In this document: piece after piece, positions 1 through 64,000 of the stretch | How positions within the stretch are numbered: the stretch's first letter is position 1 | Layout: every line of letters starts with the position of its first letter | Assembly (NCBI GenBank): GCA_964019135.1 | Contig: OZ025265.1 | Coordinates: forward strand, 2,232,496 to 2,296,495 | Direction: 5' to 3' | DNA length: 64,000 nt | Origin: Arenicola marina | Lineage: Eukaryota > Annelida > Polychaeta > Arenicolidae | Made by a program: the position numbers and the translations under genes | Notes under the pieces: model-generated | Seen by the model: only the letters and a program-made list of their open reading frames with translations | What the model was told of the DNA's origin: nothing | Databases searched by the model: none

Positions 1-3000
1 AAGGAAGAAGGAACACACGGTCCCTTATAAAAATATCAAAAAAGGTGATGCCTTTACCAAGAATTAGGGTGTGGTCTAACCAGCCTGGGCGATAATTGCC
101 ACATCGAGGCACACATTTAATTACCGCAGCTTTCAAAGTGGATCCATAGCCACTGACACTGATATTACGTGGCGATGGCACGGGAGTCTGCAAAGGTGGA
201 ATCGACACCAGCGCCATAGCGGTACGCGCCAGAATTACTCCAACTAGAAGCCAGACGAACTTCCGGGAATAAGTGCCCATTAATGAGCCTCCCTGTGATC
301 ATACATTGTCGCCACATACACCTGACGCCCCGGCCGACCCCGCTATCTCACATTACGTGGAGGCCGTGACAAGCGCACCTGTCTCAGAGCGCTCGGCGCT
401 GATAGCTGAACGTAAAATTAGCGTCGTGCATGATTAACGCCGCACATCTACCCCAATGGCTGCCCAGATAGGAAGGGGATATGCGATATATGTAACAGCT
501 GTACAATCAGATGTTGAGAAATTATAGGCACTGTTTGCTTTGATCATGGATATGGGCATATGGCAAGTTAAGAATACAGATGATACGTTATAAAGGAGTA
601 CTTGTGTGTTGTTAGTTTTCGTTGTTACGCATAATCCAAATATTACTTACATTGGTGAAGAAAATATTAACCGATAAGTTAACATAACAAATGAGATACG
701 CTCACGCGTGTGAAATTGCACAAAATTGCGACTTTGGCATCCAAAAGCTGGAACGTTACAGAAGGGCTAAGATTGACTTTCCTTGTACGTGTAGATTATA
801 ACAGTCAGCATTGAGAGATCTCGCCATAAATCATACTCGGAAGTAAATGGTCGGCCACGAGAGCGCCACCTAGCGAGCGGGTTAATCACTGCTGGCCGAG
901 CCGTCCGGGGAGCCGGCGGCGGGCGATCGCGGCGCACTTGGAAGGCCAATATATCTTCCGTGCTATCAAGACTTGTCAGCAGTCATCGTCCTCGGCCGGG
1001 GCCCCGGGCGGGATGGGTGGCTGGTCGGCGCTTCCCGCGACGCGCATGTACCGTATACCTCGGGAGATATCCCTGGGATGGCGAGTCTCTTCTTTCTGGA
1101 TACTCCATGCCCCACATATATATAGCAGTGGGTCGAGGCAGGCTTGCAGTGGGATGATGTTGTGGGTCTCCGCTAAAATTACCACCATGTCCGTGTACCA
1201 TTCTGGTTCAAAGTCGGTGCGCAGTAACATCGTATACCGGGTGGTGGTGGGGGTGGGTGGGGGGTAGTCCCGGCTTACAGTGACAAAGATAGGCGCAACA
1301 AGTACCTAGCTCTCCGGCCTCGAGGCCTATATATAGCAAACTTTGTTCGTAGTTTATTTGTATTTCTAATACATATATATCAAGTCTTTAACGTTATTTT
1401 AACGATTGTGATTTAGTCTTAAAGCATGTGTGAAACGGTGTATAGGTGCGTTCTGCGTCATGAACTTGCGTTCCGTCCATGATCTCCCAGTAGAGGGCAT
1501 TGACATCAGCTCAAGTTCCGCGTCCCTCTTTGTTTACTCAAAAAACGTTTCATTGAAAAGGAACCTTTAAAAACCCACACAAACAGTGCGTGGTCAATTA
1601 AGTCAAAACCGCCGGCCCCGAGACTCGTTGGTACCTCAGGGCTTGCACCCAGCGTCCTGTGCTACAGAAATATGGCGGTATAAACCATGGGTTGATGTTA
1701 CGCCCTTTATCCTGTAACAGACGTTGGTTAAACAAACATATGATACGTCAATGACTTCTAGCTGCCAACTCATTTAAAAGTCTTGTTTACACCCGGGCCC
1801 CGTCAATTCGAGACGCCCGCGGCTGAATATTTCGCATGAATAGGTAGGTATTAAACATGGAGCCGGGGGGAATAGTCGGCCAGTGCCTTTGGAACCTACG
1901 GACCCTGTTGTCAGACAGACCACAGTCTTATGGTCAACGATTCGCCCACAGTTAGCACGAAGGGCCCTGCAGAACTAATGTAAGGTTATCATGTATCATG
2001 ATCTGAGAAGTATTTTCTCAATATTTAGCTTCTAGGATTTTGTTAATTATCTGACTTGCTATGACCCTAATATGGCAAAGTACCAGAGTATCAAAAGGAC
2101 ACGTAATGCGACAGGCTTCGTCTGGTATGTTTGCATTGGACGCGAACCGGATGGTCAGTATCATTTAACGGGTTAGTTGAACCTGCAGGTCTAAATGAAA
2201 CAGGTCGTAAAAAGGCAATAACCATAAAGATGATGATGTCGTAAAAGCCTTAGGGTCATTAGAGTGGTACAGCCCGGAGTACACGAGGACGCACCCTACT
2301 ACTGGCGTGAGTGGGTGGTTTGGGTAATGACGATCGGGGTGACCTTCTACCCGATCCACAACTATTTATATGTTACTCCTGCTGGGAGGGGAGTAACTTA
2401 TGTCCAGCGTATATGTTTGCCCTATCCAGAGGGCACGTGGTGGATATATGTTACCCCTCTTCGAACAGGAGCAAAAATATTAGTACACCAAGATAGGTCA
2501 TACGGCGATTCCTTGTAATCGTTCTCCGGTGGCGCCGCCAAGCGGTGAGCGCGTAGCGTTGCACAGTGCCGCCGTCAACAGGCATCAACTTCAAGTTTGG
2601 TCTGCCATAAATTGCCCGAATTCACGAAAGAAATGTCACGGAAGGCCATTCTTCAGGTTCCCCAAAGAAAAAGAAAGGTAAGACATGCTTCTTGTGTTAA
2701 TTTATCAGTCATTGATATCGTGCATCGATTATCACCGCCACAATTGCCGATAATTCTCTATTATCGCCCACGTCGAAGCGGGCTGATGCAAGTAAAAGCA
2801 GTCAAAAATCTATCGTTGCAAATTATTACTCAATAATTATCAGATGACAACAAACTTCAAGTGACTGCCAAGGCCTAGCGAATGTGCAATCAGATGTCCT
2901 TATCAATGTCCTGGGGTTTAAATCAAAATTAGGTGAACTCAAACCATATAGTATATGATCATATATAGACCTATAGCTGCCATGGGTGTCCGGCTCCCAG

Positions 3001-3449
3001 TTTATGGCTAGCTTTGTCAGCTTTGTCAAAGGTAACCAAAGCCTTTGTCTGCATTTCTACTTAGCGCTTGTGCAGTCTTTTTTTAAAAAGTTTATAAGCA
3101 TTTATAATGTGTTGTATGTGTATGTTGTTTTTTATTATTATTTTTCAGATCCCAGAGATATGCAAGAAGGAAACACTTGTTGAATAAGTCCAGTTTCCGC
3201 ATCAGCTGAAGTAGTTTATATTCTTAAAGCTGCTCATGTCTCAGAATTTCTGTAGAAATGAGTAATCTTGTTGATGTTTGTATTTTTGTATTCAAAAATA
3301 TCAATTGGTTAATCATGGCTTTGTTGTTTATTATTATTATTTAGGCTTAGAATATATATCACTGAACTTCGGGCGTCGTGGTGTTTGTTATAGGCCTACA
3401 CTTGTTGGGAGCCTGGGTTTGCAGTGTGGGTGCGGGGGGGAGGGGGGGG
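1..3449. other. Intergenic sequence without recognisable gene
   Basis: I see no supported coding region in this stretch. The open frames are short, overlap on both strands, and show no domain or composition that suggests a protein. Local features are a G-rich run at 1241-1266 with four or more G tracts (possible G-quadruplex) and a short hairpin at 2372-2397, whose arms GTTACTCC and GGAGTAAC are exact complements. The region around 900-1060 is CpG-rich but has no other promoter signal that I can support. Confidence 0.5.
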
Positions 3450-3703
3450 GGGGCAAGGGCGGGGGTTCGTGTTTCCAGATCAGGAAGAATAAATTTATTT
3501 ATTACCAGCTCACGATGAATTAAAAAGATAACTAACAGTATACATAGGAAGGAGGATACATGATATAAATTAGCGATTTCCCGATTCACGGTTATTTAAT
3601 ATTATAATTCCCAGTCCGCGAAGAATCATTTGCCTCAACCCCAGTTCACGGTGAAATGAAAACCCCATTCCCGAGTAACGGAAATATCCCCCACCCCCCG
3701 CCC
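3450..3703 (-). mobile_element. MITE-like dispersed repeat, copy A (minus orientation)
   Basis: Reverse-complemented, this segment aligns along its length with 10061-10355. Shared landmarks in the same order are an end block GGGGCAAGGG, then CGGGAATGGGGTTTTCA, CACCGTGAACTGGG, AACCGTGAATCGGGAAATCG, and ATCATGTATCC. The interior holds loosely repeated motifs of the form CGTGAACTGGGAAT spaced about 30-40 bp apart. The left end (3450-3459) carries GGGGCAAGGG and the right end is a CCCGCCC-type C-rich block, so the terminal repeats are degenerate in this copy. No coding capacity is visible. I infer a short non-autonomous DNA element, but two copies are too few to fix its ends. Confidence 0.55.
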
Positions 3704-5594
3704 TAAATAATTGTGAAGTGTTCAATAATCGAACAGTCAAGGGTACATCTTCGTTTTCAGCCAGCAAAGTTATCAGCAAGTTAGAGGAGCCAACACTTTG
3801 AAACAGTTTACTGTCAGTTAATGACGTTCTCGGAATATGACGCCTTGATGATACTAACAACTACTTATTGCCGCCTAAACAAATAAATAGTATATATATT
3901 TAATGTTAAATATACCTGAAAGAGCACCACCAGGCTTTACATCAACGGGTTTAATAGGGCGCAGACAGCGTTATCGTCAGCGCAGTGGCAGCCCAACGTT
4001 ACGCGCTCGCCGCATAGCGGCGCCACTACTCACCGCATTACACATTTTACAATGGGCGCGCGCCGTATGACCTATCTTGGTGTACTAGTATCTTTGACAG
4101 GAGTAACATGTCTTCGCGGATCGGCTGGATCTCATAGAATTGTCTATTGTCATTGTCATTGCTTCCAAGGTTACCATTCGGGCATTGATGACGGCGACAA
4201 TCGTTAACAAGGCTACCATTGGCAGATTTATGACGGCGACAATATATAACCTAATTGGCCCAGTTATTACGTCGCGTGTGGGCCAGGCATCGGAGACCCA
4301 TATATATGTAATATAACTTATACATTTATCAGCCTGGGTCTCTCGGGTTTCCCAAATGACATGGGCTCGTTCCCGCCCCCCGTGGCATGTCCCACGTGAC
4401 CTCCTCTCCACGTGCTGTAAGTAAACACGTCTATGTCATACTTCAATTAGACCAGAGACCGGTTGTTGCTGGATGCGGGTAGGGCTGTATTCCTGGCACG
4501 TTATCTTCCCCTGGCGCAGAGACGATTGGGGCTGCATCAGTAATTGATATATGGCCCGTGGCGTCTCCACGAGGTGGGGTTCCGGGCGTGCTTGGCGCAC
4601 TGGCTGGTGACCACGGCAACGCAGGGTATTATCGCTCAGGTGCTGATGGGACAGGGATGCCAGAAAAAGACAAAACGATAAGGACTTCACTGTGCGTATC
4701 TACCATACACTTCTAGTCATTCATGTTTCATAGCACAAAAGGACAATCTCCGCAATTGTATATAAGCTACTTTGGAATACAACTGATATTGACAACCGCA
4801 GTCAACAGATTGTAGTGTCCTGTATAAAAATTAGATTTCACGATATTTGAACGTCATTCAGACTCGTGCTTCCCCAGCTCAATACATATACTGATCTATA
4901 CGATCTGCAGTGCTACCGTCAAACACATATATATATATATATAATATATGTGTACATAGACAGGAGCCTAATAGATCACATATAGCATAGCAGCGCAAAG
5001 TCATAATCTTGCAGAGAAGTTTTTTTTCGTCCTATGTTCCCTAGTTATCGATTCTGATCCCTCAGTCCTACCATCCCCTATCCAGGTGAATCCCATGTCT
5101 CTACATAAATACATAAATACCGTAATCTGGGGTGAGTAGTTTGGTGTGGGGCTCGGAGATGGGTGCAGGGTGGTGGCGGTGAGGGGGGGGGGGATGGGGC
5201 AGGTGAATTGGTATTGGGGAAAGGGGTAGGAGTAGGGAACGGAACCAAGAAAGGGGAGGGAGGGGTTCTATATATCAACAGCACCGCTGTCTGGTGGCCC
5301 TCTGGCGGCCAATGCGGCATTATGAAATGGGATCTGACATTGGTCACTGGCTGTGATGAATAAAACCAGCATAACAGGGGGCTGGGGGGGATATTGGGGC
5401 CTTGGGTAAGAGGAATGGAGATTGAGCTGGATAGACTGGGAACTGATATTTGAGTATGGCGGTAGGGGTAGTGGTGGCGGTGGTGCTAGTGGTCGAGGGG
5501 GGGGGGGTGGAGCCGCGGGGGTGGGGGGGGGGGCACCGGGATAAGAAGTAAGCAACGTGCATATTTATCCCATTATATCACAATAGCGACACGT
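3704..5594. other. Intergenic sequence with AT microsatellite and G-rich tracts
   Basis: No gene is supported here. The contents are a TA dinucleotide run at about 4925-4950, a G-rich stretch at about 5161-5260, and another at about 5370-5540 that includes an uninterrupted run of about ten G near 5500. Open frames across the G-rich parts are proline- or glycine-rich low-complexity shadows on opposite strands. Confidence 0.5.
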
Positions 5595-8503
5595 TTGTGA
5601 AGATGGTGTGAGCGAAGGCCAGGTATCCCTGCTTACATCAGGCTGAGGTGGGCGGTGAAGATGGGGTGAGAGAAGGCCAGGTATCCCTACTTATATCAGG
5701 CTGAGGTGGTCGGTGAAGATGGGGTGACAGAAGGCCAGGTATGCCTGCTTATATCAGGCTGAGGTGGACGGTGAAGATGGGGTGGGAGAAGGCCAGGTAT
5801 GCCTGCTTATATTAGGCTAAAGTGGACGGTGAAGATGGGGTGAGAGAAGGCCAGGTATCCCTGCTTATATCAGGCTGAGGTGGACGGTGAAGATGGGGTG
5901 AGAGAAGGCCAGGTATCCCTGCTTACATCAGGCTACAGCGGACGGTGAAGATGGGGTGAGAGAAGGCCAGGTATCCCTGCTTATATCAGGCTGAGGTGGG
6001 CGGTGAAGATGGGGTGAGAGAAGGCCAGGTATCCCTGTTTATATCAGGCTGAGGTGGACGGTGAAGATGGGGTGGGAGAAGGCCAGGTATCCCTGCTTAC
6101 ATCAGGCTGAGGTGGACGGTGAAGATAGGGTGAGAGAAGGCCAGGTATCCCTGCTTACATCAGGCTGAGGTGGACGGTGAAGATGGGGTGAGAGAAGGCC
6201 AGGTATCCCTGCTTATATCAGGTTGAGGTGGACGGTGAAGATGGGGTGAGAGAAGGCCAGGTATCCCTGCTTATATCAGGCTGAGGTGGTCGGTGAAGAT
6301 GGGGTGAGAGAAGGCCAGGTATCCCTGCTTATATCAGGCTGAGGTGGACGGTGAGGATGGGGTGAGAGAAACCCAGGTATCCCTGCTTATATCAGGCTGA
6401 GGTTATCGGTGAAGATGGGGTGAGAGAAAGCCAGGTATCCCTGCTTATATCAGGCTGAGGTGGACGGTGAAGATGGGGTGTGAGAAGGCCAGGTATCCCT
6501 GCTTACATCAGGCTGAGGTGGACGGTGAAGATAGGGTGTGAGAAGGCCAGGTATCCCTGCTTACATCAGACTGAGGTGGACGGTGAAGATGGGGTGAGAG
6601 AAGGCCAGGTATCCCTGCTTATATCAGGTTGAGGTGGACGGTGAAGATGGGGTGAGAGAAGGCCAGGTATCCCTGCTTATATCAGGCTGAGGTGGTCGGT
6701 GAAGATGGGGTGAGAGAAGGCCAGGTATCCCTGCTTATATCAGGCTGAGGTTATCGGTGAAGATGGGGTGAGAGAAGGCCAGGTATCCCTGCTTATATCA
6801 GGCTGAGGTGGTCGGTGAAGATGGGGTGAGAGAAGGCCAGGTATCCCTGCTTATATCAGGCTGAGGTGGACGGTGAAGATGGGGTGAGAGAAGGCCAGGT
6901 ATCCCTGCTTATATCAGGCTGAGGTTATCGGTGAAGATGGGGTGAGAGAAGGCCAGGTATCCCTGCTTACATCAGGCTGAGGTGGACGGTGAAGATGGGG
7001 TGAGAGAAGGCCAGGTATCCCTGCTTATATTAGGCTGAGGTGGACGGTGAAGATGGGGTGAGAGAAGGCCAGGTATCCCTACTTATATCAGGCTGAGGTG
7101 GTCGGTGAAGATGGGGTGAGAGAAGGCCAGGTATCCCTGCTTATATCAGGCTGAGGTGGACGGTGAAGATGGGGTGAGAGAAGGCCAGGTATCCCTGCTT
7201 ATATCAGGCTGAGGTGGACGGTGAAGATGGGGTGAGAGAAGGCCAGGTATCCCTGCTTATATCAGGCTGAGGTGGACGGTGAAGATGGGGTGAGAGAAGG
7301 CCAGGTATCCCTGCTTATATCAGGCTGAGGTGGACGGTGAAGATGGGGTGAGAGAAGGCCAGGTATCCCTGCTTATATCAGGCTGAGGTGGGCGGTGAAG
7401 ATGGGGTGAGAGAAGGCCAGGTATCCCTGCTTATATCAGGCTGAGGTGGGCGGTGAAGATGGGGTGAGAGAAGGCCAGGTATCCCTGCTTATATCAGGCT
7501 GAGGTGGACGGTGAAGATGGGGTGAGAGAAGGCCAGGTATCCCTGCTTATATCAGGCTGAGGTGGACGGTGAAGATGGGGTGAGAGAAGGCCAGGTATCC
7601 CTGCTTATATCAGGCTGAGGTGGACGGTGAAGATGGGGTGAGAGAAGGCCAGGTATCCCTGCTTATATCAGGCTGAGGTGGTCGGTGAAGATGGGGTGAC
7701 AGAAGGCCAGGTATCCCTACTTATATCAGGCTGAGGTGGACGGTGAAGATGGGGTGAGAGAAGGCCAGGTATCCCTGCTTACATCAGGCTGAGGTGGACG
7801 GTGAAGATGGGGTGAGAGAAGGCCAGGTATCCCTACTTATATCAGGCTGAGGTGGTCGGTGAAGATGGGGTGAGAGAAGGCCAGGTATCCCTGCTTATAT
7901 CAGGCTGAGGTGGTCGGTGAAGATGGGGTGAGAGAAGGCCAGGTATCCCTGCTTATATCAGGCTGAGGTGGACGGTGAAGATGGGGTGAGAGAAGGCCAG
8001 GTATCCCTGCTTATATCAGGCTGAGGTGGACGGTGAAGATGGGGTGAGAGAAGGCCAGGTATCCCTGCTTATATCAGGCTGAGGTGGTCGGTGAAGATGG
8101 GGTGACAGAAGGCCAGGTATCCCTGCTTATATCAGGCTGAGGTGGTCGGTGAAGATGGGGTGAGAGAAGGCCAGGTATCCCTGCTTATATCAGGCTGAGG
8201 TGGACGGTGAAGATGGGGTGAGAGAAGGCCAGGTATCCCTGCTTATATCAGGCTGAGGTGGACGGTGAAGATGGGGTGAGAGAAGGCCAGGTATCCCTGC
8301 TTATATCAGACTGAGGTGGTCGGTGAAGATGGGGTGAGAGAAGGCCAGGTATCCCTGCTTATATCAGGCTGAGGTGGTCGGTGAAGATGGGGTGAGAGAA
8401 GGCCAGGTATCCCTGCTTATATCAGGCTGAGGTGGACGGTGAAGATGGGGTGACAGAAGGCCAGGTATCCCTGCTTACATTAGACTGAAGTGGTTGGTGA
8501 AGA
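5595..8503. repeat. Minisatellite array, 58-bp unit, about 50 copies
   Basis: The unit length is 58 bp, measured between successive occurrences of ATATCAGGCTGAGG. The unit begins GGTGAAGATGGGGTGAGAG and contains GGCCAGGTATCCCTGC. Copies differ mainly at a few sites: GTGGACGGTG, GTGGTCGGTG, GTGGGCGGTG or GTTATCGGTG at the unit junction, and TATATCAGG versus TACATCAGG. Copies near both edges are the most diverged (for example 5595-5850 and 8450-8503) and the interior is nearly homogeneous, as expected for unequal exchange. The unit contains stops in some frames, so there is no long open frame and no sign of coding. Confidence 0.97.
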
Positions 8504-9190
8504 GCTGCCAATTGGCCTCCTACGGTGCGTGCATAACTTGGACTTTAAGATGTGTGTCTTCGGGGGATAGATATTTATAACAAGTGCCCGCTGCCTTCGA
8601 CCTGCTCCGCCCCATCCCACGTGCGGCGACAGTTTTGCGGATTGAGGCTAGGATCCGACTCCCCCGCAGACCACAAGATGGCGCCACCGGCGAGCGGGAG
8701 AGTGCTAATATTTGCCACGGGTCCACGTTGAATATTGTTTCCACAAAGCCGAGCGTCATTGATCTGGGCTTGAACCCCGTCCGCCGGGCCCCAAGCCTGC
8801 TGTCCCCAAGGCTATGATGAACGAGCACCGCCCGCACGCTAATTATGTCAACTGGGGTGAACTGTAAGTTAAGCCGCACTGTTATCGCAATGCTACGACG
8901 TGACAAGGTAAGTGGAGCAGCTCTAACACAGCTGGTTGAATGCGATCAATGCAATCAAATTTTGTCTTTTTGGGGGGTATTAAATCACAATGATACAGTT
9001 AAAAATAAAACTCGTTACGCGTCAGAGAAGCTCATTTCGCACATGTTAACTTATGCGCCCGCAGAATCTGACATGATAATATTTTGTATACCTTTTATCT
9101 AGTTATGAAAATACAGAATGGTGATAATAATATAGCGATAAGGATTTGGTCATCAGTTGATACAGTAGAACACATCTTAACGAAGGGGGA
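8504..9190. other. Intergenic sequence, no supported gene
   Basis: A 128-codon open frame on the minus strand (8906-8520) overlaps a plus-strand frame and has no recognisable domain, so I do not call it. The part at 8600-8720 is CpG-rich and contains AAGATGGCGCC, a YY1-like core, at about 8677-8687. That alone is not enough to call a promoter. Confidence 0.4.
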
Positions 9191-9262
9191 CCGTCCTTGT
9201 GCAGTGATTAGCGCAGTAGACCGCTGATCGATAGATCGTGGGTTCGAGTCCGGACTCGGGCG
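9191..9262 (+). mobile_element. tRNA-derived SINE head
   Basis: An A-box-like segment TTAGCGCAGTAG lies at 9208-9219 and a perfect B box GGTTCGAGTCC at 9241-9251. Their spacing of about 33 bp fits the internal RNA polymerase III promoter of a tRNA. The sequence reads like the tRNA-related part of an invertebrate SINE rather than a functional tRNA: no full acceptor stem or convincing cloverleaf closes around it. The 3' body of the element is not delimited. It probably extends into the sequence after 9262, which contains a CCATTGG motif. Confidence 0.6.
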
Positions 9263-9892
9263 CTCCCTAATCCGGGGCTTATGTCAGCCATTGGCCCTAA
9301 ATCGTCCAAGGCCCAATTTAGCCATTGCGTGCGCAGATTTTCATTTCATATGACTTCAGATCGGCTTTTTCTGGTTTTCCCGCAGCTGGTGCTCACTGTG
9401 AGGGTTCACTGTATGTTTGTTATGGCGTTAACCACACACCTGGCGATGAGAGGCAGGCTATGTCCGCGCCCAGGTTCCGGATGTTTACATAGCGAGACAA
9501 CGTATGGAATGTACCATTATAGACGCACGGCCCAAAGAGCTATTACAGCCATAGATAACACTCCTGTAAACAAACAGTAACTGTACTGGACATATGTTCT
9601 CTCAAGTTTAACAGGCATTTAACCTGATACGGAGCATGGCGGTTATGGGCTTTCTGATCAAAAGATTATTTGAAACTAATTGCTGAATTCCAACTAGCTC
9701 TTTGGGTTTAGTGTATCATAATGGAAATTATGTTAAAACTGTTTTGGCTATATAGAAACAAGATTCGATATATATGAACAGTGTTTGTTGAAATGTTTAC
9801 CAAGCACGAGTTCAGCCTATGCAATTCAGCAGTAAATAATTCACGGTTCTTATTTGTGGTGCGTGCTGCACCCCCCTCCCCCCGCCACCACA
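9263..9892. other. Intergenic sequence
   Basis: I see no gene and no clear repeat in this stretch. The first 80 bases may be the tail of the SINE that precedes it. A pyrimidine-rich patch lies at about 9868-9890. Confidence 0.4.
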
Positions 9893-10000
9893 CCTGACAT
9901 GGTCTGGTGGTTAGGACGTTTTTTTCAATTAGCTCTTCCGTCGTGCTGCTGCAGGTCGTGGGTTCGCGCCCCACTGTGCGACTGTTTATGCAAGACAAAG
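9893..10000 (+). mobile_element. tRNA-derived SINE head, interrupted
   Basis: TGGTGGTTAGGACG at 9905-9918 resembles an A box, and GGTTCGCGCCC at 9961-9971 resembles a B box preceded by the common GGTCGTG lead. The A-to-B distance is longer than in a tRNA because of an insertion-like stretch with a T run near 9918-9926. The MITE-like copy B starts about 60 bp downstream, so the two elements may be nested or chance neighbours. A functional tRNA is unlikely given the stretched spacing. Confidence 0.5.
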
Positions 10001-10060
10001 AACCAACCGTAGCGTGTGAATGCGCCATGAGGTATGAGTACCCCACCTTAGTGGGGGGGG

Positions 10061-10355
10061 GGGGCAAGGGGTGTTTCCGTTTCTCGGGAATGGGGTTTTC
10101 AATTCACCGTGAACTGGGAATGAAAAAAATAATTCTTCGTGAACTAGGAATGGGGTATTAGCCGACCGCCGTGATCAAGGATTGTCATTAATTGTGAACT
10201 GAGAATTTCAATATTAAACAACCGTGAATCGAGAAATCGTCAAGTTCGTATCATGTATCCGCCCCTCCATTGTATGCGGAGAGTTATTTTTTTAATTCAT
10301 CGCGATCTGGGAATACAAACATTAATTTTTCGTGACCTGGGAACATGACCCCCCC
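10061..10355 (+). mobile_element. MITE-like dispersed repeat, copy B (plus orientation)
   Basis: The left end is GGGGCAAGGGG (10061-10071) and the right end is CCCCTTGCCCC (10345-10355). These form an exact 11-bp terminal inverted repeat bounding 295 bp. The body matches the reverse complement of 3450-3703. Degenerate internal motifs of the type CGTGAACTGGGAAT, TCGTGAACTAGGAAT and CGTGAATCGAGAAAT recur every 30-45 bp. There is no open frame of note. Runs of G and C adjoin the ends, so the exact termini and any target-site duplication cannot be read with certainty. The best description is a non-autonomous inverted-repeat element. Confidence 0.6.
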
Positions 10356-11125
10356 CCCTTGCCCCTCTCCACCTTACAGGCCACACTTCCGGTCGCGAAC
10401 CAATCCCCAACCGTAGAGCGATATATCCCCGAGATGTGACTGAGACAGACGGCTCTGCTGTGATATTCCTGGTCAATGGATGTCTATAAATCGCCATCAA
10501 TACGCTGCTTGAACAAAATTGGATTATGAGTACACCCAAATGCGCAATCGCTGAATGTTTTTTTAGTGTCCAAAAGGCATAGCAACATATATGACCCACT
10601 TTAATGTAACCCAGTCCCTCATCAATCTCTGGAGCAGAATACTCATCCGCCAGGCGTCCAAAGGGTGAAGGTCACTCCGTCCTCAGGGCTATCTCTTACC
10701 TAACAAGGCGTAATAGACGGGACATCCACTTTCTATTGTCAGCCCAGTCTGGCGAATTATGTCCTTGCATCAAAAGGTCACCCACGTCATTTGGAATCCC
10801 GATGATGAGCTTATTATCACGGTTGGTCCTTTAGGTGGCTTTGTCTTCTTCTTTTAACGTTACACTAAGCTGCTTAGGGCTTCTGGAAACCGTCCTCTGT
10901 CTTTCTTCCCAATGCTGCCGAGTTTTCCGAGATGTCTTGGCTTGGTGGTGGATGCAATAAAGACTGCATAAAAGGATTTCTTTCTTTAACTAAGGTAGTT
11001 TTCATTGATTGGAAAGTAGGTATTAGATACATGAAAGGCAACTCCATCAGAGAGTAAGTTGTGTCCACGCCATGGAAATAGCATGGTCTAATCTCGCTTT
11101 CAATGGTACGCCATGGCGTTGTAAC
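10356..11125. other. Intergenic sequence
   Basis: No gene, RNA or repeat is supported. The short open frames here have no recognisable content. Confidence 0.4.
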
Positions 11126-11180
11126 CCCAGCGGTAGGGCGCCCGGCTATAACACGGCACCCGGGGGACTCGAACCCCACA
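11126..11180 (+). mobile_element. Degenerate tRNA-derived SINE remnant
   Basis: CCAGCGGTAGGGCG at 11127-11140 resembles a D-arm/A box, and GGACTCGAACC at 11165-11175 resembles a B box with two changes from GGTTCGAANCC. Between them, GCCCGGCTATAACACGGC reads like an anticodon-arm region. Spacing suits a tRNA-derived promoter. The changed B box suggests an old, inactive copy. No body or tail of the element could be delimited. Confidence 0.4.
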
Positions 11181-12212
11181 GACAGCCACAACCTGCTCAT
11201 ATAGCCATGGGGGGAATTCCTTTTAGTCTTTCCAATATACTCAACGTACAGATAATGATATAGGGCTATTGAACAATCGGTTTAATTTATTCAACGAAAC
11301 AAATTGACATTCATGTCGCATAGAGAAATAGGATGTGTGAGTAACTTTTATGAAGCTGATCTTTTGTAAAATCGTCACCACAAAAGTGCAACTTTTGTGT
11401 CCATGTAAATACGATTGAACACAGCAGGAAAAACATAACTAACTACTTAACTAATAATATAAGGTTGTGTTGATGGAACAGTGCAGTGGGAATGTTTTCA
11501 GCGTGTTACTGGGGTTTGTAAGTTCATCCTGCATAATAACAGGTGCCCGGCGCTCCTTGATCAGGTCTGGCTAATGAAACCAAAGCATGTATGTCATTAA
11601 CGCCGTACCATGGCGGTGGGGCGTGCCTTGAACTGAGGTAGCTATGACCACGCTTACTGTGTTTCCTTTATGATATATCTTGCTACCGGTCGCCCACAGA
11701 ACACACGAGAACGCCATGACGACCTTGCCACGGTGACCTCCAATCATTGAACACGTGACCACTTGTAGAATGAGGCGCCGATTCATCACACGACACCAAC
11801 ACGGCAGTGGAATATTAGGACATGTTCGTTCACCTTAAGGTTGCAAGAACCATCGTCTCCGCCACCTGATGACCACGTACCACCGTTTGGCACGCCATGT
11901 TTTCTCAAACAGGAGACGACGATCCGCAGTACACTTATTGCTGCACCTTCTACAAAATGTGTTTCTGTGTATATGTTGTGTTGGGAATGCGGGTAATGCA
12001 GTACTTTACCATCAATGGACGATGAAGGGTGGTTATACGTCCTTCGTTATGCCACAGCCCGACTTACCTAAAATGAAAGTAGAAAGGCTTCATGAATAGG
12101 TCATCACGCGAATGTCATAGAATATAAATAAGATTCACGATTATGTAATAGCAGGCGCCAACATTTTACCATTGCCACTCAAAGTCAGTTAGACGAATTT
12201 AAATAACTGTTA
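11181..12212. other. Intergenic sequence
   Basis: No supported gene or repeat. Open frames at 11571-11789 (minus) and 11869-12099 (plus) are short, unmatched to any family I know, and have no splice or start context that singles them out. Confidence 0.4.
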
Positions 12213-12262
12213 CAAGATTCAAGAGATTCAAGATTCAAGATTGATTTATTTGACTAAGTATG
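12213..12262. mobile_element. Possible retroposon tail with AAGATTC tandem heptamers
   Basis: Four closely spaced AAGATTC motifs occupy 12214-12242 and are followed by GATTTATTTGAC. Short tandem tails of this kind are typical of 3' ends of non-LTR elements. No coding part of such an element is visible next to it, so this is a tentative call. Confidence 0.25.
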
Positions 12263-14071
12263 ACGTAAATACAAACGAGAAGTGAAACAAATAGTGTCGA
12301 CTTGGCCGGGAGACTCCAACTAAGATCTTAAAGGTCGCTGGCGCTAGAGCTACTATGGATGTCTAAGGTGTGTAGTTACACGATCACATGATTTGATCCC
12401 TACAGATTGGTTGTACCAAAGGCAACCAACATAATGTCGTTTAACTTGTCTAAGACGATGCGTTCTCGCACTCACTGGAGTGTGGCCTGTTGTAACACCA
12501 GGTCTAGGATAAACCCATCTCGCACTCCCCGACTTGATAATTTAGAAAATGTTCGATTTGTGAAATTTCACTGCTTTTCGTGAGAGAAAATGAATATGAC
12601 ATTTCTTCTTGTACGAGACGGTTAATCTCAGCGCAAATCTCCTATCCTATGCTCGCCTACAGGCTGGGACAGGATACCGAAGACTTTGGCTGAGATCAGC
12701 CCATCTCGCACTCGAACCAATACCATATGCACATGCAAAGTACATGCAATAATAACAAGTGGCATAAATCGTATATATATGCATCAATCGTAAACACGTT
12801 TATACACAAATCAATAAATGAGTGACTAGTTAACCATATGAATCGGTCATCGCATAACGCAAATATATATAAGATGCAGCAAATTTGATATCCATAACGC
12901 GTTATAGTATTAACCTAACTTATTTGTTCTAGAGTAATTAATATTGCATTGCACCTCTGTTCATAATTAGCAGATGAAGAGGATACAAAATACGGGGTCA
13001 ATTCGGTCATTCTTCGATACAATCGCATGTTGTAAAATTTAAATTACACACAGATTACCAAAGGGCGAAGATCAAATATGGGCAATGCTTTGCCACAAAC
13101 AACGCGGCACTAAGTCATTAATTAATATTAATAGTTTCGGTTGATCAAATTCTTTCAAACTGATGAGAAACATGAAAGCAAAAACATGCCTAAGCATCAA
13201 CATTTGTTCCACCGATTTTGCCGAAATTCTAACGGATATTATCCGGGACAAAGTGCAAGGAATAAATGTTTGGTGGGACATGGGGTGGTCTGGCAAGGAA
13301 TAAATGCTTGGTGGGACATGGGGTGGTCTCGAGTGGGGCTTCACAGGAAATCGCTCTGTAACGAACGCCACTCACACTGCCATATAATGTGTTTTGGACC
13401 GTGCATAAACAGTTCGCAATAAAGTGAAACCAAAAGAGAGCAATTTCGATCGACATAGAAAGGAACACATGGATTTTTTTCATTATAGCTTAGACAGGGA
13501 CGTTTCAAGTCTTGCCGTTCTATTCTGTACCTCAGTGCATCAATCACTTTTATAGCAGATAAATGTCCACCGATATTGTCTGCTGACATTCACGGGAGAA
13601 CCGACCGTGTCCGATCTGACACAGCTCTAGAATTTGTTATGCTATGAAACGATGGGAGACTGACGTTAACTTTGTGTATGTAACGATGGGAGTGAAATGC
13701 CAATGACTTTCATCTTGAAATATGCCCCCGAAACGGTTATACGTGCACTCTCTGCCTGTGGCAGCTACAGCCCCACGCCCAGAACAGATCGGGGGTGCCG
13801 CTCCGTTTAATGGAGGCTAACTTTTATGTGAATGAATTCATCTGGCGTATCTGGTTTGGTGGCACCAGGTAGAGCACCAACGAGTGGGTTCATCTACGAT
13901 TTGTGGTGGCGTAATCATGGATACATCGGTTTATATATCTCATTGGAATGGTGATTGCAGCGCTGAGGTAGTAACATTAGACAATACACGTAATGTGAAG
14001 GACTGTACGCAGATGTTTCTCACGTTGGTCCAATCCTCCTGGCGACAGTCCTGATGACATCCTTCGCCCCG
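12263..14071. other. Intergenic sequence with small duplications
   Basis: No gene is supported. A 38-bp direct duplication sits at 13255-13292 and 13293-13330; the copies differ by at least one base, and each contains GGTGGGACATGGGGTGG. CCCATCTCGCACTC occurs at 12514 and again at about 12700. The last 60 bases before 14072 lead into the 53-bp array. Confidence 0.4.
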
Positions 14072-17000
14072 GTGACGGGCAGGGTGAGGTCGCCCTGGGA
14101 GGCCCTATAGAAACCCCCTCCCCCCTGACGGGCAGTGTGAGGTCGCCCTGGGAGGCCCTATAGAAACCCCCTCCCCCCTGAGGGGCAGTGTGAGGTCGCC
14201 CTGGGAGGCCCTATAGAAACCCCCTCCCCCCTGAGGGGCAGTGTGAGGTCGCCCTGGGAGGCCATATAGAAACCCCCTCCCCCCTGAGGGGCAGTGTGAG
14301 GTCGCACTGGGATGCCCTATAGAAACCCCCTCCCCGCTGAGGGGCAGTGTGAGGTCGCCCTGGGAGGCCCTATAGAAACCCCCTCCCCCCTGAGGGGCAG
14401 TGTGAGGTCGCCCTGGGAGGCCCTATAGAAGCCCCCTCCCCCCTGAGGGGCAGTGTGAGGTCGCCCTGGGAGGCCCTATAGAAACCCCCTCCCCCCTGAG
14501 GGGCAGTGTGAGGTCGCACTGGGATGCCCTATAGAAACCCCCTCCCCGCTGAGGGGCAGTGTGAGGTCGCCCTGGGAGGCCCTATAGAAACCCCCTCCCC
14601 CCTGAGGGGCAGTGTGAGGTCGCACTGGGATGCCCTATAGAAACCCCCTCCCCCCTGAGGGGCAGTGTGAGGTCGCCATGGGAGGCCCTATAGAAACCCC
14701 CTCCCCCCTGAGGGGCAGTGTGAGGTCGCACTGGGATGCTCTATAGAAACCCCCTCCCCCCTGAGGGGCAGTGTGAGGTCGCCCTGGGAGGCCCTATAGA
14801 AACCCCCTCCCCCCTGAGGGGCAGTGTGAGGTCGCCCTGGGAGGCCCTATAGAAACCCCCTCCCCCCTGAGGGGCAGTGTGAGGTCGCACTGGGATGCCC
14901 TATAGAAACCCCCTCCCCGCTGAGGGGCAGTGTGAGGTCGCCCTGGGAGGCCCTATAGAAACCCCCTCCCCCCTGAGGGGCAGTGTGAGGTCGCCCTGGG
15001 AGGCCCTATAGAAACCCCCTCCCCCCTGACGGGCAGTGTGAGGTCGCACTGGGAGGCCCTATAGAAACCCCCTCCCCCCTGAGGGGCAGTGTGAGGTCGC
15101 CCTGGGAGGCCCTATAGAAACCCCCGCCCCCCTAAGGGGCAGTGTGAGGTCGCCCTGGGAGGCCCTATAGAAACCCCCTCCCCCCTGAGGGGCAGTGTGA
15201 GGTCGCACTGGGAGGCCCTATAGAAACCCCCTCCCCCCTGAGGGGCAGTGTGAGGTCGCTCTGGGAGGCCCTATAGAAACCCCCTCCTTCCTGAGGGGCA
15301 GTGTGAGGTCGCACTGGGAGGCCCTAGAGAAACCCCCTCCCCCCTGAGGGGCAGTGTGAGGTCGCACTGGGAGGCCCTATAGAAACCCCCTCCCCCCTGA
15401 GGGGCAGTGTGAGGTCGCCATGGGAGGCCCTATAGAAACCCCCTCCCCCCTGACGGGCAGTGTGAGGTCGCCCTGGGAGGCCCTATAGAAACCCCCTCCC
15501 CCCTGAGGGGCAGTGTGAGGTCGCCCTGGGAGGCCCTATAGAAACCCCCTCCCCCCTGAGGGGCAGTGTGAGGTCGCCCTGGGAGGCCCTATAGAAACCC
15601 CCTCCCCCCTGAGGGGCAGTGTGAGGTCGCACTGGGAGGCCCTATAGAAACCCCCTCCCCCCTGACGGGCAGTGTGAGGTCGCACTGGGAGGCCCTATAG
15701 AAACCCCCCCCCCCCTGACGGGCAGTGTGAGGTCGCCCTGGGAGGCCCTATAGAAACCCCCTCCCCCCTGAGGGGCAGTGTGAGGTCGCACTGGGAGGCC
15801 CTATAGAAACCCCCTCCCCCCTGAGGGGCAGTGTGAGGTCGCCCTGGGAGGCCCTATAGAAACCCCCTCCCCCCTGACGGGCAGTGTGAGGTCGCCCTGG
15901 GAGGCCCTATAGAAACCCCCTCCCCCCTGAGGGGCAGTGTGAGGTCGCACTGGGAGGCCCTATAGAAACCCCCTCCCCCCTGAGGGGCAGTGTAAGGTCG
16001 CCTTGGGAGGCCCTATAGAAACCCCCTCCCCCCTGAGGGGCAGTGTGAGGTCGCCCTGGGAGGCCCTATAGAAACCCCCTCCCCCCTGAGGGGCAGTGTG
16101 AGGTCGCCCTGGGAGGCCCTATAGAAACCCCCTCCCCCCTGAGGGGCAGTGTGAGGTCGCCCTGGGAGGCCCTATAGAAACCCCCTCCCCCCTGACGGGC
16201 AGTGTGAGGTCGCCCTGGGATGCCCTATAGAAACCCCCTCCCCCCTGAGGGGCAGTGTGAGGTCGCCCTGGGATGCCCTATAGAAACCCCCTCCCCCCTG
16301 AGGGGCAGTGTGAGGTCGCCCTGGGAGGCCCTATAGAAACCCCCTCCCCCCTGAGGGGCAGTGTGAGGTCGCCCTGGGAGGCCCTATAGAAACCCCCTCC
16401 CCCCTGAGGGGCAGTGTGAGGTCGCACTGGGAGGCCCTATAGAAACCCCCTCCCCCCTGACGGGAAGTGTGAGGTCGCACTGGGAGGCCCTATAGAAACC
16501 CCCTCCCCCCTGACGGGCAGTGTGAGGTCGCCCTGGGAGGCCCTATAGAAACCCCCTCCCCCCTGAGGGGCAGTGTGAGGTCGCACTGGGAGGCCCTATA
16601 GAAACCCCCTCCCCCCTGAGGGGCAGTGTGAGGTCGCTCTGGGAGGCCCTATAGAAACCCCCTCCCCCCTGAGGGGCAGTGTGAGGTCGCACTGGGAGGC
16701 CCTATAGAAACCCCCTCCCCCCTGAGGGGCAGTGTGAGGTCGCCATGGGAGGCCCTATAGAAACCCCCTCCCCCCTGAGGGGCAGTGTGAGGTCGCCCTG
16801 GGAGGCCCTATAGAAACCCCCTCCCCCCTGAGGGGCAGTGTGAGGTCGCCCTGGGAGGCCCTATAGAAACCCCCTCCCCCCTGAGGGGCAGTGTGAGGTC
16901 GCCCTGGGAGGCCCTATAGAAACCCCCTCCCCCCTGAGGGGCAGTGTGAGGTCGCCCTGGGAGGCCCTATAGAAACCCCCTCCCCCCTGAGGGGCAGTGT

Positions 17001-17660
17001 GAGGTCGCCCTGGGATGCCCTATAGAAACCCCCTCCCCCCTGAGGGGCAGTGTGAGGTCGCCCTGGGAGGCCCTATAGAAACCCCCTCCCCCCTGAGGGG
17101 CAGTGTGAGGTCGCACTGGGAGGCCCTATAGAAACCCCCTCCCCCCTGACGGGCAGTGTGAGGTCGCACTGGGAGGCCCTATAGAAACCCCCTCCCCCCT
17201 GACGGGCAGTGTGAGGTCGCCCTGGGAGGCCCTATAGAAACCCCCTCCCCCTTGAGGGGCAGTGTGAGGTCGCACTGGGAGGCCCTATAGAAACCCCCTC
17301 CCCCCTGAGGGGCAGTGTGAGGTCGCCATGGGAGGCCCTATAGAAACCCCCTCCCCCCTGACGGGCAGTGTGAGGTCGCCCTGGGAGGCCCTATAGAAAC
17401 CCCCTCCCCCCTGAGGGGCAGTGTGAGGTCGCACTGGGAGGCCCTATAGAAACCCCCTCCCCCCTGACGGGCAGTGTGAGGTCGCACTGGGAGGCCCTAT
17501 AGAAACCCCCTCCCCCCTGACGGGCAGTGTGAGGTCGCCCTGGGAGGCCCTATAGAAACCCCCTCCCCCCTGAGGGGCAGTGTGAGGTCGCACTGGGAGG
17601 CCCTATAGAAACCCCCTCCCCCCTGAGGGGCAGTGTGAGGTCGCCATGGGAGGCCGTATA
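14072..17660. repeat. Minisatellite array, 53-bp unit, about 68 copies
   Basis: The period is 53 bp, measured between successive CTATAGAAAC motifs. The unit contains GGGCAGTGTGAGGTCGC, then CTGGGAGGCCCTATAGAAAC and a C-rich stretch. Variable sites are GAGGGGCAG versus GACGGGCAG, TCGCCCTGG versus TCGCACTGG versus TCGCCATGG, and GGAGGCCC versus GGATGCCC. Where the unit reads CCCCTCCCCCCTGAGGGG it can fold into a 6-bp stem with a 6-nt loop; the GACGGG variant breaks this stem. Variant patterns recur in blocks, which indicates local duplication of several units at once. Confidence 0.97.
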
Positions 17661-18469
17661 TACTAGATCACTACTATGGGAGGAGCCCTCTCCCGCGTCC
17701 TGCGCTAACGAGATCAACGTGGTATCCACCATTTATTAAATGAGCAACTGGCGGTTATAGGTCTTAAGGGGACCATACGTAAGCTCCAGTAGGGATACTA
17801 ATTGGCTAATCATATATTGAATCTCCATGCCTTCAGATATTTTCTGCAAGATTGGTACTTATTACTCCATGGCCCAAGTAGAGACATAGGCAGTGTATTC
17901 AGACTAACGCTCATTCATCCAGCAGGATAGGAGGGAGAGCCTCACCAAACCCGTAATCTTCTCGTCTGATTATGATAGCATATCACAGCTGCAACACGTC
18001 ATGGGCAGTTGAAGCCGTGGACTAATACCAAATTACCATCATTATATATGTTTATACAGCATATATATACTCAGTGGCACGCTTAATGAATCTCTTAATG
18101 CATTCGAATTGGTTCTCAACATGTTACTTCTTCCAATGGTTCCCACTGTGAACAGCCATGGCACAAGACACCTATTATCCATCTATTATATCCAACATTT
18201 ATCAATGTCAAATTTATCATAATCGCTGCCATTGCTCCTCAAGTAAGCTGCACCAATGGCCTATTTCGGGCCGTTTCGCCTCCTCAACTTACAAGTGTGT
18301 AGTCCAGTGCGTGGCCCATATCATATGGGGCAGACACATTGGCCACATGCGGGTGGTCTCAAGCAGAGCAAACACAGGTCCAAGTGATGGAGGTCAGGGG
18401 CCTACTGAGGGACCTCGGCCATATCGGTGTTAGCACAGTCAATGCCACGGTCCGCACATTGGGCTGTGT
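17661..18469. other. Intergenic sequence between two arrays
   Basis: This 0.8-kb spacer is AT-richer than the arrays around it. It has one open frame of 91 codons (18158-18433, plus) without recognisable domains, which I do not call as a gene. No repeat or RNA is visible. Confidence 0.4.
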
Positions 18470-20031
18470 TTAACGGCCAATGCCCAGAAATCCTCGGTCT
18501 GTGCTCTGCGGCCAATACCCAGCGAGCCTTGGTCTGTGCACTACGGCCAATACCCAGCAAACCTTGGTCTGTGGTCTACGGGAAATACCCAGCAAGCCTT
18601 GGTCTGTGCTTTACAGCCAATACCCAGGAAGCCTCGGTCTGTGCTCTACGGTCAATACCCAGCAAACCTTGGTCTATGCTCTACGGGAAATACCCAGCAA
18701 GCCTTGATCTGTGCTCTACGGCCAATACCCAGCAAGTCTTGGTCTGTGCTCTATGGACAATACCCAGGAAGCCTTGGTCTGTGCTCTACGGCCAATACCC
18801 AGCAAGCCTTGGTCTGTACTCTATGGACAATACCCAGCAAGCCTTGGTCTGTGCTCTACGGCCAATACCCAGCAAGTCTTGGTATGTGCTCTACGGCCAA
18901 TACCCAGGAAGTCTTGGTCTGTGCTCTACGGCCAATACCCAGCAAGTCTTGGTCTGTGCTCTACGGCCAATACCCAGCAAGTCTTGGTCTGTGCTCTACG
19001 GCCAATACCCAGCAAGCCTTGGTCTGTGCTCTATGGACAATACCCAGCAAGCCTTGGTCTGTGCTCTATGGACAATACCTAGCAAGCATTGGTCTGTGCT
19101 CTACGGCCAATACCCAGGAAGCCTTGGGTTGTGCTCTACGGCCAATACCCAGCAAGCCTTGGTATGTGCTCTATGGACAATACCCAGCAAGCCTTGGTCT
19201 GTGCTCTATGGACAATACCCAGCACGCCTTGGTCTGTGCTCTACGGCCAATACCCAGCAAGTCTTGGTATGTGCTCTATGGACAATACCCAGCAAGCCTT
19301 GGTCTGTGCTCTATGGACAATACCCAGCAAGCCTTGGTCTGTGCTCTATGGACAATACCCAGCAAGCCTTGGTCTGTGCTCTATGGACAATACCCAGCAA
19401 GCCTTGGTCTGTGCTCTACGGCCAATACCCAGCAAGTCTTGGTATGTGCTCTACGGCCAATACCCAGCAAGTCTTGGTATGTGCTCTACGGCCAATACCC
19501 AGCAAGCTTTGGTCTGTGCTCTATGGACAATACCCAGCAAGCCTTGGTCTGTGCTCTACGGCCAATACCCAGCAAGCCTTGGTAAGTGCTCTACGGCCAA
19601 TACCCAGCAAGTCTTGGTCTGTGCTCTACGGCCAATACCCAGCAAGCCTTGGTCTGTGCTCTACGGGAAATACCCAGGAAGTCTTGGTCTGTGCTCTACG
19701 GCCAATACCCAGCAAGTCTTGGTCTGTGCTCTACGGCCAATACCCAGCAAGCCTTGGTCTGTGCTCTACGGGAAATACCCAGGAAGTCTTGGTCTGTGCT
19801 CTACGGGAAATACCCAGGAAGTCTTGGTCTGTGCTCTACGGCCAATACCCAGCAAGTCTTTGTCTGTGCTCTACGGCCAATACCCAGCAAGCCTTGGTCT
19901 GTGCTCTACGGGAAATACCCAGGAAGCCTTGGTCTGTGCTCTACGGCCAATACCCAGCAAGCCTTGGTCTGTGCTTTACGGCCAATACCCAGCAAGTCTT
20001 GGTCTGTGCTCTACGGCCAATACCCAGCTAT
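18470..20031. repeat. Minisatellite array, 35-bp unit, about 45 copies
   Basis: The period is 35 bp, measured between successive CAATACCCAGCAAG motifs. The unit contains GGTCTGTGCTCTACGG and CCAATACCCAGCAAG. Three main unit forms alternate: CTACGGCCAATACC, CTATGGACAATACC and CTACGGGAAATACC, with GCAAG/GGAAG and GCCTT/GTCTT changes. Because 35 is not a multiple of 3 and the unit has no stop in any plus frame, all three plus frames stay open (the longest spans 18427-20094) and encode the same 35-residue cycle. This is a by-product of a stop-free unit, not evidence for a protein. Most units contain CCAAT on the plus strand. Confidence 0.97.
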
Positions 20032-22409
20032 CCCGGCACCCTTGGCTATGGGATCTCGCCTATCAATGTGTACACAGCAAAACTATTACAATAGGCATAA
20101 CGGAAATTGTAAACACAAGCGATCCATCTTCCTGGCTAAGGCTCAAGATTAATCCATAATAAATATGTGTTGTGGCATACGTGCAATGCGAGCAATACAT
20201 GAGCTATCCGGAACAATGGTTCAGGCTAATTATGAAGGATTCTCATACAGATACAGGACAGTTAATTAGACTTAAACACTTAGTGGAAATAACAGCCCAT
20301 AATAAGTCCACAATTATCCCACCAGATATTAAATTTAACCATTGCGTCAATATAAAGAGTGTCTAGAAGGCACTATTTATATTGGTTATATATTAAACTC
20401 ATCCTGCCTGCTTATAATAGAAAAAAACCGGCTTAGTTAAACCTGTAGTTAATGTGTTTTCGGCAATTATAGCCTTAGTAGGCTATTAGTACCAAGTTAA
20501 ATATTAGTTATTGTTTAGTCCGCATTCAATTATTGCATGAACTTCCCATTCATAGCTCATATTTATACAGTCTTTACCTTTGATAAATATTCGTGTCTGC
20601 ATGCCGCGTTGGGTGTCGTCAGCCTGTTGCTTGTCCATCTTGACGCAACTAACCCTCGAATTAAGCCTTTGCTCGACGGGAGATGGACAAATTTAACGGC
20701 ACTGATATCACCTTCGATTACCACTGTTACACTGGACCGCAGATATCGCATGGGCATGTATGTCCTCCTCTGTATGCCCAGCTCCTGTCGCAAACAACCA
20801 ACGCACGTTGCCGACACAAAGTCTATCGCGCTTGGTTCACGGGTTGCAACTCGTCACGGTTGTGTGCTCCCTTAGATTACTTCACCTCTTTTCGGTGTTT
20901 AGAACCAGCGGCTCCACAGTGGGAACCGGCCCGACGCGTCAATGATGAAGGAAAGATGGCCGCCGTGTCTTATCTAGATTGGGTTGCCACAGAACTGCAG
21001 CCCAGAAGTTTTATCTACACTTAGTATCGAGGTCCTGTATCAACATTCCCCAATATGTACAGCTCATAAAAAGGAATTGCCGCCGACTTGGCAACTACTT
21101 AGTTTTCCGCGTTCAAACACTGGCCATTTCCGCGTTTAGTACCTGGTTACTGCGAGTGTTTTTGTAGTGTCGGGAGGAGCGTGGGCTTTATCGTGTTACA
21201 GGAGAGATATTTCCGTCTTAACACTTCAGCATCGGAAATAATCCATTATGGCTTGGGGGAATTTCGCGACACTTGCTGGCAGCCTTATTACACTGGGGCG
21301 ATCATTTACTGGCCACACCGGGGAGTCCTGCCGCTGGCCCAGAAACACAGTATATCCCTTGGCAGAAGAATCCGTCTTTACAGTTTATGTGCGCAGTGTA
21401 GCTTCCTAACGGGAATGGACGTGCTGCTTGCAGTGAGACGGTGAAGGTTTTCGCTTTGACGCCAGACTCCAGTCGCAAGTCAAACTGAATTGTCATTGAT
21501 TTGAAGGTCTCACAATAGCAACGCCGGGAGGAAGCCACGTGTCGCATAGGTCGCGCACTAGTAACTATGCCAACTGCCTGTGACGTGTTGTGGACGTTGA
21601 GTCAGGTTTTCACGTCTCATTAAACTTTCCGGCTGTGCCGCTGACCATTTCACAGAGCTACCTGTCTGACCAGGAAAAGGGCGGATGAATACTCTGGGTT
21701 GGTTGGTTGGTTGTGAGGCGAGGCCAGACGGCGCAATAACAGAGATCCCAGCAGCAATCAGGGAACGGGGCTATCAGAGAACGTCCCTGGCTGGCTGCAA
21801 CCACGTGTCCAAGTCAAGATAGGCTCGAGGAGTGCCAGTCCGCCACGGTTTGGGATATGGGCTGGTGACGTAGAAGGGAGGCGGGGGTGGCAGGGGGGAG
21901 GGGTGGTTGGGGGTCAAACGGTGATGGGGTAACGGGGCCTGGGTATAGCACCGCCAGAGGGCGCCAGAGTGCCCAGTTCAGGGTGCGACAGTCGGAACTA
22001 AAGCGCCAGTGAGGCTAGCGGCACCATCAATAGACAACGAACAGGTTAAAATGAAAAGTCATGAGATCCCTCCCCTTACTGAGTCCCATCAGTGTCGCTT
22101 TGTATGCGCTGTGGCCATGTTGGGTGGCCGGTACAGACGGTAAGTATAAACTAGGGTCATCCGCCCCAATAACTGGCATGAGAGGCTTGTCATAGCCCAG
22201 GATTAGGGAACAGCATAGAGAAAGACACGGCTTCCCTCGACGATAAAAAAACGCAATTAGTAAGATATTTGTGTTGCTGTGTTCTTTGCCTCACAGTCAG
22301 GTGCGAATATACATAATAAACATTTTATTATTTAATAGGTGAAGTAGTTCAAGAGGAAAATGTCTATCAAAGTCATAATTTAAGCGTAAAAAGCTAAGAA
22401 AATCAATTA
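20032..22409. other. Intergenic sequence with a possible promoter-like patch
   Basis: No gene is called. Overlapping open frames of about 110 codons at 20537-21024 lack recognisable domains. At about 20950-20970 there is AAGATGGCCGCC, a YY1-like core in a moderately CpG-rich setting. The part at 21890-21920 is G-rich. The last 200 bases before 22410 are AT-rich. Confidence 0.4.
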
Positions 22410-25400
22410 CCGGCCAGAGCCTATTCCGGCCAGAGCCCATCCCAGCCAGAGCCTATCTTGGCCAGAGCCTATCTCGGCCAGAGCCTATCCCGGCCAGAGC
22501 CTATCTTGGTCAGAGCCTGTCCCTGCCAGCGCCTATCCCGGCCAGAGCCTATCCCGGCCAGAGCCAATCCCGGCCAGAGCCTATCCCGCCCAGAGCCTAT
22601 TCCGGACAGAGCCTATCCCGGCCAGAGCCTATCCCGGCCAGAGCCTATCCCGGCCAGAGCCAATCCCGGCCAGAGCCTATCTCGGCCAGAGCCCATCCCG
22701 GCCAGAGCCTATCCCGGCCAGAGCCCATACCGGCCAGAGCCTATCCCGGCCAGAGCCTATCTCGGCCAGAGCCTATCCCGGCCAGAGCCTATCCCGGCCA
22801 GAGCCTATCCCGGCCAGAGCCCATCCAGGCCAGAGCCTATCCCGGCCAGAGCCTATTCCGGCCAGAGCCTATCTCGGCCAGAGCCTATCCCGGCCAGAGC
22901 CTATCCCGGCCAGAGCCTATCCCGGCCAGAGCCCATCCAGGCCAGAGCCTATCCCGGCCAGAGCCTATCCCGGCCAGAGCCCACCCCGGCCAGAGCCCAT
23001 CCCGGCCACAGCCTATCTCGGCCACAGCCTATCTCGGCCAGAGCCCATCCCGGACAGAGCCTATCCCGGCCACAGCCTATCCCGGCCATAGCCTATCCCG
23101 GCCAGAGCCTATCCCGGCCAGAGCCTATCCCGGCCAGAGCCTATCCCGACCAGAGCCTATCCCTGCCAGAGCCTATCCCGGCCAGAGCCCACCCCGGCCA
23201 GAGCCCATCCCGGCCAGAGCCTATCTCGGCCAGAGCCTATCTCGGCCAGAGCCTATTCCGGCCAGAGCCTATCTCGGCCAGAGCCCATCCCGGCCAGAGC
23301 CTGTCCCAGCCAGAGCCCATACCGGCCAGAGCCTATCCCGGCCAGAGCCTATCCCGGCCAGAGCCCATCCAGGCCAGAGCCTATCCCGGCCAGAGCCTAC
23401 CCCGGCCAGAGCCCATCCCGGCCACAGCCTATCTCGGCCAGAGCCTATCCCGGCCAGAGCCTTTCCCGGCCAGAGCCCACCTCGACCAGAGCCCATCCCG
23501 GCCACAGCCTATCTCGGCCACAGCCTATCTCGGCCAGAGCCCATCCCGGACAGAGCCTATCCCGGCCACAGCCTATCCCGGCCAGAGCCTATCCCGGCCA
23601 GAGCCTATCCCGGCCAGAGCCTATCCTGGCCAGAGCCTATCCCGACCAGAGCCTATCCCGGCCAGAGCCTATCCCGGCCAGAGCCCACCCCGGCCAGAGC
23701 CCATCCCGGCCAGAGCCTATCTCGGCCAGAGCCTATCTCGGCCAGAGCCCATCCCGGCCAGAGTCTGTCCCGGCCAGAGCCTATCCCGGCCAGAGCCCAT
23801 ACCGGCCAGAGCCTATCCCGGCCAGAGCCTATCTCGGCCAGAGCCCATCCCGGCTAGAGCCTATCCCGGCCAGAGCCTATCCCGGCCAGAGCCTATCCCG
23901 GCCAGAGACTATCCCGGCCAGAGCCTATCCCGGCCAGAGCCTATCCCGGCCAGAGCCTATTCCGGCCAGAGCCTTTCCCGGCCAGAGCCCACCTCGGCCA
24001 GAGCCCACCCTGGCCACAGCTTCTGTCGGCCAGAGCCTATCCCGGCCAGAGCCTATCCCGGCCAGAGCCTATCCCGGCCAGAGCCTATCCCGGCCGGAGC
24101 CTATTCCGGACAGAGCCTATGCCGGCCAGAGCCTATTCCGGCCAGAGCCTATCTCGGCCAGAGCCCATCCCGGCCAGAGCCTGTCCCAGCCAGAGCCCAT
24201 ACCGGCCAGAGCCTATCCCGGCCAGAGCCTATCCCGGCCAGAGACTATCCCGGCCGGAGCCTATTCCGGCCAGAGCCTGTCCCGGCCAGAGCCTATCCCG
24301 GCCAGAGCCTATCCCGGCCAGAGCCTATCCCGGCCAGAGCCTATCCCGGCCAGAGCCCATCCAGGCCAGAGCCTATCCCGGCCAGAGCCTATCCCGGCCA
24401 GAGCCCACCCCGGCCAGAGCCCATCCCGGCCACAGCCTATCTCGGCCACAGCCTATCTCGGCCAGAGCCCATCCCGGACAGAGCCTATCCCGGCCACAGC
24501 CTATCCCGGCCAGAGCCTATCCCGGCCAGAGCCTATCCCGGCCAGAGCCTATCCTGGCCAGAGCCTATCCCGACCAGAGCCTATCCCGGCCAGAGCCTAT
24601 CCCGGCCAGAGCCCACCCCGGCCAGAGCCCATCCCGGCCAGAGCCTATCTCGGCCAGAGCCTATCTCGGCCAGAGCCCATCCCGGCCAGAGTCTGTCCCG
24701 GCCAGAGCCTATCCCGGCCAGAGCCCATACCGGCCAGAGCCTATCCCGGCCAGAGCCTATCTCGGCCAGAGCCCATCCCGGCTAGAGCCTATCCCGGCCA
24801 GAGCCTATCCCGGCCAGAGCCTATCCCGGCCAGAGACTATCCCGGCCAGAGCCTATCCCGGCCAGAGACTATCCCGGTCAGAGCCTATCCCGGCCAGAGC
24901 CTATTCCGGCCAGAGCCTATCTCGGCCAGAGCCCATCCCGGCCAGAGCCTGTCCCAGCCAGAGCCCATACCGGCCACAGCCTATCCCGGCCAGAGACTAT
25001 CCCGGCCAGAGCCTATCCCGGCCAGAGACTATCCCGGTCAGAGCCTATCCCGGCCAGAGCCTATTCCGGCCAGAGCCTATCTCGGCCAGAGCCCATCCCG
25101 GCCAGAGCCTGTCCCAGCCAGAGCCCATACCGGCCAGAGCCTATCCCGGCCAGAGCCTATCCCGGCCAGGGCCTATCCCGGCCAGAGCCTATCTCGGCCA
25201 GAGCCCATCCCGGCCAGAGCCTGTCCCAGCCAGAGCCCATACCGGCCAGAGCCTATCCCGGCCAGAGCCTATCCCGGCCAGAGCCTATCTCGGCCAGAGC
25301 CTATCCCGGCCAGAGCCTGTCCCGGCCAGAGCCTATCCCGGCCAGAGCCTATCCCGGCCATAGACTATCCCGGCCAGAGCCTATCCCGGGCAGAGACTAT

Positions 25401-26692
25401 CCCGGTCAGAGCCTATCCCGGCCAGAGCCTATTCCGGCCAGAGCCTATCTCGGCCAAAGCCCATCCCGGCCAGAGCCTGTCCCAGCCAGAGCCCATACAG
25501 GCCAGAGCCTATCCCGGCCAGAGACTATCCCGGCCAGAGCCTATCCCGGCCAGAGACTATCCCGGTCAGAGCCTATCCCGGCCAGAGCCTATTCCGGCCA
25601 GAGCCTATCTCGGCCAGAGCCCATCATGGCCAGAGCCTGTCCCAGCCAGAGCCCATACCGGCCAGAGCCTATACCGGCCAGAGCTTATCCCGGTCAGAGC
25701 CTATCTCGGCCAGAGCCTATTCCGGCCAGAGCCTATCTCGGCCAGAGCCCATCCCGGCCAGAGCCTGTCCCAGCCAGAGCCCATACCGGCCAGAGCCTAT
25801 CCCGGCCAGAGCCTATCCCGGCCAGAGCCCATCCAGGCCAGAGCCTATCCCGGCCAGAGCCTACCCCGGCCAGAGCCCATCCCGGCCACAGCCTATCTCG
25901 GCCAGAGCCTATCCCGGCCAGAGCCTTTCCCGGCCAGAGCCCACCTCGGCCAGAGCCCACCCTGGCCACAGCTTATCTCGGCCAGAGCCCATCCCGGCCA
26001 GAGCCTGTCCCAGCCAGAGCCCATACCGGCCAGAGCCTATCCCGGCCAGAGCCTATCCCGGCCAGAGCCTATCCCGGCCGGAGCCTTTCCCGGCCAGAGC
26101 CCACCTCGGCCAGAGCCCACCCTGGCCACAGCTTATCTCGGCCAGAGCCTATCCCGGCCAGAGCCTATCGCGGCCAGAGCCTATCCCGGCCGGAGCCTAT
26201 TCCGGACAGAGCCTATGCCGGCCAGAGCCTATCTCGGCCAGAGCCTATCCCGGCCAGAGCCTATCCCGGCCAGAGCCTATCCCGGCCAGAGCCTATTCCG
26301 GCCAGAGCCTATCCCGGCCAGAGCCTCTTCCGGCCAGAGCCTGTCCCGGCCAGAGCCCATCCCGGCCAGAGCCCATCCCGGCCAGAGCCTCTTCCAGCCA
26401 GAGCCTATCCCGGCCAGAGCCTATCCCGGCCAGAGCCCATACCGGCCAGAGCCTATCCCGGCCAGAGCCTATCCCGGCCAGAGCCTATCCTGGCCAGAGA
26501 CTATCCCGGTCAGAGCCTCTTCCGGCCAGAGCCTATCCCGGCCAGAGCCTCTTCCGGCCAGAGCCTGTCCCGGCCAGAGACTATCCCGGCCAGAGCCTGT
26601 CCCGGCCAGAGCCTATCCCGGTCAGAGCCTCTTCCGGCCAGAGCCTGTCCCGGCCAGAGCCTGTCCCGGCCAGAGCCCATCCCAGCCAGAGG
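22410..26692. repeat. Minisatellite array, 16-bp unit, about 268 copies
   Basis: The period is 16 bp with consensus CCCGGCCAGAGCCTAT. Frequent variants are CTCGGCCAG, TTCCGGCCAG, GAGCCCAT, GAGCCTGT, GAGACTAT and GGCCACAG. Since 16 is not a multiple of 3 and the unit has no plus-strand stop, all frames stay open for long distances and encode a 16-residue Pro/Ser/Arg/Gln-rich cycle (for example 22458-24785). Variant units form higher-order blocks: the pattern around 23269-23505 recurs at 25733-25969, an offset of 2464 bp or exactly 154 units. The array ends cleanly at both sides. Confidence 0.97.
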
Positions 26693-26763
26693 AAGGTGAC
26701 GGGCGTTTGACACCATATCACGTACAGTAACATGGTGCACTACAGTAGAATGTAATAACCAAC

Positions 26764-26869
26764 ATCGCATGACGTCACTACAATATAGCATGACGTCACC
26801 ACAATATCGCATGACGTCACCACAATATCGCATGACGTCACCACAATATCGCATTACGTCACCACAATA
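26764..26869 (+). repeat. 21-bp tandem array carrying CRE-type sites, five copies
   Basis: Five units of 21 bp follow the pattern GCATGACGTCACCACAATATC. The palindrome TGACGTCA, the full consensus cAMP response element bound by CREB/ATF proteins, occurs at 26770, 26791, 26812 and 26833. A fifth site has one change (TTACGTCA at 26854). The spacing is exactly 21 bp throughout, about two turns of B-DNA, so all sites lie on the same helix face. The array begins about 70 bp after the end of the 16-bp array. No gene start is visible nearby on either strand. The repeat is certain; a regulatory role is inference. Confidence 0.9.
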
Positions 26870-27937
26870 TATAATGTACTGGGTTCATGTTAAATATCTC
26901 GGACGAATTAAGCCTGGCTGTGTCTCAAGTTGGAACACCCGACCGAAATGAAATAAATGAAGCATACTTGAAACGGCGTCAAAAACTTCCACTCTCCCCC
27001 ATTTGATGCTCTGATGCCCTGTCAGGTGGCGCCACTTAGCGGCATAAATCGTTGGCTCTGGTTTTGCGCCCAGTAATTACCCAAGCGTCATAAACTCGTT
27101 TGTCACACTCGCTCTGGCCGGAGGCTCTTTGTATTCAGTAGTATTTCCACGTTATTTTAGAGCATTAACTCATTTTCGCTGTTTCAGTTGTCTCATTCGA
27201 TCACTGTTTACTCGCTCTAGCCTGCTACCCTCAACCCAACCTCCTCTCGGCCGGTTACATTTGGATGTTACTCTGTCCCTTTTGGTTTTTGGTGAATCCA
27301 TTCATTCACATTTGAACGTTGCTGCTGGGACCGCAAGGCCACATTTCGTACTGCCCACCCACTGAATATAACCTGTAAAATCACTTAAAGCAGCCTGCTT
27401 ACATGCGCCATCTTAGCTTTTTTACATTTGAGAATCAAGACTAAAATTATCTCAAAAAACAACAATTTCAACATAAAACTGCGCGGTCTATTTTATCGCC
27501 CGCGGACGTGATAGCGAGCCGCGGTCGACATCACACAGAACACCGAACAGCGAACAGGCGCGCTCAGAATATAGACAGAATATAGTTATTTGACATGGAG
27601 AAGAGATTGGTAAATAATACAAAACAACATAACATATTGCTTTAATTTATCATTTAACAATTTGTATCGTCGCGGTATAACAGCTATCGGTATGAGGACC
27701 ACGACGGCTTGTATCAGACTAAAGTATTGTTAATAATTATTTTTTTCTCGGGAATAATGTGGGTGTTATCTCTTCCCCGTTTATTTCCATGCCCTCGTCT
27801 CCCACGGTGTCTCTACCAATGCAGTCTGTCTCTGGCGCCCACGTGGTGCCAGACGCCTGTTTCACGTACATAACTTAGCCGGCTTCAGGGTTTAGTCGGC
27901 TATATAATCGGCCATCATTTTCATGGTAACTTTAGCC
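26870..27937. other. Intergenic sequence
   Basis: No gene is supported. The frame at 27129-27365 (plus, 78 codons) has no recognised domain. The last part, from about 27875, contains the repeated phrase TAGCCGGCT/TAGTCGGCT and CATGGTAACTTTAGC, which leads into the hairpin at 27938. Confidence 0.4.
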
Positions 27938-27975
27938 GACTAAGGCCCCGTATTAGCCGGCTACGGGGCTTAGTC
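27938..27975. repeat. Imperfect hairpin, 14-15 bp arms
   Basis: The left arm GACTAAGGCCCCGTA and right arm TACGGGGCTTAGTC are reverse complements except for one extra C in the left arm. The loop is about 9 bases. The phrase CATGGTAACTTTAGC occurs both just before this hairpin (about 27922) and after it (about 27982), so the hairpin may be the core of a small inverted-repeat element between about 27875 and 28010. Confidence 0.6.
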
Positions 27976-30377
27976 AATTTACATGGTAACTTTAGCGGAC
28001 TATAAATACACTGCGCTGGTGAAATCCGCCATTGGTCTGGTCACGTGATGTTGGTTCTGACGGCCACTCACCCCGGTCTGCCCCTGTAATGGGGTGATAT
28101 ATGGGGTGGACCTGAGCCGCATGGGGTTATGTCTGCCCTCAGTCGGCGACCATTCTGTAGCGTCACTGTGGCCAACGGACCACGGCTCAATGGGTGAGGT
28201 CTGACAGCACTTCAAACAGCTCTACCGGGCAAAACACATGTCAGAATCTAAATGTGTAACATGGCGTGACCTGATTAGTGTAAGTGCCATCCACGCCGCT
28301 AATATCTATTACCGCGAGCCTGCGTTGCGCCATCAAGATGTTGTAATGCACATATGAACAGACAAACATAATAAACGTAATAAACAGAACACAAGTTCGT
28401 TTTATGTCTTCCCAGCCTCTTTGTCTCCCCTAATTGCCGGGCGGGGCGTGGGAGGTGGGGGTGGGGTAGGCCGGGGGGGGGGGGGGCTGGCCTTTATGTA
28501 ACAATCACCGCGAGGCATTGTTAAAAGGAAGGAAGCGGGGGCGGTGGTGGGGGGGGGGGGGGGTAGGGCGGGGGCGCGCACCTCTGGTAAACAAACTAAT
28601 GGCCGTACATACAAAACCTACCACTTTACCAAGCCTGTTTGGCACGATAGTCACGCCGGCAAACGATTGCCACCCCCTCCCCCCTCCACCCCCCCCCCCC
28701 TCCACCCCCCCCCCATCATCGGGCGGCTATTAATGGCGGACCAGCACGTGGCAATGACGCAGCAAATGGCACATGTACCTGTCAATATGGATGCAAATCA
28801 CTACGCTGTCACATAGTTGTTAATAATAAAGTCCTCATCATTATTATAATCATCATTCATGTCGCATCAGGGAACCAAAGACGCTTATCCTACAGCAGGT
28901 TTTAATTATTCAGCAATTAAAGTAGTCATTCAGTTTCCCAGAATTGATTGTCTCCTCCCCGTGGCAGCATTGAACAGAGAAAAGAACAAGAAGAGAAGAA
29001 AAGAATAGAGAAAAGAGAATGAAGATGAAAAGCTCAAGAGGAAGAAGAAGGAGAAGGAAAATGGAACAGATATGAACAAGAAAAGGGAAAGACTGGTTTT
29101 CTGCGGTTTTGCATTGCGTTTCCCTGGCGTGTGACCTGCCATGCAGCGGTCTGAGGGGAATCACCGGACGTCCTCATCGGAAAGGGAAACACTTAGCGGA
29201 TGTCCCGGGGCCGCTATCAAGTGTGGGGTGTGCGGGAGCGGCAAGCACAAGCCGCCAGGTGAGCCTCAGCACAATATATCATGTCCGTACGCACCCTCCA
29301 CTCCCTCCCTCACCTCTCTCCCACACCCCCCTCCCTCACCTCTCCTCCCACCCCGCCTTTCCACACCTCTCTCCCACCCCTCACCCTCACTCCCATACCT
29401 CCTCTCCTGCCCCCTCTCCCCTTGCAAACCCCTCCTCCCTCCACCACCCTCCCATTCACAGCTCTTCTACCCCTCCCCCACTTCCCCTCCCCCTCCTTTT
29501 TTTTCACACATCTACCCCGCCACTTTAAGTAGTCCGGTCGCTTAGCGTCAAAATTTATCATAATCGTTACCGGGCGGATAAAAGCACCAGATTTGGTATA
29601 CGGCTTCCTTGTAAAACTACACTTGATATTGGCCGAGGTGCCCCCCTGACAATTGCCATAGAAAGAAGTATAGAGCAATTTAAAACTCGTTTTTGCAAAT
29701 GAAAAGCGACACAGAATAACTACTACATTGGCGTTCCATAGCAAGCGCGTGACGCTGCGACCTTGACATTGGCCCGAGAAATCCTGTTTATTTTTGAAAG
29801 TTGACTAAGTACATATACAGATCCAGATCGATCCTGGGGGTGAAACAGATAGATCCAGCCCATGAAGTAGAAAGATATATGCAGAGGATGATGTAGCCAG
29901 GTCATACAAGGTAGCTAACGTGCACCAGTACCAACCATAGCAGCCTTATGATCTATTTGAAGTAGCCTCAAACTTATATACATTTCAAAGTAAAGGATAC
30001 ATTGTTATATAGGTTTTCCTGTGGGGAGGGGTGGGCTTAACATGCACTAACCTAGCCATTAGGCCTATCTCAGTATGTGATGCTCTAATGACCAGGGTTA
30101 TGGGTGAGGGTTTTAAAATTAAGTTGCTTGAAAGGCTAGCCCAAAGGTCGCGGGTGGGGTTACAGGGTTAATGATCTAATGACCTCCACGGATTCGCCGG
30201 GTATCACTGGAGGCACCGCGCGGGATAGCGCGGGATAGCGCCGTGCACTGGATTTCTATGGAAAGCCATTTTTTTTATTGCAACACGCTCAATTGTGTGA
30301 TTAACATATGCAGTTGCTCAAAAATATGTTAGCCTAACCGTTGTAATTTAGGACATATCGGGTATTGATTTTTCGAC
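27976..30377. other. Intergenic sequence with homopolymer, purine and pyrimidine tracts
   Basis: No gene is supported. G homopolymers occur at 28473-28486 and 28549-28563, with a C/T stretch at about 28673-28714. A nearly pure purine tract lies at about 28977-29068, and a long pyrimidine-rich tract at about 29290-29517. Open frames across these tracts are Pro/Ser/Thr- or Lys/Phe-rich shadows. A 10-bp direct duplication, GCGCGGGATA, sits near 30218-30238. Confidence 0.5.
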
Positions 30378-30990
30378 ATGGAGCTTGATTGGGATCGTTG
30401 TGTTATTTGTCAACAAGACACATCTGAACCGTTGAAATGTCCGCTGCACAATCCCGTGGCGCGTAGCAACGCAATAGATTCATGCACATCATTTTTGAAA
30501 AACGTGGAAGACTTCCGAGATATAAACGAGCGGCCTAGTAATGTATATTTTAGGAGTGATGAAACAGCTGACAATTTCGCACGCCACTGCGCGGCTTGGC
30601 ATAAATTGCCATTTGAAATTTGCCCATTCTAAGCTTGCGAAAGCGAAAAATAAAAGGGAATGCAAGACAGATGAGCTTGAGGATCAACGGCCTCGTAAAG
30701 GTCAATCAGTAGATAATGCAACATGTTCTGTGATAATGAGGGGGGTGAACTCCATCAAGTGTCTACTTTGACGCTGATGCCAGTCTCCGAGCAATGACCA
30801 CAGAGCTTCAGGATACACGCCTTCTTGCTCGAATTGAATTGAGGAGATTTGATAGCAATGGAAGCTAAATATCATCGTCCATGCCTTGTTGGTCTGCGAA
30901 ATCGTGTCACATCGTCTTGTCCATCTTCTGGAGAGTCTACTCATCGAAGAAGCCACAGAAGAAAGAGAACGCTGAATATACACTTTAGTA
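30378..30990 (+). pseudogene. Decayed copy of an uncharacterised cysteine-motif protein family
   Basis: The N-terminal part has an ATG at 30378 in good context (G at -3, G at +4). It encodes MELDWDRCVICQQDTSEPLK, with a CxxC pair and a following CPLH that suggest a metal-binding knuckle, and further on a segment with HCAAWHK. Later segments of the same family are recognisable in other frames: FDADASLRAMTTELQDTRL near 30767-30825 and AMEAKYHRPCLVGLRNR near 30855-30906. From memory of predicted proteins in cnidarians, molluscs and fish, these pieces occur in this order in one large protein of unknown function. The reading frame is broken about three times and the rest of the protein is missing, so this is a 5' fragment of a dead copy. 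Whether the family is a host gene or travels with a mobile element is not known to me. Confidence 0.6.
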
Positions 30991-31948
30991 AATCAATCGG
31001 TATGATAATGTCATTATATTGCAGAACTATCTCTGTTTAGCTTATGGTTCCACGGAGAGACAACTCCATCTCTATAACTGATACGCATTGGATAAACCTA
31101 CGCCACTGACCGAGTGTTGCGCAGCCGGCATATACAGTTGGGAACCCAAACGAATAACATTCTGAGCGACCAAAATTTCGCAGCATAGTGAGGATATCGT
31201 AGGGTAATAAAACGGCCCGTATAGATCTACGTAACAAATAGGATATTTGAATAGATAGCTTAAGAATAAGAGACGAAGACACTAAGATAGAGGCAGACTT
31301 AAAAGACATAAGAATAAAATACGCATGGGTTCTAGTCATGACCTAATAACCAGTAGATGGAAAAAGGGACAACAATCGACGGCTTCAACAATAACATTAA
31401 CAGGGATAGCACCTCCGGGTCTGGTCGCGTCGATTGGGATGTAGCGTATCGAATTTCGTAGACATGATCATAAACTTCGCCGCCGGACCAGTTATGATGT
31501 AAAAGTCTAACCTAGGACCACCGTTGGATTATACACACACACTGACACACGGACCCAGGGCTAAGTTAATATAGTCGGTCTGAACATAGAACACGATTTC
31601 GGTTACCCGATCGTGACAAATCATTGTATACTTGTTCTATCGCTAGGAGCCTTGTAACTTGCCCGCGCGTAGCGTGAAGCTTAACTTAATTAAGTAGCAA
31701 TAAAACCCACTGGAACATTTCCGAAGTATTCCTACCAAATATTATATCAGAGTTAGGTTCTAACGGAAGAAACAAATAGCCGACCCCCATAGTTGCATTG
31801 CAATTCAAGGAGATAAATCCTTGACAAACATATTTAACCAGGAAGAAGTAAATAAACCTATAGACAAGCCCTACATTTTTGTTGGTGTCTTGTGTTCGTT
31901 TCACGTGGGCATTCCCTATGCTACAGATTATCGTGTGAGTTTCGGTCT
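30991..31948. other. Intergenic sequence
   Basis: No supported gene or RNA. A frame on the minus strand at 31339-31037 (100 codons) has no recognisable domain. Confidence 0.4.
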
Positions 31949-32369
31949 GACAACGACAGTCGGATGATACCCCAAGATTAGCACGACCATACTACTCTTA
32001 CAATCTGATAAATATGACAATTTGCGATGCTATTCCACGGAAATGGCGGCCATTTTGGATTTTTGTCATTGAAATGGCGGCCATCTTGAATTTTTGTCAT
32101 TGACAACGACTGCCGGATGAGACCCAAAGATTAGCATGACCATACTACTCTTACAATCCGAGAAATATGGCACTTTGCGATGCTATTCCACGGCTATCTT
32201 GGATTTTTGTCATTCAAATGGCGGCCATCTTGGATTTTTGTCATTGACAACGGCACTCGGATGAGGCCCCAAGATTAGCACGACCATACTACTCTTACAA
32301 TCCGATAAATATGATACTTTGCGATGCTATTCCACGGAAATGGCGGCCATCTTGGATTTTTGTCATTTA
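31949..32369. repeat. Tandem repeat of about 150 bp, three copies, with nested GGCGGCCAT motifs
   Basis: Copies start at 31949, 32102 and 32246 (spacing 153 and 144 bp); the third is cut short. Shared blocks are AAGATTAGCACGACCATACT, CTCTTACAATC, TTTGCGATGCTATTCCACGG and GGATTTTTGTCATT. Inside each copy lies ATGGCGGCCATCTTGGA, which is duplicated in the first copy and truncated once in the second. Its reverse complement contains AAGATGGC, the core of a YY1 site. The copies are diverged by several percent, so this array is older than the homogeneous minisatellites. No protein is encoded. Confidence 0.85.
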
Positions 32370-33224
32370 CGGCCATACGAATAAAATGCCGCGAGGGCAC
32401 CTCGGCTAATATTTATTATAAGGTTCCAAGGAAGGGGTATGCCAAATTTCCCGGTAACGATAAAATCACTGAGCCACCTGACTAAAGCCCGTCCCTCCAG
32501 TCACCCCCCCCCCCCCCCCGGGATGTTCTGGCCGCATATCAACGCCCTGACACTTGGCTTTAGCTCCCAAATCAACGTTTGCGTCATAGTGCTACCATGG
32601 CATGTGTACCCCCCGTCCTCCCCCCGCCACCACCACCTCCCTCTCCCAAGCTGGGGGTCACCTGCAGCTGGTGCTACCCGCAGCTGCCCCCCCCCCTCCC
32701 CTCTCCGATAAAGATGGGAGGGTTGGGGGACAGAGTAGAGGGGTGTAGGACGGAGGGGAGGGGTGGGGGGAAATGGGGGAGGGTCGAGCACAGATTAAAG
32801 ATGGGGGGGGGGTGGAGGGGGGCGCCGGATGTTGTCACTGGATGCACGTGGCACCACTCAGGGCAATGGGGCAGGCGGGAGTCGGGGAGGATATAGTTTG
32901 CATCGCCCCCCCACCTCCCGCCTCCACCACGCTGCCCCCGTATAACAGCATGTCTGTAAACCATTTAATGTAAAACTGTAAATCTTCCTGGGCAAGTTTA
33001 ACCCATACGTGCGCAAATTACAGCACGTTTGTACCCCACCCCGCCACCTCCCCATCCGATACCATAATGTGAATATTCGTCCTGCTGGCCTTCTCCACCC
33101 CCCACCCCCCCCCCCCCACACACACACATCCGCCACTCCTACCTCACCCATCTTACTTCCAGATTTCCTGGACCGACCCCCAATCCGCTCCCTCCCAGCC
33201 ACCCTCCCCTCCTGGCAGCAGTCG
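32370..33224. other. Intergenic sequence, C-rich and G-rich patches
   Basis: No gene is supported. A 16-base C run lies at 32504-32519, C/T-rich stretches around 32610-32700, and a G-rich stretch at about 32717-32823. The opposite-strand open frames here are mutual shadows of low-complexity sequence. Confidence 0.4.
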
Positions 33225-33470
33225 GTCCTCCCCTCCCCTCACCCCTCCTGTCACTCTCCTCCCCTCACCCCCTCCTGTCACTCCCCTCCCCTCACCCCCT
33301 CCAGCCAGTCCCCCTCCCCTCACCCCCTCCTGTCACTCCCCTCCCCTCACCCCATCCTGTCAGTCCCCCTCCCCTCACCCCTTCCTGTCACTCCCCTCCC
33401 CTCACCCCATCCTGTCAGTCCCCCTCCCTTCTCCTCACCCCTCCGTCAGCCCCCTGACCTCCCTTCGTCC
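33225..33470. repeat. CT-rich minisatellite, 27-28 bp unit, about nine copies
   Basis: Units contain CCTCCTGTCACTCCCCTCC followed by CTCACCCC. Spacing measured between successive CCTGTCAC/CCAGCCAGT motifs is 27 or 28 bp. Some units read CCTGTCAGTCCCCC in place of CCTGTCACTCCCC. The strand is almost pure pyrimidine, so triplex or unusual structures are possible. The proline/serine-rich open frame through it (33009-33689) is a consequence of composition. Confidence 0.8.
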
Positions 33471-33514
33471 CCCTCTCCCCTTCTCCTTTTATCTCCCTGT
33501 CCATCTCCTGTCAG

Positions 33515-33722
33515 CCCCCCCCCCCGCGCCCTATTACTCCCATCACTGACCCCCTGGCGTCAGGGCGGGAGGACCCAGGCCTCATCCCCCCCCCGCCCTA
33601 TCAGCCCTCACGCTGAGCCCCTGGCGTCAGGGCGGGAGGACCCAGGCCTCATCCCCCCCCCCCCACCGCCCTATCAGCCCTCACGCTGAGCCCCTGGCGT
33701 CAGGGCGGGAAGACCCAGACCC
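33515..33722. repeat. GC-rich tandem repeat, 67-73 bp unit, three copies
   Basis: The landmark GGCGTCAGGGCGGGA occurs near 33556, 33623 and 33696. Each copy also contains CCCTCACGCTGAGCCCCTGG (first copy diverged) and GACCCAGGCCTCATC (third copy diverged: GACCCAGACC). Length differences come from C-run slippage (7 to 12 C). Confidence 0.8.
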
Positions 33723-34328
33723 TGGCAGGCCGTAATAGGCTTCCCAATGTAAAGCCGGCCAATTGTTTCCCAGATTACATCATAATAGCAGGCTCTGGCC
33801 CAGATCACGTGACTTCCGGAATCGACCTGTGTACCCCACATTGGCCGAGGCACACCCTCCGCGGCGGGTTAGGCAAACCCGTCGGCGCGTAACCTTGACA
33901 ACGACGTGCCCACCCCCGGTCCGAGATGCCGAATACCTCCGCATCGGTTTAACTACAGGAAGTGCTCTGTTTGTTAAATAATAGTAGTTCATGGGGATAA
34001 CTTAGGTGCCTATACTCTTGATTTAGACTTCGTCACCGCCGGTTTGTTGACAGGAGTAAAGTACTTCCGGTGTTATCCCACAACATACGGGTATCTAAGG
34101 CTAAAACACTGGCGGGTCAATGTGGCTCATTCCGGGGGCAGTTTACATGGATGTTTATCTACACACCCTCCTTCGCCTTACAACGAGCATGGACCCCCGT
34201 TTTCAATGCAATCTGCTCTCCATTTTCGAAATAACCCCCCACCCCCCCCCCATCCCCTTAGGTGTGGACCCCATCACCCTTTTAATCTCGACCCCCGGAT
34301 TCTGAGCGCTCTCCCACACCCCCCGCCA
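33723..34328. other. Intergenic sequence
   Basis: No gene is supported. The stretch 33840-33930 is CpG-rich. C-rich runs lie around 34228-34255. Confidence 0.4.
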
Positions 34329-34496
34329 AGTAGGTAGCTTAGTTAGAGGGGGGGTTGCAACCCCCCCCTCCCCCAATTGGGAACTTGAACATACACTGTA
34401 AAAGTCGGGGGTCCTCCGAGCAGCGCCCCCCCCCCCGCGGTCGCGAGTTTTCAGAGACCGCCCCTCCCCCCTTTGCAAATTCCTAGTTCCGCCCCT
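34329..34496 (-). mobile_element. Possible non-autonomous DNA transposon remnant
   Basis: Read on the minus strand it starts TCAGGGGCGGAACTAGGAAT and ends with GGGTTGCAACCCCCCCTC, then TAACTAAGCTACC. Elements that start CAGGGGCGGATCCAGG and end near GTTGCAACCCCCCC, with a TAGCTACGCC-type tail, recur in many invertebrate genomes as short hAT-like inverted-repeat elements. I recognise the pattern from memory. Ends are degenerate here, and no target-site duplication is readable. No coding capacity is present. Confidence 0.4.
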
Positions 34497-34639
34497 GACC
34501 CCCATCCAAAGGATCCTTTGACGGTTGTGGCGTACACACAGATATCTGGAGCCAGACTCGAACAAGCGGCCAAAGTCGGTCCCCATATTGAGGTGCGCCA
34601 ATATCAAGGCCATATCTCGTGCCAAGTGTCGATGAGGCT

Positions 34640-34940
34640 GGCTGTGGGCTGAGCGAGGCCGGGGCTCAGGCCGCCACCCTGGGGGGCCGGGTCGTTATTG
34701 GCGGGGTCTCATCCCCTCTGTCCGCGGCCGAGGCAGCGTCAGGCGTGACGACTCACCACAGCCGCCATTGTTTCAATCGAACCCGGGGCTCACCAATCAA
34801 CCTGGCTTCTGATTGGCTGTTATCTCGCTGGCGTGGGTTCCCGGCGCCTAGCTTTGGGTCACGTGGTAAGGCATGCGGCCGTGTTAACGCTGCGGCAGAG
34901 TTCCGCACTATGTCACCCGGACTGAAGGGTATGTGCATCG
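34640..34940. promoter_or_regulatory. Promoter-like CpG-rich patch with paired CCAAT boxes
   Basis: The segment is CpG-rich compared with its surroundings. A CCAAT box lies at 34793-34797 on the plus strand and an inverted one (ATTGG) at 34812-34816, about 19 bp apart. An E-box CACGTG sits at 34860-34865, immediately followed by GTAAGG, which could act as a splice donor. Paired NF-Y sites with an E-box are common in animal promoters. No exon is recognised downstream, and the open frame across it (34619-35161) has no domain, so this remains a candidate only. Confidence 0.3.
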
Positions 34941-35317
34941 GGGTGAACAGATTAGGAGGGTTAGGAGAGGGAAGCCCGTTCAGCGGGCATTTTGGCAGGG
35001 CTTTCGTTTCTTATGCATTGAAAGCAAATCTCCAATTGAAACATTTAGATGTCATCACCATCATGAATACAAAAAATGTCGCTTCACTGTGTAGGCAATT
35101 AAACCAATGCCTAAAAGCCTGTGTTGTAATACACAATGTAAGAAATATAACTGATAACTGATTGATCTATTAATGTACTTGGAATTTATTACCCTGTGAT
35201 ATCTCGTGTCGCGACAATGGCAAAAGGGCAAGGAAGAGAGGAGCCATGTCGTGGGGAGTAACCGCCTACGCTTTGCAAAGACAGAAATTGGATCTCCATC
35301 CTGCATATAAATCCATC
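34941..35317. other. Intergenic sequence before the 43-bp array
   Basis: No gene or repeat is supported; composition becomes AT-richer after about 35000. Confidence 0.4.
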
Positions 35318-38300
35318 TAGGGATTCGAACCCCGCATCAGCCGCTGGGGCTGGCCTAGCACAGCACACTGAACCCCGCACCAGCCGCTGGGGCTGGCCTA
35401 ACACAGCACACTGAACCCCGCACCAGCCGCTGGGGCTGGCCTAGCAGAGCACACTGAACCCCGCACCAGCCGCTGGGGCTGGCCTAGCAGAGCACACTGA
35501 ACCCCGCACCAGCCGCTGGGGCTGGCCTAACACAGCACACTGAACCCCGCACCAGCCGCTGGGGCTGGCCTAGCACAGCACACTGAACCCCGCACCAGCC
35601 GCTGGGGCTGGCCTAGCACAGCACACTGAACCCCGCACCAGCCGCTGGGGCTGGCCTAGCAGAGCACACTGAAACCCGCACCAGCCGCTGCGGCTAGCCT
35701 AGCAGAGCACACTGAACCCCGCACCAGCCGCTGGGGCTGGCCTAGCACAGCACACTGAACCCCGCACCAGCCGCAGGGGCTGGCCTAGCACAGCACACTG
35801 AACCCCGCACCAGCCGCTGGGGCTGGCCTAACACAGCACACTGAACCCCGCACCAGCCGCTGGGGCTGGCCTAGCACAGCACACTGAACATCGCACCAGC
35901 CGCTGGGGCTGGCCTAGCACAGCACACTGAACCCCGCACCAGCCGCTGGGGCTGGCCTAACACAGCACACTGAACCCCGCACCAGCCGCTGGGGCTGGCC
36001 TAGCAGAGCACACTGAACCCCGCACCAGCCGCTGGGGTTGGCCTAACACAGCACACTGAACCCCGCACCAGCCGCTGGGGCTGGCCTAGCACAGCACACT
36101 GAACCCCGCACCAGCCGCTGGGGCTGGCCTAACACAGCACACTGAACCCCGCACCAGCCGCTGGGGCTGGCCTAGCACAGCACACTGAACCCCGCACCAG
36201 CCGCTGGGGCTGGCCTAGCACAGCACACTGAACCCCGCACCAGCCGCTGGGGCTGGCCTAACAGAGCACACTGAACCACGCACCAGCCGCTGGGGCTGGC
36301 CTAACAGAGCACACTGAACCCCGCACCAGCCGCTGGGGCTGGCCTAACACAGCACACTGAACCCCGCACCAGCCGCTGGGGTTGGCTTAGCACAGCACAC
36401 TGAACCCCGCACCAGCCGCTAGGGCTGGCCTAACACAGCACACTGAACCCCGCACCAGCCGCTGGGGCTGGCCTAACACAGCACACTGAACCCCGCACCA
36501 GCCGCTGGGGCTGGCCTAGCACAGCACACTGAAACCCGCACCAGCCGCTGCGGCTGGCCTAGCAGAGCACACTGTACCCCGCACCAGCCGCTGGGGCTGG
36601 CCTAGCACAGCACACTGAACCCCGCACCAGCCGCTGGGGCTGGCCTAGCAGAGCACACTGTACCCCGCACCAGCCAATGGGGTTGGCCTAACACAGCACA
36701 CTGAACCCCGCACCAGCCGCCGGGGCTGGCCTAGCACAGCACACTGAACCCCGCACCAGCCGCTGGGGCTGGCCTAGCACAGCACACTGAACCCCGCACC
36801 AGCCGCTGGGGCTGGCCTAGCACAGCACACTGAAACCCGCACCAGCCGCTGCGGCTAGCCTAGCACAGCACACTGAACCCCGCACCAGCCGCTGGGGCTG
36901 GCCTAGCACAGCACACTGAACCCCGCACCAGCCGCTGGAGCTGGCCTAACACAGCACACTGAACCCCGCACCAGCCGCTGGGGCTGGCCTAACACAGCAC
37001 ACTGAACCCCGCACCAGCCGCTGGGGCTGGCCTAGCACAGCACACTGAACCCCGCACCAGCCGCTGGGGTTGGCCTAACACAGCACACTGAACCCCGCAC
37101 CAGCCGCTGGGGCTGGCCTAGCACAGCACACTGAACCCCGCACCAGCCGCTGGGGCTGGCCTAGCACAGCACACTGAACCCCGCACCAGCCGCTGGGGCT
37201 GGCCTAGCAGAGCACACTGAAACCCGCACCAGCCGCTGCGGCTAGCCTAGCAGAGCACACTGAACACCGCACCAGCCGCTGGGGCTGGCCTAGCACAGCA
37301 CACTGAACCCCGCACCAGCCGCAGGGGCTGGCCTAGCACAGCACACTGAACCCCGCACCAGCCGCTGGGGCTGGCCTAACACAGCACACTGAACCCCGCA
37401 CCAGCCGCTGGGGCTGGCCTAGCACAGCACACTGAACATCGCACCAGCCGCTGGGGCTGGCCTAGCACAGCACACTGAACCCCGCACCAGCCGCTGGGGC
37501 TGGCCTAACACAGCACACTGAACCCCGCACCAGCCGCTGGGGCTGGCCTAGCAGAGCACACTGAACCCCGCACCAGCCGCTGGGGTTGGCCTAACACAGC
37601 ACACTGAACCCCGCACCAGTCGCTAGGGCTGGCCTAGCACAGCACACTGAACCCCGCACCAGCCGCTGGGGCTGGCCTAACGCAGCACACTGAGCCCCGC
37701 ACCAGCCGCTGGGGCTGACCTAACACAGCACACTGAACCCCGCACCAGCCGCTGGGGTTGGCCTAACACAGCACACTGAACCCCGCACCAGCCACTGGGG
37801 CTGGCCTAGCAGAGCACACTGAAACCCGCACCAGCCGCTGCGGCTAGCCTAGCACAGCACACTGAACCCCGCACCAGCCGCTTGGGCTGGCCTAGCACAG
37901 CACACTGAACCCCGCACCAGCCGCTGGGGCTGGCCTAGCAGAGCATACTGAAACCCGCACCAGCCGCTGCGGCTGGCCTAGCAGAGCACACTGAACCCCG
38001 CACCAGCCGCTGGGGCTGGCCTAACACAGCACACTGAACCCCGCACCAGCCGCTGGGGCTGGCCTAGCACAGCACACTGAACCCCGCACCAGCCGCTGGG
38101 GCTGGCCTAGCAGAGCACACTGAACCCCGCACCAGCCGCTGGGGCTGGCCTAGCAGAGCACACTGAACCCCGCACCAGCCGCTGGGGCTGGCCTAACACA
38201 GCACACTGAACCCCGCACCAGCCGCTGGGGCTGGCCTAACACAGCACACTGAACCCCGCACCAGCCGCTGGGGCTGGCCTAGCAGAGCACACTGAAACCC

Positions 38301-40572
38301 GCACCAGCCGCTGCGGCTAGCCTAGCAGAGCACACTGAACCCCGCACCAGCCGCTGGGGCTGGCCTAACACAGCACACTGAACCCCGCACCAGCCGCCGG
38401 GGCTGGCCTAGCACAGCACACTGAACCCCGCACCAGCCGCTGGGGCTGGCCTAACACAGCACACTGAACCCCGCACCAGCCGCTGGGGCTGGCCTAGCAC
38501 AGCACACGGAACTTCGCACCAGCCGCTGGGGCTGGCCTAGCACAGCACACTGAACCCCGCACCAGCCGCTGGGGCTGGCCTAACACAGCACACTGAACCC
38601 CGCACCAGCCGCTGGGGTTGGCCTAGCAGAGCACACTGAACCCCGCACCAGCCGCTGGGGCTGGCCTAACACAGCACACTGAACCCCGCACCAGCCGCTG
38701 GGGTTGGCCTAACACAGCACACTGAACCCCGCACCAGCCGCTGGGGCTGGCCTAGCACAGCACACTGAACATCGCACCAGCCGCTGGGGCTGGCCTAGCA
38801 CAGCACACTGAACCCCGCACCAGCCGCTGGGGCTGGCCTAGCACAGCACACTGAACCCCGCACCAGCCGCTGGGGCTGGCCTAGCAGAGCACACTGAACC
38901 CCGCACCAGCCGCTGCGGCTGGCCTAGCACAGCACACTGAACCCCGCACCAGCCGCTGGGGCTGGCCTAGCACAGCACACTGAACCCCGCACCAGCCGCT
39001 AGGGCTGGCCTAACACAGCACACTGAACCCCGCACCAGCCGCTGGGGTTGGCCTAACACAGCACACTGAACCCCGCACCAGCCGCTGGGGCTGGCCTAGC
39101 ACAGCACACTGAACCCCGCACCAGCCGCTGGGGCTGGCCTAGCACAGCACACTGAACCCCGCACCAGCCGCTGGGGCTGGCCTAACACAGCACACTGAAC
39201 CCCGCACCAGTCGCTAGGGCTGGCCTAGCACAGCACACTGAACCCCGCACCAGCCGCTGGGGCTGGCCTAACACAGCACACTGAGCCCCGCACCAGCCGC
39301 TGGGGCTGACCTAACACAGCACACTGAACCCCGCACCAGCCGCTGGGGCTGGCCTAGCACAGCACACTGGACCACGCACCAGCCGCTAGGGCTGGCCTAG
39401 CAGAGCACACTGAACCCCGCACCAGCCGCTGGGGCTGGCCTAACACAGCACACTGAACCCCGCACCAGCCGCTGGGGCTGGCCTAGCACAGCACACTGAA
39501 CCCCGCCCCAGCCGCTGGGGCTGGCCTAGCACAGCACACTGAACCCCGCACCAGCCGCTGGGGTTGGCCTAACACAGCACACTGAACCCCGCACCAGCCG
39601 CTGGGGCTGGCCTAACACAGCACACTGAACCCCGCACCAGCCGCTGGGGCTGGTCTAACACAGCACACTGAACCCCGCACCAGCCGCTGGGGCTGGCCTA
39701 GCACAGCACACTGAACCCCGCACCAGCCGCTGGGGCTGGCCTAACACAGCACACTGAACCCCGCACCAGCCGCTGGGGCTGGCCTAACACAGCACACTGA
39801 ACCCCGCACCAGCCGCCGCTGGGGCTGGCCTAGCACAGCACACTGAACCCCGCACCAGCCGCTGGGGCTGGCCTAACGCAGCACACTGAACCCCGCACCA
39901 GCCGCTGGGGCTGGCCTAGCACAGCACATTGAACCCCGCACCAGCCGCTGGGGCTGGCCTAGCACAGCACACTGAACCCCGCACCAGCCGCTGGGGCTGG
40001 CCTAACACAGCACACTGAACCCCGCACCAGCCGCTGGGGCTGGCCTAGCACAGCACACTGAATCCCGCACCAGCCGCTGGGGCTGGCCTAGCAGAGCACA
40101 CTGAACCCCGCACCAGCCGCTGGGGCTGGCCTAACACAGCACACTGAACCCCGCACCAGCCGCTGGGGCTGGCCTAGCACAGCACACTGAATCCCGCACC
40201 AGCCGCTGGGGCTGGCCTAGCACAGCACACTGAACCCCGCACCAGCCGCTGGGGCTGGCCTAACACAGCACACTGAACCCCGCACCAGCCGCTGGGGCTG
40301 GCCTAGCACAGCACACTGAATCCCGCACCAGCCGCTGGGGCTGGCCTAGCACAGCACACTGAACCCCGCACCAGCCGCTGGGGCTGGCCTAACACAGCAC
40401 ACTGAACCCCGCACCAGCCGCTGGGGCTGGCCTAGCACAGCACACTGAACCCCGCACCAGCCGCTGGGGCTGGCCTAACACAGCACACTGAATCCCGCAC
40501 CAGCCGCTGGGGCTGGCCTAGCACAGCACACTGAATCCCGCACCAGCCGCTGGGGCTGGCCTAGCAGAGCAC
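35318..40572 (-). repeat. Minisatellite array, 43-bp unit, about 122 copies, apparently SINE-derived
   Basis: The period is 43 bp, measured between successive CCGCTGG motifs. On the plus strand units contain GAACCCCGCACCAGCCGC, then TGGGGCTGGCCTAGC and ACAGCACACT. On the minus strand the first copy (35321-35331) reads GGTTCGAATCC, a perfect polymerase III B box. Each unit there contains CCAGC-CCCAGCG-GCTGG, a 5-bp stem with a 7-base loop like a tRNA anticodon arm, and GGTTCAGTGTGCT, which resembles a D-arm/A-box segment. The unit therefore corresponds to the A-box to B-box interval of a tRNA-like sequence. Variants such as CTGCGGCTAGCC and CCGCAGGGGC recur at a 1548-bp offset (36 units), showing block duplication. 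Confidence 0.93.
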
Positions 40573-40574
40573 TC

Positions 40575-41230
40575 TTGGCAGCAGCCCAAGTCGCTACATG
40601 GGCCCTGGTAGTCATGCTAGAAGAGTTGTGAAATTATGTAAAGACTCGTGTGAATGCTACCGTGGCCAATCTCGGATTCTGTAACTTACAGACAAAGTGG
40701 CAGCAGTTTTCAGCATTTTGTAATTCTTTTTATGATGCTTGCTTATGGGACTTTCACCACCTTTCTGCACAGAAGGTTTATACCGCCTGGCGTAAAGCGG
40801 TCAGAAAGATGTTTAATTTGCCCCCACTTACCGATGGCCAAATGTTACCTCTAATGGCGGATTGTCTCCCAGTGCAGTTAGAATTATCTTGTCGATTGTC
40901 TTATTTTAGTTCTGGCTGCCTTGGGGCCTTTGATGAAGTGGTGAGACTTTCATTGCATTTAGCCCTCCAAGGAAGTGATTCTAATTTGTCCAAATCTCCA
41001 AATCTCACAATAGCAAACCAAAGGGTTGATTCATCATGTGTTCTTTAAATGTTAATTTTAAACCATGTTTACACCGTGTTTATGTTTCTAGTATGGATGA
41101 AAATTTTGTACGTGAAACTTCGTTCATCAAAGAAGTTTTAAATGATTTATATAACCCCGCCTTGTTAAACAAGCGAGAACTAGGCGATATCCTTAGCCAC
41201 CTTTGTACAGGTGCTCATTGTATCCTTTAG
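40575..41230 (+). mobile_element. LINE fragment, reverse transcriptase C-terminal tail
   Basis: A frame from about 40650 to 41048 encodes WQQFSAFCNSFYDACLWDF, then AWRKAVRKMFNLPPLTDGQM and LPLMADCLPVQLEL. This is the segment that follows the reverse transcriptase domain in CR1/L2/Jockey-like LINEs (pattern LF..YC.S.YG..LWD, then WRKA.R....LP..T...LL...D..P). From about 41036 the tail continues in another frame with FVRETSFIKEVLNDL and ending ILSHLCTGAH, typical of the extreme C-terminus near an LCT motif. So there is at least one frameshift near 41036, and a stop just upstream at 40629. The copy is strongly 5'-truncated, starting where the 43-bp array stops. It has no endonuclease or catalytic domain and is dead. 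Confidence 0.75.
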
Positions 41231-42004
41231 TTCGACATAAACAATAGTAATAGGCCTACTATAGTAGGCCACGGGGTGTCCTCTCACGATATATACTAAA
41301 GGATTCTTCCTCATGTTGTGTTGTTTTCTCCGAGCTGGCCTGATACACCACGATGCACACTGGACGCCCTATGCATCGTCAGACATGATGGAGACGGTCC
41401 CATGATACCCAGACGACACGGCACCCTCCATCAATGTCATATCGGCTTGTTCAACCACAATAATGAGGCAGAATCCATAAGAGATTGCCTAAATTGCAAC
41501 AAACTAAGCTGTTCACGTATCAAACCGTTATATTACGTAAATATCAACCTCTCTGTTGCAAACTTTTGACTTGTTTTTTTTTCACTCTCTCTCGAATCCT
41601 ATATTTTGATTTGGTTTATGCATGCAACTTCAGCTCCCTCACCCTCTGACTCTTCTTTTCTTTTCTCTTCAATCCTTCCATATGTATTGATATACGTTTT
41701 CCCCTTTCTCTTTGTCCCTTGTAAGTGCCCCTCGCCCCTCTCTCTGATCTATCCCTCTATCCCTTTTTCCTTGCATCCCCCTCTATCTTTCCTCTGTCCT
41801 TCGGTCCCTCCGTCCATCTATCCCTCTATGTTTCCTCTTCCCCCCTCTGCCCCTCCCCCCGCCCCATCACCTCAGCACTGACCACCATCACACTATGTGA
41901 GTGTCGGTCGAAAATAGGTGGTCCTACTTTACCAGTTAAGTGTTTGGGGCCGACGGACCAAAATAACACCGCCCCTCCCCCTCCTTCCCCATCCCCCTGC
42001 CCGC
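41231..42004. other. Intergenic sequence, partly pyrimidine-rich
   Basis: The first 60 bases may be the 3' untranslated end of the LINE fragment; a short palindrome AGGCCTACTATAGTAGGCC lies at about 41252-41270. From about 41570 to 41880 the plus strand is strongly C/T-rich. No gene is supported. Confidence 0.4.
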
Positions 42005-42368
42005 CAAAATCAAAATCTATTTCAACAAAAACAAAACTCTCGGCTTAAGCCGAAAAACACCGCCCCCCCCCCCCACCCCGCCCTCCCCGTGCCTGGTCCT
42101 CGCACGTCCACGTCCCCTAGGACTTAACCTCACCAACGCTGCCTCTCGCCGCGGCCCCGGTGTCCTGCCGACCATGTGTTGAGGGGACTCAATCCTGGGG
42201 AATTAGTCCAACGGAACCGTAATGTCCCAGAGCGCCACCCTCCAAAGGACATTTGCGTGTCCATACCCCAGGCGCCCTAGGGGTGGACCATTTGATAACC
42301 AGGATGGGAGATTATTTTTTTCGGCTTCAGCCGACATTTTTGTTTTCGTTGAAATATATTTGGTATTT
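42005..42368. repeat. Inverted repeat pair flanking about 250 bp
   Basis: The left arm (about 42005-42056) contains TATTTCAACAAAAACAAAA and CGGCTTAAGCCGAAAAA. The right arm (about 42312-42365), reverse-complemented, reads TATTTCAACGAAAACAAAAA and CGGCTGAAGCCGAAAAA. The arms are about 85-90 percent identical over roughly 45 bp. Each arm also contains its own small palindrome (CGGCTTAAGCCG; in the right arm imperfect). This may be a small inverted-repeat element or two opposed copies of a dispersed repeat. Confidence 0.6.
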
Positions 42369-43649
42369 CGCTGATAGGAGAGTCCATTTTTGGGTTTTGC
42401 ACTGCCAGGGATTTTTTTTGGTTATTAAAACTGCGCAGGATATATATTCTCTGTTCTATTTTACAGATTTGTTTCTTCAAAAACCGGCCTTCGCCCCCCC
42501 CCCCTGGATATCAATTGGGCCGTCCTTTGGTGCTCCGGCAACGCCATCTGCGCCAACGCTGGTCACAGCCGCGGCACACATAACGCTATTCCGGGCAATG
42601 CTCCCCTCTAAATTAACATTGGTGAATCGACATTTCAAGGTACATATTTTGTAAAGCCCTTGATATCTAGCCGTGTGCCAACCGACCAAATACAAGGACG
42701 ATCCCAGAGAGAATATAAAAAGAACCATATCAAATCTATCAGGCAATATCTGTGCTCGATTTGATTAAGATCAGATATAGTGTTGTCGTGACGTCACTGG
42801 CAGTGACTGGAGGTGCCGCTGGGGGTCGCCACATGGCGGTCATAACGCGCTGTGATTGGTCAGATGGAGCGGGGCGACGGGAACATATCCTGACCAGACA
42901 ACGATGCTCCGCCATGCTTTGCACTTTTTTTAAAGATGCTACACAGTGAAGGTTAATCAATACAAAGTGTCCACTAAATTATATCCGTGTGGGATAAAAT
43001 GGCAAAACCAATGCGTAGATATAAATAAGGACAAAGGAACATTGCAAAATGTCTCACTGGTAATTACTACGGTTCAGTTGCGCCAAGAGCAATGAGGGGA
43101 AAAATCCGAGACGCACAAATAATTTGTCTTTTCCATGAAGGCAAAACGGGTAAAGACTAACATTTTGCCGGGATGCTGGATGGTTCTCCCTTCAGAAGCT
43201 GCTTCTCGCAGGCACTAGATGGTCAATCATAGATTCCTTGGTTTTACACACCTCCATTATCCGTGGAAAACTATCGTATCAGGATAACATGTTCTCCGCA
43301 CGAAATGGATTAGTCTTTTCCGGAGATTAAAACAATGCCCACCCCGTGCCGAGGGAATGTAGGACAAAATACGAGCCAACGGAAAACACCGTCCCATAAT
43401 TGCATGGTTGGCAGAAGCTTATAGCAGGCTTGATGGAGAAACAGGGTGCTGCATAGAGAGATACAGTGACTGGGTTCAGCGTGGGGCGGGTCATACCAGA
43501 TTGTAACTGATCGCAACGGGTCCAGTGAACCAATCCATCACAGAGTTGGATACTCAGCCAACCAACTGACTGGTGCCTGGCTTATTGATTGGTCCCCCTG
43601 TTAATGATATTTTTAAGCTGGTTCCCATATCGTTCATTGCAACGCCTTG
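42369..43649. other. Intergenic sequence with a small cluster of promoter-type motifs
   Basis: At 42789-42796 there is one full CRE, TGACGTCA. Within the next 75 bp follow ACATGGCGG (YY1-like, about 42831) and GTGATTGGTCA with an inverted CCAAT box at about 42853. This resembles an animal promoter, but no exon is recognised on either side. The open frames near 43310-43533 are unsupported. Confidence 0.35.
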
Positions 43650-44516
43650 TATTGACTGGTTCCCATACCATTGACTGGTTCCCAGATTACTGACTGATTC
43701 CCATCCTATTGACTGATCTCCGTATTACTGATTGGTTCCCATATTACTGACTGGTTCCCATATTACAGACTGGTTCCCATATTGCTGACTGGTTTCCATA
43801 TTACCGAATGGTTTCCATCCTAATGAGTGATTTCCGTATTACTGACTGGTGCCCATATTACTGACTGGTTCCCATGCTACAAACTGGTTCCCATATTACT
43901 TACTGGTTCCCATTTTGCTGACTGAATCCCATATTACTGACTGGTTTCCATATTACAGACTGGTTTCCATAATCCTGACTGGTTCCCATATTACTGATTG
44001 TTCTCATGCCACAAACTGGTTTCCATATTACTTACTGGTTCCCATATTGCTGACTGGTTTCCATATTACTGACTGGTTTCCATATTACTGACTGGTTTCC
44101 ATATTACTGACTGGTTTCCATATTACTGACTGGTTCCTATATTGCTGTCTGGTTCCCATATTACTGACTGGTTCCCACATTACTGACTGGTTCCCATATT
44201 ACTGACTGGTTCCCATATTACTTACTGGTTCACATATTACTGACTGGTTTCCGTATTACTGACTGGTTCCCATATTACTGACTGGTGCCCATATTACTGA
44301 CTGGTTCCCATATTACTGACTGGTTCCTATATTACTGACTGGTTTCCATGTTACTGACTGGTTCCTATATTGCTGACTGGTTCCCATATTACTGACTGGT
44401 TCCCATATTACTGACTGGTTCCCATATTACTGACTGGTTCCCATATTACTGACTGGTTCCCATATTACTGACTGGTTCCCATATTACTGACTGGTTCCTA
44501 TATTAGGGACTGGTAC
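43650..44516. repeat. Minisatellite array, 19-bp unit, about 46 copies
   Basis: The unit is CTGACTGGTTCCCATATTA, 19 bp, measured between successive CCCATATTA motifs. Variation is mainly CCCATATTA/TCCATATTA/CCTATATTG/CCCATATTG and TTACTGAC/TTACTTAC. Copies are most diverged at the left end (43650-44000) and almost identical at 44380-44500. Since 19 is not a multiple of 3 the open frames that run through it are by-products. Confidence 0.95.
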
Positions 44517-45779
44517 CCTTTCCATATGTGTATCCCATAATAATGCCGGCCTAATGACGGCCTAATGACGGGTCATTTCCACAACAGCAAGCCATGAAGC
44601 CTATAGCAGCCAGCGACACTCGACCCGACCACGGGCCTTGGAACACAGCGCAGTCATAACGCATTCATAATTCATCGTCATCATGCAGCCCTATCCGCGA
44701 GGCTGGTCGCGCCGCCTGGCGAATAGGGCGATAGTACGTGAGGGTTTCTGGGAAGGGGTCAAGTGGTGAGTGTGAAGGGGGCTCGTTCCGATCCCATTAC
44801 AAGCACATAGATATGTTTCTAATTGACTGCCTGGCTCCTAGCGAATGCTTCCTGTCAGTTTTTATCCTAGCTGGGAACCAGCCGGTCAAGCAAGTTGAAT
44901 GTATGCTGTGAGGAACCGTAGGCCGGTTCCCAGCCAAGTTCGTATCATGCCCATTCTCCCGGTAGAGGCCGCTCGCTCCTCACCTTGTCGCCCCAGTGCT
45001 ATCAGTCGCCAGCAGTTCACATCCCCGTTCTCAAGTATACGTATATTTATAAACACATTTACGTGTTTTAAAAATGGATGTTAAGTCAAAATAATGATCC
45101 GGCTAAACCACGGGTGTGCATCCCATGTGCAGATTACATTCACATAAGTATAAATTTTATATCTGTATAAAACAAAATAAACTTTATATGAGCTGAGTGA
45201 ATGTTGTGGCAGCGTTGCGAATTGGAAGTGTGGCGGCTGTGTCGGGTGTTGTCACCAGCGATCACCAACTACTGAAATGTTGTTGATGAAGAATTTCAGG
45301 AAAAAAACCTTCCCATGTTCGTACAGCATGAGCGAAAAACAACTAAGCTATATCAAAATACGACACGGTTAGAGGTACTCATGCAGCAGTTCACCACCAA
45401 CACTGTGATTTTTTCAAATTTATTGGAGAAATCTCGCGAGATTTGGCTTTAGGAACCGCTGATTAAGCGGCATCCTATCTGTACCCTTCCCCTTTACCAC
45501 CCTACCCCCCCCCCCCCCCCCCCCGAAGTGTCTCCTTTCATGTCGCCAGGAGGAAAGGTCACGTGCGTACGGCCCCCTTGATCCTCTCGGTGGCGCCTTC
45601 CCCGCGCCGCGTCAAAGGCAAGCGACATACTAATTACCGAAGTAAGAATGGAGGGGATGACTCGGCGCGACCCTGGCCTCCCGCCCCGCTCACGGTCACC
45701 GGCACAGGGGTATGTGGGGGCCGGGCGTGGAGGGGTGGGGGGGGGGGGGCGCTGAGGCTGAGGGTTGCGGTTGGGGCTG
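44517..45779. other. Intergenic sequence with a 20-base C run
   Basis: A 20-base C homopolymer lies at 45505-45524. A short direct duplication, GGCCTAATGAC, sits at about 44548-44570. The part from 45560 to 45720 is CpG-rich, but no gene start is supported. Confidence 0.4.
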
Positions 45780-46092
45780 CGGGTGTGAGAGGTTGGTAGT
45801 GGTGGTGGTGGTGGGGGGGGATGGTGGCGGGGCTGCGGGTGAGAGTGGGGATGGTGGTGATGGTGGTGGTGGTGGTGGGGGGGATGGTGGTGGGGCTGGG
45901 GGTGAGAGTGGGGATGGTGGTGATGGTGGTGGTGGTGGTGGGGGGGGGGGGTGGTGGCGGGGCTGCGGGTGAGAGTGGGGATGGTGGTGATGGTGGAGGT
46001 GGTGGTGGGGGGGATGGTGGTGGGGCTGGGGGTGAGAGTGGGGATGGTGGTGATGGTGGGGATGGTGGTGGCGGTGGTGGTGGTGGTGGTGG
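45780..46092 (+). repeat. GGT/GGG-rich array, A-type, left block
   Basis: The block is built from GGTGGTGATGGTGG stretches and GGGGCTGGGGGTGAGAGTGGG cores, as in the large 45-bp array at 53.85-57.36 kb, but with longer and less regular spacing. The plus strand has almost no C. It ends at 46091-46100 with GGTGGGGCTG, which leads directly into the junction with the 59-bp array. Confidence 0.85.
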
Positions 46093-49000
46093 TGGGGCTG
46101 GAGGTCTGAAGCTGTGGGTTGGGGTGGGGCTGGTGGTGAGAGCGGGAGTGGGCCTGGGGTTGAGACTGGGGTGTGGGTTGGGGCGGGGCTGGTGGTGAGA
46201 GCGGAAGTGGGCCTGGGGTTGAGACTGGGGTGTGGGTTGGGGTGGGGCTGGTGGTGAGAGCGGGAGTGGGCCTGGGGTTGAGACTGGGGTGTGGGTTGGG
46301 GCGGGGCTGGTGGTGAGAGCGGGAGCGGGCCTGGGGTTGAGACTGGGGTGTGGGTTAAGGTGGGGCTGGTGGTGAGAGCGGGAGTGGGCCTGGGGTTGAG
46401 ACTGGGGTGTGGGTTGGGGTGGGGCTGGTGGTGAGAGCGGGGGTGGGCCTGGGGTTGAGACTAGGGTGTGGGTTGGGGTGGGGCTGGTGGTGAGAGCGGG
46501 GGTGGGCCTGGGGTTGAGACTGGGGTGTGGGTTGGGGTGGGGCTGGTGGTGAGAGCGGGAGTGGGCCTGGGGTTGAGACTGGGGTGTGGGTTGGGGTGGG
46601 ATTGGTGGCGAGAGCGAGGGTGGGCCTGGGGTTGAGACTGGGGTGTGGGTTGGGGTAGGGCTGGTGGTGAGAGCGGGAGTGGGCCTGGGGTTGAGACTGG
46701 GGTGCGGGTTGGGGTGGGGCTGGTGGTGAGAGCGGGGGTGGGCCTGGGGTTGAGACTGGGGTGTGGGTTGGGGTGGGGCGGGTGGTGAGAGCGGGAGTGG
46801 GTCTGGGGTTGAGACTGGGGTGTGGGTTGGGGTGGGACTGGTGGTGAGAGTGGGACTGGTGGTGAGAGCGGGAGTAGGCCTGGGGTTGAGACTGGGGTGT
46901 GGGTTCGGGTAGGGCTGGTGGTGAGAGCGGGAGTGGGCCTGGGGTTGAGACTGGGGTGTGGGTTGGGGTGAGACTGGTGGTGAGAGCGCGGGTGGGCCTG
47001 GGGTTGAGACTGGGGTGTGGGTTGGGGTGGGGCTGGTGGTGAGAGCGGGAGTGGGCCTGGGGTTGAGACTGTGGTGTGGGTTGGGGTGGGGCTGGTGGTG
47101 AGAGCGGGGGTGGGCCTGGGGTTGAGACTGTGGTGTGGGTTGGGGTGGGGCTGGTGGTGAGAGCGGGAGTGGGCCTGGGGTTGAGACTGGGATGTGGGTT
47201 GGGGTGGGACTGGTGGTGAGAGCGGGAGTGGGCCTGGGGTTGAGACTGGGGTGTGGGTTGGGGTGGGGCTGGTGGTGAGAGCGGGAGTGGGCCTGGGGTT
47301 GAGACTGGGGTGTGGGTTGGGGTGGGACTGGTGGTGAGAGCGGGAGTGGGCCTGGAGTTGAGACTGGGGTGTGGGTTGGGGTGGGGCTGGTGGTGAGAGC
47401 GGGAGTGGGCCTGGGGTTGAGACTGGGGTGTGGGTTGGGGTAGGGCTGGTGGTGAGAGCGGGTGTGGGCCTGGGGTTGAGACTGGGGTGTGAGTTGGGGT
47501 GGGGCTGGTGGTGATAGCGGGAGTGGGCCTGGGGTTGAGACTGGGGTGTGGGTTGGGAGAGGGCTGGTGGTGAGAGCGAGAGTGGGCCTGGGGTTGAGAC
47601 TGGGCTGTGGGTTGGGGTAGGGCTGGTGGTGAGAGCGGGAGTGGGCCTGGGGTCGAGACTGGTGTGTGGGTTGGGGTGGGACTGGTGGTGAGAGCGGGAG
47701 TGGGCCTGGGGCTGAGACTGGGGTGTGGGTTGGGGGAGGGCTGGTGGTGAGAGCGGGGGTGGGCCTGGGGTTGAGACTGGGGTGTGGGTTGGGGGAGGGC
47801 TGGTGGTGAGAGCGGGGGTGGGCCTGGGGTTGAGACTGGGGTGTGGGTTGGGGGAGGGCTGGTGGTGAGAGCGGTAGTGGGACTGGGGTTGAGACTGGGG
47901 TGTGGGTTGGGGCAGGGCTGGTGGTGAGAGCGGGAGTGGGCCTGGCGTTGAGACTGGGGTGTGGGTTGGGGTAGGGCTGGTGGTGGTGCGAGCGGGAGTG
48001 GACCTGGGGTTGAGACTGGGATGTGAGTTGGAGTGGGGCTGGTGGTGAGAGCGGGAGTGGGCCTGGGGTTGAGACTGGGGTGTGGTTTGGGGTGGGACTG
48101 GTGGTGAGAGCGGGAGTGGGCCTGCGGTTGAGACTGGGGTGTGGGTTAGGGAGGGACTGGTGGTGAGAGCGGGACAGGGCCTAGGGTTGAGACTGGGGTG
48201 TTGGTTGGGGTGGGGCTGGAGGTGAGAGCGGGAGTGGGCCTGGGGTTGAGACTGGGGTGTGGGTTCGGGTGGGGCTGGTGGTGAGAGCGGGAGTGGGCCT
48301 GGGGTTGAGACTGGGGTGTGGGTTGGGGTGGGACTGGTGGTGAGAGCGGGAGTGGGCCTGGGGCTGAGACTGGGGTGTGGGTTGGGGTGGGGCTGGTGGT
48401 GAGAGCGGGAGTGGGCCTGGGGTTGAGACTGGGGTGTGGGTTGGGGTGGGGCTGGTGGTAAGAGCGGGAGTGGGTCTGGGGTTGAGACTAGGGTGTGGGT
48501 TGGGGTGGGGTTGGTGGTGAGAGCGGGAGTGGGCCTGGGGTTGACTGGGATGTGGGTTGGGGTGGGGCTGGTGGTGAGAGCGGGAGTGGGCCTGGGGTTG
48601 AGACTGGGGTGTGGGTTGGGGTGGGACTGGTGGTGAGAGCGGGAGTGGGCCTGGGGCTGAGACTGGGGTGTGGGTTGGGGTGGGGCTGGTGGTGAGAGCG
48701 TGAGTGGGCCTGGGGTTAAGACTGGGGTGTGGGTTGGGGTGGGGCTGGTGGTGAGAGCGGGAGTGGGTCTGGGGTTGAGACTAGGGTGTGGGTTGGGGTG
48801 GGGCTGGTGGTGAGAGCGGGAGTGGGCCTGGGGTTGAGACTGGGATGGGGGTTGGGGTGGGGCTGGTGGTGAGAGCGGGAGTGGGCCTGGGGTTGAGACT
48901 GGGGTGTGGGTTGGGGTGGGGCTGGTGGTGAGAGCGGGAGTGGGCCTGGGGTTGAGAGTGGGGTGTGGGTTGGGGTGGGGCTGGTGGTGAGAGCGGGAGT

Positions 49001-52000
49001 GGGCCTGGGGTTGAGACTGGGGTGTGGGTTGGGGTAGGGCTGGTGGTGAGAGCGGGAGTGGGCCTGGGGTTGAGACTGGGGTGTGGGTTGGGGGAGGGCT
49101 GGTGGTGAGAGCGGGAGTGGGCCTGGGGTGTGGGTTGGGGTGGGACTGGTGGTGAGAGCGGGAGTGGGCCTGGAGTTGAGACTGGGGTGTGGGTTGGGGT
49201 GGGGCTGGTGGTGAGAGCGGGAGTGGGCCTGGGGTTGAGACTGGGGTGTGGGTTGGGGTAGGGCTGGTGGTGAGAGCGGGTGTGGGCCTGGGGTTGAGAC
49301 TGGGGTGTGGGTTGGGGTGGGGCTGGTGGTGATAGCGGGAGTGGGCCTGGGGTTGAGACTGGGGTGTGGGTTGGGGGAGGGCTGGTGGTGAGAGCGAGAG
49401 TGGGCCTGGAGTTGAGACTGGGGTGTGGGTTGGGGTAGGGCTGGTGGTGAGAGCGGGAGTGGGCCTGGGGTTGAGACTGGTGTGTGGGTTGGGGTGGGAC
49501 TGGTGGTGAGAGCGGGAGTGGGCCTGGGGTTGAGACTGGGGTGTGGGTTGGGGTAGGGCTGGTGGTGAGAGCGGGAGTGGGCCTGGGGTTGAGACTGGGG
49601 TGTGGGTTGGGGTAGGGCTGGTGGTGAGAGCGGGAGTGGGCCTGGGGTTGAGACTGGGGTGTGGGTTGGGGGAGGGCTGGTGGTGAGAGCGGGAGTGGGC
49701 CTGGGGTGTGGGTTGGGGTGGGACTGGTGGTGAGAGCGGGAGTGGGCCTGGAGTTGAGACTGGGGTGTGGGTTGGGGTGGGGCTGGTGGTGAGAGCGGGA
49801 GTGGGCCTGGGGTTGAGACTGGGGTGTGGGTTGGGGTAGGGCTGGTGGTGAGAGCGGGTGTGGGCCTGGGGTTGAGACTGGGGTGTGGGTTGGGGTGGGG
49901 CTGGTGGTGATAGCGGGAGTGGGCCTGGGGTTGAGACTGGGGTGTGGGTTGGGGGAGGGCTGGTGGTGAGAGCGAGAGTGGGCCTGGAGTTGAGACTGGG
50001 GTGTGGGTTGGGGTAGGGCTGGTGGTGAGAGCGGGAGTGGGCCTGGGGTTGAGACTGGTGTGTGGGTTGGGGTGGGACTGGTGGTGAGAGCGGGAGTGGG
50101 CCTGGGGTTGAGACTGGGGTGTGGGTTGGGGGAGGGCTGGTGGTGATAGCGGGAGTGGGCCTGGGGTTGAGACTGGGGTGTGGGTTGGGGTGGGGCTGGT
50201 GGTGATAGCGGGAGTGGGCCTGGGGTTGAGACTGGGGTGTGGGTTGGGGGAGGGCTGGTGGTGAGAGCGAGAGTGGGCCTGGAGTTGAGACTGGGGTGTG
50301 GGTTGGGGTAGGGCTGGTGGTGAGAGCGGGAGTGGGCCTGGGGTTGAGACTGGTGTGTGGGTTGGGGTGGGACTGGTGGTGATAGCGGGAGTGGGCCTGG
50401 GGTTGAGACTGGGGTGTGGGTTGGGGGAGGGCTGGTGGTGAGAGCGGGAGTGGGCCTGGGGTTGAGACTGGGGTGTGGGTTGGGGTGGGGCTGGTGGTGA
50501 GAGCGGGAGTGGGCCTGGAGTTGAGACTGGGGTGTGGGTTGGGGTGGGGCTGGTGGTGAGAGCGGGAGTGGGCCTGGGGTTGAGACTGGGGTGTGGGTTG
50601 GGGTAGGGCTGGTGGTGAGAGCGGGTGTGGGCCTGGGGTTGAGACTGGGGTGTGGGTTGGGGTGGGGCTGGTGGTGATAGCGGGAGTGGGCCTGGGGTTG
50701 AGACTGGGGTGTGGGTTGGGGGAGGGCTGGTGGTGAGAGCGGGAGTGGGCCTGGGGTTGAGACTGGGGTGTGGGTTGGGGTGGGGCTGGTGGTGAGAGCG
50801 GGAGTGGGCCTGGGGTTGAGACTGGTGTGTGGGTTGGGGTGGGACTGGTGGTGAGAGCGGGAGTGGGCCTGGCGTTGAGACTGGGGTGTGGGTTGGGGTG
50901 GGGCTGGTGGTGAGAGCGGGAGTGGGCCTGGGGTTGAGACTGGGGTGTGGGTTGGGGGAGGGCTGGTGGTGAGAGCGGGAGTGGGCCTGGGGTTGAGACT
51001 GGGGTGTGGGTTGGGGTGGGACTGGTGGTGAGAGCGGGAGTGGGCCTGGAGTTGAGACTGGGGTGTGGGTTGGGGTGGGGCTGGTGGTGAGAGCGGGAGT
51101 GGGCCTGGGGTTGAGACTGGGGTGTGGGTTGGGGTAGGGCTGGTGGTGAGAGCGGGTGTGGGCCTGGGGTTGAGACTGGGGTGTGGGTTGGGGTGGGGCT
51201 GGTGGTGATAGCGGGAGTGGGCCTGGGGTTGAGACTGGGGTGTGGGTTGGGGGAGGGCTGGTGGTGAGAGCGAAAGTGGGCCTGGAGTTGAGACTGGGGT
51301 GTGGGTTGGGGTAGGGCTGGTGGTGAGAGCGGGAGTGGGCCTGGGGTTGAGACTGGTGTGTGGGTTGGGGTGGGACTGGTGGTGAGAGCGGGAGTGGGCC
51401 TGGGGCTGAGACTGGGGTGTGGGTTGGGGGAGGGCTGGTGGTGAGAGCGGGGGTGGGCCTGGGGTTGAGACTGGGGTGTGGGTTGGGGGAGGGCTGGTGG
51501 TGAGAGCGGGAGCGGGCCTGGGGTTGAGACTGGGGTGTGGGTTGGGGTAGGGCTGGTGGTGAGAGCGGGTGTGGGCCTGGCGTTGAGACTGGGGTGTGGG
51601 TTCGGGTGGGGCTGGTGGTGAGAGCGGGAGTGGGCCTGGGGTTGAGACTGGGGTGTGGGTTGGGGTGGGACTGGTGGTGAGAGCGGGAGTGGGCCTGGGG
51701 TTGAGACTGGGGTGTGGGTTGGGGTGGGGCTGGTGGTGAGAGCGGGAGTGGGCCTGGGGTTGAGACTGGGGTGTGGGTTGGGGGAGGGCTGGTGGTGAGA
51801 GCGGGAGTGGGCCTGGCGTTGAGACTGGGGTGTGGGTTGGGGTGGGGCTGGTGGTGAGAGCGGGAGTGGGCCTGGGGTTGAGACTGGGGTGTGGGTTGGG
51901 GGAGGGCTGGTGGTGAGAGCGGTAGTGGGACTGGGGTTGAGACTGGGGTGTGGGTTGGGGTAGGGCTGGTGGTGAGAGCGGGAGTGGGCCTGGGGTTGAT

Positions 52001-53850
52001 ACTGGGGTGTGGGTTGGGGTGGGGCTGGTGGTGAGAGCGGGAGTGGGCCTGGCGTTGAGACTGGGGTGTGGGTTGGGGTGGGGCTGGTGGTGGTGCGAGC
52101 GGGAGTGGACCTGGGGTTGAGACTGGGATGTGAGTTGGAGTGGGGCTGGTGGTGAGAGCGGGAGTGGGCCTGGGGTTGAGACTGGGGTGTGGTTTGGGGT
52201 GGGACTGGTGGTCAGAGCGGGAGTGGGCCTGGGGTTGAGACTGGGGTGTGGGTTGGGGTAGGGCTGGTGGTGAGAGCGGGAGTGGGCCTGGTGTTGAGAC
52301 TGGGGTGTGGGTTGGGTTGGGGCTGGTGGTGAGAGCGGGAGTGGGCCTGGGGTTGAGACTGGGGTGTGGGTTGGGGTGGGCTGGTGGTGAAACCGGGGGT
52401 GGGCCTGGGGTTGAGACTGGGGTGTGGGTTGGAGTGGGGCTGGTGGTGAGAGCGGGAGTGGGCCTGCGGTTGAGACTGGGGTGTGGGTTAGGGAGGGACT
52501 GGTGGTGAGAGCGGGTCAGGGCCTAGGGTTGAGACTGGGGTGTTGGTTGGGGTGGGGCTGGAGGTGAGAGCGGGAGTGGGCCTGGGGTTGAGACTGGGGT
52601 GTGGGTTGGGGTGGGACTGGTGGTGAGAGCGGGAGTGGGCCTGGGGTTGAGACTGGGGTGTTGGTTGGGGGAGGGCTGGTGGTGAGAGCGGGAGGGGGCC
52701 TGGGGTTGAGACTGGGGTGTGGGTTGGGGTGGGGCTGGTGGTGAGAGCGGGAGTGGGCCTGGGGTTGAGACTGGGATGGGGGTTGGGGTGGGGCTGGTGG
52801 TGAGAGCGGGAGCGGGCCTGGGGTTGAGACTGGGGTGTGGGTTGGGGTGGGGCTGGTGGTGAGAGCGGGAGTGGGCCTGGGGCTGAGACTGGGGTGCGGG
52901 TTGGGGTGGGGCTGGTGGTGAGAGCGGGAGTGGGCCTGGGGTTGAGACTGGGGTGTGGGTTGGGGTGGGGCTGGTGGTGAGAGCGGGAGTGGGCCTGGGG
53001 TTGAGACTGGGGTGTGGGTTGGGGTGGGGTTGGTGGTGAGAGCGGGAGTGGGCCTAGGGTTGAGACTGGGATGTGGGTTGGGGTGTGGCTGGTGGTGAGA
53101 GCGGGAGTGGGCCTGGGGTTGAGACTGGGGTGTGGGTTGGGGTGGGACTGGTGGTGAGAGCGGGAGTGGGCCTGGGGCTGAGACTGGGGTGTGGGTTGGG
53201 GTGGGGCTGGTGGTGAGAGCGGGAGTGGGCCTGGGGTTGAGACTGGGGTGTGGGTTGGGGTGGGGCTGGTGGTGAGAGCGGGAGTGGGTCTGGGATTGAG
53301 ACTAGGGTGTGGGTTGGGGTGGGGCTGGTGGTGAGAGCGGGAGTGGGCCTGGGGTTGAGACTGGGATGGGGGTTGGGGTGGGGCTGGTGGTGAGAGCGGG
53401 AGCGGGCCTGGGGTTGAGACTGGGGTGTGGGTTGGGGTGGGGCTGGTGGTGAGAGCGGGAGTGGGCCTGGGGTTGAGACTGGGGTGTGGGTTGGGGTGGG
53501 GCTGGTGGTGAGAGCGGGAGTGGGCCTGGGGTTGAGACTGGGGTGTGAGTTGGGGTGGGGCTGGCGGTGAGAGCGGGAGTGGGCCTGGGGTTGAGACTGG
53601 GGTGTGGGTTGGGGTGGGGCTGGTGGTGAGAGCGGGAGTGGGCCTGGGGTTGAAACTGGGGTTGAGACTGGGGTGTGAGTTGGGGTGGGGCTGGTGGTGA
53701 GAGCGGGAGTGGGCCTGGTGTTGATACTGGGGTGTGGGTTGGGGTGGGGCTGGTGGTGAGAGCGGGAGTGGGCCTGGGGTCGAGACTGGGGTGTGGGTTG
53801 GGGGGGGGGGGGGCTGGTGGTGGGAGCGGGAGTGGGCCTGGGGTTGAGAG
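46093..53850 (+). repeat. Minisatellite array, 59-bp G-rich unit (B-type), about 131 copies
   Basis: The period is 59 bp, measured between successive GAGAGCGGGAGTGGGCC motifs. Units contain GGGGCTGGTGGTGAGAGCGG, GGGCCTGGGGTTGAGACTGG and GGTGTGGGTTGGGGTG. Each unit carries at least five runs of three or more G on the plus strand, so every unit can form a G-quadruplex. A 12-bp deleted unit form recurs at 49121 and 49699, and a GATAGCGGG form at 49331 and 49909, both 578 bp apart. This shows a ten-unit block duplication (nine full units plus one of 47 bp). Long open frames on both strands follow from composition and a period not divisible by 3. Confidence 0.96.
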
Positions 53851-56800
53851 TGGGCATGGTGGTGGTGGTGGTGGTGGTGGTGGTGGTGGGGCTGGGGATG
53901 AGAATGGAGACGGTGGTGGTGGGGGTGGTGGTGGTGGTGGGGCTGGGGTGAGATTGGGGATGGTGGTGGTGGTGGTGTGCTGGGGATGAGAGTGGGGATG
54001 GTGGTGGTGGGGGTGGTGGTGGGGCTGGGGGTGAGAGTGGAGATGGTGGTGGTGGGGGTGGTGGTGGGGCTGGGGATGAGAGTGGGGATGGTGGTGGTGA
54101 TGGTGGTGGTGGGGCTGGGGATGAGGGTGGGGATGGTGGTGGTGGGGGTGGTGGTGGGGCTGGGGATGAGAGTGGGGATGGTGGTGGTGGGGGTGGTGGT
54201 GGGGCTGGGGATGAGAGTGGGGATGGTGGTGGTGATGGTGGTGGTGGGGCTGGGGTTGAGAGTGGGGATGGCTGTGGTGGGGGTGGTGTTGGGGCTGGGG
54301 TTGAGAGTGGGCATGGTGGTGGTGGGGGTGGTGGTGGGGCTGGGGATGAGAGTGGGGATGGTGGTGGTGGGGGTGGTGGTGGGGTTGGGGATGAGAGTGG
54401 GGATGATGGTGGTGGGGGTGGTGGTGGGGCTGGGGATGAGAGTGGGGATGGTGGGGGTGGGGGTGGTGGTGGGGCTGGGGTTGAGAGTGGGCATGGTGGT
54501 GGTGATGGTGGTGGTGGGGCTGGGGATGAGAGTGGGCATGGTGGTGGTGGGGGTGGTGGTGGGGCTGGGGGTGAGAGTGGGGATGGTGGTGGTGGTGGTG
54601 GTGGTGGGGTTGGGGTTGAGAGTGGGGATGGTGGTGGTGATGGTGGTGGTGGGGCTTGGGTTGAGAGTGGGGATGGTGGTGGTGGGGGTGGTGGTGGGGC
54701 TGGGGTTGAGAGTGGGCATGGTGGTGGTGGGGGTGGTGGTAGGGCTGGGGATGAGAGTGGGGATGGTGGTGGTGGGGGTGGTGGTGGGGTTGGGGATGAG
54801 AGTGGGGATGGTGGTGGTGGGGGTGGTGGTGGGGCTGGGGATGAGAGTGGGGATGGTGGGGGTGGGGGTGGTGGTGGGGCTGGGGGTGAGAGTGGGGATG
54901 GTGGTGGTGATGGTGGTGGTGGGGCTGGGGTTGAGAGTGGGGATGGTGGTGGTGGGGGTGGTGGTGGGGTTGGGGATGAGAGTGGGGATGGTGGTGGTGG
55001 GGATGGTGGTGGGGTTGGGGGTGAGAGTGGGGATGGTGGTGGTGGGGGTGGTGGTGGGGCTGGGGATGAGAGTGGGGATGGTGGTGGTGGGAGTGGTGGT
55101 GGGGCTGGGGATGAGAGTGGGGATGGTGGTGGTGATGGTGGTGGTGGGGCTGGGGATGAGAGTGGGAATGGTGGTGGTGGTGGTGGTGGTGGTGGGGTTG
55201 GGGTTGAGAGTGGGGATGGTGGTGGTGGGGCTGGGGATGAGAGTGGGTATGGTGGTGGTGATGGTGGTGGTGGGGTTGGGGGTGAGAGTGGGGATGGTGG
55301 TGGTGGTGGGGTTGGGGTTGAGAGTGGGGATGGTGGTGGTGGGGGTGGTGGTGGGGCTGGGGTTGAGAGTGGGGATGGTGGTGGTGGGGGTGGTGGTGGG
55401 GCTGGGGATGAGAGTGGAGATGGTAGTGGTGGTGTGGCTGGGGTTGAGAGTGGGGATGGTGGTGGTGGGGGTGGTGGTGGGGCTGGGGTTGAGAGTGGGG
55501 ATGGTGGTGGTGGGGGTGGTGGTGGGGCTAGGGTTGAGAGTGGGGATGGTGGTGGTGGGGGTGGTGGTGGGGTTGGGGATGAAAGTGGGGATGGTGGTGG
55601 TGGTGGTGGTGGGGTTGGGGTTGAGAGTGGGGATGGTGGTGGTGCGGGTGGTGGTGGGGCTGGGGTTGAGAGTGGGGATGGTGGTGGTGATGGTGGTGGT
55701 GGGGTTGGGGGTGAGAGTGGGGATGGTGGTGGTGGGGGTGGTGGTGGGGCTGGGGGTGAGAGTGAGGATGGTGGTGGTGGGGGTGGTGGTGGGGCTGGGG
55801 ATGAGAGTGGGGATGGTGGTGGTGGGGGTGTTGGTGGGACTGGGGATGAGAGTAGGGATGGTGGGGGTGGGGGTGGTGGTGGACCTGGGGTTGAGAGTGG
55901 GGATGGTGGTGGTGATGGTGGTGGTGGGGTTGGGGGTGAGAGTGGGGATGGTGGTGGTGGGGGTGGTGGTGGGGTTGGGGATGAGAGTGGGGATGGTGGT
56001 GGTGATGGTGGTGGTGGGGCTGGGGATGAGAGTGGGCATGGTGGTGGTGGGGGTGGTGGTGGGGCTGGGGATGTGAGTGGGGATGGTGGGGGTGGGGGTG
56101 GTGGTGGGGCTGGGGATGAGAGTGGGGATGGTGGTGGTGGGGGTGGTGGTGGGGCTGGGGATGAGAGTGGGGATGGTGGTGGTGGGGGTGGTGGTGGGGC
56201 TAGGGATGAGAGTGGGGATGGTGGTGGTGGTGATGGTGGTGGTGGTGATGGTGGTGGTGGTGGTGATGGTGGTGGTGGGGTTGGGGATGAGAGTGGGGAT
56301 GGTGGTGGTGGGGGTGGTGGTGGGGCTGGGGATGAGAGTGGGCATGGTGGTGGTGGGGGTGGTGGTGGGGCTGGGGATGAGAGTGGGCATGGTGGTGGTG
56401 ATGGTGGTGGTGGGGTTGGGGATGAGAGTGGGGATGGTGGTGGTGGTGGTGGTGGTGGTGGGGTTGGGGTTGAGAGTGGGAATGGTGGTGGTGGGGCTGG
56501 GGATGAGAGTGGGGATGGTGGTGGTGATGGTGGTGGTGGGGTTGGGGGTGAGAGTGGGGATGGTGGTGGTGGTGGGGTTGGGGTTGAGAGTGGGGATGGT
56601 GGTGGTGGGGGTGGTGGTGGGGCTGGGGATGAGAGTGGGGATGGTGGTGGTGGGGGTGGTGGTGGGGCTGGGGATGAGAGTGGGGATGGTGGTGGTGGTG
56701 GTTGTGGTGGGGCTGGGGGTGAGAGTGGGGATGGTGATGGTGGGGGTGGTGGTGGGGCTGGGGATGAGAGTGGGCATGGTGGTGGTGATGGTGGTGGTGG

Positions 56801-57360
56801 GGCTGGGGATGAGAGTGGGGATGGTGGTGGTGGGGATGGTGGTGGGGCTGGGGATGAGAGTGGGCATGGTGGTGGTGATGGTGGTGGTGGGGTTGGGGAT
56901 GATAGTGGGGATGTTGGTGGTGGGGGTGGTGGTGGGGCTGGGGATGAGAGTGGGGATGGTGGTGGTGGGGGTGGTGGTGGGGCTGGGGATGAGAGTGGGG
57001 ATGGTGGTGGTGGTGGTTGTGGTGGGGCTGGGGATGAGAGTGGGGATGGTGGTGGTGGGGGTGGTGGTGGGGCTGGGGATGAGAGTGGGGATGGTGGTGG
57101 TGAGGGTGGTGGTGGGGCTGGGGATGAGAGTGGGCATGGTGGTGGTGATGGTGGTGGTGGGGTTGGGGATGAGAGTGGGGATGGTGGTGGTGGGGGTGGT
57201 GGTGGGGCTGGGGATGAGAGTGGGGATGGTGGTGGTGGGGGTGGTGGTGGGGCTGAGGTTGAGAGTGGGGATGGTGGTGGTGATGGTGGTGGTGGGGTTG
57301 GGGGTGAGAGTGGGGATGGTGGTGGTGGCGGTGGCGGTGATGGTGGTGGTGGTGGGGCTG
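53851..57360 (+). repeat. Minisatellite array, 45-bp G-rich unit (A-type), about 78 copies
   Basis: The unit contains GGGGATGGTGGTGGTGGGGG, then TGGTGGTGGGGCTGGGG and ATGAGAGT or TTGAGAGT. The period is 45 bp, with copies in which GGGGGTGGT is replaced by TGATGGTGGT and a few length variants. As 45 is a multiple of 3, several frames are open. One minus-strand frame (57137-52488) runs through this array and on into the 59-bp array, and encodes a Thr/Pro-rich 15-residue cycle resembling PTTTIPTLIPSPTTT. I read this as a consequence of the repeat, not as a gene. The plus strand has extreme G over C bias. Confidence 0.95.
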
Positions 57361-57465
57361 AAGGTGTGAAGCTGTGGGTTGGGATGGGGCTGGTGGTGAA
57401 AGCGGGAGTGGACCTAGGGGTTGAGACTGGGGTGTGGGTTTGTGTGGGGCTCGGGGTAGGCCTGG
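57361..57465 (+). repeat. Single degenerate B-type unit with the A-to-B junction sequence
   Basis: From 57351 the sequence GGTGGGGCTG, then AAGGTGTGAAGCTGTGGGTT and TGGTGGTGAAAGCGGGAGTG, matches 46091 onward with only a few differences over 80 bases, at a constant offset of 11,260 bp. It contains little more than one and a half copies of the 59-bp type unit, diverged from the main array (GGACCTAGGGGTTGAGACTG), and then stops. Confidence 0.85.
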
Positions 57466-57638
57466 GGAATTCAGATGGCTGTCACCTACCCTCGCCCCCT
57501 CCCCTGCCCACCCCACCCCCAGGCATCGGTTCCCTACGTCACACATTATGTATCACCGACCGTTGGTGAGGGTTTGGTCAGAAGTCAGTGAAGTGTTTTA
57601 CCACAATGATATGTGGAGCAGTGATCGAGCGTGATGGC
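57466..57638. other. Short spacer after the G-rich block
   Basis: A C-rich stretch at about 57488-57522 is followed by ordinary sequence. No gene is supported. Confidence 0.4.
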
Positions 57639-57700
57639 GGATCAAGCACAGGTCTGCGGGCCTGAAGCTCACTGCGCTACCAACGGAGTTACATAGGCTT
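57639..57700 (-). mobile_element. tRNA-derived SINE head
   Basis: On the minus strand TTGGTAGCGCAGTGAG (57683-57668) is a good A box. GTGCTTGATCC (57649-57639) is a B box with changes from GGTTCGATCC. Spacing of about 30 bp between them fits a tRNA-derived polymerase III promoter. No closed cloverleaf is apparent, so this is more likely an old SINE than a tRNA gene. Confidence 0.5.
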
Positions 57701-58725
57701 CTAGCCGAGACCAAACTCTGGTCTGATCTTGCCGGTCAAAAATATCTGTCAATCCTTATGACTGCCCCTTCCTCGCCATCCAACCAACCACCATACCCAC
57801 CACCACACCTACACGTACCAGGTAAGCGGCTACCAGGTATGGCTATTCAGCTAATGCCATTAAAATGCGTATGCAAAAAGAGGCATTCCGCCTCACTACC
57901 CTCACCGACATGCGTCTAAAAACCTTCTAATGAGCAACATAATTACTAATTTAGTGCAGCGCGCACCGTCCCCGGCGTCTTAAGGAAATAACAACAGGGG
58001 GACACATTGGTGCTTACATCATCGGGTCACGGGCAGGATACAACTTAGCCAATCATAGTTAATGACACACCTGTGACAACAAAAACCAGGGGCTGATTAG
58101 TAGAAGTATGGACGCAAGACCCCAACGGCGAGATGAACAGCAACATATTGTGGAAGTAAATTGGTTTGGCCAATGCAGCAAATAGTGTTTGGCGTGTTTG
58201 GTTTTGAGGTAGATCTGTCGGGGTAAATAACACGTATTGAGACCCTATGCGTACGGATATTGGAGGTCTCTCCCCGTATGGTGTACGGTATTCTGCAAGG
58301 TTTGGTATGAGTAGCATTCGTGGCGATGACACTGCAAGGGAGCTATAAGGTGGTGAGTCTCGAACCTCCATGAACAATCAGACGAAGGGACACAGTGATG
58401 ACAGAGGTGGGAGGTGAACCCGTTGACCTGCACTGAACTAAGGGTGGATCACTATGTCAGACAGATACATGGGAAAGACCAAGCCATACATGCACTCTCA
58501 TGACCTACATGGGCAAGACACACGGTTGGGTACAGGCGATTAACGAGAACCCAGTCACCGCCTTGGTTGGCACCCACCATTGGATGCGTCGTAGGGGGCA
58601 ATGGGTGGTCATCACCCCGGTGCATGGTGGCTTGTCGCCCTAATTAGCAATGGTTTCAGCGTTTCATTGTTCGGTGGCATTGAATTAATTGCCCGACAAT
58701 GGTTGACCTGAATTAACACAATAGT
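57701..58725. other. Intergenic sequence
   Basis: No supported gene. A minus-strand frame at 58377-58045 (110 codons) has no recognisable domain. Confidence 0.4.
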
Positions 58726-60062
58726 GTTTGATCCGAATCCGAAATGTTTGATCTGAATCAGAAATGTTTGTTCTGAATCAGTCATACATATTTGATCTGA
58801 ATCAGTCAGACATGTTTGATCCGAATCAGTCAGACATGTTTGATCTGAATCAGTCAGACATGTTTAATCTGAATCAGTCAGGCATGTTTGATCTGAATCA
58901 GTCAGACATGTTTGATCTGAATCAGTCAGACATGTTTGATCTGAATCAGTCAGACATGTTTGCTGAATCAGTCAGACATGTTTAGTCTGAATCAGTCAGG
59001 CATGTTTGATCTGAATCAGTCAGACATGTTTGATCTGAATCAGTCAGACATGTTTGATCTGAATCAGCCAGACATGCTTGATCTGAATCAGTCAGGCATG
59101 TTTGCTGAATCAGTCAGACATGTTTGATCTGAATTAGTCAGACATGTTTGATCTGAATCAGTCAGACATGTTTGATCTGAATCAGTCAGACATGTTTGAT
59201 CTGAATCAGTCAGACATGTTTGATCTGAATCAGAAATGTTTGATCTGAATCAGACATGTTTTTGTTTGTTCTGAATCAGTCAGATATGTTTGATCTGAAT
59301 CAGCCAGACATGTTTGATCTGAATCAGCCAGACATGTTTTCTGAATCAGTCAGACATGTTTGATCTGAGTCAGCCAGACATGTTTGATCTGAATCAGTCA
59401 GACATGTTTGATCTGAATCAGCCAGACATGTTTGATCTGAATCAGTCAGGCATGTTTGCTGAATCAGTCAGACATGTTTGATCTGAACCAGTCAGACATG
59501 TTTGATCTGAATCAGTCAGACATGTTTGATCTGAATCAGCCAGACATGTTTGATCTGAATCAGTCAGGCATGTTTGCTGAATCAGTCAGACATGTTTGAT
59601 CTGAATCAGTCAGACATGTTTGATCTGAATCGGTCAGACATGTTTAATCTGAATCAGTCAGGCATGTTTAATCTGAATCAATCAGTCATGTTTAATCTGA
59701 ATCAGTCAGACATGTTTGATCTGAATCAGTCAGACATGTTTGATCTGAATCAGCCAGACATGTTTGATCTGAATCAGTCAGGCATGTTTGCTGAATCAGT
59801 CAGACATGTTTGATCTGAATTAGTCAGACATGTTTGATCTGAATCAACCAGACATGTTTGATCTCAATCAGTCAGACATGTTCTATATGAATCAGTCAGG
59901 CATGTTTGCTGAATCAGTCAGACATGTTTGATCTGAATCAGTCAGACATGTTTGATCTGAATCGGTCAGACATGTTTAATCTGAATCAGTCAGGCATGTT
60001 TAATCTGAATCAATCAGTCATGTTTAATCTGAATCAGTCAGACATGTTTAATCTGAATCAGT
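58726..60062 (+). repeat. Minisatellite array, 24-bp unit, about 55 copies
   Basis: The unit is GAATCAGTCAGACATGTTTG plus ATCT, 24 bp, encoding an eight-residue cycle NQSDMFDL in one plus frame. Variants are CAGCCAGAC, CAGTCAGGC, TTTAATCTG and a recurrent form TTTGCTGAATCAG that lacks two bases and shifts the frame (for example near 58960, 59100, 59457, 59573 and 59905). The block starting at 59574 is repeated at 59906 (offset 332 bp) with the same series of variants. The frequent frame shifts argue against a translated product. Confidence 0.95.
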
Positions 60063-60328
60063 CACACATGGTTGATCTGAGTCACTCCATGTTTGATCTG
60101 AATCAGTCCATGTTTGATCTGAGTCACTCCATGTTTGATCGGAGTCACTCCATGTTTGATCTGAGTCATTCCATGTTTGATCTGAGTCACTCCATGTTTG
60201 ACCTGAGTCACTCCATGTTTGATCTGAGTCACTCCATGTTTGATCTGAGTCACTCCATGTTTGACCTGAGTCACTCCATGTTTGATCTGAGTCACTCCAT
60301 GTTTGACCTGAATCAGTCAGACAACGTT
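60063..60328 (+). repeat. 21-bp derivative array with AP-1-type sites, about 12 copies
   Basis: The 24-bp unit changes here to a 21-bp unit GAGTCACTCCATGTTTGATC plus T (three bases fewer and an A-to-G change). Each standard unit contains TGAGTCA, the consensus AP-1/TRE site, at 60078, 60120, 60162, 60183, 60204, 60225, 60246, 60267 and 60288. The two remaining register positions hold TGAATCA (60099) and GGAGTCA (60141). All eleven lie exactly 21 bp apart. The last unit returns to the 24-bp form. Confidence 0.9.
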
Positions 60329-60548
60329 GAAGCTTCACCATTCAGACAACAGTTTAGTCTATCCTGTCAAACAGTGTTATGCTTAACCACCCAGACAAAA
60401 TGAACTTATCCAGATATGCACTATTTCAGCTTTACCAGATTTCTCAGCGCGTGAGTCTTAAAACAGAAAAAGTCCAGCGGATCGTTCGTCTTGTGTCGAT
60501 AGCTGTGAAATGACCTCTAGAATCGCGATGAGTGAAGGTTTAAGATAC
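60329..60548. other. Spacer between two arrays
   Basis: I see no gene, RNA or repeat in these 220 bases. Confidence 0.4.
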
Positions 60549-61134
60549 CGCCCAGGCTGTCTGAACGCCCAGGCCGTCTGAACGCCCAGGCGGTCTGAAC
60601 GCCCAGGCGGTCTGAACGCCCAGGCTGTCTGAACGCCCAGGCCGTCTGAACGCCCAGGCGGTCTGAACGCCCAGGCCGTCTGATCGCCCAGGCCGTCTGA
60701 ACGCCCAGGCCGTCTGAACGCCCAGGCCGTCTTAACGCCCAGGCCGTCTGATCGCCCAGGCGGTCTGAACGTCCAGGCCGTCTGAACGTCCAGGCCGTCT
60801 GAACGCCCAGGCGGTCTGAACGCCCAGGCCGTCTGAACGCCCAGGCGGGCTGAACGCCCAGGCCGTCTGAACGCCCAGGTCCTCTGAACGCCCAGGCCGT
60901 CTGAACGCCCAGGCCGTCTGAACGCCTAGGCCGTCTGAACACCCAGGCCGTCTGAACTCCCAGGCCGTCTGAACACCCAGGCCGTCTGAACTCCCAGGTC
61001 GTCTGAACGCGCAGGCCGTCTGAACGCCCAGGCCGTCTGAACGCCCAGGTCGTCTGAACGCGCAGGCCGTCTGAACGCCCAGGCCGTCTGAACGCCTAGG
61101 CCGTCTGAACGCCCAGGCGGCTTGAATGCCCAGG
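60549..61134. repeat. Minisatellite array, 17-bp unit, about 34 copies
   Basis: The unit is CGCCCAGGCCGTCTGAA, 17 bp, with CAGGCGGTC, CAGGCTGTC, CAGGTCGTC, GATCG and GAACA/GAACT forms. Minus-strand frames stay open throughout and encode a 17-residue cycle; this follows from a stop-free unit whose length is not a multiple of 3. Each unit carries CpG dinucleotides. The array ends at both sides without a flanking element that I can recognise. Confidence 0.95.
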
Positions 61135-61812
61135 ATTCGCATTCATTATCCTGTCGTAATAAACGCACGCGATGCGCATGTCCCGTCACAGCTTCTTTAA
61201 GCTCGGGGCGACGGTCGTTATCCCGACGAAATCCTTAGTCACATATCCATACCTTTTTGCAGTAACTGCCGCCCCCCCCCCCCCCCCCACATCATAAAAA
61301 AAGGTTATTCATATGTGTTTCGCTAATCATCTGCCTACTTAGTCGATACTCATTGCTTTGTTATGTGCGGTGTTGTCGCGTTTTAAATGATAAGCTTGTT
61401 TCAGAGGATCCTTCAATCTGATTCCATCTGTATTACGTTGTTTATCTATGATATATCTGCAGATATGACGCTGTTGATACAGATATGTTTGAAAACTTCT
61501 CTCCATTTAAGTGATTGCGTACAAAAGGTGGTCTGGCATAAGCTACTGGATACCACATTATTACCCAGGCAGTGACAGTTAACGCTGCGACAACAGGGGT
61601 TTTGTATCCATTCACAGAGTGAACCATGCCGCATCACTCACCAACATACTTAAAGTTGCATATCGGGCTCTTTCGCGCTAAAACTAAAGAGGTCAAAATA
61701 CAAATAAGATAAATTTTGATAATGTAAATTTTGATATAAATGTCGCCTGGGCTTAGTTTTGGCGTGAACGAGCTCGATATGCAACTGTAACTTAATAAAG
61801 TAACTGCTTTAC
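61135..61812 (-). other. Probable intron start and spacer of the minus-strand gene
   Basis: If the exon at 62215-61813 is real, this is the beginning of its first intron. The sequence is AT-rich next to the exon (61690-61800). A 17-base C run lies at 61272-61288. I see no acceptor plus exon that I can support. Confidence 0.4.
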
Positions 61813-62215
61813 CTTCGTTGCCTTTCTCTGGCGCCCCTCGTTTCTTCTTCCGCTTCTTCCGCTCGGCGCCTTTCCCATTAACGTCAGATGTTTTTCCTTC
61901 ATCGCCCGTGGGAATCTCCACCGCGTCCTTCCTCCCGCCCGCCAGGGGGCTCTTATCGTGCGCGTGCACGTGCGCTAGAACGCGTTGATCTTCCTCCGCT
62001 GTGACGTCATTTCCGGCTTCTCTGTTGACGTTTTCCTTATTGCCCTGGCTTGCCGCGCCGGGTTTGGTCCGCTTCCCCCTGCCCCCGCCCTCCTGACCCC
62101 CCCGCGGGGTCTTGGCCTTGGGGGTGAGGCGCGTGCCCTGCACCTCCAGCGTGGTCTCCTGGACCTGAACTACCCGGATGCTGGTGTGGTTGCCTTTACT
62201 ACTGAAGGAACCCAT
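61813..62215 (-). CDS. 5' coding exon of an N-myristoylated-type, lysine-rich protein (partial)
   Basis: The ATG at 62215-62213 (G at +4) opens a frame of 134 codons plus one base, up to a strong splice donor AAG|GTAAAG at 61813/61812 (phase 1). The frame runs on to 61634, but past the donor the composition turns abruptly AT-rich and the residues become hydrophobic, so I end the exon at the donor. The protein starts MGSFSSKGNH: Gly2 with Ser6 and Lys7 fits the N-myristoylation consensus, which would tether it to membranes. The rest is hydrophilic and disordered-looking, rich in Gly, Lys, Glu and Thr, with a basic cluster ERKKRKKKRG at about 118-127. Start and composition recall MARCKS, BASP1 or AKAP12-like proteins, but I see no diagnostic effector domain, so no family is assigned. 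The exon is CpG-rich, unlike its flanks. Confidence 0.6.
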
Positions 62216-63679
62216 GGAGACTGTCGGCGGTCACAAGTCAGAGCCGTGCATACGGTTGTTGTGCTCCTATATCCACTCACCAACTCCTCGATGCCTAACA
62301 CAGCAAGGGGAGTAGCTGCCAACACTGCACTGACCTCGCCGTTCTAAGGTGGATTCCTATCAATATGTTAATTCGCAAGTCTGTTGAGGGGTAGTGAAAA
62401 ATACCCCATGTAGCAGCTGTTATGCTTGGCAACACAGAAAAAGACCAAAGTGCAGTACGGAAGAGTAAAAACCTCTTTCGAATGGTATCATGCGGTTGGT
62501 GGTTTCTACATTATTAGCAATCAATAAATTAGTGAATTTCAATTTATCACTTTGGAGTCTCGTGATTATTGTAACAATAAAAGCGGGTCGTTCGTCATCC
62601 AATTTGTGAGTGTAGAAATGCGATGTCAGAGACCCGTTATTTTCAGCCAATCTGCACTCGTGAAACGCGATAACGGGCTGATCATCATACAGATGTGATG
62701 CTGTTATAGCTTGAAGTTCTCCGGGATGCTGCGCGGATTTACAGACGGATCGTCGAAGAAGCTACTTGATATAGGTGAATAGCATTGACGTTTGATATTA
62801 TGCCGTGCGTCGATGACAGAGTTATGTAACTACTGTATCAATAACGCCACTTTCGACTTTGCGATTTTTGTTATTATTTATCTTCCGGGGTGAGACAATA
62901 TGGTGTCAGCTAGAACAGTTCGCGCTGACTGTTATCTGCGGACGTGACACCCCGACTTGAGAGCCAAGTCGCGCGGCGCGGGCAGCCGTATCGCCAATCT
63001 GGGAATCGGAGTAGTCAGTCCACGTCACGCGTCCCCATCGACTTATGTTGCCATAGTAACTGACCACATTTCGCCGTGTATATATTTAGCGCCGGTCGCT
63101 GCCACCAGAGGGAGAGCCCCGTACGTGAGCACCCTGCGTTGGGTCTCAGCAGATTAATGTACCTGTCAAATCTGCCCGCTAGAGCCTACGGGAGTGGCTC
63201 GGCTCGTACTGTAAGAAGGGGACGGGTTCTCGAGGGCACCTGCCGGCGCCCAGTCGAGCGAAGTAACCGCTATATAACCCAGGCACGCCTCCCACAGATT
63301 CGGGATAAGTTACTTCTTTGATCTTAGCTTGACACGTGCGAAGCTCCAGAGGGTTATGAGGTATTACACGCTATGACAATCCCTGGAAATCCATGTCAAC
63401 TGTTTTCTGCTATCGTGTTGGCAAGTTGGCTTCCGCAGTGTTCGTGTACGTAGGTTGTTTTCGGTGTTTAGTCTCTCTGGTTGTCACGTGACGCGACCAG
63501 GTTTTCACCACGCGAGGCGTCAGGATGTTGAAAGGCAAGGCTCCTGCAATGAGTCAAATAGAACAATGGCTTTAAAACTACCGATAATATTAACAAAGGA
63601 ACTAGATGAATACCAGTAGTCATGGCGTTCTGCTTTCCGAGAATAACCACACGTTCTTCGCACGACAACATTAGAGCTA
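62216..63679. other. Upstream region of the minus-strand exon, then intergenic
   Basis: The first part should hold the 5' untranslated region and perhaps the promoter of the minus-strand gene, but no TATA box or clear start site can be supported. A donor-like GTGAGT (minus strand, about 62279-62284) and acceptor-like GCCGACAG just before the ATG hint at a 5' UTR intron; the evidence is weak. A second CpG-rich patch lies at 62960-63250. No further gene is supported. Confidence 0.35.
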
Positions 63680-64000
63680 TACCACCAGTATATACCACCA
63701 GATAGATAACATCAGATAGACGCCATCAGATAGATACCATCAGATAGATACCATCCGATAGATACCATCAGATATATACCATCAGATAGATACCATCAGA
63801 TATATACCACCAGATAGATAACATCAGATAGATACCATCAGATAGATAACATCAGATAGATACCATCGGATAGATACCATCAGATATATACCGCCAGATA
63901 GATACCATCAGATATATACCACCAGATAGATAACATCAGATAAATACCATCAGATAGATGCCATCAGATAGATGCCACCAGATAGATGCCGCCAGATAGA
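63680..64000 (+). repeat. Minisatellite array, 14-bp unit, running off the window
   Basis: The unit is CAGATAGATACCAT, 14 bp, with TATATACCA, GATAACAT, GATGCCAC and GATGCCGC forms. At least 22 copies are visible and the array is cut by the window end, so its full length is unknown. Later copies (63950-64000) shift towards GATGCC, which suggests a subarray. Confidence 0.93.

Follow-up and report, generated by a model that had tools for sequence, protein, structure and literature searches.

Array of 43-bp Units in the Window

The analyzed stretch of Arenicola marina DNA, herein referred to as the window, comprises 64,000 nucleotides and contains on its minus strand an array of a 43-bp unit spanning about 5.2 kb (Table 1). 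The array is located at 2.27 Mb of a 33.0-Mb contig. Tandem Repeats Finder (TRF) reported 121.9 copies with 95% matches, and a unit-by-unit walk counted 122 units, including 120 of 43 bp, one of 46 bp, and one of 42 bp. The array of about 122 copies described in an earlier reading of the letters without database searches, the sequence-only reading, is therefore real. As that reading had also noticed, the terminal unit at the low-coordinate end runs into a perfect B box, GGTTCGAATCC. This is the sole exact B box found on either strand between positions 35318 and 40600.

In total, 37 distinct unit sequences were found among the 122 units, the two most frequent being seen 29 and 28 times. The mean identity between units was 0.951 for units one position apart and 0.953 for units sixty positions apart, and this near-equality fits homogenization across the whole array. 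The longest run of identical units was seven, found at a spacing of 36 units, compared with a mean of 3.84 and a maximum of 8 in 500 shuffles. This result is only suggestive of a block structure within the array.

Table 1. Features of the 43-bp array in the window and other tandems derived from the same SINE family.
Feature	Position or loci	Strand	Basis
Array of 43-bp units, each corresponding to SINE consensus 46-88 (AGTGTGCTGTGCTAGGCCAGCCCCAGCGGCTGGTGCGGGGTTC, SINE sense), 121.9 copies	35327..40572	-	TRF, alignment to consensus, unit walk
Perfect B box GGTTCGAATCC at the end of the last unit	35321..35331	-	Letters and both-strand scan
Resident SINE 3' part (consensus about 89-258): remainder of the B box, body, and tail, the last ending in ...AATAGATCAATC	35160..35326	-	Local alignment
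Decayed SINE head remnant aligned to consensus 24-48, in phase with the edge of the array; A box no longer recognizable	40573..40597	-	Anchored test
57-bp SINE arrays or tandems	L052, L053
Different 57-bp tandem around the A box	L078
41-42-bp SINE tandems	L074, L083; a different one in L086
89-bp SINE tandem	L068
99-bp SINE tandem	L067
38- and 48-bp tandems around the A box	C2, C12, C19 (aligned); C13 (from the matches listed only)
73- and 81-bp tandems from the SINE body	L054, C1

Parent SINE Family

The search for the source of the unit covered a genome of 867 Mb in 762 contigs. A pattern joining the unit end to the B box gave 1,130 matches at up to 3 mismatches (558 and 572 on the two strands), part of which fall inside arrays, including 57-bp arrays, and the reversed control gave 94 matches (1 and 93). 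A 55-base pattern for a single unit gave 41 matches in the genome versus none for the control. Thus, a SINE family with both A and B boxes carries the 43-bp unit once at unexpanded loci, which is the kind of element that the sequence-only reading had proposed to look for.

The consensus of this family was built from 23 aligned loci, 21 of which had a usable B box and were used, and was finished by hand. It has 258 positions, including an A box at the 5' end, a B box, and a common body; several copies end in ATCAATC-like tails. The A box, TGGCCTAGTGG, occupies positions 13-23 and the B box positions 84-94, so that the two lie near the 5' end in the order A then B, as in tRNA-derived SINEs. The spacing between them is long (71 bases, start to start). 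A search of Rfam with E-values up to 1 gave no tRNA match in eight SINE-bearing loci, and ARAGORN found no tRNA in the consensus; what makes the family "tRNA-like" is therefore the pair of boxes and the order in which they come. As RNA, the consensus of the SINE head is predicted to form a strong fold (-53.7 kcal/mol, z -3.68, 1 of 200 shuffles).

The letters of a CCAGC-CCCAGCG-GCTGG hairpin, likened in the sequence-only reading to the 5/7/5 anticodon arm of a tRNA, are present in the unit. The likeness itself fared less well: the predicted RNA fold has a 7-bp stem and a 5-base loop, and by our reading of the consensus the putative anticodon-like stem-loop of the SINE lies upstream of this hairpin, at about positions 27-52. 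Single units folded no better than shuffled ones, with 59 of 200 and 24 of 200 shuffles folding as well.

Location of the Array Inside a SINE Copy

The unit starts at the 3' strand of the putative anticodon-like arm and stops halfway through the B box. These boundaries leave the A box outside and halve the B box, and the earlier description of the unit as the A-to-B interval must be amended accordingly. Aligned to the SINE consensus, the window unit scored 71, with a maximum of 21 in 60 shuffles. On the low-coordinate side of the array, consensus positions 46-258 align with a score of 183 including the last unit, and the SINE body alone scored 127 versus a shuffle maximum of 25 (0 of 200). This resident body has diverged by 25% from the consensus of its family.

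On the other side, anchoring the head remnant to the edge of the array gives 17 identities in 25 positions, a value reached by only 1 of 58,550 other 25-base windows of non-array sequence within the window. An unanchored local alignment of 60 bases of this region did not reach significance (13 of 200 shuffles). The head remnant is thus weak, with only the anchored test being strong.

The window therefore contains a homogenized array inside a SINE. The body and tail are found on one side and the decayed head remnant on the other, and the B box lies within the element, as the sequence-only reading had supposed. Three features that define the SINE-derived satellites sSat1-3 of squamates were compared. 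The unit is part of a co-resident SINE, the units are arranged head-to-tail in far more than the minimum of four copies, and the terminal units extend into the SINE, clearly on the 3' side and by the anchored test only on the 5' side.

The Same Duplication at Other Loci

With up to 3 mismatches allowed, a pattern across the 43-bp join matched the genome 1,785 times and the control not at all; among the 100 of these matches listed, all were in large arrays. In total, 15 loci with this duplication were read: the window, L009, L010, L011, L056, L057, L069, L070, L072, L073 together with L074, L075, L076, L082, L084, and L085. L073 and L074 were counted as one locus, the stretch between them being unread. 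The period is 43 bp at all of these loci except L082, where an extra G makes it 44 bp. The number of units ranges from two in L069, a clean two-unit copy, to 122 in the window.

The SINE body adjoins the array at all 15 loci, in each case scoring above 200 of 200 shuffles. The SINE head precedes the array at 6 of the 10 testable loci (L009, L011, L057, L072, L074, and L084), again above 200 of 200 shuffles. For the other four, the number of shuffles out of 200 that equaled or exceeded the observed score was 1 for L069, 12 for L056, 13 for the window, and 88 for L010.

An array unrelated to the SINE would require that the likeness of the B box and flank be a coincidence, or that a SINE was inserted beside an existing satellite. 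The genome is indeed rich in unrelated minisatellites, and within the window 14 further array regions, each 200 bp or longer, have no SINE similarity beyond shuffles. Nevertheless, the score of the unit against the consensus, the colinear continuation of the array into SINE sequence at its 3' side, and the occurrence of this segment as arrays or a dimer inside SINE copies at the 14 other loci read speak against this explanation, which the co-occurrence of array and SINE at 15 of 15 loci excludes in practice.

At four loci, internal units share locus-private variants with the end units examined. Such variants were found in both the first and the last units of the window (CCCCAGCGGCTG), L056 (AAGCCGCC), and L084 (AGCAGCC), and in the last unit only of L082 (GCACCGC). 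This sharing would follow if each array had amplified the sequence already present at its site, and it fits local amplification both under separate births of the arrays and under retroposition of a dimer. Against local amplification, changes absent from the rest of the array were found in the first unit of L057 and the last unit of L085.

At 12 of the 15 loci of this type, the distance to a contig end exceeds 5 Mb. In the flanks 300-1,500 bp out from eight array loci, five local matches of 56-311 bp were found. These were read as dispersed repeats, and segmental duplication of the array loci was rejected.

Promoter Boxes in the Array

The sequence-only reading suggested that the array could hold over a hundred partial polymerase III (Pol III) promoters or form an insulator-like block bound by TFIIIC. 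Between positions 35318 and 40600, no exact A box was found in the SINE sense, in which 16 loose A-box matches with one substitution occur, and no exact B box was found on the plus strand. The plus strand contains 24 exact matches to the loose A box and 196 with one substitution. The number of exact matches is the same as the number of units with C as the ninth base (24 of 120). This antisense match is intact in the family consensus, and other arrays should therefore carry it in more units.

At the join between units, the letters depart from the B-box pattern GGTTCRANNCC at three of its specified bases. Among 14 representative units (13 from the head and one from the body), none holds both boxes, five hold the A box alone, and two hold the B box alone. 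Units with no SINE-sense A box and half a B box are not expected to initiate Pol III transcription or to bind TFIIIC. The repeated intact B boxes that characterize a TFIIIC or extra-TFIIIC block were not found in this interval, which has one exact B box in 5.3 kb. A device in which repeated promoter fragments bind TFIIIC is consequently very unlikely here, even though the parent SINE has both boxes, TFIIIC binding to SINEs has been reported (PMC3744447), and antisense A-box matches occur. Neither the hundred partial promoters nor the insulator-like block is backed by the sequence.

An exact B box followed by an exact A box within 8-38 bases was found at only two places in the genome. It could be that arrays persist, under selection, only if no unit keeps both Pol III boxes. 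The absence of box pairs is only a lead in this respect, since most of the 14 units are too short to hold both.

Other Tandems and the Genomic Background

The same SINE family has given rise to tandems with other periods, from both the head and the body (Table 1). Arrays of at least 200 bp cover 52% of the window and 13.8% of 37 SINE neighborhoods (113,400 bases, with the array loci L014 and L032 left out). The genome thus makes minisatellites from many sequences, and a high-copy SINE is expected among the sources.

The SINE head was considered as a duplication hot spot, partly on account of its strong predicted fold, and this candidate was rejected because the body motif gave more tandem pairs. 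Specifically, 417 pairs were found for the body motif and 161 for the A-box motif, with none in either control; these counts are not rates, as the gap ranges (57-87 and 60-90) were slightly different and most of the matches listed for either motif come from a few big arrays. With the body motif outnumbering the A-box motif, nothing marks the promoter region as special.

Joins Between Units and Origin of the Array

At an offset of 43, the only self-match of the SINE consensus is GT (positions 42-43 with 85-86). A longer self-match, TCGA, is found at an offset of 44. The same 43-bp period at 15 loci is unexpected under independent births, as the longer match belongs to the other offset.

The join in the window, GGTTC-AGTG, requires no match, and the join in L056, GGTCGAGTG, is what the GT match would give. 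The commonest join by our reading is GGTCCAGTG, found at 11 of the 15 loci. The sequence-only reading derived the 43-bp unit from slippage or exchange at a GGTTC common to an A-box-like segment, GGTTCAGTGTGCT, and the B box. That segment proved to be the join of two units and is absent from the unexpanded consensus, in which the two places share only GT at the offset of 43. Slippage at a shared GGTTC is ruled out, since the unexpanded consensus has TTGTCGAG at that place.

A SINE with a tRNA-like head was inserted at this site long ago. A 43-bp stretch of its head would then have been duplicated by a replication or repair error needing almost no homology, either here or in a source copy that was later retroposed; the junctions and the existence of a dimer point to this step. 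Once a tandem pair was present, slippage, unequal exchange, and gene conversion could have expanded it to about 122 copies and kept them about 95% alike. The resulting array would have no dedicated function. By either route of duplication, the array is very probably a SINE-derived satellite without function, most likely a side effect of genome instability rather than a regulatory device.

Two main routes may be distinguished: separate births, each by an error-prone join followed by expansion, or an early dimer that was retroposed and expanded at several sites. The second route, a single founding duplication that gave a two-unit SINE variant, spread by retroposition and expanded locally at some loci, is compatible with the origin of the satellite from the SINE and can be entertained as a tentative possibility. 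The breakpoints are the same at 15 loci, with the period of 43, or 44 in L082, and with the one join prevailing. A clean dimer is present at L069, and dimers with a second type of junction were found at L077, L079, and L081.

Comparison of SINE bodies gave mixed results for this founding duplication. After correction for age, 11 array-bearing bodies were slightly closer to each other than by chance (a fraction of 0.022 of 5,000 permutations). Without correction, however, they were no closer, at 0.362 within the 11 array-bearing bodies versus 0.339 to 25 monomers (permutation 0.895), and the seven tested bodies with the GGTCC join were no closer even when corrected (0.53). These tests excluded five of the 48 bodies because of their short length; three of the five came from 43-bp array loci or parts of such loci (L070, L073, and L075). 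No site is fixed differently between array-bearing and monomer SINEs.

Two-unit copies also look scarce, which speaks against this route. Using a pattern expected to match once per array, 4 of 11 matches had the GGTC join: the arrays L057 and L070, the dimer L069, and L071, which has no clear second unit. Among the 40 of 4,657 candidates that were scored in a search for two-unit SINEs, several apparent dimers had other junctions.

A further route, which we consider improbable, is that of a roaming satellite, in which array DNA in the form of extrachromosomal circles or broken ends would invade the heads of other SINE copies through the 43-bp homology. With SINEs as landing pads, the same unit and join would be found in copies whose bodies form no one clear subfamily.

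Comparison with Known SINE-Derived Satellites

Among the open-licence papers searched, the term "SINE-derived satellite" was found in two, PMC10702118 and a 2025 review (PMC12692304). The satellites sSat1-3, derived from SINEs, were described in squamate reptiles (PMC10702118). Like the window array, they consist of tandem units cut from a tRNA-related SINE, with terminal units running into the remaining SINE, and they occur in few to hundreds of copies with several unit variants per SINE family. The differences concern unit length, host, and perhaps location. The squamate units are about 70-290 nt, whereas periods of 38-57 bp are common here, with 73, 81, 89, and 99 bp also present. Long squamate arrays favor subtelomeres (PMC10702118); here, 12 of 15 loci lie far from contig ends. 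The present host is an invertebrate. Its mitochondrial contig is read with the invertebrate genetic code (AGR = Ser, AAA = Lys) and carries genes in the order nad2-cox1-cox2.

The restriction of such satellites to squamates was called uncertain in PMC10702118, and this invertebrate genome indicates that they occur outside that group. New here are the invertebrate host, the several unit types from one SINE family, and the arrays derived from the body as well as from the head. No SINE-derived satellite of an invertebrate was found among the open-licence papers listed in the searches, which is no proof that none has been published. In one SINE family, dimers coexist here with both short and long arrays, in several unit types, so the step from mobile element to satellite becomes countable in a single chromosome-scale assembly.

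Minisatellites born in SINE copies are also known from mammals, including a mouse B1-derived VNTR family (Bois 1998) and Alu-derived human minisatellites (Armour 1989; Ahmed and Liang 2012), all listed in the review PMC9659126. According to that review, a very short motif was expanded in the B1 family, and A-rich parts are involved in some of the Alu minisatellites; in contrast, a non-simple 43-bp piece of the head was amplified here at several loci. Tandem repeats with reported tRNA-related sequence include OAX/satellite I of Xenopus and Hy/polIII of Hydromantes (PMC10702118). As presented in that source, these repeats are without a confirmed parent SINE, whereas the parent SINE of the window array is found in the same genome.

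Tandem Arrays Derived from the SINE at Other Loci

The body of the SINE family that carries the 43-bp array in the window is also the source of matches spaced at 81 bp on contig C1 of the same genome (G000). Among the matches listed, this spacing extends across at least 22 kb (approximately 75,351,678-75,373,809), and certain unit blocks appear to recur in identical order. A composite array was found at locus L074 (C8:22.337 Mb), where 41-42-bp units ending in TTATTGCCC are followed by standard 43-bp units. The TATTGCCCAGTG of the 41-42-bp units is also present in the resident SINE sequence flanking the array, suggesting that this unit type arose in place.

Other tRNA-Like Sequences

A second SINE family was found at six loci of the genome (L017, L018, L021, L023, L030, and L031). 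Its tRNA-like head differs from that of the first family and is attached to a body and 3' part of the same kind. Additionally, locus L050 (2150-2630) contains an array whose 54-bp unit includes TGGTGTAGTGGTTAGCGCACTAG, an A-box-like tRNA 5' half of different origin.

Other Features of the Window

Tandem arrays 200 bp or longer make up 52% of the window. None of the 14 array regions compared with the SINE, all lying outside the 43-bp array, resembled it.

Tandem repeats in the window
Feature	Window position	Motif
Tandem array	5597-8503	
Tandem array	14073-17660	
Tandem array	18459-20028	
Tandem array	22410-26691	
144-bp repeat, tandem copies	31948-32367	AAATGGCGGCCATCTTGGATTTTTGTCATT
Tandem array	43653-44518	
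Tandem array	46113-53854	
Tandem array	53859-57339	
Tandem array	58744-60323	
Tandem array	60549-61134	
Tandem array	63679-64000	

An open stretch of 138 codons (40632-41048, plus strand), which looks like the C-terminus of a LINE protein, lies next to the decayed remnant of the SINE head at the array edge.
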